This document shows, one piece after another, positions 1 to 64,000 of a stretch of DNA of 64,000 nt. The notes beneath the pieces were generated by a model. That model did not search any database. It saw nothing but the letters and a program-made list of their open reading frames with translations, and was not told where the DNA came from. The stretch spans positions 2,758,501 to 2,822,500 of the forward strand of contig NZ_CP045875.1 of the NCBI RefSeq assembly GCF_009649955.1, written 5' to 3'. The first letter of the stretch is position 1, and each line of letters opens with the position of its first letter. This DNA is from Heliorestis convoluta (GTDB lineage Bacteria; Bacillota; Desulfitobacteriia; Heliobacteriales; Heliobacteriaceae). A program made the translations under genes and the position numbers.

Positions 1-34
1 CATTTGCATTTTTGAAAGAATCGTAAAAAGAAAA

Positions 35-637
35 ATGGGAGAAGCGAACATTACGCCAAAGGAACAACTGCAAACATTAGACTCCTTTGAGTTTCGTAAG
101 CCAGTCCACAGCCAAATGAAACAACTTGCCGAAAAATATATTGCAAATATGCCTACAGACTACGTGATGCACCAAGGGCGGATTTGCACGACACAAGATC
201 ATTGCCTATGGTTAGGCGGAGCAACGGGTATGGGCAAAAGCCATTTGGCAATTGCAATCGCACAGGTTGCTATTGCCAGCGGCCACAATGTCAAGGTAAT
301 CAATTGTGTCCGCATGTTTGCAGAAATCGTGGATTGCTTTTCTACAAACGAAAAGCCTAAAATGTACCAAGAAGCAATGGATGCAACAGTTCTAGTTCTT
401 GACGATATTTTCAAGCAAAAACCAAGCGACTTTGTAATACAAAAAATATACGACTTGGTCCAATGGCGAGTGCAACTGGGATTGCCAACAATTTACACGT
501 CAGAAAGAAGATTGGGCAACAAAGGCGAAGAAGCAAACAAGCTAAACCCGACGACGATCAAGGACATGGACACATCCATTTGGCGTAGAATCAGAAAATC
601 TTGCGGTGATGGGACGTATGTTTTTGAATACTTCTAG
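35..637 (+). CDS. DnaC-like helicase loader / AAA+ ATPase (possibly 5'-truncated by window)
   Basis: A 200-residue P-loop ATPase of the DnaC/IstB type, which loads replicative helicase onto DNA. Walker A is GGATGMGKSHLA (about residues 61-72) and Walker B is VLVLDDIF (about 119-126). The arginine-rich tail TSIWRRIRKSC fits the arginine-finger region of the family. The frame is open all the way to base 2, so the true start may lie outside the window. DnaC proteins usually have about 50 more N-terminal residues. It sits beside decayed mobile DNA (broken HTH gene, iteron-like repeats), so a phage or plasmid origin is likely. The family call is firm; the partner helicase is unknown. Confidence 0.75.
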   Translation: MGEANITPKEQLQTLDSFEFRKPVHSQMKQLAEKYIANMPTDYVMHQGRICTTQDHCLWLGGATGMGKSHLAIAIAQVAIASGHNVKVINCVRMFAEIVDCFSTNEKPKMYQEAMDATVLVLDDIFKQKPSDFVIQKIYDLVQWRVQLGLPTIYTSERRLGNKGEEANKLNPTTIKDMDTSIWRRIRKSCGDGTYVFEYF

Positions 638-1025
638 ACAATGCAAAACTAAAATGACATTGATTGATCTTGGCACAGAGATGATTTTCACGTAAGTGTT
701 AAAAAATCCGCCCTAAATCGCCATCTAAACGCCTAAAAAACCCTTCGAAGGGTTAAATACACCAAAGCATGCCCAACCCCGTCACAATATCCCATAGAAC
801 GCCAAATAAGCCTATTCACGGTAGGCGGGGTGGTGGGGAAAATGAAAAGACTAATAAATATTGGACTTTTTTGTTTTTCAAGAACTGCCAAGTAGAGTGG
901 TTTTCGTTATTTATCGTAAGCTTGTGATTATAGAATAATACATTTTTTGTTTTTTTATAAAGAAAAAAAGGATATGCAGGGTTTTGATGTAAATATTATG
1001 ATAAAAAAGAAAGGGGTTTAGATTA
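638..1025. other. Intergenic 388 bp with a perfect 16-bp palindrome
   Basis: No gene is visible. The palindrome AACCCTTCGAAGGGTT at 739-754 is preceded by an A-run but lacks a T-tract, so it is a weak terminator or a protein-binding site. The distal 150 bp are AT-rich and lead into a good ribosome binding site (AAAGGGG) for the next gene. Confidence 0.4.
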
Positions 1026-1322
1026 ATGGAGAAAATGAAAATTTACGATCCTTTAGTAAAGAAAGTTTTTGAAGCCGAAATAATGAAGCGTTATGAGCTT
1101 CACGAAGATGCGGAGTTTTTACTCGTAAAATTCCAAACCGAAGACGAAGATTTGTTTGAGATTGCTGTTATTCGCTATGACGACGGTCATTATTTCACCA
1201 CACCTGATTGGCAAGGTCAACAACCAAAAAGCCCCAAAGAGATCTCTAAATACAAATGGGTTGACATTAATTTCACCCAAACAATTCTGCTTAATGGATT
1301 GCCCCGTTATTTACCATTTTAA
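1026..1322 (+). CDS. Small hypothetical protein (98 aa)
   Basis: An ORF starting with ATG, 9 bases after a purine-rich AAAGGGG ribosome binding site and ending 5 bases before a strong intrinsic terminator, so it has the layout of a single-gene transcript. The product is acidic, rich in Tyr, Asp and Glu, has no signal peptide or membrane segment, and shows no motif I recognise. It is probably an accessory gene of the mobile remnant that surrounds it. Confidence 0.6.
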   Translation: MEKMKIYDPLVKKVFEAEIMKRYELHEDAEFLLVKFQTEDEDLFEIAVIRYDDGHYFTTPDWQGQQPKSPKEISKYKWVDINFTQTILLNGLPRYLPF

Positions 1323-1327
1323 CCATG

Positions 1328-1359
1328 AAAAAAACCGCCGATATAGGGCGGTTTTTTTT
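1328..1359 (+). terminator. Intrinsic terminator
   Basis: A-run, stem ACCGCC / GGCGGT with a short loop, then eight T. It directly follows the 98-aa gene. Confidence 0.85.
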
Positions 1360-1580
1360 GTCCTCTATGGTGAAGAATGGACGATTATCCGCATGGACAC
1401 GCCTACTTCATATCGCACAATGTTTGGCGATGATTTACTCGCAGGACTTGATCTAGTTGGGCGTGGCGATGGTATGGCAAAACTCGAGTCAAACGTTGGG
1501 GTTGGTTATCAGCGTTTTTAGTCAGCCATTATCGATCTCGATAACACAAAAACAATGCAATCAGCAGAAGTGATAGCCCA

Positions 1581-1901
1581 ATGGTGGAGCAATCAGGGGC
1601 GATATACCCGCATCGAGCGGCACGGACACAAGCGGAAACAATGCGGACACTACACCGACAACGGGAAGCGGAAGTGGAAGTTGCGACTACAAAAGAATCA
1701 GCATGAGCGGAAACAGAACAGCCCGATCCGATTTTGGAAATCATAATGTCCGTCCAAAACGGCGATCAATTACCACCTGTTGATACTATCCGTGATCGAG
1801 TTGGTGGAAGAAACGCTAACGTCATCGCACGATTAAGTGAGTTTGCAGACAAAGGTTTGATTGTGAAAAAATCGAATAAATGGCATCGTAGCGATACGTA
1901 G
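1581..1901 (+). pseudogene. Remnant of a DNA-binding (winged-helix-like) protein, in-frame stop
   Basis: One reading frame runs from ATG 1581 to TAG 1899-1901, broken by an in-frame TGA at 1704-1706. Both halves look protein-like: a charged helical stretch (QAETMRTLHRQREAEVEV) before the stop. After it comes a segment, PPVDTIRDRVGGRNANVIAR, typical of the HTH of KfrA/plasmid-type DNA-binding proteins. The 3' part alone (ATG 1746 to 1901) would encode 51 residues. Bases 1380-1520 upstream in another frame may be the displaced N-terminus. I infer a decayed mobile-element regulator; family assignment is tentative. Confidence 0.4.
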
Positions 1902-1953
1902 TTCCCGCCGTTCCATTCCAATTTAACCCCACCTTTTTAGGGGTTTTTAGGTT

Positions 1954-2117
1954 CCTAAAGGGTCTTTAAAGTACCTAGTAGGTACCTAAAAGGTACTGCA
2001 AGGGGTTGTTAAATTACCTAAACAATACCTAAAAGGGTCGTTTAAGTACTTAAACGGTACTTCAAAAAAACCTAAAAGGTACTGTTTAAGCACATTATAT
2101 ATACCTAAAAAAAAGTA
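1954..2117. repeat. Iteron-like cluster of CCTAAAAGGTACT repeats
   Basis: Direct copies or variants of CCTAAAAGGTACT start at 1954, 1985, 2017 (partial), 2028, 2071 and 2104, with an inverted variant at 1970-1982. Spacing is roughly 31-43 bp. The stretch is AT-rich and non-coding. Repeated boxes next to a helicase-loader gene and a broken DNA-binding gene resemble a plasmid or phage replication origin or operator array. Function is inferred only. Confidence 0.45.
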
Positions 2118-2337
2118 TGCAAATTGCAAACTTGGATAAATAATAATTGGCATAATTTCGTTGTTTTTTCTATACGTTCATTAAGATCCATTTACAATCA
2201 CTCCTGTAGATAATCCAACTTTTCCTGTTTTTAGCTTAATTCGGATTTTTTTACAAATACCCTTTTGCACCGAAAAGCTTTAAGTGTTCTCTCTATGCAA
2301 AAATGTCCATAAAACAAACTGTTTTATTGCTAATATA

Positions 2338-2508
2338 AGTCGGGTGTGGTAATGATAAGCAGTTTGAAAAACATTCATTATTGTTACGTTCTTTGCCTGA
2401 GACCAAACGAGAAGTGTTATATACTACCATACAAATGCTTGATCAATTTCGTGGTAATGATAAATATACTGAATTGCTTGGTGATTTATTAAGAGTAAAA
2501 GAATATTA
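2338..2508 (+). pseudogene. C-terminal remnant of an unidentified protein
   Basis: An open stretch without a usable start codon (preceded by TAA), ending at TAA 2506-2508. Its translation includes SLPETKREVLYTTIQMLDQF, which has normal protein composition and looks like the C-terminal helices of a phage-type HTH repressor. There is no other support. The other bases between 1902 and 2736 hold the repeats above and the terminator below; I see no further gene. Confidence 0.3.
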
Positions 2509-2571
2509 AAATAGAAAGTGGATTTTGATGGGGTATTATAATGTTAATTGAGCAATTGAAATAATGTTTTT

Positions 2572-2601
2572 GAGCCAGCTCTGACAGAGCTGGCTCATTT
2601 T
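2572..2601 (+). terminator. Intrinsic terminator
   Basis: Perfect 11-bp stem GAGCCAGCTCT / AGAGCTGGCTC with a 3-nt loop, followed by ATTTTT. It closes the remnant region on the plus strand. Confidence 0.85.
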
Positions 2602-2736
2602 TACTGAAGAACTGATTAACCCAAACTGGAGTAGGAGAATTTCAAAACACTCTCCAGAAAAGACCATAGAAGTAATGGGTTTTAACGTTAATTAAATTAT
2701 GGTATTATAGATAAAAATAAGAAAGAAGGTGAAGGA

Positions 2737-3327
2737 TTGAAAAAAAGTATTCTTATATTAATAATTATTTTACTTGTAGCTTCATCAAGTTTAGTAAGTG
2801 CTAATGATATTTCGGTTAGTGTTAATGGGGAAAGTATTGTATTAGAACAATCTCCAATAATTGAACATGGTAGAACATTAGTACCTTTAAGAGCAATATT
2901 TGAAGCATTAGGTGCAGAAGTTACATGGAACGGTGAAACTAGAACAGTAACAGGAACAAAAGACGATATTGTAATTAATTTGCAAATTGAAAATACAATT
3001 GCCATAGTAAACAATCAAGAAGTATCACTAGATGTACCTGCTATGATAATGAACGGCAGAACATTAGTGCCTCTTAGGTTTATTGCAGAGAGTTTAGGGG
3101 CTGAAGTTAGTTGGGATGGAAAAAATAGAGTGGTGTTAATAAATTACAACAAAGAAGCAGAGCAACAAAGACTAGAGCAACAAAGACTAGAGCAACAAAG
3201 ACTAGAGCAACAAAGACTAGAGCAACAAAGACTAGAGCAACAAAGACTAGATCAACAAAGACTAGAGCAACAAAGACTAGAGCAACAAAGATTAGAGCAA
3301 ACAAAGATTAGAGCAAACAAAGACTAG
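2737..3327 (+). CDS. Secreted copper amine oxidase N-terminal domain protein with EQQRL tandem repeats
   Basis: TTG start 2737, preceded by AAGAAGGTGAAGG. A signal peptide (residues 1-22, SLVSA cleavage region) is followed by two copies of the copper-amine-oxidase N-terminal (stalk) domain. Each carries GRTLVPLR and a following LGAEV(T/S)W motif, at about 46-70 and 104-128. This domain is common in Clostridia cell-surface proteins and is not itself an oxidase. The C-terminus is a predicted coiled coil of EQQRL units from a 15-bp DNA repeat. Late repeats gain an extra A, so the frame slips and the ORF ends soon after. The original C-terminus may have been longer. Confidence 0.75.
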   Translation: MKKSILILIIILLVASSSLVSANDISVSVNGESIVLEQSPIIEHGRTLVPLRAIFEALGAEVTWNGETRTVTGTKDDIVINLQIENTIAIVNNQEVSLDVPAMIMNGRTLVPLRFIAESLGAEVSWDGKNRVVLINYNKEAEQQRLEQQRLEQQRLEQQRLEQQRLEQQRLDQQRLEQQRLEQQRLEQTKIRANKD

Positions 3328-3350
3328 AGACAAACAAAGATTAGAGACAA
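3160..3350 (+). repeat. 15-bp tandem repeat GAGCAACAAAGACTA, about 12 units
   Basis: Eight or nine near-perfect 15-bp units from 3160 to 3294 encode EQQRL pentapeptides (one is GATCAACAAAGACTA). From 3295 the units become 16-17 bp through added A residues, breaking the frame. This is a slippage-prone minisatellite inside the coding region. Confidence 0.9.
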
Positions 3351-3401
3351 CTGTTGATTTTCATCAAATGGTTGTGCCCAACCGGGCATGACTGGTTAGC
3401 T

Positions 3402-3428
3402 AAAAAAAGCTTCCTCTTACGAGGAAGC
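3402..3428 (-). terminator. Intrinsic terminator of the metallopeptidase gene
   Basis: On the minus strand: stem GCTTCCTC / GAGGAAGC, loop GTAA, then seven T. Confidence 0.85.
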
Positions 3429-3433
3429 CTTCC

Positions 3434-4282
3434 TTATTCTAGTAACTCTACTTCGTCGATAATTCTAGCCATATAAGTGCCTTCTTCACGTAATATCTGG
3501 CGATAGCGTTCGTATTGAGGCATCATGACACTGACGCGATACCAGAACATGGGCGAATGGTTCATTTCTCCTAAGTGGCAAAGTTCATGAACAATGACAT
3601 AGTCCATGACAGTTGGTGGCATGAGGATTAAGCGCCAGCTAAAGTTCAAGTTCTTCCTGCCAGAGCAGCTTCCCCAGCGTGTCTTTTGATCTTTGATGGT
3701 AACTTTATTGTAGTCATAGTCGTAGCCTTTGTTCAGCTCAGGAATTCTTTGTAAGATTGCTTCTTTGCCTTTTTTGCGTAGTTCTTCTTTTAGAATTTCT
3801 CTCCACTGGCTTTTTTCCGTAGATTGAAGTTGAAGGTGCAGTTGTTGCGCTTCTTCATCGATGTGAATTCTTTCTTTTTTATCTTCTATTGTATCTTCTA
3901 TGAGCACTTTGATCTGATAAGGCTTTCCGCGATAGTAGATCATGCCTTTGTTGTTCTTCTGGCGCTTTTTCTTTTCTAAGAGGTCTTGCCATTTGCTCTG
4001 TATCCAATCTTTATAGTTTTTGAACAAGTCCTGTACTTCTTTTTCTGTAAGATCAAGGGGTACGCGGACGAGCAAGCCTTTTGTTGAAAGTCGTAATGAA
4101 CTATTGACGATTCCTTTTCTTCTCTCTATGGTGACATGCATGGCCTCGCCTGCAACAGTCATCTCATAATGATTGCTACTGACTGTTTCGTAGGTTCTTG
4201 TAGGGTTTCTTTTTTTCCTGTTGGTTTTGATTATAATCACGTTCCTTGTCTTCTTCTCTTTTGTTACGTTCTTTTTATTCAT
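3434..4282 (-). CDS. YgjP-type (DUF45/SprT-like) zinc metallopeptidase
   Basis: A 282-residue protein of the YgjP/UPF0758-neighbour DUF45 family. The HExxH zinc site is in VIVHELCHLGEMNHSPMFW (about residues 231-249), and DQKTRWGSCS upstream is the family's conserved block. No signal peptide is visible, so it is probably cytosolic. The first 40 residues are very Lys/Arg/Asn rich, and no good ribosome binding site precedes ATG 4282, so a start further downstream (for example MTVAGEAM) is possible. It is single-gene, with its own terminator. The substrate is unknown. Confidence 0.8.
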   Translation of the reverse strand: MNKKNVTKEKKTRNVIIIKTNRKKRNPTRTYETVSSNHYEMTVAGEAMHVTIERRKGIVNSSLRLSTKGLLVRVPLDLTEKEVQDLFKNYKDWIQSKWQDLLEKKKRQKNNKGMIYYRGKPYQIKVLIEDTIEDKKERIHIDEEAQQLHLQLQSTEKSQWREILKEELRKKGKEAILQRIPELNKGYDYDYNKVTIKDQKTRWGSCSGRKNLNFSWRLILMPPTVMDYVIVHELCHLGEMNHSPMFWYRVSVMMPQYERYRQILREEGTYMARIIDEVELLE

Positions 4283-4392
4283 TTGTCATTTTATTTTGCT
4301 TACATTGGGGCTCATGTTCTATGATCTTGCTCTCTAAGAGTTGTACTTTGTATTTTCTCTGGTGATTTCTTATATTTTACACGTTACAGAAG

Positions 4393-4435
4393 AAAAAAAA
4401 CGAGGCACTTTTTATAAAGTTACCTCGTTTTTTTC
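4393..4435. terminator. Bidirectional terminator between ferredoxin and metallopeptidase genes
   Basis: A-run, ACGAGG paired with CCTCGT around an inner ACTTT/AAAGT stem, then a T-run; A- and T-runs flank both sides, so it can act on either strand. It lies just downstream of the ferredoxin gene. Confidence 0.75.
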
Positions 4436-4440
4436 AAGTT

Positions 4441-4617
4441 TTATACTTTATCAATACAGTCTTCGGGACAGGCTCTTACACATAAGGCGCAGTCGACACA
4501 GACTTCTTCATTGATAAGTCGGATGCCACCTTCTACTTCAGAGATACAGCCAGCAGGGCATACGAACTGACAGGCACCACAAGCGACACATTCTGCAGGA
4601 CGAATTCGATGAGCCAT
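4441..4617 (-). CDS. 2x[4Fe-4S] ferredoxin (58 aa)
   Basis: ATG at 4617-4615 with a GGTGGA ribosome binding site. The 58-residue product has two CxxCxxCxxxCP clusters: ECVACGACQFVCP (residues 9-21) and VCVDCALCVRACP (39-51). It carries low-potential electrons in the cytoplasm. Length and N-terminus (MAHRI) resemble the PshB ferredoxins that accept electrons from the heliobacterial reaction centre, but bacterial-type ferredoxins of this size are widespread, so the photosynthetic role is only a suggestion. It is monocistronic. Confidence 0.9.
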   Translation of the reverse strand: MAHRIRPAECVACGACQFVCPAGCISEVEGGIRLINEEVCVDCALCVRACPEDCIDKV

Positions 4618-4707
4618 TGTTGCTCCACCTTTCTATGTATAGTAATGCTACTTTTTAAGAGTATCATTGTTGTAGAAAAGAATCAATCTTGTTACTATAG
4701 TTACATA

Positions 4708-4725
4708 TACGATATTGATATCGTA
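4708..4725. promoter_or_regulatory. Palindrome TACGATA-4-TATCGTA, possible operator
   Basis: Perfect 7-bp arms separated by TTGA, in the divergent 330-bp gap between the ferredoxin and the DUF418 gene. No convincing promoter was assigned, so the role is a guess. Confidence 0.3.
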
Positions 4726-4947
4726 GAATTCGAAGAGCAGAAATCGAATAGAAATCTGATCAATTGTTAAGATTCTATACTAATGCCCAAAGTACTGTTC
4801 AATCACACTATGCATGCTGGTTTTGACATCTCTACGCGGAGCCAAGATTCAGTATAGAAAAACATCTACGACTTTTCGATTCTAGTATATGATGTGGTGT
4901 AGGATGGTTCTATTGCGATTGATTCTGCCTAAGAAAGGGTGGTGTAA

Positions 4948-6204
4948 TTGTCCTCGCTTCTTCAACCGACCAGCAAAAAAGAGCGAATTGTGGAGTTAGA
5001 TATTCTACGAGGTTTTGCTCTATTGGGAATTCTGCTCGTCAATATGGCTTACTTTAATTCTCCTGTTGTCTATTCCCATTTAATAGGTCTTGAACTTTGG
5101 GCTGGATGGGCTGATTCTATTGTGGAGCGTTTGGTCTTTTTCCTCGCGGAAGGTAAGTTCTATACCATGTTCTCTTTTCTCTTTGGTCTAGGATTTATTA
5201 TCTTTATGGAACGGGCCAAAGAAAAAGTGAAAAGACCACGGCTTTTGTTTCTTCGTCGCCTTTCTGCTTTGTTGATCTTTGGCTTGATCCATGCATTTTT
5301 CTTTTGGTTTGGCGATATTCTGACGATTTATGCCCTTTTTGGTCTTTTGCTTTTGTTTTTTGTCTATCGAAAGCCTAGGACTTTGTTGGTCTGGACTGGT
5401 ATCATGGTTTTTCTCTATTTTATTTTGATTTTTTTTCAACTTTTGGGTGCTTGGGTTACGACGCAGGAACTGAATCCTGTTGTGGTTGAGCAGGAAGCTC
5501 TTTTTAATGCAGAGATGATGGCCCTGGTAGAGCAATCCTATCTTTTCTATGGTCAAGGCACCTGGAGTGAGGTCATGGCCCAAAGAGTCCATGATACACT
5601 GTTTGTCTTTTCCTATATGATTTTTGCTTTACCGATTATTCTTCCCATGTTCTTGCTCGGCGCTTATGTTGGCAAGAAAGGTTGGCATCGCGACCTCTCT
5701 TCTGCCCTTCCCATTCTACGCAAGATCTGGCTTTTTTCTCTTCTTGTCGGTCTACCCTTGACTGTTCTGAAGACGTACGCTTTTTTCCAACCGGAAATGT
5801 CGACCTACTCTTTTTACTATGGCCTGTATATGGTTGGTATGATCTTGGGCGATCCTCTGATGAGCTTTTTCTATATGATATCGGTGGTACTACTACTGCA
5901 AAAGTCTTTCTGGCGCGAGCGGTTGGAATTTTTACGGCCTGTTGGCCAGATGGCATTGAGCAATTATTTGCTACAGACGCTAATTGCGACGACGTTGTTT
6001 TATAGTTATGGCTTGGGCCTCTATGGCCAGGTCGGCCCAGTGTGGAATCTGGTACTGACATTTGTAATTTTCTCTGTACAGGTCTATGTAAGTCGCTACT
6101 GGTTGAGCCGCTATTCATTTGGCCCTATGGAGCGGCTGTGGCGGATGATGACCTATGGTCGAATCGCAGGGAAAGAACGGTTGACGAAAAGCGGAAGCGT
6201 CTGA
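4948..6204 (+). CDS. DUF418 (YeiB-like) multi-pass membrane protein
   Basis: TTG start 4948 after AAGGGTGGTG. The 418 residues begin with the family signature RIVELDILRGFALLGILLVNM and contain about ten hydrophobic helices. The C-terminal DUF418 region includes the signature GPVGQMALSNYLLQT-like stretch (here RPVGQMALSNYLLQT, about 320-335). The family resembles acyltransferase-3-type membrane proteins, but its reaction is not established. It is monocistronic, followed by a strong terminator. Confidence 0.85.
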   Translation: MSSLLQPTSKKERIVELDILRGFALLGILLVNMAYFNSPVVYSHLIGLELWAGWADSIVERLVFFLAEGKFYTMFSFLFGLGFIIFMERAKEKVKRPRLLFLRRLSALLIFGLIHAFFFWFGDILTIYALFGLLLLFFVYRKPRTLLVWTGIMVFLYFILIFFQLLGAWVTTQELNPVVVEQEALFNAEMMALVEQSYLFYGQGTWSEVMAQRVHDTLFVFSYMIFALPIILPMFLLGAYVGKKGWHRDLSSALPILRKIWLFSLLVGLPLTVLKTYAFFQPEMSTYSFYYGLYMVGMILGDPLMSFFYMISVVLLLQKSFWRERLEFLRPVGQMALSNYLLQTLIATTLFYSYGLGLYGQVGPVWNLVLTFVIFSVQVYVSRYWLSRYSFGPMERLWRMMTYGRIAGKERLTKSGSV

Positions 6205-6218
6205 TAACACCAATCAGT

Positions 6219-6260
6219 AAGCCACCCTCGCGATTTGCTATCGTGAGGGTGGCTTTGTTT
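6219..6260. terminator. Bidirectional terminator
   Basis: AAGCCACCCTC pairs with GAGGGTGGCTTT, with an inner CGAT/ATCG pair, then a T-rich tail. It serves the DUF418 gene. Confidence 0.8.
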
Positions 6261-6313
6261 TGTTCTGCTTCAATTTTGTTCTGCTCCAAGCGATTCTATT
6301 TGTATCTCTCTGC

Positions 6314-6892
6314 CTACTTTTTCAATGCTGTTAGACCATAGAATACATCGGCAAAAGATTCCTCTATGACGATGTCAAAGCCGGCTTTTTGCAGTAACTC
6401 TAGGATCTCTGCTTTGCTAATTCTGTGATCAAGGGGCGGTCCTACTTCCATTTCTTTTGCTTCGAATTCAATGATGGCAATTTTCCCTGCCTCTTGTAAG
6501 ATGCGGCTGACTTCTTGTAGCATTCGATTCTTGTCTTGTACTTCATGAAGCACATTGACTAGTAAGGCAAAGGTGACTGATTGCTCAGGGAGCTTTAAGT
6601 CGTACTCTTCTGTTTTTACTGTGACAAGGTTGGTTAGTTCTGCTTCTTTGGCTTTTTGCTCTACTTCGTCGAGCATTTCTTGGAGAATGTCTAATCCGTA
6701 GGCTTTTTGATCCTCTTGTCTGATCAGTTGGGCTGCGGGAATGGTGAAGTAGCCGATGCCACAACCGATATCCGCCATTGTGTCGCTTGCTCTTAGGCCT
6801 AGCTTTTCTAAAGTTGATAGAGGCGGTAGGACTTCTCTGCGCCAGGGGTTGTCGAGCTTGCTTTTGTTGTGGGGGGAGAATTTGTGGGTCAT
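6314..6892 (-). CDS. Class I SAM-dependent methyltransferase
   Basis: A 192-residue Rossmann methyltransferase of the UbiE/Methyltransf_11 type. SAM-binding motif I is MADIGCGIGYFTIPAA (about residues 38-53). The acidic residue after strand 2 is in AYGLDILQEML, and motif post-II is in FALLVNVLHEVQD. ATG is preceded by AAGGAGG. The substrate (small molecule, perhaps a metalloid or quinone precursor) cannot be read from sequence. The upstream YcdB-like gene is 49 bp away on the same strand, so co-transcription is possible. Confidence 0.8.
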   Translation of the reverse strand: MTHKFSPHNKSKLDNPWRREVLPPLSTLEKLGLRASDTMADIGCGIGYFTIPAAQLIRQEDQKAYGLDILQEMLDEVEQKAKEAELTNLVTVKTEEYDLKLPEQSVTFALLVNVLHEVQDKNRMLQEVSRILQEAGKIAIIEFEAKEMEVGPPLDHRISKAEILELLQKAGFDIVIEESFADVFYGLTALKK

Positions 6893-6941
6893 TACGTTGG
6901 CCTCCTTGGTAATTGGGACGGTTTACTTTTGCAATCTTATC

Positions 6942-8885
6942 TTATTCTATAAACTTTCCTGTCGTAGCATCAATCAGCATTCTCTGTCCATTCATCGGAT
7001 TTAGCATATAAAGCAACTGTGGCTCTGGAGCTTTTTGGCCAAAGTAGTCTGTCCAGATATAGACAAGCTCTAAAGAGTTATCTTCTAGGAACATTTTTTT
7101 GGCTTCTTCAACTGAGATAATGCTGTCTTTGGAGGGGAATTCAAGGGCCTCAAAATCCTGTGTAGGACTATGATAACTGATAATCTGACCTGTCTCTTGA
7201 TGAATCGTTAGCGCATAATTGAGATTTTGAACGGGGATGCCATCATGCTGAACCGTAAAGATAAAGCGTACAAGCGGTTGTGATAGCAGGCGTTGGTCAA
7301 TTTTTTCTCGGTCCACCCATTCTGGTAGCATAGATTCCATACTTATTTCTTCAATGATCGTCAAGTTCATGGCTCTTACACCTTCTGGCAACTGGCGCTG
7401 CAGAAAAGCATAAGCTTTTTTGCGTACTTCTTCTATGGTTAGAAGAGGCTTTTCATGGACTTTTGCGTTTCCATTTGACTTTTCCTCTACTATTTCTTTA
7501 GAGTTGGAGAAGGTTGTTCCTTGGAAAGTTTCAGCGTGAAAGCTGTTTAGCCTTCCTGTCTCTGCGCAAACAGTTATCATGACATAGTCGTTATAACTAA
7601 CGATTTCCTCCGTTGATTGAAAGTCAGGCTGTCTATACCAGTGATATTGGAGAAAATCGGGACCACCATCAGCTACACCCTCATTGCGCCGGAGGGGTTG
7701 AACGGGTTCTTCTTCTAAGTTCGTTAGATCAACGGCAAGTTCATGGGTTAGAAAGTTTCTGGCTTCTTCAGCAGACTGAATGATCGTGGGTTTGTTTGTC
7801 CCGATTAGATTGACCTGTTCTTGTTTCTGGTAATTTTCATAGATGATCCCCATCTCTTCGAAAAAACTTTTGCCTGTTAGGGCATTAAAAAAGGTGCTTG
7901 TCGTTGGTGTATAGGCCAGAATTATTTTGTCCTTGTCCTGTTCAAAGAATGGCTCGGACAGGTAGATCAAGTTCATTTGTAAATCTTCACGCCACTTTTT
8001 CTCTACTTCTTCTTTCGGTATAGCTTGGGCAGGCTCAGGGAAAAGATCTGCTTCGATTGCTTTTTCTAGGTTAAAATTATCGATATGATATAAGCTATTG
8101 ATTTTTCCTTCTTGATCGATTGATAACGTTATCATATCGCTGAGAAAAGGAATTCCCTGGACTAGGGGCATGAGCCGAACTTGTCCATAGTAAGTATGAT
8201 AGCGTTTCCCTTCCGCTGTTGTCATGGAGTGGCTAGAATAGGTGATTTGATCATTCATTCTATATTCATCGAGATTGTAGCCAAGGGCTTCTAAGAACGC
8301 TTTGGCTTTGGTGAAGACCATATCAGGATCAGGCTTGACCGGGCTTTGCTGTTCTCGTTGATCTTTTGCTTTATCGGAAGGCGCTTCTATTTCTTCCCAG
8401 AATTTCTCTTGGGGATAGTGAATGGTCAAGCGCTTCAAAGCACCTACTTCTCCGTCGAAGAGCAAGGAAGCAAAGATAAAGTCAGAAGACTTTTCTTGCC
8501 CTTGAACGGTGGACAGGTGCAGATGAATGGGCGCTTTCTCTTCATTAGAAGATTCTGTAACATAGCGACTCATTGGGTCTACTTTCATTTCTGAAAGAGT
8601 AGGAATCCATTCTTTTAGACTTTCCATTTGCCTTCTAATGGGATCCTGTAGTTCCTGAGGCAAGTTCTCTATTGCCTCTTCTAACTCTACTTGCTTCGGT
8701 GTTATAAACTCCATTTCATCATAAAAAGCTTCGTTAAATTCTTGAACATTTTCCGCTCGAATCTCTATAACTTCCGTCGTAACTTCTTGCATAACAGCTT
8801 CACTTGTAGCTAAAGTCACTGGGGCTATTGTGAATATTGACGCTAGCGCAAGTGTGGCTGTTAGGAGCAAACCTTTTTGGGTCAT
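6942..8885 (-). CDS. Secreted YcdB/YcdC-domain (PepSY-like) protein
   Basis: A 647-residue exported protein with a signal peptide at 1-26 (LALASIFTIAPVTLA). It has two PepSY-like YcdB repeat regions, each with a W-(R/D)-E / Y-hydrophobic block and TGK or TGR-like turns (for example MLIDATTGKFIE at the C-terminus). YcdB/YcdC proteins of Bacilli and Clostridia are envelope proteins of unclear function. ATG is preceded by AAGGAGG. It shares a strand and a short gap with the methyltransferase. Confidence 0.7.
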   Translation of the reverse strand: MTQKGLLLTATLALASIFTIAPVTLATSEAVMQEVTTEVIEIRAENVQEFNEAFYDEMEFITPKQVELEEAIENLPQELQDPIRRQMESLKEWIPTLSEMKVDPMSRYVTESSNEEKAPIHLHLSTVQGQEKSSDFIFASLLFDGEVGALKRLTIHYPQEKFWEEIEAPSDKAKDQREQQSPVKPDPDMVFTKAKAFLEALGYNLDEYRMNDQITYSSHSMTTAEGKRYHTYYGQVRLMPLVQGIPFLSDMITLSIDQEGKINSLYHIDNFNLEKAIEADLFPEPAQAIPKEEVEKKWREDLQMNLIYLSEPFFEQDKDKIILAYTPTTSTFFNALTGKSFFEEMGIIYENYQKQEQVNLIGTNKPTIIQSAEEARNFLTHELAVDLTNLEEEPVQPLRRNEGVADGGPDFLQYHWYRQPDFQSTEEIVSYNDYVMITVCAETGRLNSFHAETFQGTTFSNSKEIVEEKSNGNAKVHEKPLLTIEEVRKKAYAFLQRQLPEGVRAMNLTIIEEISMESMLPEWVDREKIDQRLLSQPLVRFIFTVQHDGIPVQNLNYALTIHQETGQIISYHSPTQDFEALEFPSKDSIISVEEAKKMFLEDNSLELVYIWTDYFGQKAPEPQLLYMLNPMNGQRMLIDATTGKFIE

Positions 8886-8966
8886 TGTGCCGAGCCTCCT
8901 TACTTACAACTTACTAACCTTTATTTCCCTTTATTTTACAGGGGGGCTTGTAATTCCTGCTTTTTT

Positions 8967-9004
8967 ATAAAAAAGCCTTCTATCGTAAAAGTGATAAAAG
9001 GCTT
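8967..9004 (-). terminator. Intrinsic terminator of the histidine kinase gene
   Basis: On the minus strand AGCCTTTTATC pairs with GATAGAAGGCT and is followed by six T. Confidence 0.8.
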
Positions 9005-9022
9005 GCTAGATTTGCTTTCCTG

Positions 9023-10510
9023 TCATTCTGACTCAACAGGGAATTTTACGAAAAAGGTAGTCCCTCCCGCGCTTGTATCTACCTCAATGATTGCATTGTG
9101 ACGCTTTGCTATACTATAACAGACTGCTAAACCCAGACCTGTTCCGTTATCCTTATCTGTAACAAAAGGTGTACCTAAATTCCTATATATTTCTGGTTCA
9201 ATCCCTTTTCCTTGATCAATGATGGCGAGCACAACATAAGATCCCTCTTCAAAAGTTTTTATGAAGAGCTTTTTTCCTGGCTCCATGGCTTCAATTCCAT
9301 TTTGAGCCAGGTTAATCATGAGTTGTTTTATCTCTTTTTCATCACCAACAATGTTGGCAGAAGTCTGTAAATCTAAGCAAGCATCTTTTTCTTCTAGAAA
9401 AGCTTTGGCTTGAATTAAAGGGAAAAAGCTCTGAATGACACTGTCTAGATTAAAACCTTTAAGATTCTCTGGTTTACGTTTCGAAAGAGATAAAAACTCT
9501 GAAATAATGTGATTCACTCTATCTAACTCGGAAATCATCAGGTCAAAGTGTTCTTTTTCCCGCTCACATCTAGTTCCTATAATTTGTAAGAATCCTCTGA
9601 CGGTTTGCATGGGATTCCGTATTTCATGCCCTAATCCGGCAGCTAATTTTCCGATTAAATTTAATCGTTCTAGACGGAGCAATTCTTTTTCCAGATGATC
9701 ATATTCTGTTATGTCAACTAAATTCACGAGAAGACAGCTAACCCCATTGAGTTCTATCGGTTCCGCGGAACATAATGTGATTATCTCTTTGCCATCTTTA
9801 CTTCGCATAAGGACTTTTTCGTTTGTTAACCTTCCCGTTTTTCTTAACTTACTTGATAGTTTTTCTAGGTCTTTTGGATTGGAATGAAGATTTAAATCGG
9901 ATGGGAATCGGCCAATCACTTCTTCAGGTTGATAACCCATCACTTCTATCCATTTTACGTTGACATCAATAAATTCACCATAATGACCATCCTTTATGGC
10001 CACAATGGAAACCATAGTTGGACTATAACGAAACGATTTCATGAACCTTTCTTCCGATTGCCGTAACTGTCTCCCCATTTGTACTTTTTCAGTAATATCT
10101 TTTCCCACAGCAAATATTCGATTTTCTTTTTCTAGGGGAATGGTATTCCATTCAAACCATTTGTAGCTACCATTTTTGCATAATATACGACTGACATTGT
10201 TGACTTTCTTTTCTACATTGGATTCAATGAAGTTTTTCACGAACTCCCGATCTTCTGGATGAAGAAAAGCAACACAACTCTTTCCAATGACTTCTTCAGG
10301 TCTGTAGCCAATCAATGTTGTAGAAGCATCATTGATTGTAATGATATTCCAATCAAAATCGTAAACAAGCAATAGATCTGAAGAAAGTTCAATAAAGTGT
10401 TCTATTTCAGAGAGCTTATTATTGTCATGTAATGTTTTTTGTTCAGGTGCTTCTATAGAATTGTTTTGCATTTTCAGTAATTGATTCAATGATTCGTCAA
10501 CCCCAGTCAC
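9023..10510 (-). CDS. PAS-domain sensor histidine kinase (cytoplasmic)
   Basis: 495 residues. There are two PAS domains (about 35-140 and 155-270, each with GY(R/Q)PEEVIG), then the HisKA dimerisation/phosphoacceptor domain with His295 in AGLGHEIRNPMQTV. The HATPase domain follows, with N-box NLAQNGIEAM, G1 DQGKGIEPE and G2 GTGLGLAV. No membrane segment is visible, so it senses an internal signal. No response regulator is adjacent, making it an orphan kinase; the GLGHEIRNP motif and soluble layout recall KinA/KinE-type sporulation kinases of Firmicutes. Its GTG start has no strong ribosome binding site. Confidence 0.9.
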   Translation of the reverse strand: MTGVDESLNQLLKMQNNSIEAPEQKTLHDNNKLSEIEHFIELSSDLLLVYDFDWNIITINDASTTLIGYRPEEVIGKSCVAFLHPEDREFVKNFIESNVEKKVNNVSRILCKNGSYKWFEWNTIPLEKENRIFAVGKDITEKVQMGRQLRQSEERFMKSFRYSPTMVSIVAIKDGHYGEFIDVNVKWIEVMGYQPEEVIGRFPSDLNLHSNPKDLEKLSSKLRKTGRLTNEKVLMRSKDGKEIITLCSAEPIELNGVSCLLVNLVDITEYDHLEKELLRLERLNLIGKLAAGLGHEIRNPMQTVRGFLQIIGTRCEREKEHFDLMISELDRVNHIISEFLSLSKRKPENLKGFNLDSVIQSFFPLIQAKAFLEEKDACLDLQTSANIVGDEKEIKQLMINLAQNGIEAMEPGKKLFIKTFEEGSYVVLAIIDQGKGIEPEIYRNLGTPFVTDKDNGTGLGLAVCYSIAKRHNAIIEVDTSAGGTTFFVKFPVESE

Positions 10511-10650
10511 ATTTTCCGTTTACACCGAATTGGTTAGGTTAAGGAAATTATAACATGGAGGAATTCAGAGCCATGTAGATTTTTGTAAAAAATAAGTGAT
10601 TTTTCGGTTATTTTTTCTGTATTTTTCGACAAACGGACTAGGAGATATAT

Positions 10651-10685
10651 AAAATGACCACCTTAATAATCTAGGGTGGTCATTT
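10651..10685 (-). terminator. Intrinsic terminator of the SLH/GH18 gene
   Basis: AATGACCACC pairs with GGTGGTCATT across 12 nt; T-rich tail on the minus strand. Confidence 0.8.
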
Positions 10686-10691
10686 CTATCA

Positions 10692-12437
10692 TTATTTCGT
10701 ATGACGCAACAAGTGCTGCCATACATCTAGATATAGCTTCTTTGTGCCTTCTTCTTGATAATCAGGGACGTTGCCCAATCTCCACAAAGAGAGACCCTGA
10801 AGATCAAACATTTTGGCTAACTTTATTTTCGCTTCTATGCTTCGAGAATCTTCATACCAGATAATATTGTAGCTATTGTCTCTGGGATCGAAAAAGGTCG
10901 CATAAGGATTTTGATATCGATCGGAATAGTTCATCGTAACGCCATCCATGGACAGCCTTTGCTGAATTGCTTCGTAGCTGGGGCTGTAAGGAACCCTGTT
11001 GATGATTTTTCCGTCTTGCAGCTTCCATTGAACAGCATCAAAGGAAAGCTGCAAGTAGATCTTGCTTCTATCTTCGATACCTTTATCTTGATCTGTAATG
11101 GCTTTTATTGCGTAGTATACTTCATCGATGGGCGTTACAGGGGTGAGTGTATAACCGCTTTGCATTTCTATGTTGGTAAGTTGCTTTGCGTAATAATCAT
11201 GGGCCATGAGTATGACTCTATCAGCAATCTGGCCAATGCTTTTGAAATCATAGCCATCGTAGTAAGCTTGTCCCGCTCTTCTTGCTGGATGAACAGCTAC
11301 ATATAAGGAAGCATCGCTTTGATCTAGCTCTTCTTTTAGCTCTTTAAGGAATCGATTGAACGATTCTTTGAGTTGATCGCCTTTCATGTCTTCAAAGTCA
11401 ATAACAACACCATCGAAAGCAAGAGGTATACCCTCAGCGGTACTATGAAGTTGAGACACAATAGACTGAATCACTTGCTGACGAACTTCGGGCCTTGTAA
11501 GTATGTATTCGAGCAAAGGTTCGTTGCTTTGATTTGCTTTCTCTACTCTACTATGGTTAGAGGCAAATACCATCAGCTTCGTAGCGACTTGATTCTCTTT
11601 TGCCCTATTCAAAGGCTGTGGAAATCCTATAGGAATGGCAAATTCATTGTTATTCTTTCTGGTTGTGTTGAGAATTACCTGGCCTTTTTCAGGGTCATAT
11701 TCTAAGCGACTCCAGCCAAAACCGACCGACGTAAGGTCTGGTATCATAGAAGCTTGATGAGCCGATCGAATGGCGTAAAAAGCATGGAGTTCCGGCAGTG
11801 GCTTGTTCAACTTATTGTACATACGCATCATCATCAGCGCCGCTTCTTCTCTTCTTGCTGTATCATAGGGCTTGAATAAATTGTTGCCAACGCCCGTAAT
11901 GATGCCAAAATCTCTGGCAATGGTTATGTAGCCGATATTTTGAGAAATATCATCAAAAGGAGAACCAAGGTATGTTATTTGATTGGCCAAACTGTTATAC
12001 CCTAGGGTGCGCACAATCATGATAGCCATTTCTTCACGGGTAATAGGCTCTTCCGGCCTGAAGCGGTCCTGATCCTTTAGGATAACACCATGATGAAGGG
12101 CTGTTTCGATAGGACCGTAATACCATCTGCTTCTATCCTTGTTGTCTGCAAAGCTACCTTGTTCCGGTGTGATGATCTCCCACTGCATAAGCTTAACTAA
12201 AAAGGCTACAAATTCACTTCTTTTTATCGTCTGACCAAGACCGAAGTGATTGTTACCCATGCCGTCGGTGATGTGTAGAGACCGCAGTTCGTGGATGGCT
12301 TCGTAGGCCCAGTGGCTTTGAGGAACATCATCGAAGGTTTTGATTGTTTTTTCGTTGGCAAAGGCTGTGCTGGTAAGAAGAAAGAAAGAGATTGCAAGAA
12401 AAAAATTGTTCTTTGTAAGTGGACCATTGTCACGCAA
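10692..12437 (-). CDS. S-layer-anchored GH18-family glycosidase
   Basis: A 581-residue exported protein with a signal peptide (about 10-27). Three S-layer homology domains follow (about 34-90, 92-150, 155-215; motifs FxDVPxxHWAYEAI and ITREEMA), which anchor it to cell-wall polymer. The C-terminal half is a GH18 TIM-barrel like spore-cortex or wall hydrolases YdhD/SleL. The catalytic strand reads FDGVVIDFEDM, with Glu as the acid/base (about residue 350). A role in wall or spore peptidoglycan turnover is inferred. The TTG start at 12437 has an ill-placed ribosome binding site, but the signal peptide confirms the frame. Confidence 0.85.
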   Translation of the reverse strand: MRDNGPLTKNNFFLAISFFLLTSTAFANEKTIKTFDDVPQSHWAYEAIHELRSLHITDGMGNNHFGLGQTIKRSEFVAFLVKLMQWEIITPEQGSFADNKDRSRWYYGPIETALHHGVILKDQDRFRPEEPITREEMAIMIVRTLGYNSLANQITYLGSPFDDISQNIGYITIARDFGIITGVGNNLFKPYDTARREEAALMMMRMYNKLNKPLPELHAFYAIRSAHQASMIPDLTSVGFGWSRLEYDPEKGQVILNTTRKNNNEFAIPIGFPQPLNRAKENQVATKLMVFASNHSRVEKANQSNEPLLEYILTRPEVRQQVIQSIVSQLHSTAEGIPLAFDGVVIDFEDMKGDQLKESFNRFLKELKEELDQSDASLYVAVHPARRAGQAYYDGYDFKSIGQIADRVILMAHDYYAKQLTNIEMQSGYTLTPVTPIDEVYYAIKAITDQDKGIEDRSKIYLQLSFDAVQWKLQDGKIINRVPYSPSYEAIQQRLSMDGVTMNYSDRYQNPYATFFDPRDNSYNIIWYEDSRSIEAKIKLAKMFDLQGLSLWRLGNVPDYQEEGTKKLYLDVWQHLLRHTK

Positions 12438-12514
12438 ATCCTCGCTTTCCTATTTTTTTACTGACCTATTTTCATAATTTCGCTTCCCTTATCTCATATT
12501 CCTACTCTAGTGAA

Positions 12515-12549
12515 TAAAAAAATGACCTCCTGCCTGGCGGTCATTTTTT
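12515..12549 (-). terminator. Intrinsic terminator of ablAB
   Basis: AAAAAATGACC / GGTCATTTTTT, with A- and T-runs on both sides, immediately downstream of ablB. Confidence 0.8.
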
Positions 12550-12560
12550 CCTACTCCTGG

Positions 12561-13412
12561 TTATAGCTTTTTGGACCAGATATTCATATTCTCATAATTA
12601 CCATCGATGTGGCAATTGTTAATATGTTTGCCTTGATAGTGGTAGCCAAGCTTGTAAAGACCTCGATTGGCGCTAGGAACGCCGGCTCGAACAAGACTGT
12701 ACAGGCAAGGGATTTGTCGGGCAATCATCTTTTCTTCTAGAGCTTGAAGGATAGAAGTACCAAGACCTTGGCCTCTCGCCTCCGGTCTGGTGGCTAAATC
12801 GGTCATTTCAGCATTGCGGTTGGTCAGATCCATCTCGGCTGAACCCGCTGCAATGAGGTGACCTTTTTCGAACACGCCCATAAAGTAGACATGGGTTCTC
12901 ATGATTTGCTTGATATAAGTGATATCAAAAAGAGGACTGGGATATGACTCGAATATTGCTTTGTATAATGAAACAAGACTTTTGGCGTCTTCTTCTTCTA
13001 ACGTCCTGATGGTAAGATTTGCTGGAAGTGGCGCTTCTGTTTTTCCAGGTACTTTGTCAGCTCTAACTTGGTCGAGAATTTTTTGTTCTTCTTCAAAGTA
13101 AGCGCTTTGGGCTCGGTCTGGATCGACAAAGTAGGCGTTACACAGAGCGTCTTGACCTTTGAAAAATCCAGGAATTTTCCCTTCTTGTATAAAGCCGGCT
13201 TGTTGAAGTATTTCTGTGCCTGCAGGGGCTGCTTCTGTTGAAAGGTACCAAATGATCTTGCCCAGTTTTTCTTCTTCCGCAAGACTTTTGCATGTATCGA
13301 TCATCTCTTGATATCCTGGGCCTTCAAAAGATTGAACTTTAAGTCGACTATTTCGAGAATCGATGGTTACAGTAGCGCGAAATGAGCTGCCTTCTATTTT
13401 TTTCTCTGTCAT
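12561..13412 (-). CDS. ablB: Beta-lysine N6-acetyltransferase AblB
   Basis: A GNAT-fold acetyltransferase that converts beta-lysine to N-epsilon-acetyl-beta-lysine, a compatible solute. The acetyl-CoA loop is in LATRPEARGQGLGTSIL (about residues 210-226). The YodP/AblB N-terminal half is present. ATG 13412 overlaps the stop of ablA as ATGA and has GGGGGA seven bases upstream, so I prefer it to the longer GTG at 13427. Coupling with lysine 2,3-aminomutase is the diagnostic ablAB pair and points to osmotic stress adaptation. Confidence 0.88.
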   Translation of the reverse strand: MTEKKIEGSSFRATVTIDSRNSRLKVQSFEGPGYQEMIDTCKSLAEEEKLGKIIWYLSTEAAPAGTEILQQAGFIQEGKIPGFFKGQDALCNAYFVDPDRAQSAYFEEEQKILDQVRADKVPGKTEAPLPANLTIRTLEEEDAKSLVSLYKAIFESYPSPLFDITYIKQIMRTHVYFMGVFEKGHLIAAGSAEMDLTNRNAEMTDLATRPEARGQGLGTSILQALEEKMIARQIPCLYSLVRAGVPSANRGLYKLGYHYQGKHINNCHIDGNYENMNIWSKKL

Positions 13413-14683
13413 CGACAAGTCCCCCACTCTTCTCTCCGTTGCGTCCGCAAATTGCCTTCTGGAACCAGGCTCAGCTTGTCGCCTTCTAAGAGTATTTCTA
13501 ATCCTTCTGGATCTGTTTCTTTGCTTTCCATGTATTCTTGGGCCATTTGGCAGGCTTCGTAATTTTCTTTAACGGGCTCACGATAGCTAGAAATAACGCC
13601 TTCATAGTTGCGTAAGATCACTTTTTCTTCTGATTGAGAGATCATATATTGTGGTGCTACGGGAATTTTACCACCGCCACCGGGTGCATCAATCACATAC
13701 GTTGGTACGGCCAAGCCGGAAGTGTGTCCGCGAAGGACTTCAATGATCTCTATGCCTTTGGCGACGGAAGTACGAAAGTGTTCTATGCCTGTTGATAAGT
13801 CACATTGATAGAGATAATAAGGGCGAATGCGATTCATCAGCAAGCGATGCGCAAGTTCTTTGATCACATAAGGACAATCATTGATACCTCGAAGTAAGAC
13901 CGTTTGATTGCCAAGAGGAACGCCTGCATCGGCTAGCATGGCACAAGCTTTTTGCGCTTCTTCTGTCAGTTCTTTGGGATGGTTAAAGTGGGTATTTAAC
14001 CAGATGGGGTGGTATTTTTTGATTCGCTGGCACAATTCTTCTGTAATTCGTTGTGGCATGACAACGGGTGTTCTCGTGCCAATGCGAATGATCTCTACGT
14101 GATCAATCTCTCTTAGTTTTTGTAAGAGCCATTCTAAACGGTCGTCAGAAATGCAAAGACTGTCACCACCTGATAGGATAACGTCGCGCACAACAGGTGT
14201 GTTGCGAATATAGTCGATAGCACTATCAAGTTGTTCTTGGGGACGCACTTGATCATGGGTGCCTGCAAAGCGTCGTCTGGTACAGTGACGGCAATACATA
14301 GAGCATTGATCGGTGACAAGCAAAAGAACGCGATCGGGATAGCGATGGGTTAATCCTGGTACAGGCGAGTCGACGTCTTCTGCAAGTGGATCATCGAGGC
14401 TTGCTTGGCCATCTTGGAGTTCTAAGGATAGAGGTACTGCTTGTTTGCGAATGGGATCATCGGGATCGTTCGGATCCATAAGCGAAGCATAGTAGGGTGT
14501 GATAGCCATGCGCAAAGTATGGAGGGATCGCCGGATCCCTTCTTTTTCTTCTTTTTGCAGAGGAATGATCTCTTCTAGTTCATCAACGGTGGTAATGCGA
14601 TTTTGTAGTTGCCATTGCCAATTGTTCCAGTCTTCTTCCGATAGATCCCGCCATTTTGCAATGTCTCGATAGGTTCTTCTCAC
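13409..14683 (-). CDS. ablA: Lysine 2,3-aminomutase AblA/KamA
   Basis: A 424-residue radical-SAM, PLP-dependent enzyme that isomerises L-lysine to beta-lysine. The [4Fe-4S]/SAM motif CSMYCRHC is at about 127-134, followed by the family-typical TRRRF. The PLP lysine lies in DAPGGGGKIPV (about 341). Length matches the family. GTG start with AAGGAAGGAAG. It forms a two-gene operon with ablB (4-bp overlap). KamA of lysine fermentation is the alternative role, but the attached acetyltransferase favours compatible-solute synthesis. Confidence 0.92.
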   Translation of the reverse strand: MRRTYRDIAKWRDLSEEDWNNWQWQLQNRITTVDELEEIIPLQKEEKEGIRRSLHTLRMAITPYYASLMDPNDPDDPIRKQAVPLSLELQDGQASLDDPLAEDVDSPVPGLTHRYPDRVLLLVTDQCSMYCRHCTRRRFAGTHDQVRPQEQLDSAIDYIRNTPVVRDVILSGGDSLCISDDRLEWLLQKLREIDHVEIIRIGTRTPVVMPQRITEELCQRIKKYHPIWLNTHFNHPKELTEEAQKACAMLADAGVPLGNQTVLLRGINDCPYVIKELAHRLLMNRIRPYYLYQCDLSTGIEHFRTSVAKGIEIIEVLRGHTSGLAVPTYVIDAPGGGGKIPVAPQYMISQSEEKVILRNYEGVISSYREPVKENYEACQMAQEYMESKETDPEGLEILLEGDKLSLVPEGNLRTQRREEWGTCR

Positions 14684-14915
14684 TGCTGTCTTCCTTCCTT
14701 GATAGTTCCTAATCGTAGTCTAAGCGGGTTTGGGGAATTTAGACCTTGGTGAGTGGGGGAAAGTATTTCCTTTTTGATACTACAACCTTCACGACCACCT
14801 AATTTCAACAGCCTGCATGCGCTGGTCCTTACACTTGTAATTATGAGGCATTCTTAAGCGAACTGTAAGTTGTTCCTTTTCGAAGACGACAATAATAAAA
14901 GCTTTAGCAGATCCT

Positions 14916-15150
14916 CTAGAGGCTCTTCAAATTTTTTAGCCCTTGGGAAGATCCTTCGAATAAAGAATCCATCGTGCTATCAGCATTGCTATTGAATTCT
15001 AAATATGTACGCTCTAGTCTTTCTTTGGTGAACCCAGCTAGACCTGTCATGTATTCGACGATTTGGCCTGTTAGCTCTATTTCCAGACATTGATTGAGCA
15101 TCTAATACTTTTAAAGTGGTCAGATCTTCTTTGATTTTGTAAATGGGCAT
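14916..15150 (-). pseudogene. Decayed fragment, possibly Rpn/PD-(D/E)XK transposase-family C-terminus
   Basis: Two short frames on the minus strand together look like one gene. MPIYKIKEDLTTLKVLDAQ begins at 15150. After a frameshift near 15110 an open frame continues to the stop at 14916 and includes EYMTGLAGFTKERLERTY. Wording of this kind occurs near the C-terminus of Rpn-type recombination-promoting nucleases. The identification is tentative; no complete gene is present. Confidence 0.35.
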
Positions 15151-15247
15151 TTTTTACACTCCCTTTATAGCTCCTGAAGTAAGGCTTACACTTTCTAGAG
15201 GAAATTGTGAAATCAGTCCTTTGGAATTGGAATGTTATATTAAAAAG

Positions 15248-15297
15248 ACAAACCAGCTATGGGGTTGCTAGGAACAACCTTTGGCTGGTTTTTTGTT
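15248..15297. terminator. Terminator-like hairpin
   Basis: AAACCAGC pairs with GCTGGTTT, with an inner GGTTG/CAACC stem, followed by TTTTTT on the plus strand. Confidence 0.65.
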
Positions 15298-15343
15298 ACT
15301 TTGCAGATATTGGGAGAACTCCAATTCGGAAGTTGAAAGACTA

Positions 15344-15577
15344 TTAGACGATAAGCTTCTTGGCCTCTTTAACTGTTCCTACTCTATATATGCTGTCTAA
15401 AATTTTATTCAATTTCTCTAGATCCGTTATACCTCTTACTTCTTTTTGAAGATCTATAGATCCTGTCCCAAATCTAGCTTCAAGATATTTGCATATAGAC
15501 TCCTGCAAACCTTCCGACTTACCTTCTACTCGACCTTCTTCTCTGATCCATTGTTCGATTTTCGTCATTTTTAGCAC
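15344..15577 (-). pseudogene. C-terminal fragment of an Rpn family nuclease/putative transposase
   Basis: 77 residues containing EQWIREEGRVEGKSEGLQ and the end VGTVKEAKKLIV, typical of the coiled C-terminus of Rpn/DUF4351-type PD-(D/E)XK proteins. The same frame continues upstream without a stop to about 15625 (ILPDEVKKRILEVLKM), and then stops appear, so the catalytic N-terminal domain is missing. It lies 0.5 kb from the CRISPR-Cas island and probably marks a site of past insertion. Confidence 0.5.
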
Positions 15578-15625
15578 CTCCAGTATGCGCTTTTTTACTT
15601 CATCAGGTAGAATTCGATCGGGTTA

Positions 15626-16023
15626 TGGCTACTATACAGGCTACTGTGAAAGCTTGTAATACTTCGCTTTCAATTGGTTGGCCAATTCTATGGCTTCTAC
15701 ACAGGGCTCCACGTTTTGTTCTTTTATTCTAGTTTATTTCAACTTTTTCCTTCTATTTTTGATGATTTTTTACATTTTTTGCTATGGTAATACCGATGAT
15801 AGAGCTTTTCTTGCTTCTTATTAGAATGAGACAAACCAGTCAAGGGCTTGCTTTCTTGTCAGTTAGCTCTTCAATCATTTCTTCGCTTTAGAATGAATAG
15901 AAGTGATCTAGCCAATTGAAAATGACGCACAACAATCATTTGCTATAGTCTGCTTGGCTATCACCGAGCGAATCTTGCCCGATAAAAGAAAATGCTATCT
16001 ATTTATTGTACTTAAATGCACAT
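15626..16023. other. Non-coding 400 bp
   Basis: No convincing gene, promoter or RNA is visible; possibly eroded 5' part of the Rpn-type gene. Confidence 0.4.
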
Positions 16024-16068
16024 AAAAAAGGCTTCCCGTTCCAATTTCCTAACAGAAAGCCTTTTTCA
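16024..16068 (-). terminator. Terminator of the type I-A-like cas operon
   Basis: AAAAAGGCTT pairs with AAGCCTTTTT through an imperfect inner stem, with a T-run on the minus strand, 30 bp downstream of the csa1-like gene. Confidence 0.75.
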
Positions 16069-16099
16069 TACCCATAATACTACAACCATCAACGACCAT

Positions 16100-17047
16100 C
16101 TAATGCAAGAGATAGGGGGAATGATCGTTCCATGACCCATCTCGCCACTCGATAAAAAGCTCGCGCAAATCATTGTCAATTAGATGAATGTCCTTATCTA
16201 CAAAAATATCTTGTCCAACAAAAGAAAGATAAACGATGACGCCAACATGGACGGGATTATAAAAATTGCTTTCAAGAGCCAAAGCAAAAGCGGTGGTCAA
16301 CATACGATGAGAAAAGGAAATAGGAGCTTCATCGAATCTATCATCCCTGTGATTCTTAAGCACTTTCAAAATCACAACTGCAGAACTTCCTAGCTCGGTA
16401 ATTCGTATAACATCGGCTTTAAGACCTGCTACGAGACCAATGAGGTGACCCTGCAATGACATTTGCAAATTGAGAGGCACCGTTTTAAGAGCTAAAAAGT
16501 CCATGCTAATGTTTCTATGATGGGCCAGTACTTCCTCTATCCGAACCATTATTCTTCTGCGCTCATAATTAAGCAATCGCTCTGCATTTGCTAGAACTCT
16601 CTGATCTTGTTCTTTAGGATAGATCGGTAGAAGATCAAGAACATCTTTGCTTAAAAGCCCTAGAACCTGCAACTTCTCGATCTCTTTTTGTATCTCATTC
16701 AGTACATCGACTGGTGCTTTTCCAGGTTGTTGATAGATAAGAAGTTTAACTGCACTAAGAAAGTTAACAACTACATCATAATAGACTTTTTCGGCAATAC
16801 CCACAGGATTGATTGTTACCGTCATTTCTTCCCAAGCACTAGAATTCCCTGTTGAACTTACTTGCTCGTAGCTCTCATGCCTTTCCGTTAGAGTTTCAGA
16901 TTCGACAGAAAAGGTATTATAAAAAGGACATAAGGGCTTTCGAAAACAGTTCCATCCATACAGTTCTTCATCCACTGCTTGTTCTTTCAACCGTTGTAAC
17001 TCCTGGAAGAGAACTCTTCTCCGCTCTTCGTCAGTAAAAAATATCAT
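16100..17047 (-). CDS. Degenerate Csa1-family (type I-A Cas4-like) protein
   Basis: 315 residues. The N-terminus (DEERRRVLFQEL, then VDEELYGWNCF) and the later DNDLRELFIEWRD block match the layout of Csa1, the Cas4-like RecB-fold exonuclease of type I-A systems that helps spacer acquisition. The copy looks inactive. The expected E-x-K of the RecB motif reads ILK (in VVILKVLKN), and the C-terminal cysteine cluster that should follow FIEWRD is absent because the protein ends 11 residues later. ATG has an AAGGAG site. It is the last gene of the I-A-like operon, after a 137-bp gap. Confidence 0.6.
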   Translation of the reverse strand: MIFFTDEERRRVLFQELQRLKEQAVDEELYGWNCFRKPLCPFYNTFSVESETLTERHESYEQVSSTGNSSAWEEMTVTINPVGIAEKVYYDVVVNFLSAVKLLIYQQPGKAPVDVLNEIQKEIEKLQVLGLLSKDVLDLLPIYPKEQDQRVLANAERLLNYERRRIMVRIEEVLAHHRNISMDFLALKTVPLNLQMSLQGHLIGLVAGLKADVIRITELGSSAVVILKVLKNHRDDRFDEAPISFSHRMLTTAFALALESNFYNPVHVGVIVYLSFVGQDIFVDKDIHLIDNDLRELFIEWRDGSWNDHSPYLLH

Positions 17048-17132
17048 GGTGATTCACTCCTTCATACTCTACACGACTACTTCTGTTGCGAAAATATCCT
17101 TTGTTTTCCAATGTTTCAACACTTCTTTCTTC

Positions 17133-17160
17133 ATTATAATGGTTCACTTCTACTTCAAAA
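17133..17160 (-). promoter_or_regulatory. Weak candidate promoter for the csa1-like gene
   Basis: On the minus strand a perfect TATAAT lies 16 bp after TTTTGA, about 85 bp upstream of the start codon. The -35 box is poor. Confidence 0.3.
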
Positions 17161-17184
17161 GGAATCTACTTATCATTCAAAAAA

Positions 17185-18267
17185 CTACATTTCGTGAGAA
17201 TGAGCCAACGTTCTAAACACTTCTATCTCCAAGTCCCCCAAACCAAAGCTTGTCGCTTTCCCCAGATGAATAAGTTGTCCCCAAAGCAAGATAGGCAGAA
17301 GTTCCTCTATCCAATCACTTTCACCTTCTAGAATGAGATAGCCCATCAATCCACCCAGCTTCATCTTTGCATTTTGCCGGCTTGAGTAGCGCTCCCAGTC
17401 TGTCCAAGTATAAGCTTCTTCTCGCAATTGTAGGGCTTCTGCTTTTTTAATATACTTAGCAAAATCAATTTTCCACAGTTGTTCACCGTAATAAGCTGCT
17501 ATCACAGAGAGGCGGCGTAACAGCCCTCGAAAAAGTAAAGTTGCAGAAAGCTTGTCTTGCAAGCGCTTGTCTGCTTTCAATCGAAGCGGTGTCTTAAAGG
17601 TTATTTTGATGAATGTAGTAGCTTCTTTCTTTTTATGAGTACTAGAGTGCGATTGAACAGTAGAAGTAGAGTATTCAAGAAGTTTTTTCACTCTCTCTTT
17701 CACATCTTGTGCCGACAGATACAATTTCGTTGCTAAATTCCACTGACCTCCTTCATAAATAGATTGACTCCCTTTGGTAAAGGGGTTCACCACAGAGGCT
17801 TCTACCACGCGAGCGCTGCGCAATCCTTTGCCAAGTCCTCTTTCTAAAGATCGTGCAAAGGCTGATAGAAGATACGGAGCAAAAGGCATGGCTTTGCCAA
17901 AAAGGGTCATCTCAACTTCAAAAGTTTCATCACGTTGATAATGACTTTTGCCCTGTGTATAAGGCCTCAATACAAAAGGTGCCGGAATTTCTTGCCCTTT
18001 CAGAAAAAGTCCTTTGCGATCATCAGGTACAAGAGGATTGAAAAGCATCGTCACAGGGCAAATCATTTGATAAAAACAACCAGAACAGACTTGAGCCTTT
18101 CCGGCTGTACAAGCAATGTCACGAAGAGCGTGACCTAAGGCGCCACGAAGCGTTGAGCCGGAATAAGCTGGTAAAACCAAACCCTCTGCCCCTGCTGCGA
18201 TAACAATTCGAAAGCGCTGTACCTGTAACTTAGGATGAGGAAAAGCCTTGATAGGATGTGTAACCAT
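17185..18267 (-). CDS. cas6: Cas6 endoribonuclease, PF10040-type (second cas6)
   Basis: A 360-residue RAMP protein that would cut pre-crRNA. The N-terminal block STLRGALGHALRD is followed by a Cys-rich region (CSGCFYQMIC, about residues 62-71). The C-terminus has the glycine-rich IHLGKATSFGLGDLEI loop that identifies the PF10040 Cas6 group seen with type I-A and III systems. The start (18267) follows AAAGGAG by eight bases and overlaps the end of cas5 by 38 bp. It belongs to a different Cas6 subfamily from the cas6d at 26.4 kb, though only one array lies in the window, so the division of labour is open. Confidence 0.8.
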   Translation of the reverse strand: MVTHPIKAFPHPKLQVQRFRIVIAAGAEGLVLPAYSGSTLRGALGHALRDIACTAGKAQVCSGCFYQMICPVTMLFNPLVPDDRKGLFLKGQEIPAPFVLRPYTQGKSHYQRDETFEVEMTLFGKAMPFAPYLLSAFARSLERGLGKGLRSARVVEASVVNPFTKGSQSIYEGGQWNLATKLYLSAQDVKERVKKLLEYSTSTVQSHSSTHKKKEATTFIKITFKTPLRLKADKRLQDKLSATLLFRGLLRRLSVIAAYYGEQLWKIDFAKYIKKAEALQLREEAYTWTDWERYSSRQNAKMKLGGLMGYLILEGESDWIEELLPILLWGQLIHLGKATSFGLGDLEIEVFRTLAHSHEM

Positions 18268-18940
18268 GAGAAGAAACTCCTTTGAAACCTTTCAATACAA
18301 TAGGCTTAAAAATCCTGTCGTTATGAACTTTTTGCCTTGCCGCTGAGTAAGAGTCAAAAGCATCAAATGAAGATGTCGTACCCATATCATCCATCATTTG
18401 AATTACCATGCCTTGTTCTATTACACGATGAAGGTCTTGTTGATTACTCTGAAGTTCCGACAATTCTAGCGAAAAATGTTCAGGCAGTTCTGCTTCTTCC
18501 CACTGCTTTTGATATTGCACAAAGCTTCCTCGTTTGCCAAAATAGTTAATAAACGTCACAAGTCGTTGCAGTCGCTCTTTTTCATAAAGAAGCAGATCCG
18601 AAGTTTCTAAAGCGATGAAAAGCAAGCCCTCCCAGAAAACGTATTGTCGCAAACCTACCGTTGTCTGATAAGACTTTTCGCTTTCTCGAGATTCTTTTAA
18701 GGTTCTGACAAAGCTATTATTCACAATAACAGACTGTGGTAGCTTGAAAGCAATTTTCAAAGGGCGAATCCAGTGAAAATCTTCTTCGCCTTGACCATCC
18801 CAACGAAAAGAAGCATCGATCAGGGCCATTTTTACAGCATAAAAGGTTGGAATAAGATGGCTCTTTCCGCCTGAACTGGTGGAGGAAGAAAGTCGCAGGG
18901 AAAAAAGATTGGAGGCACTATAAGAACTAACCAACCACAT
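18230..18940 (-). CDS. cas5: Cas5 (type I-A-like)
   Basis: A 236-residue RAMP that caps the crRNA 5' handle in Cascade. The N-terminal stretch SSSTSSGGKSHLIPTFYAVK followed by MALIDASFRW is characteristic of Cas5 of DevS/I-A-type modules. I choose ATG 18940 (six bases after GGGAAGTG) over the in-frame GTG at 18949. It sits between cas7 (13 bp upstream) and cas6 (38-bp overlap), the usual tight packing of an effector operon. Confidence 0.72.
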   Translation of the reverse strand: MWLVSSYSASNLFSLRLSSSTSSGGKSHLIPTFYAVKMALIDASFRWDGQGEEDFHWIRPLKIAFKLPQSVIVNNSFVRTLKESRESEKSYQTTVGLRQYVFWEGLLFIALETSDLLLYEKERLQRLVTFINYFGKRGSFVQYQKQWEEAELPEHFSLELSELQSNQQDLHRVIEQGMVIQMMDDMGTTSSFDAFDSYSAARQKVHNDRIFKPIVLKGFKGVSSHGYTSYQGFSSS

Positions 18941-18953
18941 TTCGATCACTTCC

Positions 18954-19892
18954 CTAAAGAGACTCTGCTAGATCTGTTAAAATAGCGACCAATTGAGCAA
19001 GGTTATTGAATTGATTACAATGCACCTTGTTGCCTGGCCAGCGATTCAGTTGTTCAGCGACGGCGATTATTTCCTGCTCATAAGTATCTTTCAACGGAGA
19101 AAGGGTAGGCGCTGGTGTCATATTGGTCGACGTGGTGACAACACCGTTGATAGAAAGCAGATGAGGATGGTCTGTGCTTTTGTGAGCACCATTTATACTT
19201 ATTAACATATGAATAATGCTTCTGATCATAGCGATTTGACGTTTTTTCCGCTCTTCATCGTCAATGACATATTGACGTACGCCATCATGATAACCAACAC
19301 GGTTTAATTCTACGTGCATAACCAAGGCATAGACACCAGAATTGCTAGGTCGATAGAAAAGGATAGGGCCTCTGTTACCGTTATTTTCAGCATTTGCTGT
19401 AGCAGTGTCAAACTTTACATGTAAGTGCGACTCTGTCGTTGTCCGCTCCGGAATACCCAAAAGCCAACCGAATTCAACGACTGACTTCCGTGCAACAGAA
19501 CGCCTCCCTTCCGTAATTAAGACGCCAGCAAGGTCATCGACGGTACAATAAGGAATTACTTCATTTAATATTTGAATGTTATTTTTGCTATCTATTTTCT
19601 CTATAGACTTTAAAAAAGGGCGATCTACATTAATTCGATTGGCGTTGCCCTTATTACAGCCCGCACAAAGAGGCAGGCCCGTTTCTTTGGCGATTGAGAT
19701 AAGGCTTTCCGTCTGAATATGCTTGAGCATATCACCACTGATAGCGTTTGTTTCTCTGATCTCTCCAAACTGATCCACGATATGAACCATGCGTGCTTTT
19801 ACGTAATTTCCTTCTGTGCCTTCGTTATTTAAGCAATGCATGTCTAATGTTACTTGTGCAGAAAGAGAAAAGGATTTAATGTCATTCTTCAT
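18954..19892 (-). CDS. cas7: Cas7 (Csa2/DevR family) crRNA-backbone subunit
   Basis: A 312-residue RAMP of the Cas7/Csa2/DevR family, which forms the helical backbone of Cascade along the crRNA. The N-terminus LSAQVTLDMHCLNNEGTEGN and the following ETNAISGDMLKHIQ block are family signatures. A CAGCNKGN segment (about 97-104) is a local variation. ATG follows AAAGGGTGACC. It lies 18 bp after cas8a and just before cas5. Confidence 0.8.
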   Translation of the reverse strand: MKNDIKSFSLSAQVTLDMHCLNNEGTEGNYVKARMVHIVDQFGEIRETNAISGDMLKHIQTESLISIAKETGLPLCAGCNKGNANRINVDRPFLKSIEKIDSKNNIQILNEVIPYCTVDDLAGVLITEGRRSVARKSVVEFGWLLGIPERTTTESHLHVKFDTATANAENNGNRGPILFYRPSNSGVYALVMHVELNRVGYHDGVRQYVIDDEERKKRQIAMIRSIIHMLISINGAHKSTDHPHLLSINGVVTTSTNMTPAPTLSPLKDTYEQEIIAVAEQLNRWPGNKVHCNQFNNLAQLVAILTDLAESL

Positions 19893-19910
19893 GATTGGTC
19901 ACCCTTTTTA

Positions 19911-21638
19911 TCAACCCTCTTTTTTTGCTGATCCGTAAGCTATTAAAAGCACAATCACAGGTTCTGACCCAAAATCATCGATCAAGTGAATGAGTTGGGT
20001 TATTTCTTGATCTGTAATGCTGGGGCGTCGCATGATTTCTTCATCTCTAAAGGAATCTGGGCTTCTGGCAATTATTTCTGTTATCCTTGCATTTTCAAAG
20101 TTATAAGCACTGATGAAATCACTAAGACGCGCTATGGCATCTTTTTTGGATCCCGCTTTACGTTTCAAATCAGTCAATAGCGTATAGTGCACTTCATAGT
20201 ATGGCCTTGGCTTTCGATCTTGTTGTCGCGCTCTACGATATTGTTCTGAGACAGTAGCTCTTCGTATGGCATTGGCAACAGCTTGAAACCCAGGATTGTT
20301 AATAATATCACTGTATCTTCTGTTCAATGATATCACCAGCTTTGATAATAATTCTTCACGCAGTCTTTCTAATATTTTTTTAGAATCTCTCGACATTTCA
20401 TGAAATACAAAAATTCCGTAAGCAACGGCAAAGTGCAATAGAGTGATGCTTTTGCCTGTAGACAGAAAATCTCTATACTGAAAAAGCAGCTCCGCTTCTT
20501 CTAGTCTTTCTTCTCGTAACCTTTCAAGAATGCTTCTATGTTCTCTTGCGATCTGGAGCCACAATTCTTTATCTTGAAGCGTTTCTATAGAAAACCAGGT
20601 GGGTAAGCCTATGGTACTTACGTTGAGTAACCCTTTGCCGGTGCCTAAGCTTTTGAAGTAAGCAGTTGACAAAGCCGCTATATATTGTTGGGGACTCTTA
20701 TGTTGCTTTTCTACGCCTACGTCTAAGCTAGAAAAAAGATCTTTCACAATTTCACTTGTCATAGCGAGGCTATTTTGTATGTCGATCTGACAAGATGACT
20801 TTTGGTAATGTGGAATTCTAGTAAAGTGATGGCTTAATTGATCAAGTTCTTCTAAAGTTACATTGGCAGGCACTAGGACTGTAATTTTAATATCATCATG
20901 AATGTTATAGGCATTGGCGATACGATGAATTGCTATGTATCGTAGATATTCTGTGAACCAGTCAACGTAGGCAGAAGGCACTGTTGCCAATCCTGTACCT
21001 TTGGGCTTGCTGCGGTTAAATCCCTTGCCTACAATCGGATTAAGAGCTTGTACTGCTGCAAGAGAAGGCGAAAAAACTTTATGCTTTCTCTTTGTATCTT
21101 CTTGCCCTCTGGAAAAGCCTGTTTCTACGTTGTTACCGATTGATGTTATAGTGTATCGTTGCACGTTGGCCTTTATTGTTTCACGAAAAGATTGTGGTTC
21201 AACCTGAGATAATTCATGCAACAATCTGTTATGGCTGTGAAAAGCTTGCATGATGTAGAGGTTTTTGAGTAAGCTATGCTTTGGGTGAGGTTCCAATATA
21301 TTTTCTTGTCTTAGGCAGGTCTTTTTTGCATTTTCCCAGTACCTCTTCTCCTTCTCTCTTTCTTTTTCATAGTCATAAAAGAGGTACCCTTCTGGCACTG
21401 TATGATCTTTGCTCGTCTTAAAGTAGGGATAGCCTGGTGCAGCTTGTAATCTATCGAAGTGCCAACTATCAAGGGCCTTCGCCTTCCGTAGTGTAATTTG
21501 ATAACAATCTCCTATATTCTTAATTCTTTCTACATTCTTAGGCATTAAAATGTCTAGCAAATAGGCAAGCCCAACTGCCTCTAGAGCATCTGCGTAAGTA
21601 CCTGTTTTATGAGAAACGTAAAAGTACTGGTTCTCCAA
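19911..21638 (-). CDS. Cas8a-like large subunit
   Basis: A 575-residue protein at the head of the I-A-like operon, in the position and size of Cas8a. It is rich in helices, and the N-terminal KTGTYADALEAVGLAYLL resembles the start of Cas8a1/Csx13-type large subunits, which recognise the PAM and recruit Cas3. I recognise it by context and N-terminus rather than by a catalytic motif. The TTG start (21638) follows GGAAGTG. No csa5 small subunit, cas3' helicase or cas3'' HD nuclease follows, so this effector has no nuclease of its own in the window. Confidence 0.65.
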   Translation of the reverse strand: MENQYFYVSHKTGTYADALEAVGLAYLLDILMPKNVERIKNIGDCYQITLRKAKALDSWHFDRLQAAPGYPYFKTSKDHTVPEGYLFYDYEKEREKEKRYWENAKKTCLRQENILEPHPKHSLLKNLYIMQAFHSHNRLLHELSQVEPQSFRETIKANVQRYTITSIGNNVETGFSRGQEDTKRKHKVFSPSLAAVQALNPIVGKGFNRSKPKGTGLATVPSAYVDWFTEYLRYIAIHRIANAYNIHDDIKITVLVPANVTLEELDQLSHHFTRIPHYQKSSCQIDIQNSLAMTSEIVKDLFSSLDVGVEKQHKSPQQYIAALSTAYFKSLGTGKGLLNVSTIGLPTWFSIETLQDKELWLQIAREHRSILERLREERLEEAELLFQYRDFLSTGKSITLLHFAVAYGIFVFHEMSRDSKKILERLREELLSKLVISLNRRYSDIINNPGFQAVANAIRRATVSEQYRRARQQDRKPRPYYEVHYTLLTDLKRKAGSKKDAIARLSDFISAYNFENARITEIIARSPDSFRDEEIMRRPSITDQEITQLIHLIDDFGSEPVIVLLIAYGSAKKEG

Positions 21639-21688
21639 AAGTTTTCACTTCCCATAAGTTATGAGTATTAAGTTTATTATTTCACTAT

Positions 21689-21709
21689 TTACTCTTATAA
21701 TACGAGTAA
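21689..21709. promoter_or_regulatory. 21-bp palindrome overlapping the -10 box (candidate operator)
   Basis: TTACTC and GAGTAA arms, with 9 of 10 base pairs complementary around a central A. It completely covers the -10 hexamer of the cas8a promoter, the classic place for a repressor site. Confidence 0.5.
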
Positions 21710-21725
21710 TTTCCATCTTTGTCAA
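21697..21725 (-). promoter_or_regulatory. Sigma-A promoter of the type I-A-like cas operon
   Basis: TTGACA (21725-21720), 17-bp spacer, TATTAT (21702-21697), about 60 bp upstream of cas8a. This is an almost perfect consensus, and shows that the second effector operon is expressed independently of the array. Confidence 0.85.
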
Positions 21726-21881
21726 TAATATTTGTGCATATTTTCTCAAGGGATTTTTCAACCTTTTGTCTTTGTGGTATACTTTTATGAGAAGACCGAT
21801 TTTTTACGGGGCTGAAAGATAAGGTATTTGTATTTGGTTCTCACTTTACTTTGACCCGCTGATAGGGGATTTTTGTCTAAG

Positions 21882-21930
21882 AGCACATAAAAATGATCAC
21901 CTGTTGATTGGGTGATCATTTTTATGTGCT
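21882..21930. terminator. Bidirectional terminator between array and cas8a operon
   Basis: Perfect 20-bp stem (21882-21901 with 21911-21930) with a 9-nt loop. The core AAAAATGATCACC / GGTGATCATTTTT gives T-runs on both strands. It should stop the array transcript about 190 nt past the last repeat. Confidence 0.8.
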
Positions 21931-22114
21931 TTTCAGTAGAGCCAGATTAACAGCTTCCTACATTGATGAGCCGAAAACCGATGCGTTATGTGCAGGAGTG
22001 AAGGGTGTATAACTTCTGATGGAACAGCTTGCCCTCAAACAGAAAATGTAATAATATCCGCATGACAACCATGATGCCAATGCCGACAAGGAAGGGGGAG
22101 CGACACAAGCAAAA

Positions 22115-24261
22115 GTTTCAATTCCGCAAGCGGAATAACCTTCATTGGAGCGCAATGGCATCCAATGAGTAACGCAAGGACGATTAGTTTCAATTCCGCA
22201 AGCGGAATAACCTTCATTGGAGCTCAATCGACTAGCTGAAACACCGATGTCCTTAGAGTTTCAATTCCGCAAGCGGAATAACCTTCATTGGAGCTCTGCC
22301 TTCCAAATTGGAACGCCTCGGCTCTCGTCTCGTTTCAATTCCGCAAGCGGAATAACCTTCATTGGAGCCGCAATGGCGCCGTCTACCTCACCACCTGCGG
22401 CAATGTTTCAATTCCGCAAGCGGAATAACCTTCATTGGAGCTTTGAGTACATCAGAAAATTCAAGATGTTGGAAAAAGAGGTTTCAATTCCGCAAGCGGA
22501 ATAACCTTCATTGGAGCGGACAAGGTAACACTATCAATCGATTCATAATCAAAGTTTCAATTCCGCAAGCGGAATAACCTTCATTGGAGCTGGTAGTTGT
22601 TCGGGAGTGAAGTGCAATAGGGGTGAGTTTCAATTCCGCAAGCGGAATAACCTTCATTGGAGCAGGTGAAAATCCATGCTACCGGTACCCGTGAGCCTTG
22701 TTTCAATTCCGCAAGCGGAATAACCTTCATTGGAGCTCAACCTGACCGTGTGATGCCGTAGCCGGTTTACGAGTTTCAATTCCGCAAGCGGAATAACCTT
22801 CATTGGAGCTCAACCTGACCGTGTGATGCCGTAGCCGGTTTACGAGTTTCAATTCCGCAAGCGGAATAACCTTCATTGGAGCAAGTCGAAGTATGCGCCG
22901 AGCTGCTAGAGATCATTGTTTCAATTCCGCAAGCGGAATAACCTTCATTGGAGCCTTGAGGCTGTAGGAGCAATGGAATCGCTCGGTGTGTTTCAATTCC
23001 GCAAGCGGAATAACCTTCATTGGAGCCTTGAGGCTGTAGGAGCAATGGAATCGCTCGGTGTGTTTCAATTCCGCAAGCGGAATAACCTTCATTGGAGCCA
23101 AGCTCTAGTTGACTGACATAGAAGAGATAATCCGGTTTCAATTCCGCAAGCGGAATAACCTTCATTGGAGCAGGTAGGCATGGCATGATTAGCTTCATGG
23201 TCAAAGTTTCAATTCCGCAAGCGGAATAACCTTCATTGGAGCTGCGATATATGCAAGGAGAAGTGCAAATGATAGATAGTTTCAATTCCGCAAGCGGAAT
23301 AACCTTCATTGGAGCTCTAACGCTTTCAATATCCTAGACTGTTCTGCTTTGTTTCAATTCCGCAAGCGGAATAACCTTCATTGGAGCCAAAGATAAATTC
23401 CGTGTCGTTCTTGAAAATCAAGTTTCAATTCCGCAAGCGGAATAACCTTCATTGGAGCGTAATTGATAAACTCTTTAGGATAGCGACAAAGAGAAGTTTC
23501 AATTCCGCAAGCGGAATAACCTTCATTGGAGCAAAGCCTGCACCCATAATGCAGCCTAGCAAAGCTAGTTTCAATTCCGCAAGCGGAATAACCTTCATTG
23601 GAGCGTTTTATGTATTCGTGTGATATTGGCAGCATATCGGTTTCAATTCCGCAAGCGGAATAACCTTCATTGGAGCTCAACTTTCACTCTTTCGCCTCCA
23701 ACTGTTTCTTAATGTTTCAATTCCGCAAGCGGAATAACCTTCATTGGAGCCTGTACTTGCTTATCGCTGTATGGAGACTTGTCCAAGTTTCAATTCCGCA
23801 AGCGGAATAACCTTCATTGGAGCAGAGCGAGAGTGGAAAGCAAAGTGGAAAACTAACTACGTTTCAATTCCGCAAGCGGAATAACCTTCATTGGAGCCGT
23901 GATATAATCTTATATGCGTGATACTCATTTAGGTTTCAATTCCGCAAGCGGAATAACCTTCATTGGAGCGCAAGCGCTGATAAGGATCTAGTCATCGCCA
24001 AGAAAGTTTCAATTCCGCAAGCGGAATAACCTTCATTGGAGCTAAAGAAATCGTGTTCTGCATTGTATCTAATTTCAAGTTTCAATTCCGCAAGCGGAAT
24101 AACCTTCATTGGAGCTTATCAATGGTGTAAACACGTCTAATATATCATCATTGTTTCAATTCCGCAAGCGGAATAACCTTCATTGGAGCTAGCACTTGAT
24201 GGTCGTGTAACAGTTTGGAGTTTTGTTTCAATTCCGCAAGCGGAATAACCTTCATTGGAGC
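22115..24261 (-). CRISPR. CRISPR array, 30 repeats of 37 bp, 29 spacers
   Basis: Thirty identical 37-bp repeats start at 22115, 22187, 22258 and onward to 24225, with spacers of 34-39 bp. On the transcribed (minus) strand the repeat begins GCTCCAATGAAGG and ends GCGGAATTGAAAC. It contains the hairpin ATTCCG-CTTG-CGGAAT and gives the standard ATTGAAAC 5' handle, so the leader is at the high-coordinate end beside cas2. No degenerate terminal repeat is present. Two spacers are tandemly duplicated (22737-22772 = 22810-22845; 22955-22989 = 23027-23061). I could match no spacer to the window. Confidence 0.98.
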
Positions 24262-24338
24262 TCCCCTTTGTAGAAACACTGATACTACAGGCCTATTCTT
24301 CACTTTTCCGAGAGGGTCTTTATCTGAAGCGATATATA

Positions 24339-24367
24339 ATTATAAAGCTTAGATCTTTATGCGTAAA
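24339..24367 (-). promoter_or_regulatory. Array promoter in the leader
   Basis: TTTACG (24367-24362), 17-bp spacer, perfect TATAAT (24344-24339). Transcription would start near 24332, about 70 nt before the first repeat. Confidence 0.8.
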
Positions 24368-24399
24368 CTCTCGTAAAATCCTATATACGACAAGGTTTA

Positions 24400-24457
24400 T
24401 AGAAAATCCGAGAGGCGCCAAGGATTTTCTTGTCTACACAGGCTCTCGGATTTTCTA
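24400..24457. repeat. 15-bp inverted repeat at the cas2/leader boundary
   Basis: TAGAAAATCCGAGAG (24400-24414) and its perfect complement (24443-24457) flank 28 bp. It lies 12 bp past cas2. It may be an inefficient terminator for the cas operon or a binding site for leader proteins. Confidence 0.7.
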
Positions 24458-24468
24458 TACCAATTATT

Positions 24469-24750
24469 TTAAATGATAAACACACTTTCATCTCTCGGCT
24501 GAGTGCCTCCAATGCGATCAATTTTTTCTTTACAATCGTCGCAGAGCGTATAAAAACGAATGCTATCTTCTTGATAATTGATAATCTTGTCCAATCGATT
24601 CCTTAGTTTCAAATATTGCTCTTTCGTAAGATTGCATTCAAATACACTATATTGCATCCATTCTCCATAGGACTTTAATGCTTTAAGTACTTTTCCACGT
24701 CGTTTGTCGTTCGGAATATCGTAGGATACTACGATAAGCAATTTCGTCAT
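24469..24750 (-). CDS. cas2: Cas2 adaptation protein
   Basis: A 93-residue ferredoxin-fold protein that forms the Cas1-Cas2 integrase. The N-terminal strand with the conserved Asp reads LLIVVSYDIPNDKRRGKV (residues 4-21), and length is typical. ATG follows AAGGTGGG. It is the last gene of the I-D operon, before the leader; it lies 30 bp beyond the restored cas1 stop. Confidence 0.92.
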   Translation of the reverse strand: MTKLLIVVSYDIPNDKRRGKVLKALKSYGEWMQYSVFECNLTKEQYLKLRNRLDKIINYQEDSIRFYTLCDDCKEKIDRIGGTQPRDESVFII

Positions 24751-24780
24751 CCCACCTTTTTATTCCTTCCTTGGTTAACT

Positions 24781-25777
24781 TTATTTTGCTCTGAAAGGTA
24801 TATATTTTTCTGTTTCTCCTGTTATCCATTTTGCTAAAATTCTTCCTTGCAGTTCAAAACATCGACTATAGGTAATCTTATAGTTAAAGATTGGATGATT
24901 GACTGCTGTGTTTTTTCTTTCTTCAAATTTTCGGTAAAACTCTTTTTTTTACACTATCTTTCAGTGAACAAACACCAAGATCGATATCAAAGTCTTTTTC
25001 AGTAATCATATTGTTGTTAATCATGCTAATCACAACAGAGTCTACAATGATTGTTCTAAATTCTTCCACTAGATCCAAAGCAAGCGATGCACGTCCATAT
25101 CGATCACCGTGAAGAAAACCTATATAAGGGTCAAGGCCAACAATCGCTAAAGCGCTTTGTATGTTATGGGTTAACAAAGTATAACCTAATCCAAGCAAAG
25201 CATTCACTGGATCAGTGGGTGGACGTCGAATACGTTTTGCAAAACCAAAATCATTTTTCAAGATTTCAGGGAACACCTGAAAATAGATAGCAGCTGCATT
25301 TCCTTCATATCCTCTGATCTCATCAAGTGTTTCTACACGGTTCAATCCTTTTTTGGTCTTTTTGATGCTTTGAATTGCTTCTGAAAGTTTTTTGTGTGGA
25401 GAAGCACGATGTTGGCGGGCCAAGAACGTGATCTGATTGTTGATTTTTCCATTTATAATTCTTTTGGCTACTTCTACCCTTGCTTTTGGATCTTGATAGA
25501 TTTTATGTTGTGCGATGCGAAGCAAACCATTTCTAGAGTCGGGCGCTTCATATCTCCCTAAGTAATTTCCATATTGGGAAAGAAAGCAAATATTTATTTT
25601 TCTCTCCATTAGTTCTGCCACTGTTGGGGCTGTTACTGTGACATTTCCAACGATAACGATCTGATCTATTTTTATAATAGGAACGTCTATTAGAACATCT
25701 TTTTCTAATGTTACTACCAGTCGTTCATCTGTTTTTCGTAAAGTAGAGCGTTGCTCTGTGATATAAAGTGTACTCAT
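24781..25777 (-). pseudogene. cas1: Cas1 integrase, C-terminus displaced by a single-base frameshift
   Basis: The open frame (25777 to 24923, 284 aa) holds the integrase core. Catalytic Glu is in RGYEGNAA, and the conserved His, Asp and Glu lie in GFLHGDRYGR and LALDLVEEFR. At a run of eight A (24950-24943) the frame shifts. Dropping one A restores VKKEFYRKFEERKN and 48 more typical Cas1 residues to a TAA at 24781-24783, total 331 aa, the normal length. The truncated protein lacks the C-terminal helix. Possibilities are real inactivation, transcriptional slippage on the A8 run, or an assembly error. It overlaps nothing and lies 2 bp after cas4. Confidence 0.88.
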
Positions 25778-25779
25778 TT

Positions 25780-26388
25780 TTAACCCTCCTTTGCCTTGCT
25801 TTCTTCCTGCACTGCCTTACGTATCATAGTAACTTCTCGAGGTAAACATCTTTCTATCAAGCTACATCCTGAACATCGAGGTCCATACTTCTGCACAGGT
25901 CTTTCTGCTGTTATAAACATTTGTTGAACTGCTTGAATTACTTCTTGGGTTTTAAGTCTTAGTTCTTGATCAAAGGTAACTTGTAGACGTAGCCGCGAGC
26001 CAAAATAATAAAGAAAACCATATTCTATTCTTTTGTCTAACATGTATTCTAAAGCTAGTGCTTGTGCACAGAGTTGGACTTCATCGTTTTGCCATTTACC
26101 ACGACGACCTTTTTTATACTCTACAGGATACGTTAAATTCCCTTTTTCCTCTACCAAATCACTTTTCCCGATTATTCCCAGCTCTTCATGGTATAATTTT
26201 ACTGCTCGGTGCTTTAAAATACCTTCTCTACCTAGAATGCCAGGCATATCTACATTTTGATGTAGAAAAGTACCCGTTAATGTATGTTCATTATCAATGT
26301 ATTCACCACAAATGTACTCTAGATAACAACGAAAAGGACAATATGAATAGGCATTGAGTGCCGATATTGGTACAATGATGGGTTCCAC
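25780..26388 (-). CDS. cas4: Cas4 exonuclease
   Basis: A 202-residue RecB-family nuclease that trims prespacers and selects the PAM end. The iron-sulfur cysteines are Cys in SYCPFRCYLEY (N-terminal) and CSGCSLIERC (about residues 172-181). The RecB E-x-K motif is in PVEYKKGRR (about 90). GTG start after AAAGGGAGGTG. It is intact, unlike the csa1-like paralogue at 16.1 kb. It sits directly upstream of cas1. Confidence 0.92.
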   Translation of the reverse strand: MEPIIVPISALNAYSYCPFRCYLEYICGEYIDNEHTLTGTFLHQNVDMPGILGREGILKHRAVKLYHEELGIIGKSDLVEEKGNLTYPVEYKKGRRGKWQNDEVQLCAQALALEYMLDKRIEYGFLYYFGSRLRLQVTFDQELRLKTQEVIQAVQQMFITAERPVQKYGPRCSGCSLIERCLPREVTMIRKAVQEESKAKEG

Positions 26389-26437
26389 AAAGTTTCACCT
26401 CCCTTTAAAATCTTTTTTTAACTATAGAAAGTAGTTC

Positions 26438-27307
26438 CTATGGTTTTCTTTGTACTTTTATCGTTTGCCCCAAACCCATGGTACTTTTATAGCCACAACC
26501 AGCAAATTGGCCAAACCGTACTAAAAGATCGAAGAGATATCGCATATGTGCTGGAAAACGGTGCCAGTCTAGCCGTATCCAACCTACTGAGCCTTTGATC
26601 ATATACTTTCCATAATCAATTGTAACTGTTTTTAAGTTGTAATCTGATATGGCTACTTCTTGGTTGATTTTGTCTAGCAATGAAGCTTCGTGAGGGTTCT
26701 TTGGTGATTCCATAGCTTCTCTTTGTCCTAGAAGCAAATGTGTTGGGGCAAAGTTTTCCCATTTTAATAGCCAGCTTTTGAACATAAGCTCGGGATCGGG
26801 AAAAGGGTAGTTAATGTTACCGCGTCGAAAAGACAGTGGCGTTACAATACGAATTTCACAACCATTGCTGGCGACTGCTTCATTAAGTAATTGTTCATAT
26901 GTTGTCGTTTGGCACCATCTATCTGTATCGTTGAAAGTCGCTTGCCAGGTGCGCAGCATGACTTGGTTTTTGCCTAACGTAATTAGAGGATTGCTCGACT
27001 CTGTGAAATTTTGGGTATAATAAAGCAAACTTTTGTTAAATGCTTCTGCGACTTTACGATCTAAGAAGGTAATGCGAACTGTGTACTCCTGTCCTTGTCT
27101 CAAAATCGTTGGTTTGTTTGTACTTAGTAGTTCTGGTGTCAAACCGATTGTGAACGGTTTGACACCAGAAACATTGTGAAGTTCTGTTGCCAGAGCAGGA
27201 TCGTTTTGAGCAATCATTTGCAGTAGTACAGCATGCCAGTGACGAGCCATCTGGTTAGCTGGTTCCGTTTTCTGAGGTATAAAGGTTAGTTTACCGGCAA
27301 CAAGCAT
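26438..27307 (-). CDS. cas6: Cas6d pre-crRNA endoribonuclease (type I-D)
   Basis: A 289-residue two-ferredoxin-fold RAMP. The C-terminal glycine-rich loop FAGCGYKSTMGLGQ is the Cas6 signature. It cuts at the base of the repeat hairpin and leaves the ATTGAAAC handle. The start is 4 bp beyond the csc1 stop, with AAAAGGAGTTAA upstream. It is the natural processor for this array; a second Cas6 of another subfamily is encoded at 17.2 kb. Confidence 0.9.
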   Translation of the reverse strand: MLVAGKLTFIPQKTEPANQMARHWHAVLLQMIAQNDPALATELHNVSGVKPFTIGLTPELLSTNKPTILRQGQEYTVRITFLDRKVAEAFNKSLLYYTQNFTESSNPLITLGKNQVMLRTWQATFNDTDRWCQTTTYEQLLNEAVASNGCEIRIVTPLSFRRGNINYPFPDPELMFKSWLLKWENFAPTHLLLGQREAMESPKNPHEASLLDKINQEVAISDYNLKTVTIDYGKYMIKGSVGWIRLDWHRFPAHMRYLFDLLVRFGQFAGCGYKSTMGLGQTIKVQRKP

Positions 27308-27310
27308 GAC

Positions 27311-28015
27311 TTAACTCCTTTTGTTTCTTTTATTTACCTTTTTCTTGGTTGTTTTTTCTTCAGGAAACTTATAACGCATCCCAGCAGGCAATAGGATTTC
27401 TTCACCTGTTCCTTTGAGTTTGTAATAGTCTGTTTCTAGATGAGCATCTGTGACGAGAGAAACAGGTGGCATGTTCAATAGATTAAACATACTAGGTTGT
27501 TGAGGCAAGTCTAATACATTTAATGGATGGGCCGAAACGAATTTTCCATTTTTTTGTTCGTACTCTATTTCTTCTGCTATTACTTCTACTTTGCTCATCC
27601 ATTTCCCCAAACGGATCCATTGAGGCCACGTAGTTCGTGCTTTGGTAAAAGCATAACTTATGAATCGAGATTCTGGTCCAATTTCCCGACATTGTCCGTA
27701 ACTGGGGATGTTAACGGATAGTTGTTCCGATTGTAATCGATAACGAACATCGGCAAGTTTAAAGGTATAGGATGCAAAGCTAACTTGAAGCGGTTTTGCT
27801 GGTGTTAGGTAGATACCTTGCTCATTTAGAGGTTCTAAGTGTTCTTGATAACGTGGTACATGATCTGGTTGATGATAGCTGCTAGCTGCAAGTCCAAAGG
27901 CATATGTTAATGCATAGTTGTGCAAATAAGCATCGGTTACGTAGACACGACCGAATTCCCGGGTAGCAAAAAACAGTGGTTCTGCTGTTATTAACTCCAG
28001 GCGATAGATGGGCAC
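27311..28015 (-). CDS. csc1: Csc1 (Cas5d-equivalent of type I-D)
   Basis: 234 residues. The N-terminus YRLELITAEPLFFATREFGR and the later TDAYLHNYALTYAFGL block are hallmark Csc1, the Cas5-family RAMP that holds the crRNA 5' handle in the I-D complex. GTG start after AGGTGGTG. The lysine-rich C-terminus (KTTKKKVNKRNKRS) is probably flexible. It lies 38 bp after csc2. Confidence 0.9.
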   Translation of the reverse strand: MPIYRLELITAEPLFFATREFGRVYVTDAYLHNYALTYAFGLAASSYHQPDHVPRYQEHLEPLNEQGIYLTPAKPLQVSFASYTFKLADVRYRLQSEQLSVNIPSYGQCREIGPESRFISYAFTKARTTWPQWIRLGKWMSKVEVIAEEIEYEQKNGKFVSAHPLNVLDLPQQPSMFNLLNMPPVSLVTDAHLETDYYKLKGTGEEILLPAGMRYKFPEEKTTKKKVNKRNKRS

Positions 28016-28053
28016 AATATCACCACCTATTTATTCTCTAGCCCTTACTTGGA

Positions 28054-29034
28054 TCACTTCTTCTTACCTTTTTTCACGCCGATTTCCGCTCGAGTGCAAT
28101 ACTCTTTCATCTCTTTGTCTAAATCTTTCAAAAAGGCTCCTTGCTTCTCTCGATCTTCTAGTGTTTTTTGCAGTTCTATCATGACTTCTTCTAGTTGTGA
28201 TCCTTCTACTTTTTCATATATGACATTGCTGTTTTGGAGCAGCTTTTGCGTTGCTTCTGCTGTGGCTTTAGTCACTTGATCCCAAGCTAAGAGAGCGGGC
28301 AATTCTATATCTTTTTCTTGGTCTTTTGTTAGCTCATCATAGATGGCCTGGGTTAAACGTAAATTACTGAAAATCTCACCATCAGCGAAAACAATGGCCA
28401 TAATACGATTTTCTACAACGCCTGTACGTGTCGTTTGAGCCCCGTAGCGCTTGGTACGACGAATGTTGTTGAGCAGGTAAGCCAATCCTAACGCGGTTGG
28501 ATCACGCAATGTTACAACGGTAGGAAAGTAGGTTTCGGGCTTTACATGATCTTGTTCACTAAATCGACTTGTGGTTTCTCCTTTTTTGGTCATGGTTCCA
28601 TGTTCGTAGGGTGCGTTTAAGGTAAAGGTTTCATGGGATTGATCATAAGCGCTGATAGAGAAAGCCGTGTCCGCATAGACTTTGGACTTTTCTGCACCGG
28701 AGTCTCCAATAGCATAGCCGTAGAGTATGCAATCAGGGCAAGTGCAACAAAATGATACATTGTAGTCACATTCTTCACCGATTATTGCATGGGCACGCAA
28801 TAGTTCTCGTCCTGTGAGCCTTTCTGCTGTTGTCTGCTTTCGTTTGAAAATGGCAATACGAGCCATTGGTTTCCCTTTCTCTATACCTGCGTTAACGATG
28901 GCTGTATTTAAGGCGCCATCTGTCTGAAACACTGCGTAAGAGTCGGTACGACGCAATACGAGCAGGTGGGCATATTTACCGCTCGGAATTAGCGGCAACT
29001 GGCTATGGAAGTGCTTTTCGTAATTTTTAAACAT
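28054..29034 (-). CDS. csc2: Csc2 (Cas7d backbone subunit of type I-D)
   Basis: 326 residues of the Csc2 family, which polymerises on the crRNA. Conserved blocks include HAIIGEECDYNVSFCCTCPD (zinc-type cysteines, about 80-99), GAEKSKVYADTAFSI and DPTALGLAYLLNNIRRT. Start after AGGAGGACAAGC. It comes just after the separate small-subunit gene. Confidence 0.92.
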   Translation of the reverse strand: MFKNYEKHFHSQLPLIPSGKYAHLLVLRRTDSYAVFQTDGALNTAIVNAGIEKGKPMARIAIFKRKQTTAERLTGRELLRAHAIIGEECDYNVSFCCTCPDCILYGYAIGDSGAEKSKVYADTAFSISAYDQSHETFTLNAPYEHGTMTKKGETTSRFSEQDHVKPETYFPTVVTLRDPTALGLAYLLNNIRRTKRYGAQTTRTGVVENRIMAIVFADGEIFSNLRLTQAIYDELTKDQEKDIELPALLAWDQVTKATAEATQKLLQNSNVIYEKVEGSQLEEVMIELQKTLEDREKQGAFLKDLDKEMKEYCTRAEIGVKKGKKK

Positions 29035-29065
29035 TAAGCTTGTCCTCCTTTTTTACACTTTTTGC

Positions 29066-29515
29066 TTACTCTTGCGGTGCAGCCTTTTCTGTATCGGTAT
29101 CCTGGCTTTTGGAGCGATAAGCGTAAGTTTTGATGTAGTAGGCTTCGCAACCGTTTTTGAGTCGATTGAGGTACTTGCGCAATAGGGCTCGGCTGCCTTT
29201 GCTGTAGTCATCGAATACTTCTTCTAAGAAGAGCTGGACAAATTGTTCCACCGCTTCTCTTTGCGCTGCTGGTTCTTTGTAAAGAGGCAGCCAACCAGAG
29301 GCACTGTCATGGTCATTGCGCACTCGATCCAAAAAAGCATTGATCTCCCCTTGTGCTATTAAGGATAAGCTTTCACGATCTGTGTGGGCTGGCGCTTTGA
29401 GTAAACAATCTGCTACGATGCTCAAAGGACGCAGTCTTGCGTAAGCTGAATCTTTACGGGCTCCTGAACGATAAAAAGAAGCGTAACTGTCTACCACCCT
29501 TGTAATCATGGCCAT
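29066..29515 (-). CDS. Cas11d small subunit encoded as a separate gene
   Basis: A 149-residue helical protein corresponding to the C-terminal part of Cas10d, which in studied type I-D systems is produced by internal translation of cas10d as Cas11d. Here it has its own reading frame. ATG 29515 lies ten bases after GGGAGG inside the last codons of cas10d, and its ATGGCCATGA spans the cas10d stop (TGA 29508-29506). Earlier in-frame ATG 29533 lacks a ribosome binding site. The charged tail (SKSQDTDTEKAAPQE) is probably flexible. Confidence 0.7.
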   Translation of the reverse strand: MAMITRVVDSYASFYRSGARKDSAYARLRPLSIVADCLLKAPAHTDRESLSLIAQGEINAFLDRVRNDHDSASGWLPLYKEPAAQREAVEQFVQLFLEEVFDDYSKGSRALLRKYLNRLKNGCEAYYIKTYAYRSKSQDTDTEKAAPQE

Positions 29516-32202
29516 TTTATTTTTCCCTCCCATCTCAGGATCTCTTCATAATATGTTGTAATGCGTTCGTAGGCTTTTAAGAGTCTTTCAGCCATCGTTG
29601 TGTTCATACCCCGTGTTGTGGTTACATTCCCGCCACCGCGCTGGTTGGTTGCAATTCGGTCGGCATAATAGAAAATGATAAGAGGATCCGATTCTACAGC
29701 TCTGCAGATGCTATTTAACTGATTCCAGACAGGAAAATTTCTGCTATCACGATAGGCGTCGGAAGTTATTTCATATAGTGCCATGGCTCCGTCAAAAGCT
29801 AGGGATAGTTCATCGAGTCGAAATACACTTTTTGCCATACCATGTTGCCAGAAAGAATGGGGTGAATCTAATAGAACTGTTTCTCTGAATTCCGTCCCAC
29901 TACGGTAGACAGGGATGGGGGAGCGACTGGCATAGACTTTGACGCCTAGCAGTACGGGTGTGAATAAGGCTAGTAAGACTGGCATACTCCAGCGCTCCGT
30001 ATCGGTTGGATCTCTTCCCATATAAGGAATACCGACCATATGGTATCCATGTCGCTCCCCCATTGAATAGGCGATCTTTTTTATGGAGCGATTATCTTCA
30101 GGCTTTGTAAGCTTAAAGATATCATGGTTGCATAGTTTTTTAAGTTGACCATGGCTTTGCTCGTAAGGTTTTCTAAGTTCGCTAAAGGTAACATTGTGCA
30201 ATTTATTGTATATCTGAGAAATGGCTCGCGCTGTAATTGGGGTAAAGAAGTAGGCTGGATATAGATGCAGAAATACGGCGTCATCTTGTTCTTTGATTGT
30301 GCTGTTCATGCCTGTGCGTCGTAACAAATTCTCTGTTTGGCAAAGGTCGCAAATACCGCGCCCTGATGGGACTTTCCAACCCACGATTTTTTTGTTTGTA
30401 AATATGGAGAATTCTTCAACGTTAGAGAAGGGGCTATTACAAATTGCACATACTCTTTTACCACTACGCAAAGCCTTGTTTTTAGTGTATAACTCTAGTT
30501 CGTTTTCAAAGTCCCATTGATTTTTCTGATCGACTACTTTTCCACTTTCTACGGTAAGTACATTTGATAAGTAAGGCTCTAAAAAAGCAAAAGGCGGTTT
30601 CGTCTCTGGTACGCCACATTCTTCTAAAACATCTTTGTATGCTTTGTTCAAAATCTCTTCTGTTTGTTCAGGGCTAAGACCAGGGTTCTTTTTTGCATAG
30701 TGTCCAGCAACGTAAAACCAGGGATAGCCTACCCCGCCGGTGTAAGGAATGGCTTTCCAATAGGGAAGATGCTTTTCCATCTCTAAAGCACGGACTAGTT
30801 TTTCTCCATAGATTTGATAGTTATTGCTTTTTCCTGTATAGTAATGGGCTAATAATTTGGATAAGGCAAAGCATCCTTCTGCCAAACGATCTGCTATGAG
30901 TGAGGCGGGAAAGTTCAAATCTAGAACGAGACCACTGTCTTGGGCAAGTACCATCTTTTCTTTGCGTTGCTCTGTTACGGGTGTCTTTTTCTCTGAAATC
31001 ACTTGCATTACACGACTGCTCATGACTTGACCTGCTAATTCGGGTGGAAGTAATTCTACAAAAGAAGTGGGAAATTTAAATCCAATGCCAGCACGACTAA
31101 TCAGTGACCCAGCTTGTCCTTTTAACTTATCTAGTAGCTCTTGGCGTATACTTTGAGCCAAATTGTCTATGACAGGTTCTTTGCCTTCTTGTGGTACTAG
31201 ATAAGTAACGCCTTCTGCGAAAAAGAGAAAAGGTTTCCACTTGGCTTTGATCGCTTCTTGGATGACATGGTTGTGAATGATTTGAGTAAGCCGTCCTCGG
31301 TTTTCTGATGTCTTATGATAGGCAACTCGATAGCGACCTTGAAGCAATCGGCGTAATAGATCTAGAATTTTTCTGCTTTTTGCGGTTAATAAATCTTCCG
31401 GTCTGCTTACAAGGGCAGGTGTTGCTAATAAATCGGCCAAACGAACGAATTCGCTTAGATCTTCTAGTAAATCCGATGACGTTTTCAGCTCTTTATAGTT
31501 TGCTAAGGTACGGTTTTCACCGCGTTTTGCTTCGGCATTTTGAGCAAGAAAAGCTACATCGTATTGATAGCTGCGATCTAGGAACTGCCAGATATTTAAC
31601 TTCTCAGCCCATTTTTCTAAGGCTGTTACGTAGTCTTCACTATTTTCACTGTCTAATCGTAGATCTTGGCCTTCCATTTTGTTTAAGTCATGGAGGGCAT
31701 AGCCAACGAGAAATAGACGTTGTTCTTCTTCTGAAAGATTGCAAAGTTTTACTATCACCCAGGTTGCCATGGTTCCATTGAGTATATGGGTAAGTAAACT
31801 TTGATCGGCTAGATGCACAAGTTTGTCGATCCTTGCTTGCAATGTCTTGTCTACATCTTTTTGGCTTTCTATGTTGAGCAATGTGAGAGCCTTACGATGA
31901 CTCATTCCTTTGGCATTCACATCGGATAATTGTTCGATTAGGGAAGGTAAAATCGTGCCTATCCATTCTCTTAGGATTCGATCTCCTGGTTCCGTTGATT
32001 TGTAGAGAAAGTGTGCCAGTGGTGGCATCTCCTCTGGTTCTTTTTCATCTTCTTCTAAAAAATCATAATCAAGCACTGCATACATTTCATTTTCTTCTTC
32101 TGAATCTACCATATCTAACTGCAACTGAACTTCTTCTCCCTTTATCAACTCCTTTGCTTCTGAGCTACCGCTTCTGTTCTTCGTAGACTTATTATGACTC
32201 AT
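29506..32202 (-). CDS. csc3: Cas10d (Csc3) large subunit with HD nuclease domain
   Basis: 898 residues from ATG 32202, eight bases after AGGAGG (the GTG at 32211 lies in that site). The N-terminal HD nuclease carries HD in LVGYALHDLNKMEG (about residues 165-178), and in type I-D this supplies the nuclease that Cas3' lacks. A central zinc-binding pair, VCAICNSPF and ICDLCQTE (about 600-640), precedes the divergent palm domain, which lacks GGDD, so no cyclic oligoadenylate synthesis is expected. The usual C-terminal small-subunit segment is split off into the next gene. Confidence 0.9.
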   Translation of the reverse strand: MSHNKSTKNRSGSSEAKELIKGEEVQLQLDMVDSEEENEMYAVLDYDFLEEDEKEPEEMPPLAHFLYKSTEPGDRILREWIGTILPSLIEQLSDVNAKGMSHRKALTLLNIESQKDVDKTLQARIDKLVHLADQSLLTHILNGTMATWVIVKLCNLSEEEQRLFLVGYALHDLNKMEGQDLRLDSENSEDYVTALEKWAEKLNIWQFLDRSYQYDVAFLAQNAEAKRGENRTLANYKELKTSSDLLEDLSEFVRLADLLATPALVSRPEDLLTAKSRKILDLLRRLLQGRYRVAYHKTSENRGRLTQIIHNHVIQEAIKAKWKPFLFFAEGVTYLVPQEGKEPVIDNLAQSIRQELLDKLKGQAGSLISRAGIGFKFPTSFVELLPPELAGQVMSSRVMQVISEKKTPVTEQRKEKMVLAQDSGLVLDLNFPASLIADRLAEGCFALSKLLAHYYTGKSNNYQIYGEKLVRALEMEKHLPYWKAIPYTGGVGYPWFYVAGHYAKKNPGLSPEQTEEILNKAYKDVLEECGVPETKPPFAFLEPYLSNVLTVESGKVVDQKNQWDFENELELYTKNKALRSGKRVCAICNSPFSNVEEFSIFTNKKIVGWKVPSGRGICDLCQTENLLRRTGMNSTIKEQDDAVFLHLYPAYFFTPITARAISQIYNKLHNVTFSELRKPYEQSHGQLKKLCNHDIFKLTKPEDNRSIKKIAYSMGERHGYHMVGIPYMGRDPTDTERWSMPVLLALFTPVLLGVKVYASRSPIPVYRSGTEFRETVLLDSPHSFWQHGMAKSVFRLDELSLAFDGAMALYEITSDAYRDSRNFPVWNQLNSICRAVESDPLIIFYYADRIATNQRGGGNVTTTRGMNTTMAERLLKAYERITTYYEEILRWEGKIKWP

Positions 32203-32232
32203 CTTACTCACCTCCTCATGAAATAAACACTT

Positions 32233-34314
32233 TTAGGTGATAAACACCTCATTCGTTTTCCGCCAAAACATGATGGAATCAAGCATTAGAGCATCTTTGC
32301 CGAACGAAACAGGGTAGATACCGTTGTAATCACGTACCGCATGGAGTTCAAAAAAAGGCGGCAAGGCCCAGCGCCGTCGCACTTGTGTTACATCTAAGAT
32401 AGAATCTAGTACGCAAGTGCAAAAATATTGACGTTCTACTTTTTTGTTAATGGTGAATATTTCGGGATGTCTTGCTTCTAGGAAAAAACCTTTTCGTCGG
32501 CAAGCTGTATTGAGTAGTTCTTTTTCAGTGATTAGCTCGTCGTTGTAACGCAATGCCACTTCCAATTTTTGATCAAGATATCCTTCTATGACTGCATAGA
32601 GCTTGATGGCTGGCTTTCTCCAGGGTTCTCCCATTTTTTCTGCTATTTTCTGTGCTTGGTCTTCCTCGATAAATGTAAGGTGACAAATGGAGAGCAATCG
32701 TGGTAAAGACATGGTGCCAACTCTTTTTGATTCTTTTTCATAGACCCATACATCCCACAAGCCAGCACCACGAAGAGCTAGTAGTTCTTTGATTACTTCG
32801 ATTTGCTTTTCTTTCTGCAAGTGGATGTAGTGCCCCCAGTTGTTTTTTTGGGTGTTGAATACAACTCGACTTAAAGGCTTTAGATTATCTAGAAGTTCTT
32901 GATAGTGCCTACGGCCATGCTTTTCTAACTGAGCAATCTGGTGAATTGAACGAACGCTTCCCCAGCGACTTACATAGTTTCGAAATTCATTGTGTGGTCG
33001 ATAAACCTCTTCTCGAATCCAAGAGAAAAAGGTTTGTCGATCGATTTTCTCTCCCTCAATCTCTTTTTCTTCTAGTCTTTCTACAAGATAAGAAGGCATA
33101 AGAGCGATGGCCAAATAGGTTGCAAAGCCGCTGTGTCGTCCCAGCCTACCGAGCCTTTGAATGAACGTTCCTGCATCCATCGATTCAAACAAAAGAAAGT
33201 TAATCTTAAAGTCCACGCCTACATCGACTGTGGATGTAGCAATAATCAAATCAGCATTCCAAGAAGCTTTCGCTTTTTCTTTTCCTGTTAATCCTGTGTT
33301 TTCGCCAATAGAGATAGTGCCTTGTAGTTGTTCTTTTAAGTAACTATAAAGTCGCTTGGCTGTATAAACAGAGTTGCAGATAATAAGACCTTTGCTTTCA
33401 GGATAATTTTGAAAAAAAGATGTGATTTCGTCGATATGTTCTTTAACCCAGTCCAAGAGATCGCCCGCACTTTGATCATGTTTGGCGAGCTTTAGTTTTA
33501 CGGGTGCTAATATACGCCGATAGTGATTGCTATCTATGGTGTCATCACCGTGGCAATACTCACCCTCTACTTCAGCACATTGAAACCCTGCTGCTTCGAG
33601 GCCTTGTAGGAGCAACTGATGGGGCGTGGCAGAAAGAAATAGAAACTTTGTGCCATGCTGATGTCCATGACTTGCTCGGATCATAAGCATGGCTTGTAAG
33701 ACTTCCACGATCTGCGGTGTTTGGAATATGTGAAATTCATCAAATACGATGTATTTGAATCGATTGGCAAATCGTTGTGCCATGGCTGCTACATTGTGCT
33801 CTGGTGAACGATAGGCAAAGTTCATAATAAGAGAAAACAAATCGGGGTTGGTAAATAGAAGATTTTTTCGATGAATAAGATCTAATATCGCTTCAAACTT
33901 TCTGGTCTCTTCTAAGCTTGCATATTCGTTGATACGTCGAGCGTTGAGCATTTCCATAAAAAAATTACGCCCTGGGTCATAGCCGAATAATCGATAATAA
34001 CCAGGGTTTGTTAAGTCATCATCCATAGCTTGTCGGTATTGATCTCGCAATAGTTCGTTGGTGGGATAAGCAAAACTTCCAGACCCGATCGGTTTAGCAG
34101 GATAAGGTCGTAATAAAGGCAGGTGTGCCGCCAAACTTTTTCCGTCTCCAGTCATAGCTGTGTTAAATACAACATCTACATCGGAACTATGTAACAATTG
34201 ATACGTTCTCAGTTGGTGTGAAGATAGTTTCCACTTTTCCGGTAGGTCAAAGGGTGCTTTCTCCTCTGTTAATTTTGACCAGAGTGATTCTAAATAAACT
34301 TCTAAACTAAACAC
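32233..34314 (-). CDS. cas3: Cas3' helicase (type I-D)
   Basis: A 693-residue superfamily-2 helicase without an HD domain, as expected in type I-D. Walker A is TAMTGDGKS (52-60), the DExH box is VFDEFHIF (about 192-199), motif III is FLFLSATPHQL, and motif VI is QRLGRLGRHSG. It unwinds DNA for Cas10d cleavage. The only in-frame start is GTG 34314; GGGGG lies immediately next to it, too close for normal Shine-Dalgarno pairing, so translation initiation may be weak. First gene of the I-D operon. Confidence 0.9.
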   Translation of the reverse strand: MFSLEVYLESLWSKLTEEKAPFDLPEKWKLSSHQLRTYQLLHSSDVDVVFNTAMTGDGKSLAAHLPLLRPYPAKPIGSGSFAYPTNELLRDQYRQAMDDDLTNPGYYRLFGYDPGRNFFMEMLNARRINEYASLEETRKFEAILDLIHRKNLLFTNPDLFSLIMNFAYRSPEHNVAAMAQRFANRFKYIVFDEFHIFQTPQIVEVLQAMLMIRASHGHQHGTKFLFLSATPHQLLLQGLEAAGFQCAEVEGEYCHGDDTIDSNHYRRILAPVKLKLAKHDQSAGDLLDWVKEHIDEITSFFQNYPESKGLIICNSVYTAKRLYSYLKEQLQGTISIGENTGLTGKEKAKASWNADLIIATSTVDVGVDFKINFLLFESMDAGTFIQRLGRLGRHSGFATYLAIALMPSYLVERLEEKEIEGEKIDRQTFFSWIREEVYRPHNEFRNYVSRWGSVRSIHQIAQLEKHGRRHYQELLDNLKPLSRVVFNTQKNNWGHYIHLQKEKQIEVIKELLALRGAGLWDVWVYEKESKRVGTMSLPRLLSICHLTFIEEDQAQKIAEKMGEPWRKPAIKLYAVIEGYLDQKLEVALRYNDELITEKELLNTACRRKGFFLEARHPEIFTINKKVERQYFCTCVLDSILDVTQVRRRWALPPFFELHAVRDYNGIYPVSFGKDALMLDSIMFWRKTNEVFIT

Positions 34315-34351
34315 CCCCTAGAACCAATCATGTTATTGTTTCCACTATTTC

Positions 34352-34380
34352 ATTTTAGTGTCTACAAGTTTCCATGTCAA
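34352..34380 (-). promoter_or_regulatory. Sigma-A promoter of the type I-D cas operon
   Basis: TTGACA (34380-34375), 17-bp spacer, TAAAAT (34357-34352); start predicted near 34345, about 30 nt before cas3. The arms CACTA/TAGTG (34343-34360) flank the -10 box. Confidence 0.85.
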
Positions 34381-34385
34381 CTTTT

Positions 34386-34412
34386 GTATTTATTTAATTC
34401 CATATTTCACAC
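34386..34412 (-). promoter_or_regulatory. Partial protospacer with GTG PAM upstream of the cas3 -35 box
   Basis: On the minus strand PAM-position GTG (34412-34410) is followed by 24 bp (34409-34386) that match 18 of 24 positions of the pseudo-spacer at 34562-34585. The site ends 5 bp before the -35 hexamer. Bound effector would block polymerase access. Confidence 0.7.
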
Positions 34413-34475
34413 CTATTTTACAGACTAACTTTTACAAAAAATCAATAGAATTGAAAAGATGTCTAAAGGAAATAA

Positions 34476-34504
34476 TTGAAGAATTATTTAGGCAATGTTA
34501 AAAT
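34476..34504 (+). promoter_or_regulatory. Promoter of the crRNA-like RNA
   Basis: TTGAAG (34476-34481), 17-bp spacer, TAAAAT (34499-34504), pointing away from cas3; start near 34511. Confidence 0.6.
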
Positions 34505-34510
34505 TTATTG

Positions 34511-34652
34511 ATTGGGCTTTCGGTTTTTTCTTGAATTTATTTCTTTATAAGGAATTGAAAATGAATAATGGAGTTAAAATTATACTTTTATTCCTCTTGA
34601 GGATTCTTCAGAAAAAAAGATGACCAAGCAATTTCTTGTTGGTCATCTTTTC
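34511..34652 (+). ncRNA. CreR-like crRNA-resembling regulatory RNA (mini-array with two degenerate repeats)
   Basis: Pseudo-repeat 1 (about 34531-34561) keeps the hairpin (ATTTCTT-TAT-AAGGAAT, 34539-34555) and the handle ATTGAAAA. Its GGAATTGAAA is identical to the array repeat. Pseudo-repeat 2 (34588-34605) reads TTATTCCTCTTGAGGATT: it keeps TTATTCC, CTTG and GGA of the array repeat and swaps one G-C stem pair for T-A, a compensatory change. Between them is a 26-nt pseudo-spacer (34562-34587). A promoter precedes and a terminator follows. The pseudo-spacer partly matches the cas3 promoter. I infer an autoregulatory guide for the I-D complex; transcription is not shown. Confidence 0.7.
34614..34652. 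terminator. Bidirectional terminator (guide RNA and opuC operon)
   Basis: AAAAGATGACCAA pairs with TTGGTCATCTTTT (13 bp); A- and T-runs on both sides. It ends the plus-strand small RNA and, on the minus strand, opuCC. Confidence 0.85.
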
Positions 34653-34657
34653 TCCCC

Positions 34658-35575
34658 CTACGGAATCAACCCTTCCTCCTCCAACCACATCCGGGCCACT
34701 GTCTCAGCTCGCATTCTCTCCAAGTCAACCATGGCATTTAACCGAGCCATTTCTTCATTGGTCAGCCTTCCACCGAGTCGGGTCAGAATCTCTTCCAATT
34801 GAGGCAGTCGATCTAACGTTTCTTGACGAACAATGGGCACAGCGTAGTAGGGTGGGAAAAAGGCACGGTCATCTTCTAATACCACGAGGTTGAAAGCAGG
34901 AATTCGTCCATCCGTGGTAAAACCATCAATCACATCAACAGCGCCATCACGTACAGCAGCATAAGTTAAGCCAGGATCCATCCCTGTAACCGAACGGAAG
35001 TTAAGTCCATAATACTCATTCATACGACCATAGCCATCAGGGCGCTCTAAAAATTCATGGGTACAACCAAATACAAGATTGGGTGCATGTTCTTGAAGAT
35101 CAGATATGCGTGTTACTCCCAGTTGAGCCGCTTGATCCGGTCTCATGGTGAGACCGTAGGTGTTCTCAAAACCAAGTGGCGTGAGCCAGCGAATGTTAAA
35201 CTGGTTCTCATAGCCTTCTTGAACACCATCATAGACTTGATCGGGATCGCCAATCGCTTCTTCCCCTAAGACAACAGTCCAACCCGTACCTGTATATTCA
35301 GCATACATATCAATGCTTCCTGTGCGAATCGCTTCGTGCACCACATTGGTGCCACCTAAGTAGCCTCGTCTTTCAGCCACTATATCACTATTTTCTTCTA
35401 TTAAAGTAGCCATAATATGCACCAGAACATCTTGCTCCGTAAAGTTTTTCCCACCAATGATGACTCGATTTTCCGGCAGTTGACCGCCGCCTGTACCGGG
35501 CAAACAGCCCGCTAAAGTGCTACTTGTAAAAAAAAGAATCAGTGCAAGTGTAAGCAGCTTTTTTAACTGTATCAA
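34658..35575 (-). CDS. opuCC: Glycine betaine/osmoprotectant ABC transporter substrate-binding lipoprotein
   Basis: 305 residues with a lipoprotein signal (STLAGC, lipobox Cys at about 24). It is then an OpuAC/OsmF-type binding domain, with GGKNFTEQDVL near the start and YAEYTGTGW for quaternary-amine recognition. It captures betaine, carnitine or choline outside the membrane and delivers it to the permease. TTG start after GGGAGG. Third gene of opuCA-CB-CC. Confidence 0.9.
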   Translation of the reverse strand: MIQLKKLLTLALILFFTSSTLAGCLPGTGGGQLPENRVIIGGKNFTEQDVLVHIMATLIEENSDIVAERRGYLGGTNVVHEAIRTGSIDMYAEYTGTGWTVVLGEEAIGDPDQVYDGVQEGYENQFNIRWLTPLGFENTYGLTMRPDQAAQLGVTRISDLQEHAPNLVFGCTHEFLERPDGYGRMNEYYGLNFRSVTGMDPGLTYAAVRDGAVDVIDGFTTDGRIPAFNLVVLEDDRAFFPPYYAVPIVRQETLDRLPQLEEILTRLGGRLTNEEMARLNAMVDLERMRAETVARMWLEEEGLIP

Positions 35576-35659
35576 CGATTTATGCCTCCCTTGACTTCTT
35601 CATCCCTATCAAGTGTTTTCATCTTCGGCTAGATCAGGACCTCTTCTCCCCCTGCGACC

Positions 35660-36301
35660 TTAGGCCGTCTTAATTCCTTTCGGTGTTACCCTTTTCTCCA
35701 CCCAGGCAAAAGTGGCATCCAGAATAATGGCTAGCAAAGCGGCAGGAATCGCACCTAGCAGAATCAATTCATTATAAGCCATAGCAATACCACGGAAGAT
35801 AAAGTCACCGAGTCCGCCAGCGCCAATCAGCGTTGCCAGCGTTGCTACACCAATAATCAAAACGGTAGAAGTACGAATTCCTGCCATGATGACCGAAAGC
35901 GCCATTGGCAGCTCAACCATGCGCAATATTTGCATATCTGTCATGCCCATACCTCGACCAGCTTCTTTCAAAGCCGGCTCAACGCGCATAATGCCCGTGT
36001 ACGTATTGCGTAGAATCGGCAAAATCCCATAAATCGTTAAGGCTATAATCGCCGGCTGGGAACCAATGCCGAACAGAGGAATCATAAAGCCCAATAGAGC
36101 GAGGCTGGGAATGGTCTGAAAAACACTGGCCACACCAATAACAGGACCGGCTAGCTTCTGAGAACGAGTTAGCACAATGCCTAGAGGAACTGAAATCAAT
36201 AGGGCAATGAACAAAGAGGCAAAGGAAAGCCAGAGATGTTCAAAAGTAGCCGTATAGAGCTCACTTTGACGATTGATAAGGAGTTGGAAAAACTCTGTCA
36301 T
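35660..36301 (-). CDS. opuCB: Osmoprotectant ABC transporter permease
   Basis: 213 residues, about six membrane helices, with the BPD-type EAA loop EAGRGMGMTDMQILRMVELP (about 117-136) that contacts the ATPase. Start ATG after AGAGGAGG. Many OpuC operons carry two permeases (CB and CD). Only one is present here, so it would work as a homodimer. Confidence 0.9.
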   Translation of the reverse strand: MTEFFQLLINRQSELYTATFEHLWLSFASLFIALLISVPLGIVLTRSQKLAGPVIGVASVFQTIPSLALLGFMIPLFGIGSQPAIIALTIYGILPILRNTYTGIMRVEPALKEAGRGMGMTDMQILRMVELPMALSVIMAGIRTSTVLIIGVATLATLIGAGGLGDFIFRGIAMAYNELILLGAIPAALLAIILDATFAWVEKRVTPKGIKTA

Positions 36302-36374
36302 ATATCCTCCTCTGCTTCACCGCATTATAAAGGTTTTTATACTTTTCGGAATCAACAAGACAAGACTAGCTCTA

Positions 36375-37490
36375 TCAACCAATCTGCTTTAACAACACAT
36401 CCATAAGACTGGAATTGGTGATTAGACCGACCAGTTGGCCTTTGTCGTTGACCACCGGCAAAGCACCGACACCTTTATCTTGCATATAAGAAACGGCTTC
36501 ACTGAGCAACTTGCCTTCCTCAATGACAGGTACATCGCTGTTCATAATCTTATCGGCTCGTAATTCTTCATTGCGATAGTTTTCTTCTACTTTTTTGGCT
36601 GTCACAACACCTAGCAGTTTACGATCGCCATCAATTACCATTAAGCTATTGACGAGCTTTTTACGCATCAACTTGGCACAGTAGGCGATCCCTCTTTCTG
36701 GGTCTATGGTCACAGGGTTTTCAATCATGGCATCAGACACATAAAGAGGTCCCTCATCAGAAACCATTCGCTTTTCTCCGATAAACTCACGGACAAAATC
36801 GTTCTTCGGATGGCGTAACATTCTCTCTGGCGTATCGGCTTGCACAATCTGACCGTCTTTCATTAAAATGATGCGATCGGCAATTTTTAAAGCTTCGTCC
36901 ATATCGTGGGTCACAAAAACAATGGTCTGCTTAATCGTTTTTTTCAACCGTGAAAGCTCATCTTGCAGTTGTTCTCGACTTAAAGGATCTAAAGCGCTAA
37001 AAGGTTCATCCATTAAAATAATCGAAGGCTCCGCTGCCAAGGCTCGAATCACACCGATACGCTGCTGTTGCCCCCCACTTAATTCGTGAGGGTAACGATC
37101 TCGAAACTGTTCTGGATCTAAATTCACCAGTTGAAGTAATTCATCAATTCGAGGCCCGCGCTTCTCCGGTGGAACATTTTTCAACTTGAGAATAATCTCT
37201 GCATTTTGCGCAATTGTCATATGTGGGAAAAGGCCAATCTGCTGAATCACATAGCCAATATTTCTGCGCAACTCCACAGGGTTAATCGTAGAGATATCTT
37301 TCCCATCCACACGAATAACACCAGAAGAAGGATCAACAAGGCGGTTAATCATTTTCATCGTAGTAGACTTACCACAACCACTCGGCCCAATCAGTACCAC
37401 CAACTCACCAGGTGATACTTGCAAATTCAACTCTTTCACCGCCACAGTACCATCGGCATAACGCTTTGAAACATTTTCAAATCGTAGCAG
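36375..37490 (-). CDS. opuCA: Osmoprotectant ABC transporter ATPase with CBS domains
   Basis: Walker A GPSGCGKST, signature LSGGQQQR and Walker B IILMDEPFSALD, followed by two C-terminal CBS domains (about 255-370) that sense ionic strength. The longest ATG/GTG/TTG frame starts at 37445 (GTG) and would lack the first strand. The frame continues upstream through LLRFENVSKRYADGTVAV, normal for the family, to a CTG at 37490-37488, preceded by AAGGTG and behind it an in-frame TGA. I therefore propose a CTG start (371 aa). Confidence 0.85.
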   Translation of the reverse strand: MLRFENVSKRYADGTVAVKELNLQVSPGELVVLIGPSGCGKSTTMKMINRLVDPSSGVIRVDGKDISTINPVELRRNIGYVIQQIGLFPHMTIAQNAEIILKLKNVPPEKRGPRIDELLQLVNLDPEQFRDRYPHELSGGQQQRIGVIRALAAEPSIILMDEPFSALDPLSREQLQDELSRLKKTIKQTIVFVTHDMDEALKIADRIILMKDGQIVQADTPERMLRHPKNDFVREFIGEKRMVSDEGPLYVSDAMIENPVTIDPERGIAYCAKLMRKKLVNSLMVIDGDRKLLGVVTAKKVEENYRNEELRADKIMNSDVPVIEEGKLLSEAVSYMQDKGVGALPVVNDKGQLVGLITNSSLMDVLLKQIG

Positions 37491-37701
37491 GAAAGATCAC
37501 CTTCCTAGCTCTTAGCTTATAACTCAACGTAATAGCTTGTAGCCGCTTTTTTCTCATATAGCTCTCTTGATGGCTCTCTTGATAGCTCTGTAATAGAAAC
37601 CTTTTTGCTTAGCCTTGTAACAGCAATAGAAGCCTCTTTTTCACTCCTAGTATGAGCCGTTCTTTTCTGTCGTACTCTTGATCAGGAAAATGGGAAAAAA
37701 T

Positions 37702-37739
37702 AAAAAAAGAGATCAGAAGCAATCTTCCGATCTCTTTTT
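37702..37739. terminator. Bidirectional terminator-like hairpin
   Basis: AAAAAGAGATC pairs with GATCTCTTTTT across a 14-nt loop, between opuCA's upstream region and the gatB 3' side. Confidence 0.7.
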
Positions 37740-37790
37740 ACGCTTTAAAACTGTGATAACGCAGTAACAACCAGCAAACTGTACCTAGGG

Positions 37791-37897
37791 CAGGCGTTAT
37801 GAATTCCTGGAGGGAGGACTTCAGACCTCAGCTGTCGCCAGCTTGCTGGCGGTAACAGCGTGGGATGAGTCCGTTCGGAAGGAATTCATAACGCCTG
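37791..37897. repeat. 107-bp structured inverted-repeat element
   Basis: Perfect 17-bp terminal arms CAGGCGTTATGAATTCC (37791-37807) and complement (37881-37897). Inside are a strong hairpin CGCCAG-CTTG-CTGGCG (37837-37852) flanked by GCTGT/ACAGC, and further GGACT/AGTCC pairing. It is more G+C rich than its surroundings. It could be a structured RNA or a dispersed palindromic repeat. Confidence 0.7.
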
Positions 37898-37946
37898 ACC
37901 CCACCACAAAGTAACTATTTTTACGCACAGCGCAGGAGAAAAGCCC

Positions 37947-39446
37947 CTACTGCCTCTTCAACTCTTCCATCAAGAGCCTATTCACAAGCCCCGGATTGGC
38001 CTTACCGCGCGTCGCCTTCATAACCTGACCCACGAAAAACCCAACAGCCTTATCCTTACCGGCTTTAAAGTCAGCAACCACTTGCGGATTGGCCGCCACA
38101 ACTTCAGCCACAACAGAAGCAAGAGCGCCTTCATCAGAGATTTGCACAAGGCCCTTTTCTTCCACAATGGTTTTGGGCTTTTTACCGCTTTCGAACATCT
38201 CGTCAAAGACGGTTTTGGCAATTTTACCAGAGATGGTGCCACCTTCGATCAAGGTGAGCAATTCTACGAGGTTTTCCGGAGAAATGGGGCAATCTTGGAA
38301 GCCCTTTTCAGAAGCATTCAAGCGCCGGGACAGTTCGCCCATCATGTAGTTCGAGATTTGCTTGGCCCGCTCTTGGCCTTTTTGATCGACTTTTTGACCG
38401 GCTGGTAGGGTCATACCGTAGGCTGTGCAAGCTTGATCAAAGTAATCAGCCATGGCTTTAGAGCCTGTAATAACAGCAGCATCGTAAGCAGGCAAGCCGT
38501 AGCTTTCTACCAATCTTACTTGTCTTGCTTGTGGCAATTCTGGCAGCGTCTTTCGAATTCGCTCTACCCACTCTTCAGAGATTACAATCGGCGGTAAGTC
38601 GGGGTCTGGGAAGTAGCGGTAATCGTGGGCTTCTTCTTTGCTGCGCAGCGCGATGGTTTCGCCTTTGTTTTCATCCCACATGCGCGTCTCTTGAATGATT
38701 TTTCCACCGTCACGCAAAATTTCCGCTTGCCGCTCGATCTCATACTCCAGGGCTTTTTGCAAAGCTTTGAAAGAGTTCATGTTCTTGAGCTCTGTTTTTG
38801 TGCCCAATTCTTTTTGGCCCCAGGGGCGCAAAGAGACGTTGGCATCACAGCGGAGGCTGCCTTGTTCCATTTTGCAGTCTGAGACTTCTGTATATTCTAA
38901 GATGGCTTTAAGCTGTTCTAAGTAAGCGATGGCTTCTTCAATAGAACGAATATCTGGTTCTGAAACAATTTCAATCAAAGGCACGCCTGTACGATTGTAA
39001 TCGGCTAGAGAGTAACCTGCATACGCAAGGGAGCCGCCACCGTGAACAAGCTTACCGGCGTCTTCTTCCATATGAACGCGCGTAATGCCGATGCGCTTTT
39101 TCTCGCCTTGTACTTCGATATCAATATAACCGCCTTCTGCAATCGGCAAGTCGTATTGTGATATCTGGTAGGCTTTGGGGAGATCGGGATAGAAATAGTT
39201 TTTCCGATCGAATTTGGAGAAAGAAGCGATTGTACATTGCAGCGCCAATCCCGCTTTCATGGCATAGTCAACGACTTTTTCATTGAGTACAGGTAGTACG
39301 CCAGGCAAGCCTAAGCAGACAGGGCAGACGTGGGTATTTTGCTCGCCGCCAAATTCAGTCGTACAGCCGCAAAAGATTTTACTTTTCGTATGCAGTTCTG
39401 CGTGTACTTCTAAGCCCATGACGATTTCAAAGTCAAAGTCTCTCAT
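37947..39446 (-). CDS. gatB: Asp/Glu-tRNA(Asn/Gln) amidotransferase subunit B
   Basis: GatB, the tRNA-binding kinase-like subunit that activates Glu- or Asp-tRNA for amidation. The N-terminus [13 protein letters not shown] and the LCLGLPG-type block (here [14 protein letters not shown]) are diagnostic, and the C-terminal YqeY-like tail domain is present. ATG 39446 lies 9 bases after AAAGGAGG and adjoins the gatA stop, so I reject the longer TTG/ATG at 39488. Length is 499 aa. Last gene of gatC-gatA-gatB. Confidence 0.95.
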
Positions 39447-40918
39447 TCTGCACAGCCTCCTTTCAAAGGTGGCATCTGGCTGTGACAACTTGTCGCTTGC
39501 TCAAAAGCATGGGAGATTTGCAATAGGCGGCCTTCTTCAAAAGGTTTGCCCATAAATTGTACTCCAATGGGCAGTCCATCGGCAAAGCCGGCATTAATAG
39601 AAATGGCTGGAATGCCTGCTAGGTTCACAGAAAGAGTACAAATGTCTGATTGATACATTTGCAAAGGATTGTTCAATCTGTCGCCACAACTAAAAGCAAC
39701 AGAAGGTGTTGTCGGTGATAATAATACATCGAACTTCTCAAAAGCTCGGTCAAAGTCTTGCTTAATTAAGGTACGAACTTTCAGCGCCTTTAAGTAGTAG
39801 GCATCATAATACCCTGAGCTTAAAGCATAAGTACCCAACATGATGCGGCGCTTCACTTCTTCGCCAAAGCCTTCCGAGCGAGTCTTGCTGAACATGGAGA
39901 TTAAGTCTTCTGCTTCTTCAGCCCGGAATCCGTAGCGGACGCCGTCATAGCGAGCTAAGTTCGAAGAGGCTTCCGCCGGTGCAATAATGTAATAACAAGG
40001 CAAGGCATATTCAGTATGAGGTAAAGAGCATTCAATCAGTTCAGCGCCTAGACTTTCTAAAGTCTTCATGGCTTTTTGCATCGTTTCAGAGACGTCTGCG
40101 TCAATGCCTTCGCCAAAGTATTCTTTCGGCACACCAATGCGCCAGCCTTTGATCGATTGATCAAGAAAGGTCGTGTAATCAGGGTGCTCAATCGGTGCCG
40201 ATGTAGAGTCAAAAGGATCGTGCCCTGCAATGGCATTCATTACCAAGGCACAGTCCCGTACATCGCGGCTAAAAGGGCCAATCTGATCGAGTGATGAAGC
40301 AAAAGCAATCAAGCCATAGCGAGATACAGAACCATAAGTAGGCTTTAAGCCAACGACACCACAAAAAGCGGCCGGCTGTCGAATAGAGCCGCCTGTATCA
40401 GAACCCAGAGAAAATACAGCTTGTCCCGCTGAAACAGAAGCGGCAGAGCCACCGGATGAGCCGCCGGGTACACGCTCTAGGCGCCAGGGGTTGCGCGTCC
40501 CTTCTTGCCAAGAGTTCTCACAAGATGAACCCATGGCAAATTCATCCATGTTCACCTTGCCGAGCATAATAGAGCCGGCTTCTTTCAACTTGCGCACTAC
40601 CGTGGCATCGTAAGGCGGCACAAAGTTATGGAGCATTTTCGATGAACAAGTCGTCGGAACGCCTTCCGTACACATATTGTCCTTAATCGCCATGGGAATG
40701 CCTTCTAAGGGTCCAATCTTTTCACCGGATGCGATTTTATCATCAACACGAGCGGCAGCCGCTTTCGCTTCGTCAATTGTTTTCGTAACAAAAGCAAGCA
40801 CCTTTGGCTCCACGTCTTCTAAGCGAGCTGCTACATCATTGACAAGTTCCGTAGCGCTAATCTCTTTACTCACCAGAAGGTCGTGAAGTTCATGGGCACA
40901 TTTGGTATGAAGCTTCAC
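39443..40918 (-). CDS. gatA: Asp/Glu-tRNA(Asn/Gln) amidotransferase subunit A
   Basis: An amidase-signature enzyme that releases ammonia from glutamine for GatB. It has the Ser-cisSer-Lys triad: Lys in PMAIKDN, and serines in [11 protein letters not shown] and [13 protein letters not shown] choose GTG 40918, six bases after CGGAGG (491 aa). The ATG at 40942 has no such site. Its stop lies against the gatB start (4-bp overlap). Confidence 0.95.
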
Positions 40919-41028
40919 AAGGATCCTCCGTTCCATCTCCATCTAGTAAAAATTATCTGCCATTCTAAGGTCTTTCCATAAAAAAGTAGTTCTTCCACAA
41001 TTCTTGGTGCTTACATAGAAAGAAAATC

Positions 41029-41313
41029 TTACACGATTCTTGGCACTTTAAAGAAACCTTCTTCTTCATCAGGTGCATTGGCAACCACACGCTCTTGTTC
41101 CATGGAAGCTGTTACTTTATCTTCTCGCATGATATTTTCTAAAGGAAAGGCATGGGCTGTTGGCGGTACATTGGAAGTATCAAGATCATCGAGTTTGCGG
41201 GCATATTCTAAAATGGCATTTAACTGGACCGTATACTTTTCCACTTCCCCTTCCGAAAGCTCCAAGCGGGCCAACTTCGCCACATGTTCAACTTCTTCTC
41301 GCGTCAAAGCCAT
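41029..41313 (-). CDS. gatC: Asp/Glu-tRNA(Asn/Gln) amidotransferase subunit C
   Basis: 94-residue GatC, which clamps GatA to GatB. Signature ALTREEVEHVAKLARLELS at the N-terminus and a proline-rich middle (VPPTAHAFPLENIMRED). ATG 41313, 11 bases after AAGGGTGG, gives the usual length; the in-frame GTG at 41328 would add five residues. First gene of gatCAB, 110 bp before gatA. Confidence 0.93.
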   Translation of the reverse strand: MALTREEVEHVAKLARLELSEGEVEKYTVQLNAILEYARKLDDLDTSNVPPTAHAFPLENIMREDKVTASMEQERVVANAPDEEEGFFKVPRIV

Positions 41314-41511
41314 CTCTCTATTCACCACCCTTATATAGTTCCTATAAGGTCACAAGGTCACAATTTCTTAGTCACAACCTATAAGGTCTTCCTCTAGCAC
41401 ATAGCGAGCCTTGACCCCCATAGGATCTCCATTATTCAACAATTCTAGCCAATTCCTTAAAGCCTGTCTAGTCTGCCATCTTTTCTTTTGTGCAAAAGAA
41501 AGACCGTACCC

Positions 41512-43800
41512 CTACTGCTTTTCCTGTGCCGACGATTGCGCCAATACTTCCGCTTCTTCGAAAAAGTCCTCATCATGAACGAGATAAAAACCACAGTATT
41601 TTGTTAGCACGTGCTTTAAGATATCTAAGCGCTCCATGGAGATAGTATCGATCACAGCGTACTGCTTGTGAAGCATAAAGGTGCCTACCTGGCGAACTTC
41701 CTTGCCCTCATCGTCAGGTTGAAAAATATCATTCAAGCACAAGCCTTCCAGATCTTTTGAGGCAGGATCTTCTAACAGGGCTCTCATCATTTGAGATGTT
41801 AAACCGCTTTCAATCCAGTCATAGCGCAAGTATTCGCCTTGTCCTTTTTGACGTTCTCGAGCTACGAAGATAAACTCCGAAAGCTTTTCCACCGTTGTCT
41901 TGACAGCGGAATAGTCTTTGACTTGATAGACTGCTCGCGACATACCTGCTAAGTGCCCTTCCATGGTAAAAAGCTTCGGAATAATTGGCTTTTTACAAAG
42001 CTCTACTAAAAACATAAGAATGGACCAGGAGCGGGGTTGCCACTGTTCTTCTCGAAAACGAGAAGAATTCCAAAGGCCAATACTTTCCATGAATTTTTCA
42101 ATGCTCTGTCGATACCAGCGTGGGAAAAAGTGAGCTACACCGCCGTAGTGCCATTTCTTCTCTCGCGGGATCAGTCGCGAGAAAATGATGTAGCCTTCTT
42201 CATAAGGAGCTTCTCCTATCTTGCAATCGTTGTCTTCAATGTAGTAGCTTTTCTTGCGAAACATATCTTCAGCCCAAAAAGCTTTCTCTTCGACAGAAGT
42301 AATCACATAGAAGCCTGGGACGCTTTCTTGCCATTGCTCTAGCTTTTCTATCATCCCTTTGGGTAAATGAAAGCCTACTTCATCGATAAAAAAGTCAAGG
42401 GTTCTTTGATTATCAATGGTCTGATCAAAAACAAACCATTCCCAAAAAAGAGCACCCTGAGAATGTTCTTCCATGCTTTTGTTTTCTTCACCGCTGAGAC
42501 GACTAAAACGTTTCCACGATTGCTTCCATTGATCAGCAAAGCGCCACTCAATAAACTGGGTAAGCAAAGTGCCCAGTTGAGAAGCTTCAAAAGTGATCAT
42601 GGTACCTTCTAATTCCCCGGCTCGACGATATTCTTCTTCCCAAGCTTTGGTGAACTCTTCAAAGCTATCGAAGTGTCCTTCTCGGTAGAGATAGTTGGCT
42701 GCTTCTGGCAATTGAAAAGGACCTTTGCCACTTTGTTTCCCCAGGATTTTTTCGCGACGTAACTCTTGTAATAAAGATGCCAGCCGGTCTTCACTCACAG
42801 CACCTAAGACAATTTCTCGTCGTCCAATCCAGATCTGGCCTCTGGCATCTCGTGATACATCGACGCCTAGTTCAATCGCATCATTCATATGGCTGACATA
42901 GACGATGGCCAAGCCTTCGTCGTTTTCATCTACATGACAGCCTTCTTTTTGACGTAGCAAGTCGAGAACATGTTCTGCATTAGGAACAGCAAAAGACCTC
43001 CAGTACCAGAGTCCTTGAAAAAAGGGCTCACTGCCTGGCGGTATCTCTTTGGCGCTTTCTCGTCTTGTTCGTTGGATAACCCATTGTTCGTCTTGTAGTT
43101 CTACGTAAAAGTGCATCCGTTGTTGGAGCAATTGGTTGTCCTTGCCGACGAGCACTTGTGCAATAAAGTGGCGCTTCTTGGGATCTTGCTGTTCTTTACT
43201 GTTTTTACTCTTTTTCTCTTCTACCACAATGCCACGTAGCAAACTTTCACCGCCATGCTTTTTCGACATTTGTCGTGCATAGGTGAGATGATTGCGATGT
43301 TTTGTTCGCATTTGTGCTGGCATAAGGTGATAAACGAGGGACCAATCATCAATGGCCCAGCCTTGAAAATAGGCGTGTACTGTTTCTTTGGCATCGAGGG
43401 TCCGACCCATCAGTCGCAGAATCAGGCTATGCCAATGCGTATCTGTCATCGCTTCCGGTCTATCGACAGTGGCCCAGTGATTTTGAACTTCATCGGTGAG
43501 TTCAACACGTGCTTTGGCCAGTTGCAAACGCATTTCTTCAAAGACATGGTAGGCTTCCTGATAGGTCAAGGGTATAACATGTTCTTCTGCTAAACTTTGG
43601 AGCAAACTGTCGCCTTGACCGAAAGGAATGCCATCGAGCCACTCCACTTGTGATTCTGCTGGATTGGCAATCACATAGTGGACATAGATACCCTTTGCGC
43701 CTCTTCGTCGGTGCTCCCATAGCATCATCATGGAGATGACCCCTTGAAGCCGATAAGGGGCCGCTAGAGTTTTAAATCGAGATATCGGTATTACCTTCAC
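41512..43800 (-). CDS. Large orphan protein (762 aa), function unknown
   Basis: A soluble, charged protein without signal peptide or membrane segment and with no motif that I recognise. It is rich in Trp, Glu and Arg. A segment near 145-260 (AYFQGWAIDDWSLVYHLM and onward, ending WVIQRTRRES) could be an NTF2-like fold. The rest resembles no family known to me. GTG start with AGGCAGG upstream. It sits between ade and gatC inside an otherwise housekeeping cluster; lineage restriction is likely. Confidence 0.7.
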   Translation of the reverse strand: MKVIPISRFKTLAAPYRLQGVISMMMLWEHRRRGAKGIYVHYVIANPAESQVEWLDGIPFGQGDSLLQSLAEEHVIPLTYQEAYHVFEEMRLQLAKARVELTDEVQNHWATVDRPEAMTDTHWHSLILRLMGRTLDAKETVHAYFQGWAIDDWSLVYHLMPAQMRTKHRNHLTYARQMSKKHGGESLLRGIVVEEKKSKNSKEQQDPKKRHFIAQVLVGKDNQLLQQRMHFYVELQDEQWVIQRTRRESAKEIPPGSEPFFQGLWYWRSFAVPNAEHVLDLLRQKEGCHVDENDEGLAIVYVSHMNDAIELGVDVSRDARGQIWIGRREIVLGAVSEDRLASLLQELRREKILGKQSGKGPFQLPEAANYLYREGHFDSFEEFTKAWEEEYRRAGELEGTMITFEASQLGTLLTQFIEWRFADQWKQSWKRFSRLSGEENKSMEEHSQGALFWEWFVFDQTIDNQRTLDFFIDEVGFHLPKGMIEKLEQWQESVPGFYVITSVEEKAFWAEDMFRKKSYYIEDNDCKIGEAPYEEGYIIFSRLIPREKKWHYGGVAHFFPRWYRQSIEKFMESIGLWNSSRFREEQWQPRSWSILMFLVELCKKPIIPKLFTMEGHLAGMSRAVYQVKDYSAVKTTVEKLSEFIFVARERQKGQGEYLRYDWIESGLTSQMMRALLEDPASKDLEGLCLNDIFQPDDEGKEVRQVGTFMLHKQYAVIDTISMERLDILKHVLTKYCGFYLVHDEDFFEEAEVLAQSSAQEKQ

Positions 43801-43850
43801 AAGCGGCCTGCCTTTCTTCTATCTTATAATTTTTGGGTGCCTTCTTGGGT

Positions 43851-45560
43851 TTATAACTCTAATGGTACAGTTTGAAAGGTCTTAACGTCTACAAGACCCT
43901 GATCGGTTACTTTCAGTTCTGGAATCACAGGCAACGCTAAGAAAGAAAGCGTCATCATAGGCGCTTCTAAAGAACAACCCAAGGTATGAAGAACTTGATG
44001 GAGCTTTTGTAACTGCGCGGCTACTTCTCTAACAGAAGCGGGCGACATCAGTCCAGCAATCGGTAGAGGTACAGAAGCTTTAACATGGCCTTCCACTACT
44101 ACAGCCATACCACCACCTAAGTCAGCCACAGCGCGACATGCTTTTTCCATATCATGATCATTTGTTCCTAGAACAATTAAGTTATGAGAATCATGAGCTA
44201 CCGTGGAAGCAACAGCGCCTTTCTTGATTCCAAAGCCACGGACAATGGCCTGTCCGATTGATCCCTTTTTGCCATGACGTTCAATAACGGCTAGATGAAG
44301 CAAGTCTTTTTCTGGTCCTATCTCATCCGAAGGGGCCCTTTCATGGGTCGTTACGATTTGGTTTCTCTCAATGCCAATCACTCTTATGTCTCGCCCTGGC
44401 GTAAGCTGTGGGAGGAGCTTGCCTTGAATATCTGGTAGATGGACAGATTGTGTAAAGAGTGGGTCGCCACTTCTTTCTATAGAAGGCTTTTTTTCTATAG
44501 AAGATAATAATATGCCTTCTCTGGCGACGACTTCTCCTCGATGGAGGACCATTTTGGATGAAAAGCTTTTTAAATCGTTAAAAACAACCAGATCGGCTTG
44601 ATAGCCTGGCGCAATGGCGCCTCGGTTCAGAAGGCCATAGTGGCGCGCTGTCGTCCAGGTGCAGGCTTTGATGGCCAACAATGGATCGAGGCCCTCTTCT
44701 AGGGCTTGACGTAAGAGGTGATCAAGATGGCCTTCTTGTAAAAGATCTTCGGGATGACGATCGTCAGAGCAAAAAGAGATCCTTTCAACAGTCTTTGATG
44801 TAAGAAGGGGGGCAAGATGAGCCAGGTTTTTCGCCGCTGATCCTTCGCGAATCAACAGGTGCATCCCCCGTTGTAGCTTCTCCCAACCTTCATTGACATC
44901 AACGCATTCATGATCAGAACTGATGCCGGCTGCAATATATTCTTGCAAGGAAGAGCCGACTAAGCCAGGGGCATGGCCATCGACAGGCTTTTTCCTCTTC
45001 CTTGCTTCTTCTATCTTAGCCAACATGGCTTCTTCGCCTGCTATAACAGCAGGATAATTCATGACTTCAGCAAGGCCTATGGCTTGTGGCAAATGATCAA
45101 GGAGCCAGCCAATCTCTTTCGCATCCAATTGAGCACCTGCTGTTTCTAACGGAGTAGCGGGGACAGAGGAAGGTATCATAAAAAAAATATCTAAAGGTAG
45201 GGACTTTGTCATCTCGGCCAGTCCTACAATCCCAGGTAAACCTAGGACATTGGCGATTTCATGAGGATCGGCGATCAGCGCCGTTGTACCGCGAGGCACC
45301 ATCTCTTCAGCCAGTGCCTGGGGCGTAACCATGGTACTCTCTAGATGTATATGTCCATCAATTAAGCCCGGTGCTACGTAGTGGCCTTCTATATCAATGA
45401 CTTCTACTTCTTTGACTTCTATTTCTTCTTGTCTTGAATAGAGCCTTTTGATTTTCCCATCGGAGATGTGTATGTCCCTTTCTTCGACTGTTAGCGTAAA
45501 GACATTGATGATATTTCCACTACGAAGTAAGATATCCCTTTTATTTTCTCCCTCTACCAC
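43851..45560 (-). CDS. ade: Adenine deaminase
   Basis: An amidohydrolase-fold, metal-dependent enzyme that converts adenine to hypoxanthine in purine salvage. Metal-binding GLIDGHIHLEST (about 65-76), DGHAPG (about 190), and the ISSDHE and CSDDRHPEDL blocks are the family signatures. Length fits. GTG 45560 (569 aa) follows AGAAGGAGG by six bases; the in-frame TTG at 45587 lies inside ligA and lacks a site. It lies 13 bp after ligA. Confidence 0.93.
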   Translation of the reverse strand: MVEGENKRDILLRSGNIINVFTLTVEERDIHISDGKIKRLYSRQEEIEVKEVEVIDIEGHYVAPGLIDGHIHLESTMVTPQALAEEMVPRGTTALIADPHEIANVLGLPGIVGLAEMTKSLPLDIFFMIPSSVPATPLETAGAQLDAKEIGWLLDHLPQAIGLAEVMNYPAVIAGEEAMLAKIEEARKRKKPVDGHAPGLVGSSLQEYIAAGISSDHECVDVNEGWEKLQRGMHLLIREGSAAKNLAHLAPLLTSKTVERISFCSDDRHPEDLLQEGHLDHLLRQALEEGLDPLLAIKACTWTTARHYGLLNRGAIAPGYQADLVVFNDLKSFSSKMVLHRGEVVAREGILLSSIEKKPSIERSGDPLFTQSVHLPDIQGKLLPQLTPGRDIRVIGIERNQIVTTHERAPSDEIGPEKDLLHLAVIERHGKKGSIGQAIVRGFGIKKGAVASTVAHDSHNLIVLGTNDHDMEKACRAVADLGGGMAVVVEGHVKASVPLPIAGLMSPASVREVAAQLQKLHQVLHTLGCSLEAPMMTLSFLALPVIPELKVTDQGLVDVKTFQTVPLEL

Positions 45561-45573
45561 AAGACTCCTCCTT

Positions 45574-47637
<2,064 letters not shown>

Positions 47638-49875
47638 TTATATTTTCTTTAAAGGTGCAAACTTTAACAGAAACTTTTTAATGCCTTGATCGGCAAAGGC
47701 AACAGATACTTCTTCGTTATCACCACTGCCAGAGGCTGCCACAACAAGGCCTTCGCCAAATTTTCCATGCATGACTTTGTCTCCCAGAGAAAAGCTGCCT
47801 TCTTGGGAAGAAGTAGAAGAAGCACCTTTTGACGCTCCCAAGGTACTCGAAGCCGTAAAAGAGTTGTTGCTACCACTTGCATACCCATTTTGGCCCGGGC
47901 GAAAGAGGGTCGATCCCATGGAACCATTGAGACCTTGGCGCTTGCCTGGCAAGCTTTCTTCTTGTAACAGTTCTTCAGGAATTTCTTCTAAAAAGCGAGA
48001 TTTCTTATTATGGACAGTATTGCCAAAAATTGTTCGCTCCCATGCACTTGTCAGGTAGAGCTTTTCTTCGGCTCGTGTGATAGCCACGTAGCAAAGGCGC
48101 CGCTCTTCTTCCATTTGCTTTTCTTCGAGCAAAGCCCGGTTGTGTGGAAAGACACCTTCTTCCATACCCGTTACGAAAACCACAGGAAACTCTAGACCCT
48201 TGGAAGAGTGCATGGTCATCATAACGATGGCATCTTCTTCTTCCTTGTACTGGTCCGTGTCAGAAAGAAGAGATACAGAAGCAAGAAATTCTTCTAAGCT
48301 TTTTTCTTCTGCATAGCGATCAAACTCTTGGGTAACAGAAAGAAATTCCTTGATGTTCTCAACGCGGCTTTTGGCTTCTTCTGTGCGCTCGCTTTCGAGC
48401 TCTCGGACATAGCCTGTCTGATCCAGCAATTCTTCTACGATTTGCGTCACCAAAAGCTTGGGACTTTGGGCTCGCAAGGACTCAATCATCTCGTAAAAGG
48501 CTTGTATCGATTTCGCAGCACGGGTCATGCCTGGAATTTCTTTAACTTTTTCTAAGGTTCTATGTAATGTCCAACCTTGGCTCTGGCCGTAGTCAAGCAA
48601 ACGAGCCACCGATGCATCACCAATGCCTCTTTTGGGAACGTTAATAATACGTTTCATGCTTACTTCATCAGCAGGGTTGGTGATAAAGCGCAGATAAGCG
48701 ATAATATCTTTAATTTCTTTGCGATCGTAAAAGCGCAGCCCCCCAAGAATGCGATAGGGCATGGCTGCATAGAGCATTTGTTCTTCTAGAACCCGTGATT
48801 GGGCATTGGTGCGGTATAAAATGGCAAAGTCGCTATACTTTCTTTGCTCCTTCTGAACCAGTTCTTCAATCGTTCGTACGACAAAACGGCTTTCGTCGTG
48901 CTCATTGCGGCCTTCAAAGTAACAGATCAGGTCTCCGCCTTTTTTATCTGTCCAGAGCTGCTTCTTTTTCCGTTCCCGATTACAACAAACGACAGCGTTG
49001 GCTGCATCTAATATGGTGCTTGTGGAGCGATAGTTTTGTTCTAGCTTTAAGACTGTCGCTTCTGGATAATCGCGCTCAAAGTCTAAAATATTCTGGATAT
49101 CGGCACCACGCCACCCGTAGACACTCTGATCATCATCGCCGACAACACAAAGATTGCGATATTTCTCGGCGAGCATTTTCACCCAAACATATTGCGCATG
49201 GTTCGTATCCTGATATTCATCAATATGAATATAACGAAACCGATCTTGGTAGTAATTGAGAACAGCCTCTTCTTGCCGGAAAAGCCGCACCGTTTGGAAG
49301 AGTAGATCATCAAAATCAAGTGCCATGTTGTTCTTCAATTTCCGGTCATAGAGATGATAAACTTTCGCCACGGTCTGGGCAAAATAGTCGTAAGCTTTTC
49401 GCTCAAAAGTCTGTGGATCCATCAATTGGTTTTTCGCTGTGCCAATGGCACCGCGTACAGCCTGTGGATTACATCGTTTATCGTCAATTTGAAGTTCTTT
49501 CAAACATTCTTTTATCAACTTAAGTTGATCGTCACTGTCATAAATGACAAAATTGCGGTCATATCCGATCTTTTCACCGTGACTACGCAAGATCCGTACG
49601 GAAGCTGAATGAAAGGTAGAGACCCAAAGGTTAGAAGCCTCTGTGCCAATTAGCTGCTGCAATCGTTCTTTCATCTCTCCGGCGGCTTTATTGGTAAAAG
49701 TAATGGCTAGAATCTGAAAGGGGCTTACACCCTCATGAATCCGCTGCGCAATTCGATAGGTTAAGACCCGCGTCTTTCCAGAACCAGCTCCCGCTAAGAT
49801 CAAAAGAGGGCCCTCACGATGCAGGACCGCCTCCCGTTGTACAGGATTTAGTGTGTTTAGATCAATATTGGACAA
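47638..49875 (-). CDS. pcrA: ATP-dependent DNA helicase PcrA (UvrD family)
   Basis: 745 residues. Walker A LAGAGSGKTRVL (about 28-39), motif II HIDEYQDTNHAQY, VVGDDDQSVYGWRGADI, and the later motifs TMHSSKGLEFPVVF and RRLCYVAITRAEE. The low-complexity linker (SNNSFTASSTLGASKG) precedes a Tudor-like C-terminal domain that binds RNA polymerase. TTG start 9 bases after AAGGAGG. First gene of pcrA-ligA-ade. Confidence 0.97.
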   Translation of the reverse strand: MSNIDLNTLNPVQREAVLHREGPLLILAGAGSGKTRVLTYRIAQRIHEGVSPFQILAITFTNKAAGEMKERLQQLIGTEASNLWVSTFHSASVRILRSHGEKIGYDRNFVIYDSDDQLKLIKECLKELQIDDKRCNPQAVRGAIGTAKNQLMDPQTFERKAYDYFAQTVAKVYHLYDRKLKNNMALDFDDLLFQTVRLFRQEEAVLNYYQDRFRYIHIDEYQDTNHAQYVWVKMLAEKYRNLCVVGDDDQSVYGWRGADIQNILDFERDYPEATVLKLEQNYRSTSTILDAANAVVCCNRERKKKQLWTDKKGGDLICYFEGRNEHDESRFVVRTIEELVQKEQRKYSDFAILYRTNAQSRVLEEQMLYAAMPYRILGGLRFYDRKEIKDIIAYLRFITNPADEVSMKRIINVPKRGIGDASVARLLDYGQSQGWTLHRTLEKVKEIPGMTRAAKSIQAFYEMIESLRAQSPKLLVTQIVEELLDQTGYVRELESERTEEAKSRVENIKEFLSVTQEFDRYAEEKSLEEFLASVSLLSDTDQYKEEEDAIVMMTMHSSKGLEFPVVFVTGMEEGVFPHNRALLEEKQMEEERRLCYVAITRAEEKLYLTSAWERTIFGNTVHNKKSRFLEEIPEELLQEESLPGKRQGLNGSMGSTLFRPGQNGYASGSNNSFTASSTLGASKGASSTSSQEGSFSLGDKVMHGKFGEGLVVAASGSGDNEEVSVAFADQGIKKFLLKFAPLKKI

Positions 49876-49952
49876 CGATCCTGTCCTCCTTTTCTTACTA
49901 GGTCAACATCTTATCTATTGTACCATAAAATATGATGAAGGGATGAGCTTCC

Positions 49953-50126
49953 ATGAGATACAATCCTGTTTACTCGGCTTTTGAAAAGATCCAGGCCATG
50001 AATAGCATGAAAAGCTATCAGCGCCTATTAAGCGATGAGATGGGCAAAGCCGATCCCAACTTTGAAGTGGTAAAGTATTACCGTCAACGACTCAGCCGCT
50101 GTCGCCAAATTCTTCACGGGCGCTAA
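49953..50126 (+). CDS. Small basic protein (57 aa)
   Basis: MRYNPVYSAFEKIQAM begins a 57-residue product that is helical and positively charged at the C-terminus (YYRQRLSRCRQILHGR). An AAGGGATGA site lies upstream of ATG 49953, and a strong terminator follows within 30 bp. Divergent from pcrA. I do not recognise a family. Confidence 0.6.
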   Translation: MRYNPVYSAFEKIQAMNSMKSYQRLLSDEMGKADPNFEVVKYYRQRLSRCRQILHGR

Positions 50127-50153
50127 AGCGGCAAAAAGCAAAAGACCGATAAA

Positions 50154-50189
50154 AAGAGCAGATCCGGAAAAATATCCGGACCTGCTCTT
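50154..50189. terminator. Bidirectional terminator
   Basis: AAGAGCAGATCCGGA pairs with TCCGGACCTGCTCTT (one wobble) between convergent small genes. Confidence 0.8.
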
Positions 50190-50226
50190 GCTCTTTCAAG
50201 ATTCGAAAACTATCGATAATCGATAC

Positions 50227-50655
50227 CTACTTAAGCTCTTCTTCCTCTTCTGCAAAATCTTTAACAGTTCCATTAAAAGTTTGCAGATCCGCTTTTTGCA
50301 AAGGCAATTCTTCGAAATTATTCCGCGCCCGTCGGAAAAATTCCAGATCCAAATCTTTCGTAGCTCTTTCATTTACTTCAGCCATAGAAGCTTCGGTAAT
50401 TCTTGTGTCTGCATCATGAGGACGGTTGGTTTCTCTTTGCTCAAGATTGTGATGGCCTTCTTTTTGATAATCATCGACAGGGTCTGTAAAGCGATCTCTT
50501 TCATCCATATCAGGAACACCAACACCAAGGCCAAAGTTTCCTTCATCAACAACGCCAGTCGTGATTGGATCGACTTGCTCGGGACCTACATCTCTTTGAT
50601 CTTCCCGTCGAGGCAATGGATAGATTCTATCTTCTTTTTTGTCCGATGTGGTCAT
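50227..50655 (-). CDS. Acidic hypothetical protein (142 aa)
   Basis: ATG 50655 lies within GGAGGTGATGTTATG, so it is preferred over 50682. The product is very acidic and low in hydrophobics (many D, E, R; tail FAEEEEELK), probably disordered in the first half (IYPLPRREDQRDVG). No family recognised. Similar acidic small proteins are common in spore formers. Confidence 0.6.
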   Translation of the reverse strand: MTTSDKKEDRIYPLPRREDQRDVGPEQVDPITTGVVDEGNFGLGVGVPDMDERDRFTDPVDDYQKEGHHNLEQRETNRPHDADTRITEASMAEVNERATKDLDLEFFRRARNNFEELPLQKADLQTFNGTVKDFAEEEEELK

Positions 50656-50706
50656 AACATCACCTCCAGTCGTAGTATTCAAGGAAGCGTAAGCCCTTAT
50701 ACCTCC

Positions 50707-51567
50707 CTACAAATCACGGCGCTGAAAAAAGTAGATAGCCAAACCCAAAATAGCAAAGACATAGAAAAGCGTATAGCCAACCATCATGTCACTAGGCGGC
50801 AAAGAAATACCAAAAGGCCCTACGGCAAGGGCTTGCATGGGATTGTTGCCATCAGGCGTAGTCACAACAGCCATAAGCTTGCGAAAAATAGCATCATTGG
50901 GCATAAAAAGACTAATGACAATCCCAATATTGACCAAGTCAGTTCGTGCCACCATACTGCCAATTTGTTCTAAAAAGCCACCGATAGAGCCCAGACTATA
51001 GAACAAGACAGCAACAATGCCAGCTGTAATCGTACGCAATAGAGTACTAAAAAGCAAAGCAATGGACAGCAACACAACAGGCTGCCAGGCAAAAAGCAAG
51101 GCACCTAAGAATACATTTTCTGGCCCCGCAAGGGTAAGGGCTATTGGGTTGTAGGCTCGATTGATAGCCAATACAGCAAGATATAGCAGCAAAGCGTAAG
51201 CAACGAGCATGGTGGCAAAGCCTAGGAATTTACCGAGCACAATCTCCCAGCGCCGAATGGGCTTAGACACAATGGAGTGGAGTAGACCATTTTCTACTTC
51301 TGAAGCGATGGAACCCACGCTCGCGAGCAAAGCCAACAAGGCGAGGATAAAGGAAGCAAAGTATAGACCGGAACCTAAAAGCTGCTGTCCTATGATTTGT
51401 TGAATCATCACTTGCTGGGGACCGGCTTGCAAACGCAACATTTCTCGTGAGGCGAATTCTAAAGCCAGGCCGTAAAGCAAGAGAAAAAGAAGCGATAGCA
51501 ACAAGGTAAGTAAAAATATTTTTTTTCTTGATCCTTCAACGAAGGTCAGACGAGCCATGGCCAACAC
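50707..51567 (-). CDS. ABC-2 type transporter permease
   Basis: 286 residues with six predicted membrane helices and the ABC2_membrane_5-like pattern (SEVENGLLHSIVSKPIRRWE on the first cytoplasmic loop, about 88-107). It forms the export channel with the ATPase encoded just upstream (35 bp). Start could be GTG 51567 or the nearby TTG/ATG. The substrate is unknown. Confidence 0.85.
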   Translation of the reverse strand: MLAMARLTFVEGSRKKIFLLTLLLSLLFLLLYGLALEFASREMLRLQAGPQQVMIQQIIGQQLLGSGLYFASFILALLALLASVGSIASEVENGLLHSIVSKPIRRWEIVLGKFLGFATMLVAYALLLYLAVLAINRAYNPIALTLAGPENVFLGALLFAWQPVVLLSIALLFSTLLRTITAGIVAVLFYSLGSIGGFLEQIGSMVARTDLVNIGIVISLFMPNDAIFRKLMAVVTTPDGNNPMQALAVGPFGISLPPSDMMVGYTLFYVFAILGLAIYFFQRRDL

Positions 51568-51602
51568 GAATCAAATTCCACCCTTTCACAACTGAATCGC
51601 CC

Positions 51603-52538
51603 CTATGCTTCATGAACATATTCCAAAAAGAGCTTTTCCAAAGAATCCATGATCGGCGTAACTTCATATAATGGAACTTTTACTGCCACGAGATCACGGG
51701 TCAAAGCTGGAATTTCTTCCACTGAAAGGGCAAAAATGAGTTCATGACAACCGGCTGTGGCTACGGAAGCCGGTCGCCGTTGTTGCGCCAGCATCTCATA
51801 AGGAAGGCTGTGCAATTGGGCCCACTGTTCTTGCTCTAATTCCCCTGTTACGACTTTGACTCGATAGCCTTTGCCGGCCAGCTCTCGCCAATCTCCTTGA
51901 AAAACGAGGCGGCCTTTTTTGATAATGGCGATGCCATCACAAACCGTTTCTAGTTCGCTCAACAAATGACTATTTAGGAAAATCGTTTTTCCTTCGTCTC
52001 TTAAGGTCACCAACAAATCGCGCACTTCTTTACGGCCAATGGGATCTAAGGCCGACGTAGGCTCATCAAGAAATAGCAGCTCAGGATTGGGCAAGAGAGC
52101 GCAAGCCAAGCCAATACGCTGTTGCATACCTTTGCTGTATTTGCCTACTTTTTCTTTTTCTCGATTGGTCAGACCCACTTGTCGTAAAACTCGTGGAATG
52201 GCTCCTTCAATGGCTTTTTGATTGAGACCAAAAAGTGCGCCATGGTGATAAAGCAGTTCTTCCCCCGTCAGCCAGTCATGATAGCGAAAATTTTCTGGCA
52301 AAAAGCCAATTCGCTCTCTTGTTTTTTCTTCTTCAATCGGTCGACCAAAGAGCTTGGCCTGCCCTGATTCAGGGTGAAGTAAGCCCACAAGCATTTTAAC
52401 GAGAGTACTTTTGCCAGCACCGTTCGGTCCGAGAAAGCCAAAGATAGATCGGGTAGGGACTGTCAGGGTAATATCCTGACAGCCCCCTTTGCCTCCATAG
52501 GTCTTGGTAAGTTTTTTTGTTTCAATCGCTAGTACCAT
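51603..52538 (-). CDS. ABC transporter ATP-binding protein
   Basis: 311 residues. Walker A GPNGAGKST (about 37-45), signature YSKGMQQR, Walker B LLFLDEPTSALD and H-loop NSHLLSE (about 190) of the CcmA/BcrA-NosF group. The C-terminal 90 residues are an accessory domain. ATG follows GGCAGGAGA. It pairs with the permease and the membrane-anchored protein encoded upstream. Confidence 0.92.
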   Translation of the reverse strand: MVLAIETKKLTKTYGGKGGCQDITLTVPTRSIFGFLGPNGAGKSTLVKMLVGLLHPESGQAKLFGRPIEEEKTRERIGFLPENFRYHDWLTGEELLYHHGALFGLNQKAIEGAIPRVLRQVGLTNREKEKVGKYSKGMQQRIGLACALLPNPELLFLDEPTSALDPIGRKEVRDLLVTLRDEGKTIFLNSHLLSELETVCDGIAIIKKGRLVFQGDWRELAGKGYRVKVVTGELEQEQWAQLHSLPYEMLAQQRRPASVATAGCHELIFALSVEEIPALTRDLVAVKVPLYEVTPIMDSLEKLFLEYVHEA

Positions 52539-52552
52539 GAAAGTCTCCTGCC

Positions 52553-53572
52553 CTAACGCAGCGATTGAGCGACTTGGATCATGGTTTCTTTATCTAAGTT
52601 GCCATGCATTTGGATGATTAAACCGTTTTCCATCCACATAAGATGGCCCAAACCCTGCGGTGATAGGCCGTAGATAGCTTCTTCTCCTTTAACCTCTACG
52701 CGATCCATATGACCTTCGATATAGGGTACAATGGCTGTGTTCTTCCAATCATCAATGGCTGCGAGCTGGCTCCGCAATTCTTGTGGTAAGACCGGTAAAT
52801 CTAGAAGAGCATCGCGCACTTCTCTTTCATCAACACCGCCTGGAACCATAATCTCGGGGCTGTTAAACTGGCTGATATTCACTTGTTGTTGCCCATCGGC
52901 ATGGATATACTGCATGCGAACGCCTTCGGGGATGGCGATACGAAAGGTTTTATCTTGTAAATTTTCAGGAAGCATTCGAGTGGCGCCGAGTTGTTGCAAT
53001 AAGGCATTTACTTGACCTACATCAAGGGTAAAAGCCACTTCTCCACCTTGGTGGACCGTGACCGGTTCATTCAGGCGAAACTGTTCTGGCAAAAAAGTAG
53101 GGGCTTGAATGGCGAAAGGCACTTGTTGTCTTGCTTCTGCTAAGGTGACTTGTCTTTGTTCTGGATTCTTGCGAACATCGACTTTGCCAAACTGCTGCAA
53201 GTCGATTTCGCCGATCTGGGTCTGAATTTGTTGGGCCATATGCTGCATTTGCTGCGGGTTCACTTCTACAATTTCCATGCGCTGTACTCGAAACTGGGCA
53301 AGAAAGTCTGCCGCTGCTTGTCGCAATGGCGTAACTGTAAACAAGGTGATGAGCAAAAGGGCTGCCACAGCGCCAGCTATCCATTTTGTGGAGTCATTTC
53401 TTCCGCCTCTTACTCTTGGTTCTTCGTCTGTTCTCGCTTCTGCTCTTTCTCTTTCTTCTGTTCTGGCTTCTATTTTTTCTTCTGCTCTACCTTCACCTTT
53501 GCTTTTGTTGAAGTCAGACGCTGTCTCTCTTTCTTTATCAGGGGTAGAGTTGCCCTTTCTTTCATCAGTCAT
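52553..53572 (-). CDS. Membrane-anchored DUF4367-like protein
   Basis: 339 residues. A long charged N-terminus (about 1-60, many E/R), one membrane helix (WIAGAVAALLLITLFTV, about 64-80), then an extracytoplasmic domain. Its LPEQFRLNEPVTVHQGGEVA and the late QGLGHLMWMENGLIIQM blocks resemble DUF4367 proteins, which often accompany anti-sigma factors or ABC exporters. Its Shine-Dalgarno sequence lies in the arm of a large hairpin. It is 15 bp upstream of the ATPase gene, so the three genes form one operon. Confidence 0.65.
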   Translation of the reverse strand: MTDERKGNSTPDKERETASDFNKSKGEGRAEEKIEARTEERERAEARTDEEPRVRGGRNDSTKWIAGAVAALLLITLFTVTPLRQAAADFLAQFRVQRMEIVEVNPQQMQHMAQQIQTQIGEIDLQQFGKVDVRKNPEQRQVTLAEARQQVPFAIQAPTFLPEQFRLNEPVTVHQGGEVAFTLDVGQVNALLQQLGATRMLPENLQDKTFRIAIPEGVRMQYIHADGQQQVNISQFNSPEIMVPGGVDEREVRDALLDLPVLPQELRSQLAAIDDWKNTAIVPYIEGHMDRVEVKGEEAIYGLSPQGLGHLMWMENGLIIQMHGNLDKETMIQVAQSLR

Positions 53573-53579
53573 AAAAAGA

Positions 53580-53646
53580 AAACCTCCTATGCGCGTACCT
53601 TGACAATGTCTTTGCCCTCATTGTCACCGCTAGGAGGTTTTTTTAT
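53580..53646. promoter_or_regulatory. Long hairpin: terminator that also hides a Shine-Dalgarno sequence
   Basis: On the minus strand AAACCTCCTA (53640-53631) pairs with TAGGAGGTTT (53589-53580); inside, GACAATG pairs with CATTGTC. The AGGAGG arm is the ribosome binding site of the DUF4367-like gene (10 bp to ATG), and TTTTCTTTTT follows. Confidence 0.65.
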
Positions 53647-53653
53647 TCCAAAA

Positions 53654-55042
53654 TCATGCAATTCTTTTTAATAGAAGCGTCAAAGCCATACCCAAGAGGC
53701 TAACAGATGTGACGACGAAGAAAATGCCGATAAATCCTTCTTGAGGCTGACCCATGGTGGTGGCTGTAGCCAGCAGTCCACCCATGATGACGGGGCCTAA
53801 GGTATTTCCTAAAGATCGAATAACCGTCATAACAGCGAGACCACTTGATACTTCCGAGCTATCGACTTGGCTGATCACAAGTAAGTTAAGGGGCGATCCC
53901 ATCACAAGTCCCAATCCTGCGCCTAAAAAGATGAGGCCGCCGGTGGCGATGGCCATGGGCAAAGCTGAGGCTGGTGAGAAAGATAGGATGGAAAGAGCAA
54001 GAATGGCGAGGACAAGAGCGCCAAGAGTGCTGCTGGTAAAGCCAAAGAAAAGCGCTTTCGGAGCACCGAAGCGGTCTGCAATGGCGCCACCCAAAGGGGA
54101 GGTAATTACCGTGGCCATAGCCAGGGGTAAAACCATATAAGAAGCTCTCCCTGCTGGAAAGTCTAAGATATATTCCACATAGGCCGGTAGAAAGAGAATC
54201 GAGATCATAATCACGCCCGATAAAAGTGCCAGCATAAAAACGATGGAAAGTCTGCGATTCTGAAAAAACTGTAGATTGATTACAGGATCAACCGCTTTTT
54301 TCTCTACATGAATCAACAAAGGAATCAGAGCCAGTCCTGTTAGCAAAAAGAGATAGACATTCGGTTTGACAATACCTCCCCAGCCAAGGTGGCCTTGAAT
54401 ATGACTTAAGCCAAGCATAAAACAGAAAATAATAGCGCCTGTGAGAATAGAGCCTTTTACATCGATCACTTTTGCTTTTCTGTCAACTTGATCTTCTTGT
54501 AACGTGAAAGCCAGCAAAATTATAAGCAGGGCAGCGGGTACGTTGATGAAAAAGAGCCAGGGCCAGGAAAAGTATTCAATAAAAAAACCACCTAGAAGAG
54601 GCGCAACAATCGAAGCAATACCCCAGGTAGCACCGTAAAGCCCTAAGGCTTTGCCTCGCTGTTCTTTGGAAAAGGCTAGGCCAATCTCAGCAACAGCGAT
54701 CGGCAAAATGCCACCACCTCCAATGGCCTGAATAGCTCGTCCAATCAATAGCTGATATAAATTGTCTGCAAGACCGCTAATCAAAGAACCAAAGGCAAAA
54801 AGAGCGATGCCAACCATATAGATATTTCGACGACCATAGTTATCGGCAATCTTTGCTGTAATCGGCATAGAAACAGCATAAACGAGTGTATAGACTGTTA
54901 CTGCCCAGACGCCCCATTTCGGAGAAATATCAAAATCCCGAATAATCGTAGTCAGCGCAGGACCTAATATGCCTTGATCGAGTGCTCCTAAAAATACACC
55001 AGATAAAAAGGTGATTAGAATTCGAATTTGTCGCCCTGTCAA
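53654..55042 (-). CDS. MFS transporter, DHA2 (EmrB/QacA) type
   Basis: 462 residues, about 14 membrane helices. Motif A is [11 protein letters not shown] (about 69-79), and the family-typical [19 protein letters not shown] stretch is at the N-terminus. A proton-driven drug or metabolite exporter of the inner membrane. TTG start after AAGAAGGAAC. Substrate unknown. A hairpin follows, before the DUF4367-like gene. Confidence 0.88.
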
Positions 55043-55226
55043 TGTCGGTTCCTTCTTTCCTCGACTTCATGGGTTGTCTATGATGAAAGCACTTCTATTT
55101 AGAGTACCATAAAAAAAGCTTATAAACCACTGTTACAAAATTCCCGTGACACTTCTCGATGGCGGCAACATACAATAAAGAGGGAATCGTACACTCCTTT
55201 AGGTTCTTGCAGAAGGAGGTTTTGGA

Positions 55227-55763
55227 ATGGCAGGCTTTGATGATTCATCTTATGAACGGCTTTACCATTATGCCAACCCCGCTCTTGGTTACCATAGCCA
55301 TAAATCCAATAATCCACAGAGACATCATGAAACTCCTCTTCACCATCATGGCACCAATTCTCCCCTTGCCGATAAAATCGCCAAGGCAGTCGTCGGTGAA
55401 TATCAGGCTATACACTTTTATACGCGCCTTGTCGAGTTGGCTCCGACGATGGAAGCACGGCAAATTATTCGAGACATCTTGATTGAAGAAAGAAGAGATC
55501 ATTACCGCTCTTTTGTTGAAATCTATAGAAATCTTACAGGCCGTCAAGCAAAAGTTGTTACAGGGGCTTTGCCAGCGACCTATGCAGAAGGCTTGAAAAT
55601 GGCCATTCGCGAAGAATTGCAATCCGTCGCCGACTACCAGGCCATTTCTGAGATGGCTACAGACCCTTATATTGTCAAAGTTTTTGCATCGGCTGCTATG
55701 GATGAACAGCGGCACGCTTCCTGGTTATTGTATTTGTGGATGAGTCTTATTACCAAAGGATAA
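55227..55763 (+). CDS. Ferritin-like domain protein
   Basis: 178 residues. The first 45 are His-rich (HSHKSNNPQRHHETPLHHH). The four-helix bundle carries di-iron ligands EYQAIHFYTRL (E58 and H62), EERRDHYRSF, EELQSVADYQ and DEQRHASW, the pattern of rubrerythrin/DUF2202-type proteins. It may detoxify peroxide or act as a spore-coat protein. ATG follows GGAGG by seven bases. Own terminator. Confidence 0.82.
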   Translation: MAGFDDSSYERLYHYANPALGYHSHKSNNPQRHHETPLHHHGTNSPLADKIAKAVVGEYQAIHFYTRLVELAPTMEARQIIRDILIEERRDHYRSFVEIYRNLTGRQAKVVTGALPATYAEGLKMAIREELQSVADYQAISEMATDPYIVKVFASAAMDEQRHASWLLYLWMSLITKG

Positions 55764-55765
55764 AG

Positions 55766-55818
55766 AAAAAAGCCTGGGCAGTGCGCTTGCGAAAAAGCGC
55801 CTTGCCTAGGCTTTTTTT
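55766..55818. terminator. Bidirectional terminator
   Basis: AAAAAAGCCT pairs with AGGCTTTTTTT, with an inner GCGC/GCGC stem; between convergent genes. Confidence 0.85.
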
Positions 55819-55824
55819 GACTTG

Positions 55825-56766
55825 TTAGGTCCACTTTTTTCCTTGCCAGCTGTTGCGTTCCAGCAACAAATCGTCAATGCCCTGAAGCACCAGCCACTTG
55901 CGATTGATCCAGTTCGGGCCTAGTAAAAGGTGTCGAGGCGCATCACCGGTTAAACGTTGTATGACAACGGAAGGCTTCAGTATTTCTAAGGTGTCGACAA
56001 CCCTCCGCGTATAAGTGGCCTGATCGAGAAATTCAAAGGTGCCAGCTTCGTACTCTTGTACAAGAGCTGTTCCTTTCATCAAGTGCAAGGAATGAAATTT
56101 TAATCCTTGTATATCCATGGCTGCTACAGCTTCTCCCGTAGCCATCATGTCTTCTTCTGTTTCACCAGGCAAGCCATAGATAATATGGGCACAAGTGCGA
56201 ATATTTCTCGCTCGCAGTCGCTCTAAGGCTTCATAAAAGGTGTCAACGTCGTGACCGCGCTGGATTCGTTCTAGTGTCTTATTGTGAATGCTCTGTAGTC
56301 CCATTTCTACCCAGAGATAGGTTCGCTCATGAAGTTCTGAAAGCAGTTCCAGTGTCTCTTCAGGCAAACAGTCTGGTCTCGTCGAAATAGAAAGACCGAT
56401 TACATCATCTTGGGCCAGAGCTTCTTCATAAAGCCCTTTGAGATAGGTAGGATCGGCATAGGTATTGCTATAGGCTTGAAAATAGGCAATGTATTTACCT
56501 TGAGGCCATTTTTTTTGAATTCTTTCCCGAATTGTTTTGAACTGTCGAGCAATTTCATGCTCTGGATCGCCTGCACAGGCACCTGACCCCTGGGGGCAAC
56601 AGAAGATGCATCCACCGGTGCCAATGGTACCGTCTCGATTAGGGCAAGTTAAGCCAGCGTTGAGTGATACTTTCATCACTTTCTCACCAAAACGCTGACG
56701 AAGATGATAGTTTAGGGCGTGATAGCGTTTATCTCCCCATACGAAGGGGACCTTGTTGTCTTCCAA
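55825..56766 (-). CDS. TIGR01212-type radical SAM protein (YhcC-like)
   Basis: 313 residues. N-terminal RFGEKVMKVSLNAGLTCPNR followed by TGGCIFCCPQGSGACAG gives the elongated cysteine pattern of the YhcC/YtqA group rather than plain CxxxCxxC. An HTH-free TIM-barrel core with LSISTRPDCLP and YLWVEMGLQS follows. Substrate unknown, a tRNA or protein maturation role is possible. TTG start. Confidence 0.88.
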   Translation of the reverse strand: MEDNKVPFVWGDKRYHALNYHLRQRFGEKVMKVSLNAGLTCPNRDGTIGTGGCIFCCPQGSGACAGDPEHEIARQFKTIRERIQKKWPQGKYIAYFQAYSNTYADPTYLKGLYEEALAQDDVIGLSISTRPDCLPEETLELLSELHERTYLWVEMGLQSIHNKTLERIQRGHDVDTFYEALERLRARNIRTCAHIIYGLPGETEEDMMATGEAVAAMDIQGLKFHSLHLMKGTALVQEYEAGTFEFLDQATYTRRVVDTLEILKPSVVIQRLTGDAPRHLLLGPNWINRKWLVLQGIDDLLLERNSWQGKKWT

Positions 56767-56866
56767 GAAGGGACTTCCTTTCTTGCTCTTTGGCTCTCAT
56801 ACTTTTTCATTATTCTAGCATTCACCAGAGCAGATCACAATGCGCAGTCAAGGCGATGAAAAAAGA

Positions 56867-56905
56867 AAAGCAGTGGCAGGGCTTTTACGCCCTAGCCACT
56901 GCTTT
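56867..56905. terminator. Bidirectional terminator
   Basis: AAAGCAGTGGC pairs with GCCACTGCTTT; inner GGGC/GCCC. Confidence 0.8.
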
Positions 56906-56925
56906 CTTGAACAATGGTATTTGAA

Positions 56926-57153
56926 CTAGCTTGAGCTGGCTACTTGCTCTCCTTGAGGTGCAAAAAAGCGAAGCATATCCGGAAATTCTTCCTCTAGATT
57001 TTTGTAAAAACATAATACCATTTCTTCTTCTGATTCTTTCATGTGTCCATGATAGATATCTATAACATACTGGGGAATAGAATCATTATTGGTCAACATC
57101 AGCTTAATGGCATCAATTGCCAGTTGAATGTCTTCTTCTTTGTTCCAACCCAT
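56926..57153 (-). CDS. Small hypothetical protein (75 aa)
   Basis: An acidic 75-residue protein (EEDIQLAIDAIKLMLTNND, later KESEEEMVLCFYKNLEEEFP) with an excellent AAATGGAGGG site before ATG 57153. Helical; no recognised family. Divided by 213 bp of apparently empty DNA from the amphi-Trp gene, same strand. Confidence 0.6.
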   Translation of the reverse strand: MGWNKEEDIQLAIDAIKLMLTNNDSIPQYVIDIYHGHMKESEEEMVLCFYKNLEEEFPDMLRFFAPQGEQVASSS

Positions 57154-57366
57154 CAGCTTCCCTCCATTTCATAGCATGCTTACCAAGATATTACTATATT
57201 TTTTATTCCTTGTATAGGAAAAAATCTCGTCATAATTTATTAAGATCTAGAATTTGTCGTTTCTTTTCTTGCTTTTCTTTAAGCTTTGCCTGTTCTTTTG
57301 TAGCCAACTATGCTTTCTCGACAATCTCTCTCAAAGAACGTAGCAGATCCTTGCCCTGTGTTGCTG

Positions 57367-57621
57367 CTAGTGTAACAATTGATGCCAGGCTCGATCATGC
57401 TTATCTTCTTCTATAATTTCTTCTTCTTCGATAATATCCCAACCCATGCGAATTTCTACACCCTGGTGCTCACCACGGCGATATTTTATAGAGAGCAAAA
57501 ATTCTTCTGGTATTTCTACTTTGGTATCGCCAATGTATAAAGCGCCCGCTTCTAGTTCTTTGACTAGAGAACGAAGCTTACGGATAGCACCTTCTCGGTC
57601 TACGACAACTGCTCTACTCAC
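57367..57621 (-). CDS. Amphi-Trp domain protein
   Basis: 84 residues. It matches the amphi-Trp pattern: a basic helix (REGAIRKLRSLVKELEAG), a G-x-V-x-(I/V)-P strand (DTKVEIPEEFLLSIKYRR), and a final hydrophobic/acidic strand with Trp (VEIRMGWD). Function in vivo unclear. GTG start after AAGGAGAC. Confidence 0.65.
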   Translation of the reverse strand: MSRAVVVDREGAIRKLRSLVKELEAGALYIGDTKVEIPEEFLLSIKYRRGEHQGVEIRMGWDIIEEEEIIEEDKHDRAWHQLLH

Positions 57622-57737
57622 CGTCCTGTCTCCTTCCTTCCTTTGTTGTCTTTAGTATGGAATTTTCTCAGGCAAGCTATGTCTTGGAAAAGTTACTTTC
57701 AGCGCCTCTTCTGTCTCTTATCTTGCAAAAATAAATA

Positions 57738-57759
57738 GACTCAGCCAATTGACTGAGTC
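57738..57759 (-). terminator. Terminator of the his operon
   Basis: GACTCAG pairs with CTGAGTC over an 8-nt loop; T-rich tail on the minus strand, 65 bp after hisIE. Confidence 0.55.
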
Positions 57760-57823
57760 CTTGAAAAATGATGCTCTATATTTTTTGTATCTGCTGCCAT
57801 AGGATGGCTTTGGTACACCAACG

Positions 57824-58534
57824 CTACCTTCTTTTATCTAGCTCTTGGGCCAGATCAGAAAGCTCGATGTTATGCTCTCGTAGCAATACGAGAAGGTGAT
57901 AGAGGAAATCACAACTTTCATAGATGATTTCTTCATTCGCATGGTTCTTGGAAGCTATTATGACTTCTGCGGCTTCTTCACCGATTTTTTTTAAGATCTT
58001 GTCTTGGCCTTTGGTGAACAAGTAGGTGGTATAAGATCCTTCAGGCATTTCTTTTTGGCGATCTGCAATGACTTGGCTCAGTCCTGTAAGTACCAAACCA
58101 ATATCACGCTTTTCTTTGTTCTTTTCTCTATCGATAGAGTCGATACTTTTCTCTGCTTCTAGATCTTGATTCTTTCTGTCCCCTTCTTGTGCCTCGAGGT
58201 CCGGGCTTCGGAAGCAAGAGCGCAAGCCTTCATGGCAAGCAACACCGACTTGCTCTACTTGAAAAAGCAATGCATCGCCGTCACAATCAATTTCCAGATC
58301 TTTTACGTACTGCACATGACCGGATGTTTCACCTTTGTGCCATAGAGTCTGTCGGCTGCGGCTGTAGAAGTAGGTTTGCCCTGTTTCAATCGTCTTGGCT
58401 AAAGATTCTCGATTCATATAGGCAACCATTAGGACTCTACCATCACGATAGTCTTGAATGATTGCCGTAACGAGTCCTTGGGGGTCATACTTTACCTTAT
58501 CTATCAGATCGTTGCTTATGTTTAACGATGCCAT
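57824..58534 (-). CDS. hisI: Bifunctional phosphoribosyl-AMP cyclohydrolase / phosphoribosyl-ATP pyrophosphatase
   Basis: HisIE fusion, steps 2 and 3 of histidine synthesis. The HisI domain (1-110) has [18 protein letters not shown] and the zinc site ending GLRSCF. The HisE domain (about 150-236) has [20 protein letters not shown] and the E-x-x-D motif in [11 protein letters not shown] highly charged 35-residue linker (112-148, D, E, K, R) joins them; it is longer than usual. Overlaps hisF by 13 bp; last gene of the operon. Confidence 0.95.
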
Positions 58535-59307
58535 CGCCGTACAGGCACTCCTCTCTCCTCTAAGAAGGCCTTCGTTTCTCGGATGGTATATTCTTTGTAA
58601 TGATAAATTGAAGCGGCCAGGGCTGCATCGGCCTTTCCTGCGGTAAGTCCCTCATAGATATGTTCCAGGTTGCCAACGCCACCGGAAGCAATGACGGGAA
58701 TGGACAAGGCTTCACTGATAGCAGACGTTAAGGGAATATCATAGCCATCTTTGGTACCATCACAGTCCATGCTCGTTAGGAGGATTTCTCCGGCTCCTAG
58801 TCCTTCTACTTTTTTGGCCCATTCGATGACATCCATGCCTGTTGGTGTCCGTCCACCATGAATGTACACTTCCCAGGCTTCTAAAGATTCTCCTTGTTCG
58901 TTGCGACGTCGTCTGGCGTCAATGGCAACGACAATGCATTGAGAGCCAAACTTTTTGGCACCTTCTGCAATTAAGTCCGGCGTTTGTACTGCCGAGGTGT
59001 TAAGAGAAACTTTATCAGCCCCTGCTTTCAGCATTTCTCGAATATCCTCAACGGTACGCAAGCCTCCACCCACGGTAAAAGGAATAAAAACTTCTTCTGC
59101 AGTACGACGAACCACATCGAGCATGATGGCACGATTGTCGGAAGAAGCGGTGATGTCAAGAAAAACCAGTTCATCAGCGCCTTCTCGATCATAGGTTGCT
59201 GCCAGTTCTACAGGATCACCGGCATCACGAAGGTTAACAAAGTTGGTTCCTTTAACGACACGGCCCCCGTGAACATCGAGACAGGGAATGATCCGCTTCG
59301 TTAGCAT
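58522..59307 (-). CDS. hisF: Imidazole glycerol phosphate synthase subunit HisF
   Basis: A 261-residue TIM barrel that joins PRFAR and ammonia to give IGP and AICAR. Catalytic Asp in [13 protein letters not shown] (Asp11) and VVAIDARR (Asp130), plus phosphate-binding ASGGVGN. Overlaps hisA by 7 bp. Confidence 0.97.
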
Positions 59308-60053
59308 ACATCTTCCCTCCCGGCTGTTGCCGAGCGGGCCAATGCAATCGCTTCTGGAAGATCAATGGAACCTGTATAGATCGATTTTCCTAGAATCACA
59401 CCTTCTATGCCTTCGGTGTATAAGTCAGCAGCTGCTTTCACATCGTCAATGGTAGCAAAGCCGCCAGAAGCAATGAACTTTAAGCCTGTTTTTCTAGCTA
59501 GATCGGCTGTTGCTTTCAAGTTCGGACCTGCCATGGTGCCGTCTTTGGAAATGTCCGTATAGATCACTCGTTTGGCTCCAAGCTTTTTCATTTCTACAGC
59601 CAACTCTAAAGCTGTTATTTCAGATGTGCCTGCCCAACCGTCTGTAGCTACCCAGCCATCGCGAGCGTCCAAGCCAAGGACAATGCGAGAACCGTACTTT
59701 TCACAAGCTGTGGCAAAAAGATCAGGATTTTTTATCGCCACGGTGCCGAGGATTACACGAGAAACGCCTAGACTCAAGTATTTATCAACAGTGGCCATGT
59801 CACGAATGCCGCCACCAATTTGAACAGCCACTGTTACAGCGTCTAATATGTCTTTGATCGCATCAAGGTTTTGCGGGACTCCTTCAAAAGCCCCATCGAG
59901 ATCGACAAGGTGAATCATCTGCGCACCTTGTGCCTGCCAAGCCAAGGCTTGTGCTACAGGATCGTCATTGTATACAGTTGCTTCACTCATTCGCCCCTGG
60001 TAGAGACGGACACAACGGCCTTCTTTTAAATCAATCGCTGGAAAAATTAACAT
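59301..60053 (-). CDS. hisA: Phosphoribosyl-formimino-AICAR ribotide isomerase
   Basis: 250 residues, (beta/alpha)8 isomerase paralogous to HisF. Asp8 in [13 protein letters not shown] and Asp in [15 protein letters not shown]; phosphate loops VQIGGGIRD and [10 protein letters not shown]. Overlaps hisH by 7 bp and hisF by 7 bp. Confidence 0.97.
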
Positions 60054-60658
60054 TTCTCTACCTGCTTTCCAAAGTTCTCTAAAATTTTAAGACCTAGATC
60101 GCTTGATTTTTCAGGGTGGAATTGTGCTCCTACTAGGCGATCGCGACCTGCAATCGCGCAAAAATCAAAGCCATAACCAGCCGTTGCAATAATTAAAGAA
60201 TCATCAGCCGGCTCAACGTAGTAGGAATGAACAAAGTAAAATTCAGACTGCGAAGGCACCCCTTCTAGCAAAGCATTTTTTTGTCGAATTGTCAATTGGT
60301 TCCATCCCATGTGAGGCACTTTGAAACCTGCTGGCAAGCGCCGAACTTTCCCGGGGAAAATGCCCAAACCTCGATGGCAGCCTCCTTCTTCGCTTTCTTC
60401 AAACATCAGTTGATAACCAAGGCAAATGCCGAGAAAAGGCTTTCCTTGCTCGATCACCTGATAGATAGCGTCGATAAGATTGCTTTTGCGCAGATTGTCC
60501 ATGGCGTCGGCGAAAGCGCCTACGCCTGGGAGAATAACGCCTTTGGCTTTGAGCACTTCTTCAGGGTCACTGGTAATATAGGCTTCATATCCTACTTTCT
60601 CCAGGCCTTTTTGGACACTTCGCAAGTTCCCCATACCGTAGTCTATAATCGCGATCAT
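60047..60658 (-). CDS. hisH: Imidazole glycerol phosphate synthase subunit HisH
   Basis: A glutamine amidotransferase that feeds ammonia to HisF. Catalytic Cys in FLGICLGYQLMFE, and His-Glu in QFHPEKSSD. Start ATG 60658 (203 aa), eleven bases after GGGAGG; the upstream extension to 60724 has no counterpart in the family. Confidence 0.95.
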   Translation of the reverse strand: MIAIIDYGMGNLRSVQKGLEKVGYEAYITSDPEEVLKAKGVILPGVGAFADAMDNLRKSNLIDAIYQVIEQGKPFLGICLGYQLMFEESEEGGCHRGLGIFPGKVRRLPAGFKVPHMGWNQLTIRQKNALLEGVPSQSEFYFVHSYYVEPADDSLIIATAGYGFDFCAIAGRDRLVGAQFHPEKSSDLGLKILENFGKQVEKC

Positions 60659-60743
60659 TGTAGCTTCCGCCTCCCTGGTTCGTTCCGAAAGTAGAATAGA
60701 CTGCCCCATCCTGTGTAAGGGCAAGTAGCAAGAAGTGCTTCGG

Positions 60744-61352
60744 TTATAACACTTCTTTAGTAGAAGGAATTTGCCCCGCTGTCCGAGGATCTATAGCAAC
60801 AGCCTGCTTGAGGGCTCGTCCCAACCCTTTGAAGATGGCTTCAATAATATGATGTCCGTTTCCGCCTTCTAGGAGGTGGATGTGTAAGTTCATAAAGCTG
60901 TGATTGACAAAACCTCGGAAGAACTCTTCAACCAACTCTGTTTCTAAAGCGCCCACTCGTTCTACAGGGAGAGTTACTTTATAGACAAGAAATGGGCGAC
61001 CGCTAAGGTCAAGACAGACTCGAAGGAGCGTTTCGTCCATGGGAACGTAGGCGTGGCCATAGCGGGTAATGCCTTTTTTATCTCCCAATGCTTGTTGCAA
61101 GACTGTGCCTAGGCAGATACCTAGATCTTCTACAGTGTGATGGTTGTCTACCTCTAGATCACCTTGGCAAGTTAGGGTAAGGTCGAGTTGACCGTGCCTA
61201 GCCAGCAAAGTGAACATGTGATCGAGAAAACCGATGCCTGTCTTGCCTTCGTAGCGACCTGTGCCGTCAAGGTTTAATTCCATTGTTATGTCGGTTTCAG
61301 CTGTCTTTCTAGCGATGGTAGCTTTTCTGTTATCTCTCTCTACAAGGTTCAC
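60744..61352 (-). CDS. hisB: Imidazoleglycerol-phosphate dehydratase
   Basis: 202 residues. Metal-binding IGFLDHMFTLLARHG and DNHHTVEDLGI, and the duplicated EAIFKGLGRALKQA region. GTG 61352 overlaps the hisC stop as GTGA, with GAGGTGG upstream, so it is preferred over GTG 61361. Monofunctional, as expected in Firmicutes. Confidence 0.96.
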   Translation of the reverse strand: MNLVERDNRKATIARKTAETDITMELNLDGTGRYEGKTGIGFLDHMFTLLARHGQLDLTLTCQGDLEVDNHHTVEDLGICLGTVLQQALGDKKGITRYGHAYVPMDETLLRVCLDLSGRPFLVYKVTLPVERVGALETELVEEFFRGFVNHSFMNLHIHLLEGGNGHHIIEAIFKGLGRALKQAVAIDPRTAGQIPSTKEVL

Positions 61353-62476
61353 AGGGTCCACCTCTTTTGTTCCGGATCGTAGAGGGACTCTAAAGCAGCG
61401 ATAAGTTGATCGTTTTCTTTTTCTTGGCCCACAGTAATGCGTAAGGTGCCATTCAGGCCCGGTCCGCCGCCGAGCTTGCGAACGAGAAGGGCACGGTCTA
61501 GAAGAGCTTGATGGATTTTTGTAGTTATTGCCATTTGTTCTTCTTCTGTCTCACCATAGGGACGGAGGAAGATGTAGTTGGCGTCTGTAGGATAGACTTG
61601 CCAAGAAAAGGGTTTGAGCCGTGGCAGAAGCTTTTCTCGTTCCGCAAGGATGGTATCGATTTGTTCTTGAAAAGCTTCTCTTTCTTCTAAGGCGATGCAG
61701 GCTGCTCGCTGAGAGAAGGCGTTCACGTTAAAAGGCTGGCGCACTTTGTGCATTTCTTGAATGATTTCTTGCGACGCCATAGTATATCCGACCCGCAAGC
61801 CTGCCAATCCAAAGGCTTTGGAAAAGGTGCGTAAAATTATAAGGTTCGGGAATTCCTGTAGCCGTGCTGCCATACTTTTGCCGGCAAATTCGTAGTAAGC
61901 TTCGTCGACAATGACGATTTTGTCCGTTCCTTCTAAGACAGCGATAATGTCTTCTTCTGAAAAGCAGTTGCCTGTGGGGTTGTTCGGGTTGCAGATCACG
62001 ATAACTCTCGATTCTTCCTTGGCAGCCGCGGCTAGCAGCCCCGGTACGTCCAATCGATAGGTTCCTTTCTCTTCGAGAAGAGGTACATCGATAACTTTTC
62101 CACCAACATAACGGGTGGCCATGCCGTACATGACAAAAGTGGGATGGGAAATAACAGTGGCCAAGCCAGGCCCACCAAAGGTGAGTAGAATCAATTGGAT
62201 CGCTTCATCGGAACCATTAGAGATAAGAATTTCTTCGGTGGAGCGACCTGTGTAGAGGCTGAGCGCATGACGTAGTTCTTTGGCTTCTGAATCGGGGTAG
62301 CGAGTAAAGGGATAGGTGGCGATTTCTGATTGTACGCGTTGAACATAGGATTGGGGCCAAGGGAAGGGATTTTCGTTGGCGTCAATTTTTACACCCTCTG
62401 GATATACCTTGGCTTGATACGGTACCATATCTCGAATATCTTGTCGAGCCCATGTAAGAGGGCTTTTCCTCTCCAC
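61349..62476 (-). CDS. hisC: Histidinol-phosphate aminotransferase
   Basis: A 375-residue fold-type I PLP enzyme. DANENPFPWP at the N-terminus, VIVDEAYYEF, and the PLP lysine in RTFSKAFGLAGLRVGY. Translationally coupled to hisB by a 4-bp overlap. Confidence 0.96.
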   Translation of the reverse strand: MERKSPLTWARQDIRDMVPYQAKVYPEGVKIDANENPFPWPQSYVQRVQSEIATYPFTRYPDSEAKELRHALSLYTGRSTEEILISNGSDEAIQLILLTFGGPGLATVISHPTFVMYGMATRYVGGKVIDVPLLEEKGTYRLDVPGLLAAAAKEESRVIVICNPNNPTGNCFSEEDIIAVLEGTDKIVIVDEAYYEFAGKSMAARLQEFPNLIILRTFSKAFGLAGLRVGYTMASQEIIQEMHKVRQPFNVNAFSQRAACIALEEREAFQEQIDTILAEREKLLPRLKPFSWQVYPTDANYIFLRPYGETEEEQMAITTKIHQALLDRALLVRKLGGGPGLNGTLRITVGQEKENDQLIAALESLYDPEQKRWTL

Positions 62477-62533
62477 TGGAACAATCCCTTCTTTCTTTTT
62501 GTGGCTTTTGTTGCGATTGATGGAAGCGGGTTT

Positions 62534-63815
62534 TTATTTCTTTTTCAAGCGTACTTGAATGGCATTGGCGTGAGCGTCTAGCCCTTCAACGGTGGCTAAG
62601 GCTATGATATCGTCGGCTGTTTTGGCAAAGCGCTCTTGAGAGTAGGCAATGACACTTGTTTTTTTCATAAAGGTGTCTACGTTTAAGGGAGAATAGAAAC
62701 GAGCCGTGCCGCCTGTTGGTAAGACGTGGTTCGGTCCTGCGTAGTAGTCACCGACTGGTTCGGGTGAGTAAGGACCTACGAAGATGGCGCCGGCGTGGGT
62801 AAGTTTGCCGAGCAAAGCAAAAGGTTCTTGTGTTAATACTTCTAAGTGTTCTGGTGCATAGAGGTTGGAGACTTTACAAGCTTCCTCTAAATCTTTTACG
62901 ATGATCACGGCGCCGTTGTCCCGTAAAGCCTGTACCATCACGTCTTGGCGTGACAAGGTGGCGAGTTGCTCTTCGATTTCTCTTTCAACGGCTTGAGCTA
63001 ACTCTTGAGATGGTGTCACTAAAATGGCCGCAGCTCGAACGTCATGCTCGACTTGCGACAAAAAGTCTGCTGCTACATAAGCCGGTGAGGCTGTTTCATC
63101 TGCTATGACAAGAATTTCCGAAGGGCCTGCTAACATGTCAATGTCAACAGTGCCATAGACTTGCTTCTTAGCAATGGTTACATAAATGTTGCCAGGACCC
63201 GTAATCTTATCGACAGCTTTTACGCCTACGCCATAGGCGAGGGCCGCCACGGCTTGGGCGCCTCCCATACGATAGATTTCTGTAACGCCTGATTCAGCCG
63301 CTGCGACAAGGGTGTAGGGGTTGATAGAACCATCTTTTCCAGGTGGTGTCGCCATGACTATGCTTTTTACACCGGCAACTTGAGCCGGTATGGCGTTCAT
63401 TAGCACCGAGGATGGGTAGGAAGCAAGGCCACCGGAACATATATGCCGACACGATCGAGGGGACGAATCAGTTGTCCCAAAATCGTCCCGTCCCTTTCTG
63501 GTTCCATCCAGGAAGGGCGCATTTGTTTTTCGTGATATTTTTTTATGTTGACCAATGCGCGGCGCAAAGCTTCTAAAACGGTAGGGTCCACTTTCTGGTA
63601 GGCTTCTTCAATTTCTTGCTCTGAAATGGCAAAGTTGGCTTCCGTAACGGTGGCGCCATCAAAGCGTTGTGTATAAGCAAAAAGCGCTTCCGTGCCTTCC
63701 CTACGAACTGTTTCGAGAATTTGAGCGACCTGAGAAGCAACGGGGCCTTCATCAAGATTTTTTTCTGCAGCAGCTGATCGGCTTCTGCAGAAGGATAGGC
63801 GATTCGGCGTATCAT
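62534..63815 (-). pseudogene. hisD: Histidinol dehydrogenase, two single-base deletions
   Basis: All parts of HisD are present but in three frames. From ATG 63815 the frame is correct to LLQK; adding one A to the A7 run (63764-63758) restores NLDEGPVASQVAQ. Near 63433 adding one G restores [14 protein letters not shown], leading into the long C-terminal frame ([29 protein letters not shown]). The repaired protein is 427 aa, full length. Both lesions fall in homopolymers, so assembly error is as likely as inactivation in a complete operon. Its ATG abuts the hisG stop. Confidence 0.9.
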
Positions 63816-64000
63816 TTACGAACGGACCTCCTTATCTTTGACGATACTGCGCACACAGTCGACGAGAGGTTGTATTTTTTGGTGTTTCAATCGATAGGCT
63901 ACGCGGTTGGCTACAAGGCGAGCAGTGGCACCAAAAATATCTTCAATTGCGACGAGTTGATTCTCTCGTAAAGTCCGTCCTGTCGATACAATATCTACGA
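63816..64000 (-). CDS. hisG: ATP phosphoribosyltransferase, C-terminal part (cut by window)
   Basis: The last 60 residues of HisG are visible: VDIVSTGRTLRENQL, the catalytic-domain end that binds PRPP, then IEDIFGATARLVANRV, ending at TAA 63818-63816. The first enzyme of histidine synthesis. It appears to be the short form, which needs HisZ; hisZ is not in the window. First visible gene of the his operon. Confidence 0.93.
   Translation of the reverse strand, partial: VDIVSTGRTLRENQLVAIEDIFGATARLVANRVAYRLKHQKIQPLVDCVRSIVKDKEVRS

Follow-up and report, generated by a model that had tools for sequence, protein, structure and literature searches.

Cas1 of type I-D CRISPR systems is represented by the 334-position family model TIGR04093 (Cas1d) and by the structures of Synechocystis Cas1 (PDB 7CR6/7CR8). 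The cas1 gene of Heliorestis convoluta is like these in that two pieces of it match positions 1-284 and 283-333 of 334 of the model, and unlike them in that one base breaks its frame between residues 278 and 279. An extra base in an A/T run is also the kind of error described for 454 pyrosequencing, in which insertions are the commonest error of the GS20 instrument and nearly 70% of homopolymer extensions are of A or T (PMC2323236); the H. convoluta assembly differs in that it also had Illumina reads at 35x, which are expected to correct such an error. In Citrobacter rodentium tssM1, a stop similarly follows soon after an A run with an intact frame behind it, but that run has 11 A, compared with eight in H. 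convoluta, and RNA polymerase adds A's there, whereas one A must be removed here (PMC4256274). The slippage-prone A/T runs of bacterial genes are, like the run in cas1, homopolymers inside coding sequence. They differ from it in that selection against them is evident at nine bases in a large share of genomes (PMC1088944), and no deletion on poly(A) runs was seen with E. coli RNA polymerase (PMC6260861).

H. convoluta HH is a heliobacterium from an Egyptian soda lake with a genome of 3,218,981 bp, for which 22 putative pseudogenes and one CRISPR are given in Table 1 of the genome report (PMC7143216). The genome was assembled with Velvet from 454 GS20 data at 14x and Illumina GAIIx data at 35x (PMC7143216). 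The window, which is the whole stretch of DNA analysed here, comprises 64,000 nucleotides.

A one-base shift at an A run in cas1

The genes of the I-D cluster are arranged along the minus strand in the order cas3', cas10d, a 155-aa ORF, csc2, csc1, cas6, cas4, cas1, and cas2, followed by the CRISPR array. The features of the cluster are as follows:
24469..24750 (-): cas2, intact, the sole copy found in the genome (PF09827)
24781..24942 (-): C-terminal 53 codons of cas1 and the stop, in the neighbouring frame (TIGR04093; PADLOC Cas1g and Cas1d models)
24943..24950 (-): A8 run, the frame-break site (direct reading, alignment, and frame-switch scan)
24923..25777 (-): assembled 0 frame of cas1, with 284 aa: 278 Cas1 residues followed by six out-of-frame ones
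25780..26388 (-): cas4, intact (PF01930, TIGR00372)
26438..27307 (-): cas6 of the I-D cluster (PF10040)
27311..28015 (-): csc1 (cas5d) (TIGR03159)
28054..29034 (-): csc2 (cas7d) (PF18320, TIGR03157)
29506..32211 (-): cas10d (csc3), 901 aa, lacking the C-terminal portion of the model (TIGR03174; PADLOC Cas10_Id)
32233..34314 (-): cas3' of type I-D (TIGR03158)

The body of cas1 matched PF01867 with an E value of 4.9e-105. Its top-scoring subtype model was TIGR04093 (329 bits), although the truncated piece did not reach the curated cut-off of 385 bits, and the tail matched the same model with an NCBIfam E value of 5e-16. The assignment to Cas1d is backed by the neighbouring csc1, csc2, csc3, and cas3' genes, and the best PDB sequence match of the upstream piece was 7cr6. 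In 20 Cas1 sequences including that of H. convoluta, the columns E158, H223, and E238/E239 (numbering of the relative L032) were invariant. We take these columns to be the catalytic glutamate, histidine, and glutamate of Cas1, all of which lie within the upstream piece.

As assembled, the gene stops after 284 codons instead of continuing as one uninterrupted frame of approximately 330 codons. The break site, read as A8 in the gene, is a T8 on the plus strand (24943-24950) between a C and an A. The 0 frame terminates in KKRVLPKI with the stop at 24923, and the final six residues, RVLPKI, come after A8. In the Cas1 alignment, made up of 19 relatives plus the truncated piece, the Cas1-like part ended with S-V-K-K, both lysines of which are encoded by A8. 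The neighbouring frame from 24942 encodes EFYRKFEERKNTAVNHPIFNYKITYSRCFELQGRILAKWITGETEKYIPFRAK, a tail of 53 aa (codons 24942-24784, stop 24783-24781), which was up to 59% identical to the C-termini of other Cas1 proteins and 54-59% identical to the tails of the relatives L032, L034, and L041. ATG, GTG, and TTG are all absent from the in-frame codons of the tail; it is therefore no independent gene that begins at an ordinary start codon. When set by eye against the 20-sequence Cas1 alignment, the tail conformed to the family pattern right from its start. Since the family pattern is kept before the run and, in the other frame, after the run, the junction is located at the A run. An open frame alone is weak evidence, because a shifted frame remained open for at least 53 codons at 7-8% of 6,551 positions sampled in long ORFs. 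No second lesion was seen in cas1.

These results agree with the initial annotation, which described cas1 as broken at an A8 run with its downstream frame preserved: the run is present at 24943-24950, and the tail is intact and Cas1-like. Its further statement that dropping a single A restores Cas1 to the normal length also holds, as the 278 and 53 genuine Cas1 residues add up to 331, compared with 331 and 332 residues in the relatives L032 and L033. The lesion is thus a single-base shift at an A run in an otherwise ordinary type I-D cas1.

The body and the tail were each compared with 109 Cas1 loci, several of which share one genome. The tail was in the same frame as the body at all 49 loci with a detectable tail; the remaining 60 of the 109 gave no detectable tail match and are uninformative on the tail frame. 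In addition, the frame was open for 45-55 codons further at every one of the 89 loci whose body match reaches residue 278. The longest A run between 40 bases before and 25 bases after the homologous site had a length of seven at 3 of these 89 loci and six at 13, all of which were open past the site. The same frame break was found at none of the 109 related loci examined. The nearest relatives were approximately 45% identical over the body of cas1 (49% for the partial locus L041), and at this distance they provide no close copy by which the break could be dated.

A possible run-length miscall or recent replication slippage

The reading that we prefer, with a probability that falls just short of even, is that the extra A is a run-length miscall in the assembly. 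The real cas1 would then be an ordinary intact type I-D gene of 331 codons, and miscalling of the run length would have produced an assembled sequence with one A too many, the consensus at the A run probably having followed the error-prone reads. Cas1 would work normally together with Cas4 and Cas2 in spacer addition. This reading is supported by the GS20 chemistry, which is prone to precisely a one-base extension of A/T runs, and what was observed is a one-base length change at a run in a gene that is otherwise intact and was sequenced in part with this chemistry. On the other hand, 35x Illumina coverage should correct most such errors, the other breaks found at runs show a shift of 2 (a lost base), opposite to the shift of 1 (a gained base) in cas1, and real replication slippage is equally expected to give breaks at runs.

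A runs are replication-slippage hotspots by nature. It is quite conceivable, at somewhat less than an even chance, that the sequenced strain really does carry the extra A, gained recently by replication slippage, which would leave a 284-residue Cas1 with acquisition lost and interference kept. This reading agrees with the description of A/T runs as natural slippage hotspots (PMC1088944). The truncated Cas1 would retain the catalytic residues and lose the last helix. AlphaFold2 modelled the full-length protein of the relative L032 with a mean pLDDT of 92.6, and the model had a Foldseek TM of approximately 0.7 against solved Cas1 structures. Its residues 279-331, which correspond to the part missing here, take in the last turns of helix 274-289, a pair of short strands, helix 303-318, and a tail, with block pLDDT values of 93-97 except for 79 at the last residue. 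The truncation thus removes a confidently modelled segment, which counts for a real mutation, and the absence of this C-terminal part makes it very likely that the truncated Cas1 would be impaired. A second cas1 as a functional substitute was sought and none was found; indeed, the genome yielded neither another cas1 nor another cas2, so that the loss of acquisition would be complete if the break is real. A self-targeting spacer as a reason for losing the system was tested by a BLAST search of the array against its own genome, which gave, besides the array itself, eight weak matches with E values of 1.8 or higher, such as one of 22 nt at 91% and one of 42 nt at 79%.

A real mutation is opposed by the fact that 454 GS20 sequencing produces exactly this one-base extension of an A run. 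Moreover, cas1 carries no further lesion, and cas2, cas4, and the effector genes are without clear decay by family match, although the split between cas10d and cas11d, which enters into this check, may be a true gene boundary. Taken together, there is little to choose between the miscall and a recent real slip, and we lean slightly toward the miscall. Of the readings offered in the initial annotation, a recent lesion and an artefactual one are therefore both retained, in accordance with the 454 GS20 data and the intact tail.

Frame switches elsewhere in the assembly bear on both of these readings. The sample consisted of 40 stretches of 20 kb and the window, 864 kb in total, 5 kb of which was N. 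Frame switches were sought with dicodon scans, since codon usage over 40 codons lacked the necessary power. In the first 464 kb, a frame switch was detected at 1 of the 29 informative A/T8 runs, namely that of cas1. With a looser stop treatment across the 864 kb, a switch was seen at 5 of 52 informative A/T8 runs and the remaining 47 were continuous, while 22 more runs were uninformative. In the looser scan, the fraction of switches was 4.7% at runs of three, 7.0% at runs of seven, and 9.6% at runs of eight; gene borders may be the cause of this rise with run length. Strict switches without a Shine-Dalgarno-backed start numbered 10 against 1,027 in-frame cases at runs of at least six, and 193 against 20,013 at runs of 3-5. 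The odds ratio was 1.01 (p 0.87), indicating no excess at the long runs; the test is weak, and most of the switches are probably ordinary gene borders. The assembly is therefore probably not riddled with homopolymer errors, which counts against a miscall, and the lack of an excess of such breaks across the assembly speaks for a real mutation in cas1.

A family search was performed on eight of the ten long-run switch sites without a Shine-Dalgarno-backed start, L132:1548 and L144:950 being left out. Three of these eight sites were splits within a family (cas1, L117, and L119:6518), and one was a likely split (L119:6277). Different families were found on either side at L113 and L135, L119:9650 gave no clear outcome, and the site at L139, of which the second piece alone was scanned, is presumably an IS3-type orfA/orfB pair. 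Control junctions without a run of at least six at the break showed splits in none of seven informative cases, one of which (L143) was a weak match. The controls were ten full pairs out of 60 without Shine-Dalgarno, without runs of at least six within 12 bases of the estimated break, and were hand-picked mostly from the top of the ranking, with some pairs (L123:4801, L144:16912, and lower-ranked ones) passed over. L136, L127, and L117:3974 were uninformative, and one extra control pair, L113:15394, had one piece alone scanned. The numbers are small, and breaks at long runs were sought harder than other breaks. The homology-confirmed breaks at long A/T runs, together with the controls, were counted for a miscall; such breaks fit both 454 errors and real replication slippage. 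We assume that the genes with the other frame breaks are dispensable, and this was counted for a real mutation.

Several of these split genes could be identified. The yyaC spore protease gene (L117:2028-2692, minus strand) was split at an A6, with matches to TIGR02841 at 3-96 and then at 101-140, by a lost-base shift. A glycosyltransferase gene (L119:5708-6872; G000:C1:1145708-1146872) was broken at a T6, likewise by a lost-base shift, with matches to PF00534 at 2-77 and then at 77-170, and has a likely second break at an A7 between its two domains. The flippase-like gene beside it (L119:8582-10008) may be broken at a T7. A gene for an HDOD response regulator (L125:2893-4109, minus strand) was found in two frames, with matches to PF08668 at 1-117 and then at 122-196, and its break seemingly lies outside a run, some bases beyond an A7, a point that was counted against the miscall.

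Possible slippage bypass and phase variation

The initial annotation also proposed that the lesion is bypassed by slippage on A8. According to this explanation, the eight A are real, and some full-length Cas1 is nevertheless made by slippage of RNA polymerase or the ribosome on the run; we consider it improbable. An interrupted gene, tssM1 with 11 A, is rescued by polymerase slippage (PMC4256274), and in cas1 a +1 move would take the tRNA at the run from one AAA to another AAA and keep it paired. Apart from these points and the preservation of the cas1 tail, little favours a bypass. To restore the frame, the message would have to lack one A or the ribosome to move by +1. In a study of E. coli RNA polymerase, the poly(A) runs tested gave no deletion rescue, and eight A was the shortest run with any slippage, none being detectable below eight (PMC6260861). 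A bypass is therefore unlikely, because it requires the loss of one A, a change undetected for the E. coli polymerase on those runs. Selection against slippery A/T runs is evident at nine bases in a large share of genomes (PMC1088944), and the A/T8 runs of H. convoluta lay in continuous frames at 47 of the 52 informative sites in the sampled 864 kb. A -1 ribosomal slip would lead into a frame that is not Cas1. A +1 slip caused by a rare AGA codon was rejected, since the AGA found at the run, which makes up 11.6 per thousand of 82,316 codons, is no rare codon and is as frequent here as the common arginine codons. An out-of-frame tail was found in none of the 49 relatives, and neither the run length nor the broken frame is conserved. 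The bypass proposal was thus not upheld. Separately, a reading of cas1 with a four-letter code word was set aside, as it shifted the frame at an earlier site as well.

A leaky or reversible off-switch, in which a real A8 would leave most cells dead for acquisition with interference intact and rare replication or transcription slippage would restore acquisition, is slightly less probable still. The least probable explanation is phase variation, with the run switching spacer acquisition on and off among the cells of the population: a one-base change in the run would toggle the frame with the rest of the gene intact, but a long run is not conserved in the relatives (seven A in 3/89, six in 13/89), A/T8 runs are ordinary in the H. 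convoluta genome, and contingency loci usually have longer runs than eight A. Literature searches, judged by the titles listed, found no report of a programmed or homopolymer frameshift in cas1, the nearest being a paper on synthetic biology, and for CRISPR cas1 in heliobacteria a paper on nitrogen fixation.

A miscall or a fresh mutation is the most likely origin of the break, and a new mechanism is not needed. If it is a miscall, the assembly makes the sole Cas1 found in the type strain wrongly look truncated. If it is real, the locus is an ordinary case of a CRISPR system with a recent loss of acquisition that has kept a 30-repeat array. The slippage or phase-switch reading alone, at its low probability, would say something new on the control of CRISPR adaptation.

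CRISPR array and effector modules

The array and its duplications are located downstream of cas2:
22115..24261 (-): CRISPR array, 30 identical 37-nt repeats, 29 spacers, 27 of them unique
22700..22845 (-): repeat-spacer unit of 73 nt, present twice in tandem
22918..23061 (-): another repeat-spacer unit, of 72 nt, likewise present twice in tandem

We took the orientation of the array to be that suggested by the ATTGAAAC end of the repeat. The repeat farthest from cas2 is identical to all the others in the array (30/30). No further repeat copies with up to three mismatches were found elsewhere in the genome, and the array region gave no match to the phage collection. Numbered from the low-coordinate end, spacers 9 and 10 are exact duplicates, as are spacers 12 and 13. 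The two tandem spacer duplications noted in the initial annotation are therefore present, and the remodelling of the array that it deduced from them may be past recombination in the array or an effect of assembly. Such duplications are ordinary and can be explained by recombination between repeats, and they bear neither on the two readings of Cas1 nor on whether Cas1 works.

The 155-aa ORF at 29066-29533 (minus strand) matches the C-terminal (Cas11d) part of Cas10d and lies apart from cas10d, with which it has an ATGA overlap; GGGAGG is found upstream. The region of this junction is one continuous frame in four relatives (L032, L034, L044, and L051). An in-frame internal start for Cas11d is widely conserved (PMC10212523). 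The ORF is either a free-standing cas11d or the result of another frame break.

A type I-A-like effector module at 16100-21638 (minus strand) comprises cas8a, cas7a, cas5a, cas6, and csa1, and its own cas3, cas1, and cas2 are absent. In the relatives G001, G004, and G005, the same I-A-like genes are found alongside cas1 and cas2, and a long frame beside cas8a weakly matches the I-D Cas3 helicase. The I-A-like module of H. convoluta may have lost cas3, cas1, and cas2 and rely on the I-D genes beside it, or it may be inactive. Three other Cas3-like_C_2 matches are present elsewhere in the genome.

Follow-up and report, generated by a model that had tools for sequence, protein, structure and literature searches.

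A degenerate mini-CRISPR beside the type I-D cas operon of Heliorestis convoluta as a probable Cas-regulating guide

The natural single guide of Cas9, tracr-L, reportedly represses its own operon (Workman et al. 2021). Shmakov et al. (NAR 2023) reportedly catalogued crRNA-like regulatory elements, mostly in type I broadly and in V-A, among them stand-alone repeats and mini-arrays that partly match cas promoters. The cas-regulating RNAs called CreR appear in passages of two reviews that cite Liu et al. 2023 (PMC13131331, PMC12737573), where CreR is defined as a mini-CRISPR that has a cas promoter as its target and no toxin. Autorepression by CreR has been reported in types I-B, I-E and V-A (PMC13131331). 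In the creA genes, the first degenerate repeat, psi-R1, retains the 5' handle and the second, psi-R2, retains the stem, and CreA of haloarchaeal type I-B requires pairing of the seed at positions 1–5 and 7–11 (PMC8501985).

The genome of Heliorestis convoluta consists of a single contig of 3.2 Mb, of which we analysed a stretch of 64 kb, called here the window, whose numbering is used for all its coordinates. The minus strand of the window carries a complete type I-D operon, and profile matches identified all of the core genes cas3', cas10d, csc2 and csc1. The operon begins with cas3', which encodes the type I-D helicase (32233–34314, TIGR03158, E 3.7e-71), and continues on the same strand with cas10d/csc3 (29506–32211, TIGR03174), csc2 (cas7d; 28054–29034, TIGR03157), csc1 (cas5d; 27311–28015, TIGR03159), cas6 (26438–27307, TIGR01877, below the cut-off), and cas4, cas1d and cas2 (24469–26388). 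The cas10d gene is split, and the C-terminal part of Csc3 is encoded by a separate minus-strand reading frame that overlaps it (29066–29533, matching positions 818–944 of TIGR03174 below the cut-off) and that is probably Cas11d. A reading frame of about 200 residues is found in the same place in several Bacillota I-D loci. The CRISPR array, also on the minus strand, contains thirty units with the repeat GCTCCAATGAAGGTTATTCCGCTTGCGGAATTGAAAC (22115–24262), and two of its spacers are each duplicated in neighbouring units (22694–23070). Just past the array lies a second, I-A-like effector operon (16100–21638, minus strand), which encodes Csa1/Cas4-like, Cas6 and Cas7/Csa2 proteins together with two reading frames of 239 and 575 residues, and which may share the thirty-unit I-D array. 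Type I-D cas3 was found neither in the nine genomes of the family or order nor in the other 82 of the class.

The element described here is divergent from cas3 and lies ahead of an ABC-transporter operon. It starts with a predicted sigma-70-type promoter on the plus strand, TTGAAG-17-TAAAAT with TG before the -10 box (34476–34504), which scored 9/12 in a consensus scan, a score that does not imply use. Downstream on the same strand, psi-R1 (34539–34561) is composed of a weak hairpin (34539–34555) and the 5' handle ATTGAAAA (34554–34561); its handle agrees with that of the array, ATTGAAAC, at seven of eight positions, and its last 12 nucleotides at ten of twelve. The guide, or pseudo-spacer, occupies 34562–34587 and is followed by the core of psi-R2 (34588–34605), whose stem-loop TTATTCCTCTTGAGGATT agrees with the array repeat at 15 of 18 positions and contains a compensatory change of a G-C to a T-A pair (TTCCT-CTTG-AGGA). 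Apart from matches at 22115 and 22187, which are the array's own last units, the psi-R2 core is the best match to the array repeat in the 64-kb window. In 200 control repeats with permuted letters, no place in the 64 kb combined a handle scoring 7/8 or better with a following stem scoring 15/18 or better. The element ends in a long hairpin followed by a T run (34613–34652, plus strand), which is a probable terminator according to its minimum free energy structure. The hairpin is flanked by A/T on both sides and may work in two directions, also serving the ABC-transporter operon on the opposite strand. A search of Rfam gave no match.

The small-RNA promoter, the two degenerate repeats with their orientations, the array repeat, the type I-D genes and the compensatory change in the second repeat had been named in a preliminary description of this DNA, and all of them are as given there. 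Its 7-bp hairpin and handle in psi-R1 are both present, but the hairpin is weak (-2.9 kcal/mol in a local fold), and the terminator that it proposed has the hairpin and T run but was not flagged by a strict terminator scan. A helix formed with an upstream U tract (-7.4 kcal/mol) competes with the psi-R1 hairpin and is preferred when the transcript is folded in silico. The handle region of psi-R1 can pair with the small RNA's leader (UUUCGGUUUUUU, within 34511–34561), which might hide the handle from Cas6. The distance from handle to stem is 26 nucleotides in the element versus about 49 in the array; the guide-to-stem distances in the other candidate loci described below are 21 to 47 nucleotides.

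The first 24 nucleotides of the guide agree at 18 positions with a protospacer-like site upstream of cas3 (34409–34386, minus strand), with mismatches at positions 5, 6, 12, 18, 19 and 20. This site is the best match to the guide on both strands of the 64 kb, and the runner-up agrees at 16 positions. The GTG beside the target (34410–34412, minus strand) fits GTN, the interference PAM of type I-D (PMC10212523). Five base pairs separate the end of the target from the -35 box of the predicted cas3 promoter, a nearly perfect TTGACA-17-TAAAAT (34352–34380, minus strand), the -35 box being downstream of the target. The preliminary description had reported the match, its mismatches, the GTG and the 5-bp spacing, and each was recovered. 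No toxin gene was found between the target and cas3, and only cas3 lies downstream of the target. In 5000 dinucleotide shuffles of the AT-rich intergenic region (26% G+C), a match of at least 18 arose 23 times when no PAM was required and once when a GT PAM was required (about 2e-4), figures that include a small selection effect, because the guide length of 24 nucleotides was chosen in the preliminary description. The controls for guide and repeat matches covered the 64-kb window.

The preliminary description had proposed a search of other I-D loci for paired degenerate repeats, and such pairs do recur. We scanned about 90 type I-D loci, of which nine came from the same phylum, 75 from a scan of genome contigs with a Csc2 alignment (with a few duplicates), and eight from plasmids of cyanobacteria and Chlorohelix. 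The array repeats were extracted for each locus, and degenerate repeats were then sought outside the arrays. Repeat pairs were selected by repeat features alone, which called for a first repeat and a strong second one, matching at 14/18 or better. A guide match was counted if at least nine of ten seed bases paired with a site that adjoined the expected motif and lay no more than 2.5 kb away. Among loci with known repeats, such a match, next to a PAM and near the cas operon, was present for nine of eleven degenerate repeat pairs; it occurred at 15 of 305 psi-R1-like sites whose second repeat was weak and for 2.2% of shuffled guides. A separate scan, which required only a handle and a seed match, gave nine matches with a GT PAM, where permuted handles gave 1.25 on average. 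Its results partly coincide with those of the repeat-pair scan, and a small number of the single matches may be due to chance.

All scans combined yielded eighteen guide/target pairs, which come from Poribacteria (loci L034, L042, L043, L045 and L095), Chloroflexota (L047, L065, L067, L072 and L099), Bacillota (the window, L080, L091, L085 and, tentatively, L021) and cyanobacteria (L097, L101 and L103). The pair in L021 is tentative, with a match of 13/24 and no second repeat shown. Sequences in L095 that were initially taken for CRISPR arrays were dropped as other repeats. Where a promoter could be called, the targets are located at cas promoters: the target starts 10–11 bp after the -10 box in four poribacterial homologues, ends 6 bp before the -35 box in L065 and overlaps the promoter in L080. 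The PAM is GT in thirteen pairs, GCT in one, and CC in the four Bacillota loci other than the window, whose repeats end in CTGAAAG or similar. The CCN that precedes the targets in these four loci (L080:6530, L091:6414, L085:6314 and L021:11948) suggests that the Bacillota lineage with CTGAAAG-type repeats uses a different PAM, CCN rather than GTN.

Two cyanobacterial loci (L097:7888–7976 and L101:2294–2425) have the repeat unit not ahead of the operon but between cas3 and cas10d, antisense to both genes. The two repeat copies in Anabaena sp. 90 (L101) are clear and lie about 108 bp from each other; the one at 2294 has no convincing target. On plasmid pAQ4 of the laboratory strain Picosynechococcus PCC 7002 (L103:6167–6313), a handle-bearing degenerate repeat precedes a guide that agrees at 16 of 24 positions with a GTG-flanked site upstream of cas3; a second repeat was looked for in this locus, and none was found. 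The single degenerate repeats of Stanieria (L100) and of Gloeothece (L104) lack a convincing target, and no element was found in Synechocystis 6803 (L102) or Pseudanabaena (L098).

The pairs share a pattern of free positions. Position statistics were calculated from 15 non-redundant pairs among the 18. At guide positions 6 and 12, 10 of 30 cells match, versus 47 of 60 at positions 13–16 (Fisher p = 5e-5), and matching falls off after about position 17–18. Positions 1–5 and 7–11 match largely by design of the search, whereas position 6 and those from 12 onward were free in the handle and seed scan. The pattern at 6 and 12 is what a type I guide with every sixth base flipped out would leave. The preliminary description had assigned mismatches 6, 12 and 18 of the window guide to such flipped-out bases, and the statistics bear this out for the first two. 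According to one review, the flipped-out bases of type I-D are every sixth one, "starting at position one" (PMC10212523); this statement depends on the numbering and disagrees with 6 and 12, which the pattern of the eighteen pairs favours. In Poribacteria, guide and target change together in L043, L045 and L095 at position 4, where L095 has T in place of A, and at position 7 (G or A), and position 6 is free and does not follow this co-change. Selection therefore maintains the pairing. The window is an exception at position 5, which is paired in 17 of the 18 pairs, partly by construction of the search. Nine of its ten seed bases pair, so that the full 1–5 and 7–11 pairing of CreA is lacking, whereas in the other I-D loci the seed is mostly 10/10; the ten-of-ten rule derives from CreA of haloarchaeal type I-B and is not an established criterion for a CreR of type I-D.

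The mismatch at seed position 5, the weak hairpin of the degraded psi-R1 and the short 26-nucleotide distance from handle to stem weigh against a working guide, and the first two would suit a dying or dead mini-array, in which two repeat remnants and a spacer with an accidental match to its own genome drift neutrally, with no present regulation. However, the psi-R2 stem was kept by a compensatory change and the psi-R1 handle was kept as well, I-D operons of several phyla have a unit of this layout next to them, with co-change of guide and target, and a match just upstream of a -35 box is not expected to survive neutral decay. We consider such decay improbable, and the other alternatives more so. 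One of these accepts a real Cas-regulating guide and has it loaded by the I-A-like effector rather than by the I-D Cascade. The I-A-like operon adjoins the same array and contains Cas7/Csa2, and since it has its own Cas6, the RNA might in principle be taken up by this other Cascade. The PAM is nevertheless GTN, that of I-D, and the same layout occurs elsewhere, with no second effector operon in the annotated stretches of L097, L099, L101 and L103; loading by the I-A-like effector is thus very unlikely.

We give still less credence to an antitoxin guide of the CreA kind, which would repress a toxin (CreT or CreP) that is deadly to cells losing the CRISPR system. Its anatomy would be the same, that of two-repeat creA genes (PMC8501985), and a nine-codon reading frame (ATG ATT GGT TCT AGG GGG TGT TTA GTT TAG), spotted by eye at 34315–34328 on the minus strand, overlaps the cas3 leader and GTG start in another frame. 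The target is, however, at the cas3 promoter with no intervening toxin gene, rather than at a toxin promoter as in CreTA, and the other loci also have targets upstream of the cas operon, where a small reading frame sometimes comes first. Least credible is a reading without a guide, in which guide and target are an inverted operator pair for a protein regulator between the divergent promoters, and the resemblance to repeats is due to chance. The match begins exactly at the end of the handle and at the GTN PAM, such coincidence of handle, stem and match was rare in the controls, and in other loci the two sites are direct, not inverted, with the same register of handle and PAM. These observations oppose an operator pair, even though guide and target are mutually inverted across the divergent intergenic region of the window and a divergent WYL regulator gene precedes related cyanobacterial I-D operons.

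The two-repeat anatomy of creA, a target in the cas promoter and the absence of a toxin together correspond to the definition of CreR in the reviews, and we therefore judge that the element is a Cas-regulating mini-CRISPR, or CreR, belonging to the type I-D system beside it, an assignment that we regard as highly probable from its sequence. As in CreR, two diverged copies of the cognate repeat lie outside the array near cas genes (7/8 in the handle, 15/18 in the core), no toxin accompanies them, and the guide has limited complementarity, next to the right PAM, to the cognate cas promoter, with predicted autorepression through the cognate effector. The difference is that the predicted effector here is type I-D, with its GTN PAM and Cas10d. 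What the sequence shows is the anatomy, the PAM, the geometry of the promoters and the recurrence, with co-change of guide and target, in other loci. The proposal of the preliminary description withstood every sequence test run and is made much stronger by the recurrence across phyla. With CreA of CreTA (PMC8501985, PMC9458426), the element shares the two diverged repeats, the partial pairing of the seed with a promoter and the skipped position 6, but it lacks a toxin gene, has the cas3 promoter as target and carries the extra mismatch at position 5 of its seed. In its proposed effector-guided autorepression of its own operon it resembles tracr-L, and it differs in that tracr-L belongs to type II and is a long-form tracrRNA, not a mini-array.

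A mechanism can be proposed, in which transcription, processing by Cas6, binding by Cascade and repression of cas3 are what we infer. The element's own promoter would drive transcription in the direction leading away from cas3, and cleavage of both degenerate repeats by Cas6 would release a short crRNA-like RNA with the handle ATTGAAAA, a guide of about 24–26 nucleotides and a 3' stem; the predicted small RNA begins ATTGAAAA-UGAAUAAUGG. After loading into the Csc1–Csc2–Cas10d Cascade, the RNA would direct it to the GTG-flanked site upstream of the cas3 -35 box, pairing over approximately the first 17 nucleotides and skipping the flipped-out bases. The incomplete pairing would allow binding and a block of RNA polymerase, with no cleavage by Cas3' or Cas10d. 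The resulting negative feedback would be relieved when crRNAs from the array or anti-CRISPRs titrate the Cascade.

The kind of element is known, and the I-D variant, its breadth and the pattern at 6 and 12 appear to be new, with priority unconfirmed. The literature searched names types I-B, I-E and V-A as those tested and describes no CreR for I-D; the surveys of Shmakov 2023 and Liu 2023 lay outside its reach. The mini-arrays with partial cas-promoter matches in the former resemble the element, and if I-D is included there, the claim for I-D is not new.

A decayed CRISPR unit that partly matches the promoter of its own operon, with similar units in other phyla, indicates that type I-D systems very probably down-regulate themselves by means of their own machinery. 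On a joint reading of all loci, which we consider likely, type I-D broadly represses its own cas operon by mini-CRISPR guides in at least four phyla, with pairing over about 17 nucleotides and bases 6 and 12 free; the Bacillota lineage with ACTGAAAG-type repeats uses CCN, not GTN, and in lineages like that of the window the guide occupies the place of the WYL protein repressor of cyanobacterial I-D operons. If true, the eighteen pairs predict which guide bases are important, the motif of Bacillota I-D systems (CCN) and where to look in each locus, and I-D genome-editing tools would inherit or lose this control. RNA-guided self-repression would then reach the type I/III hybrid subtype I-D, the large subunit of which is the nuclease-bearing Cas10d.
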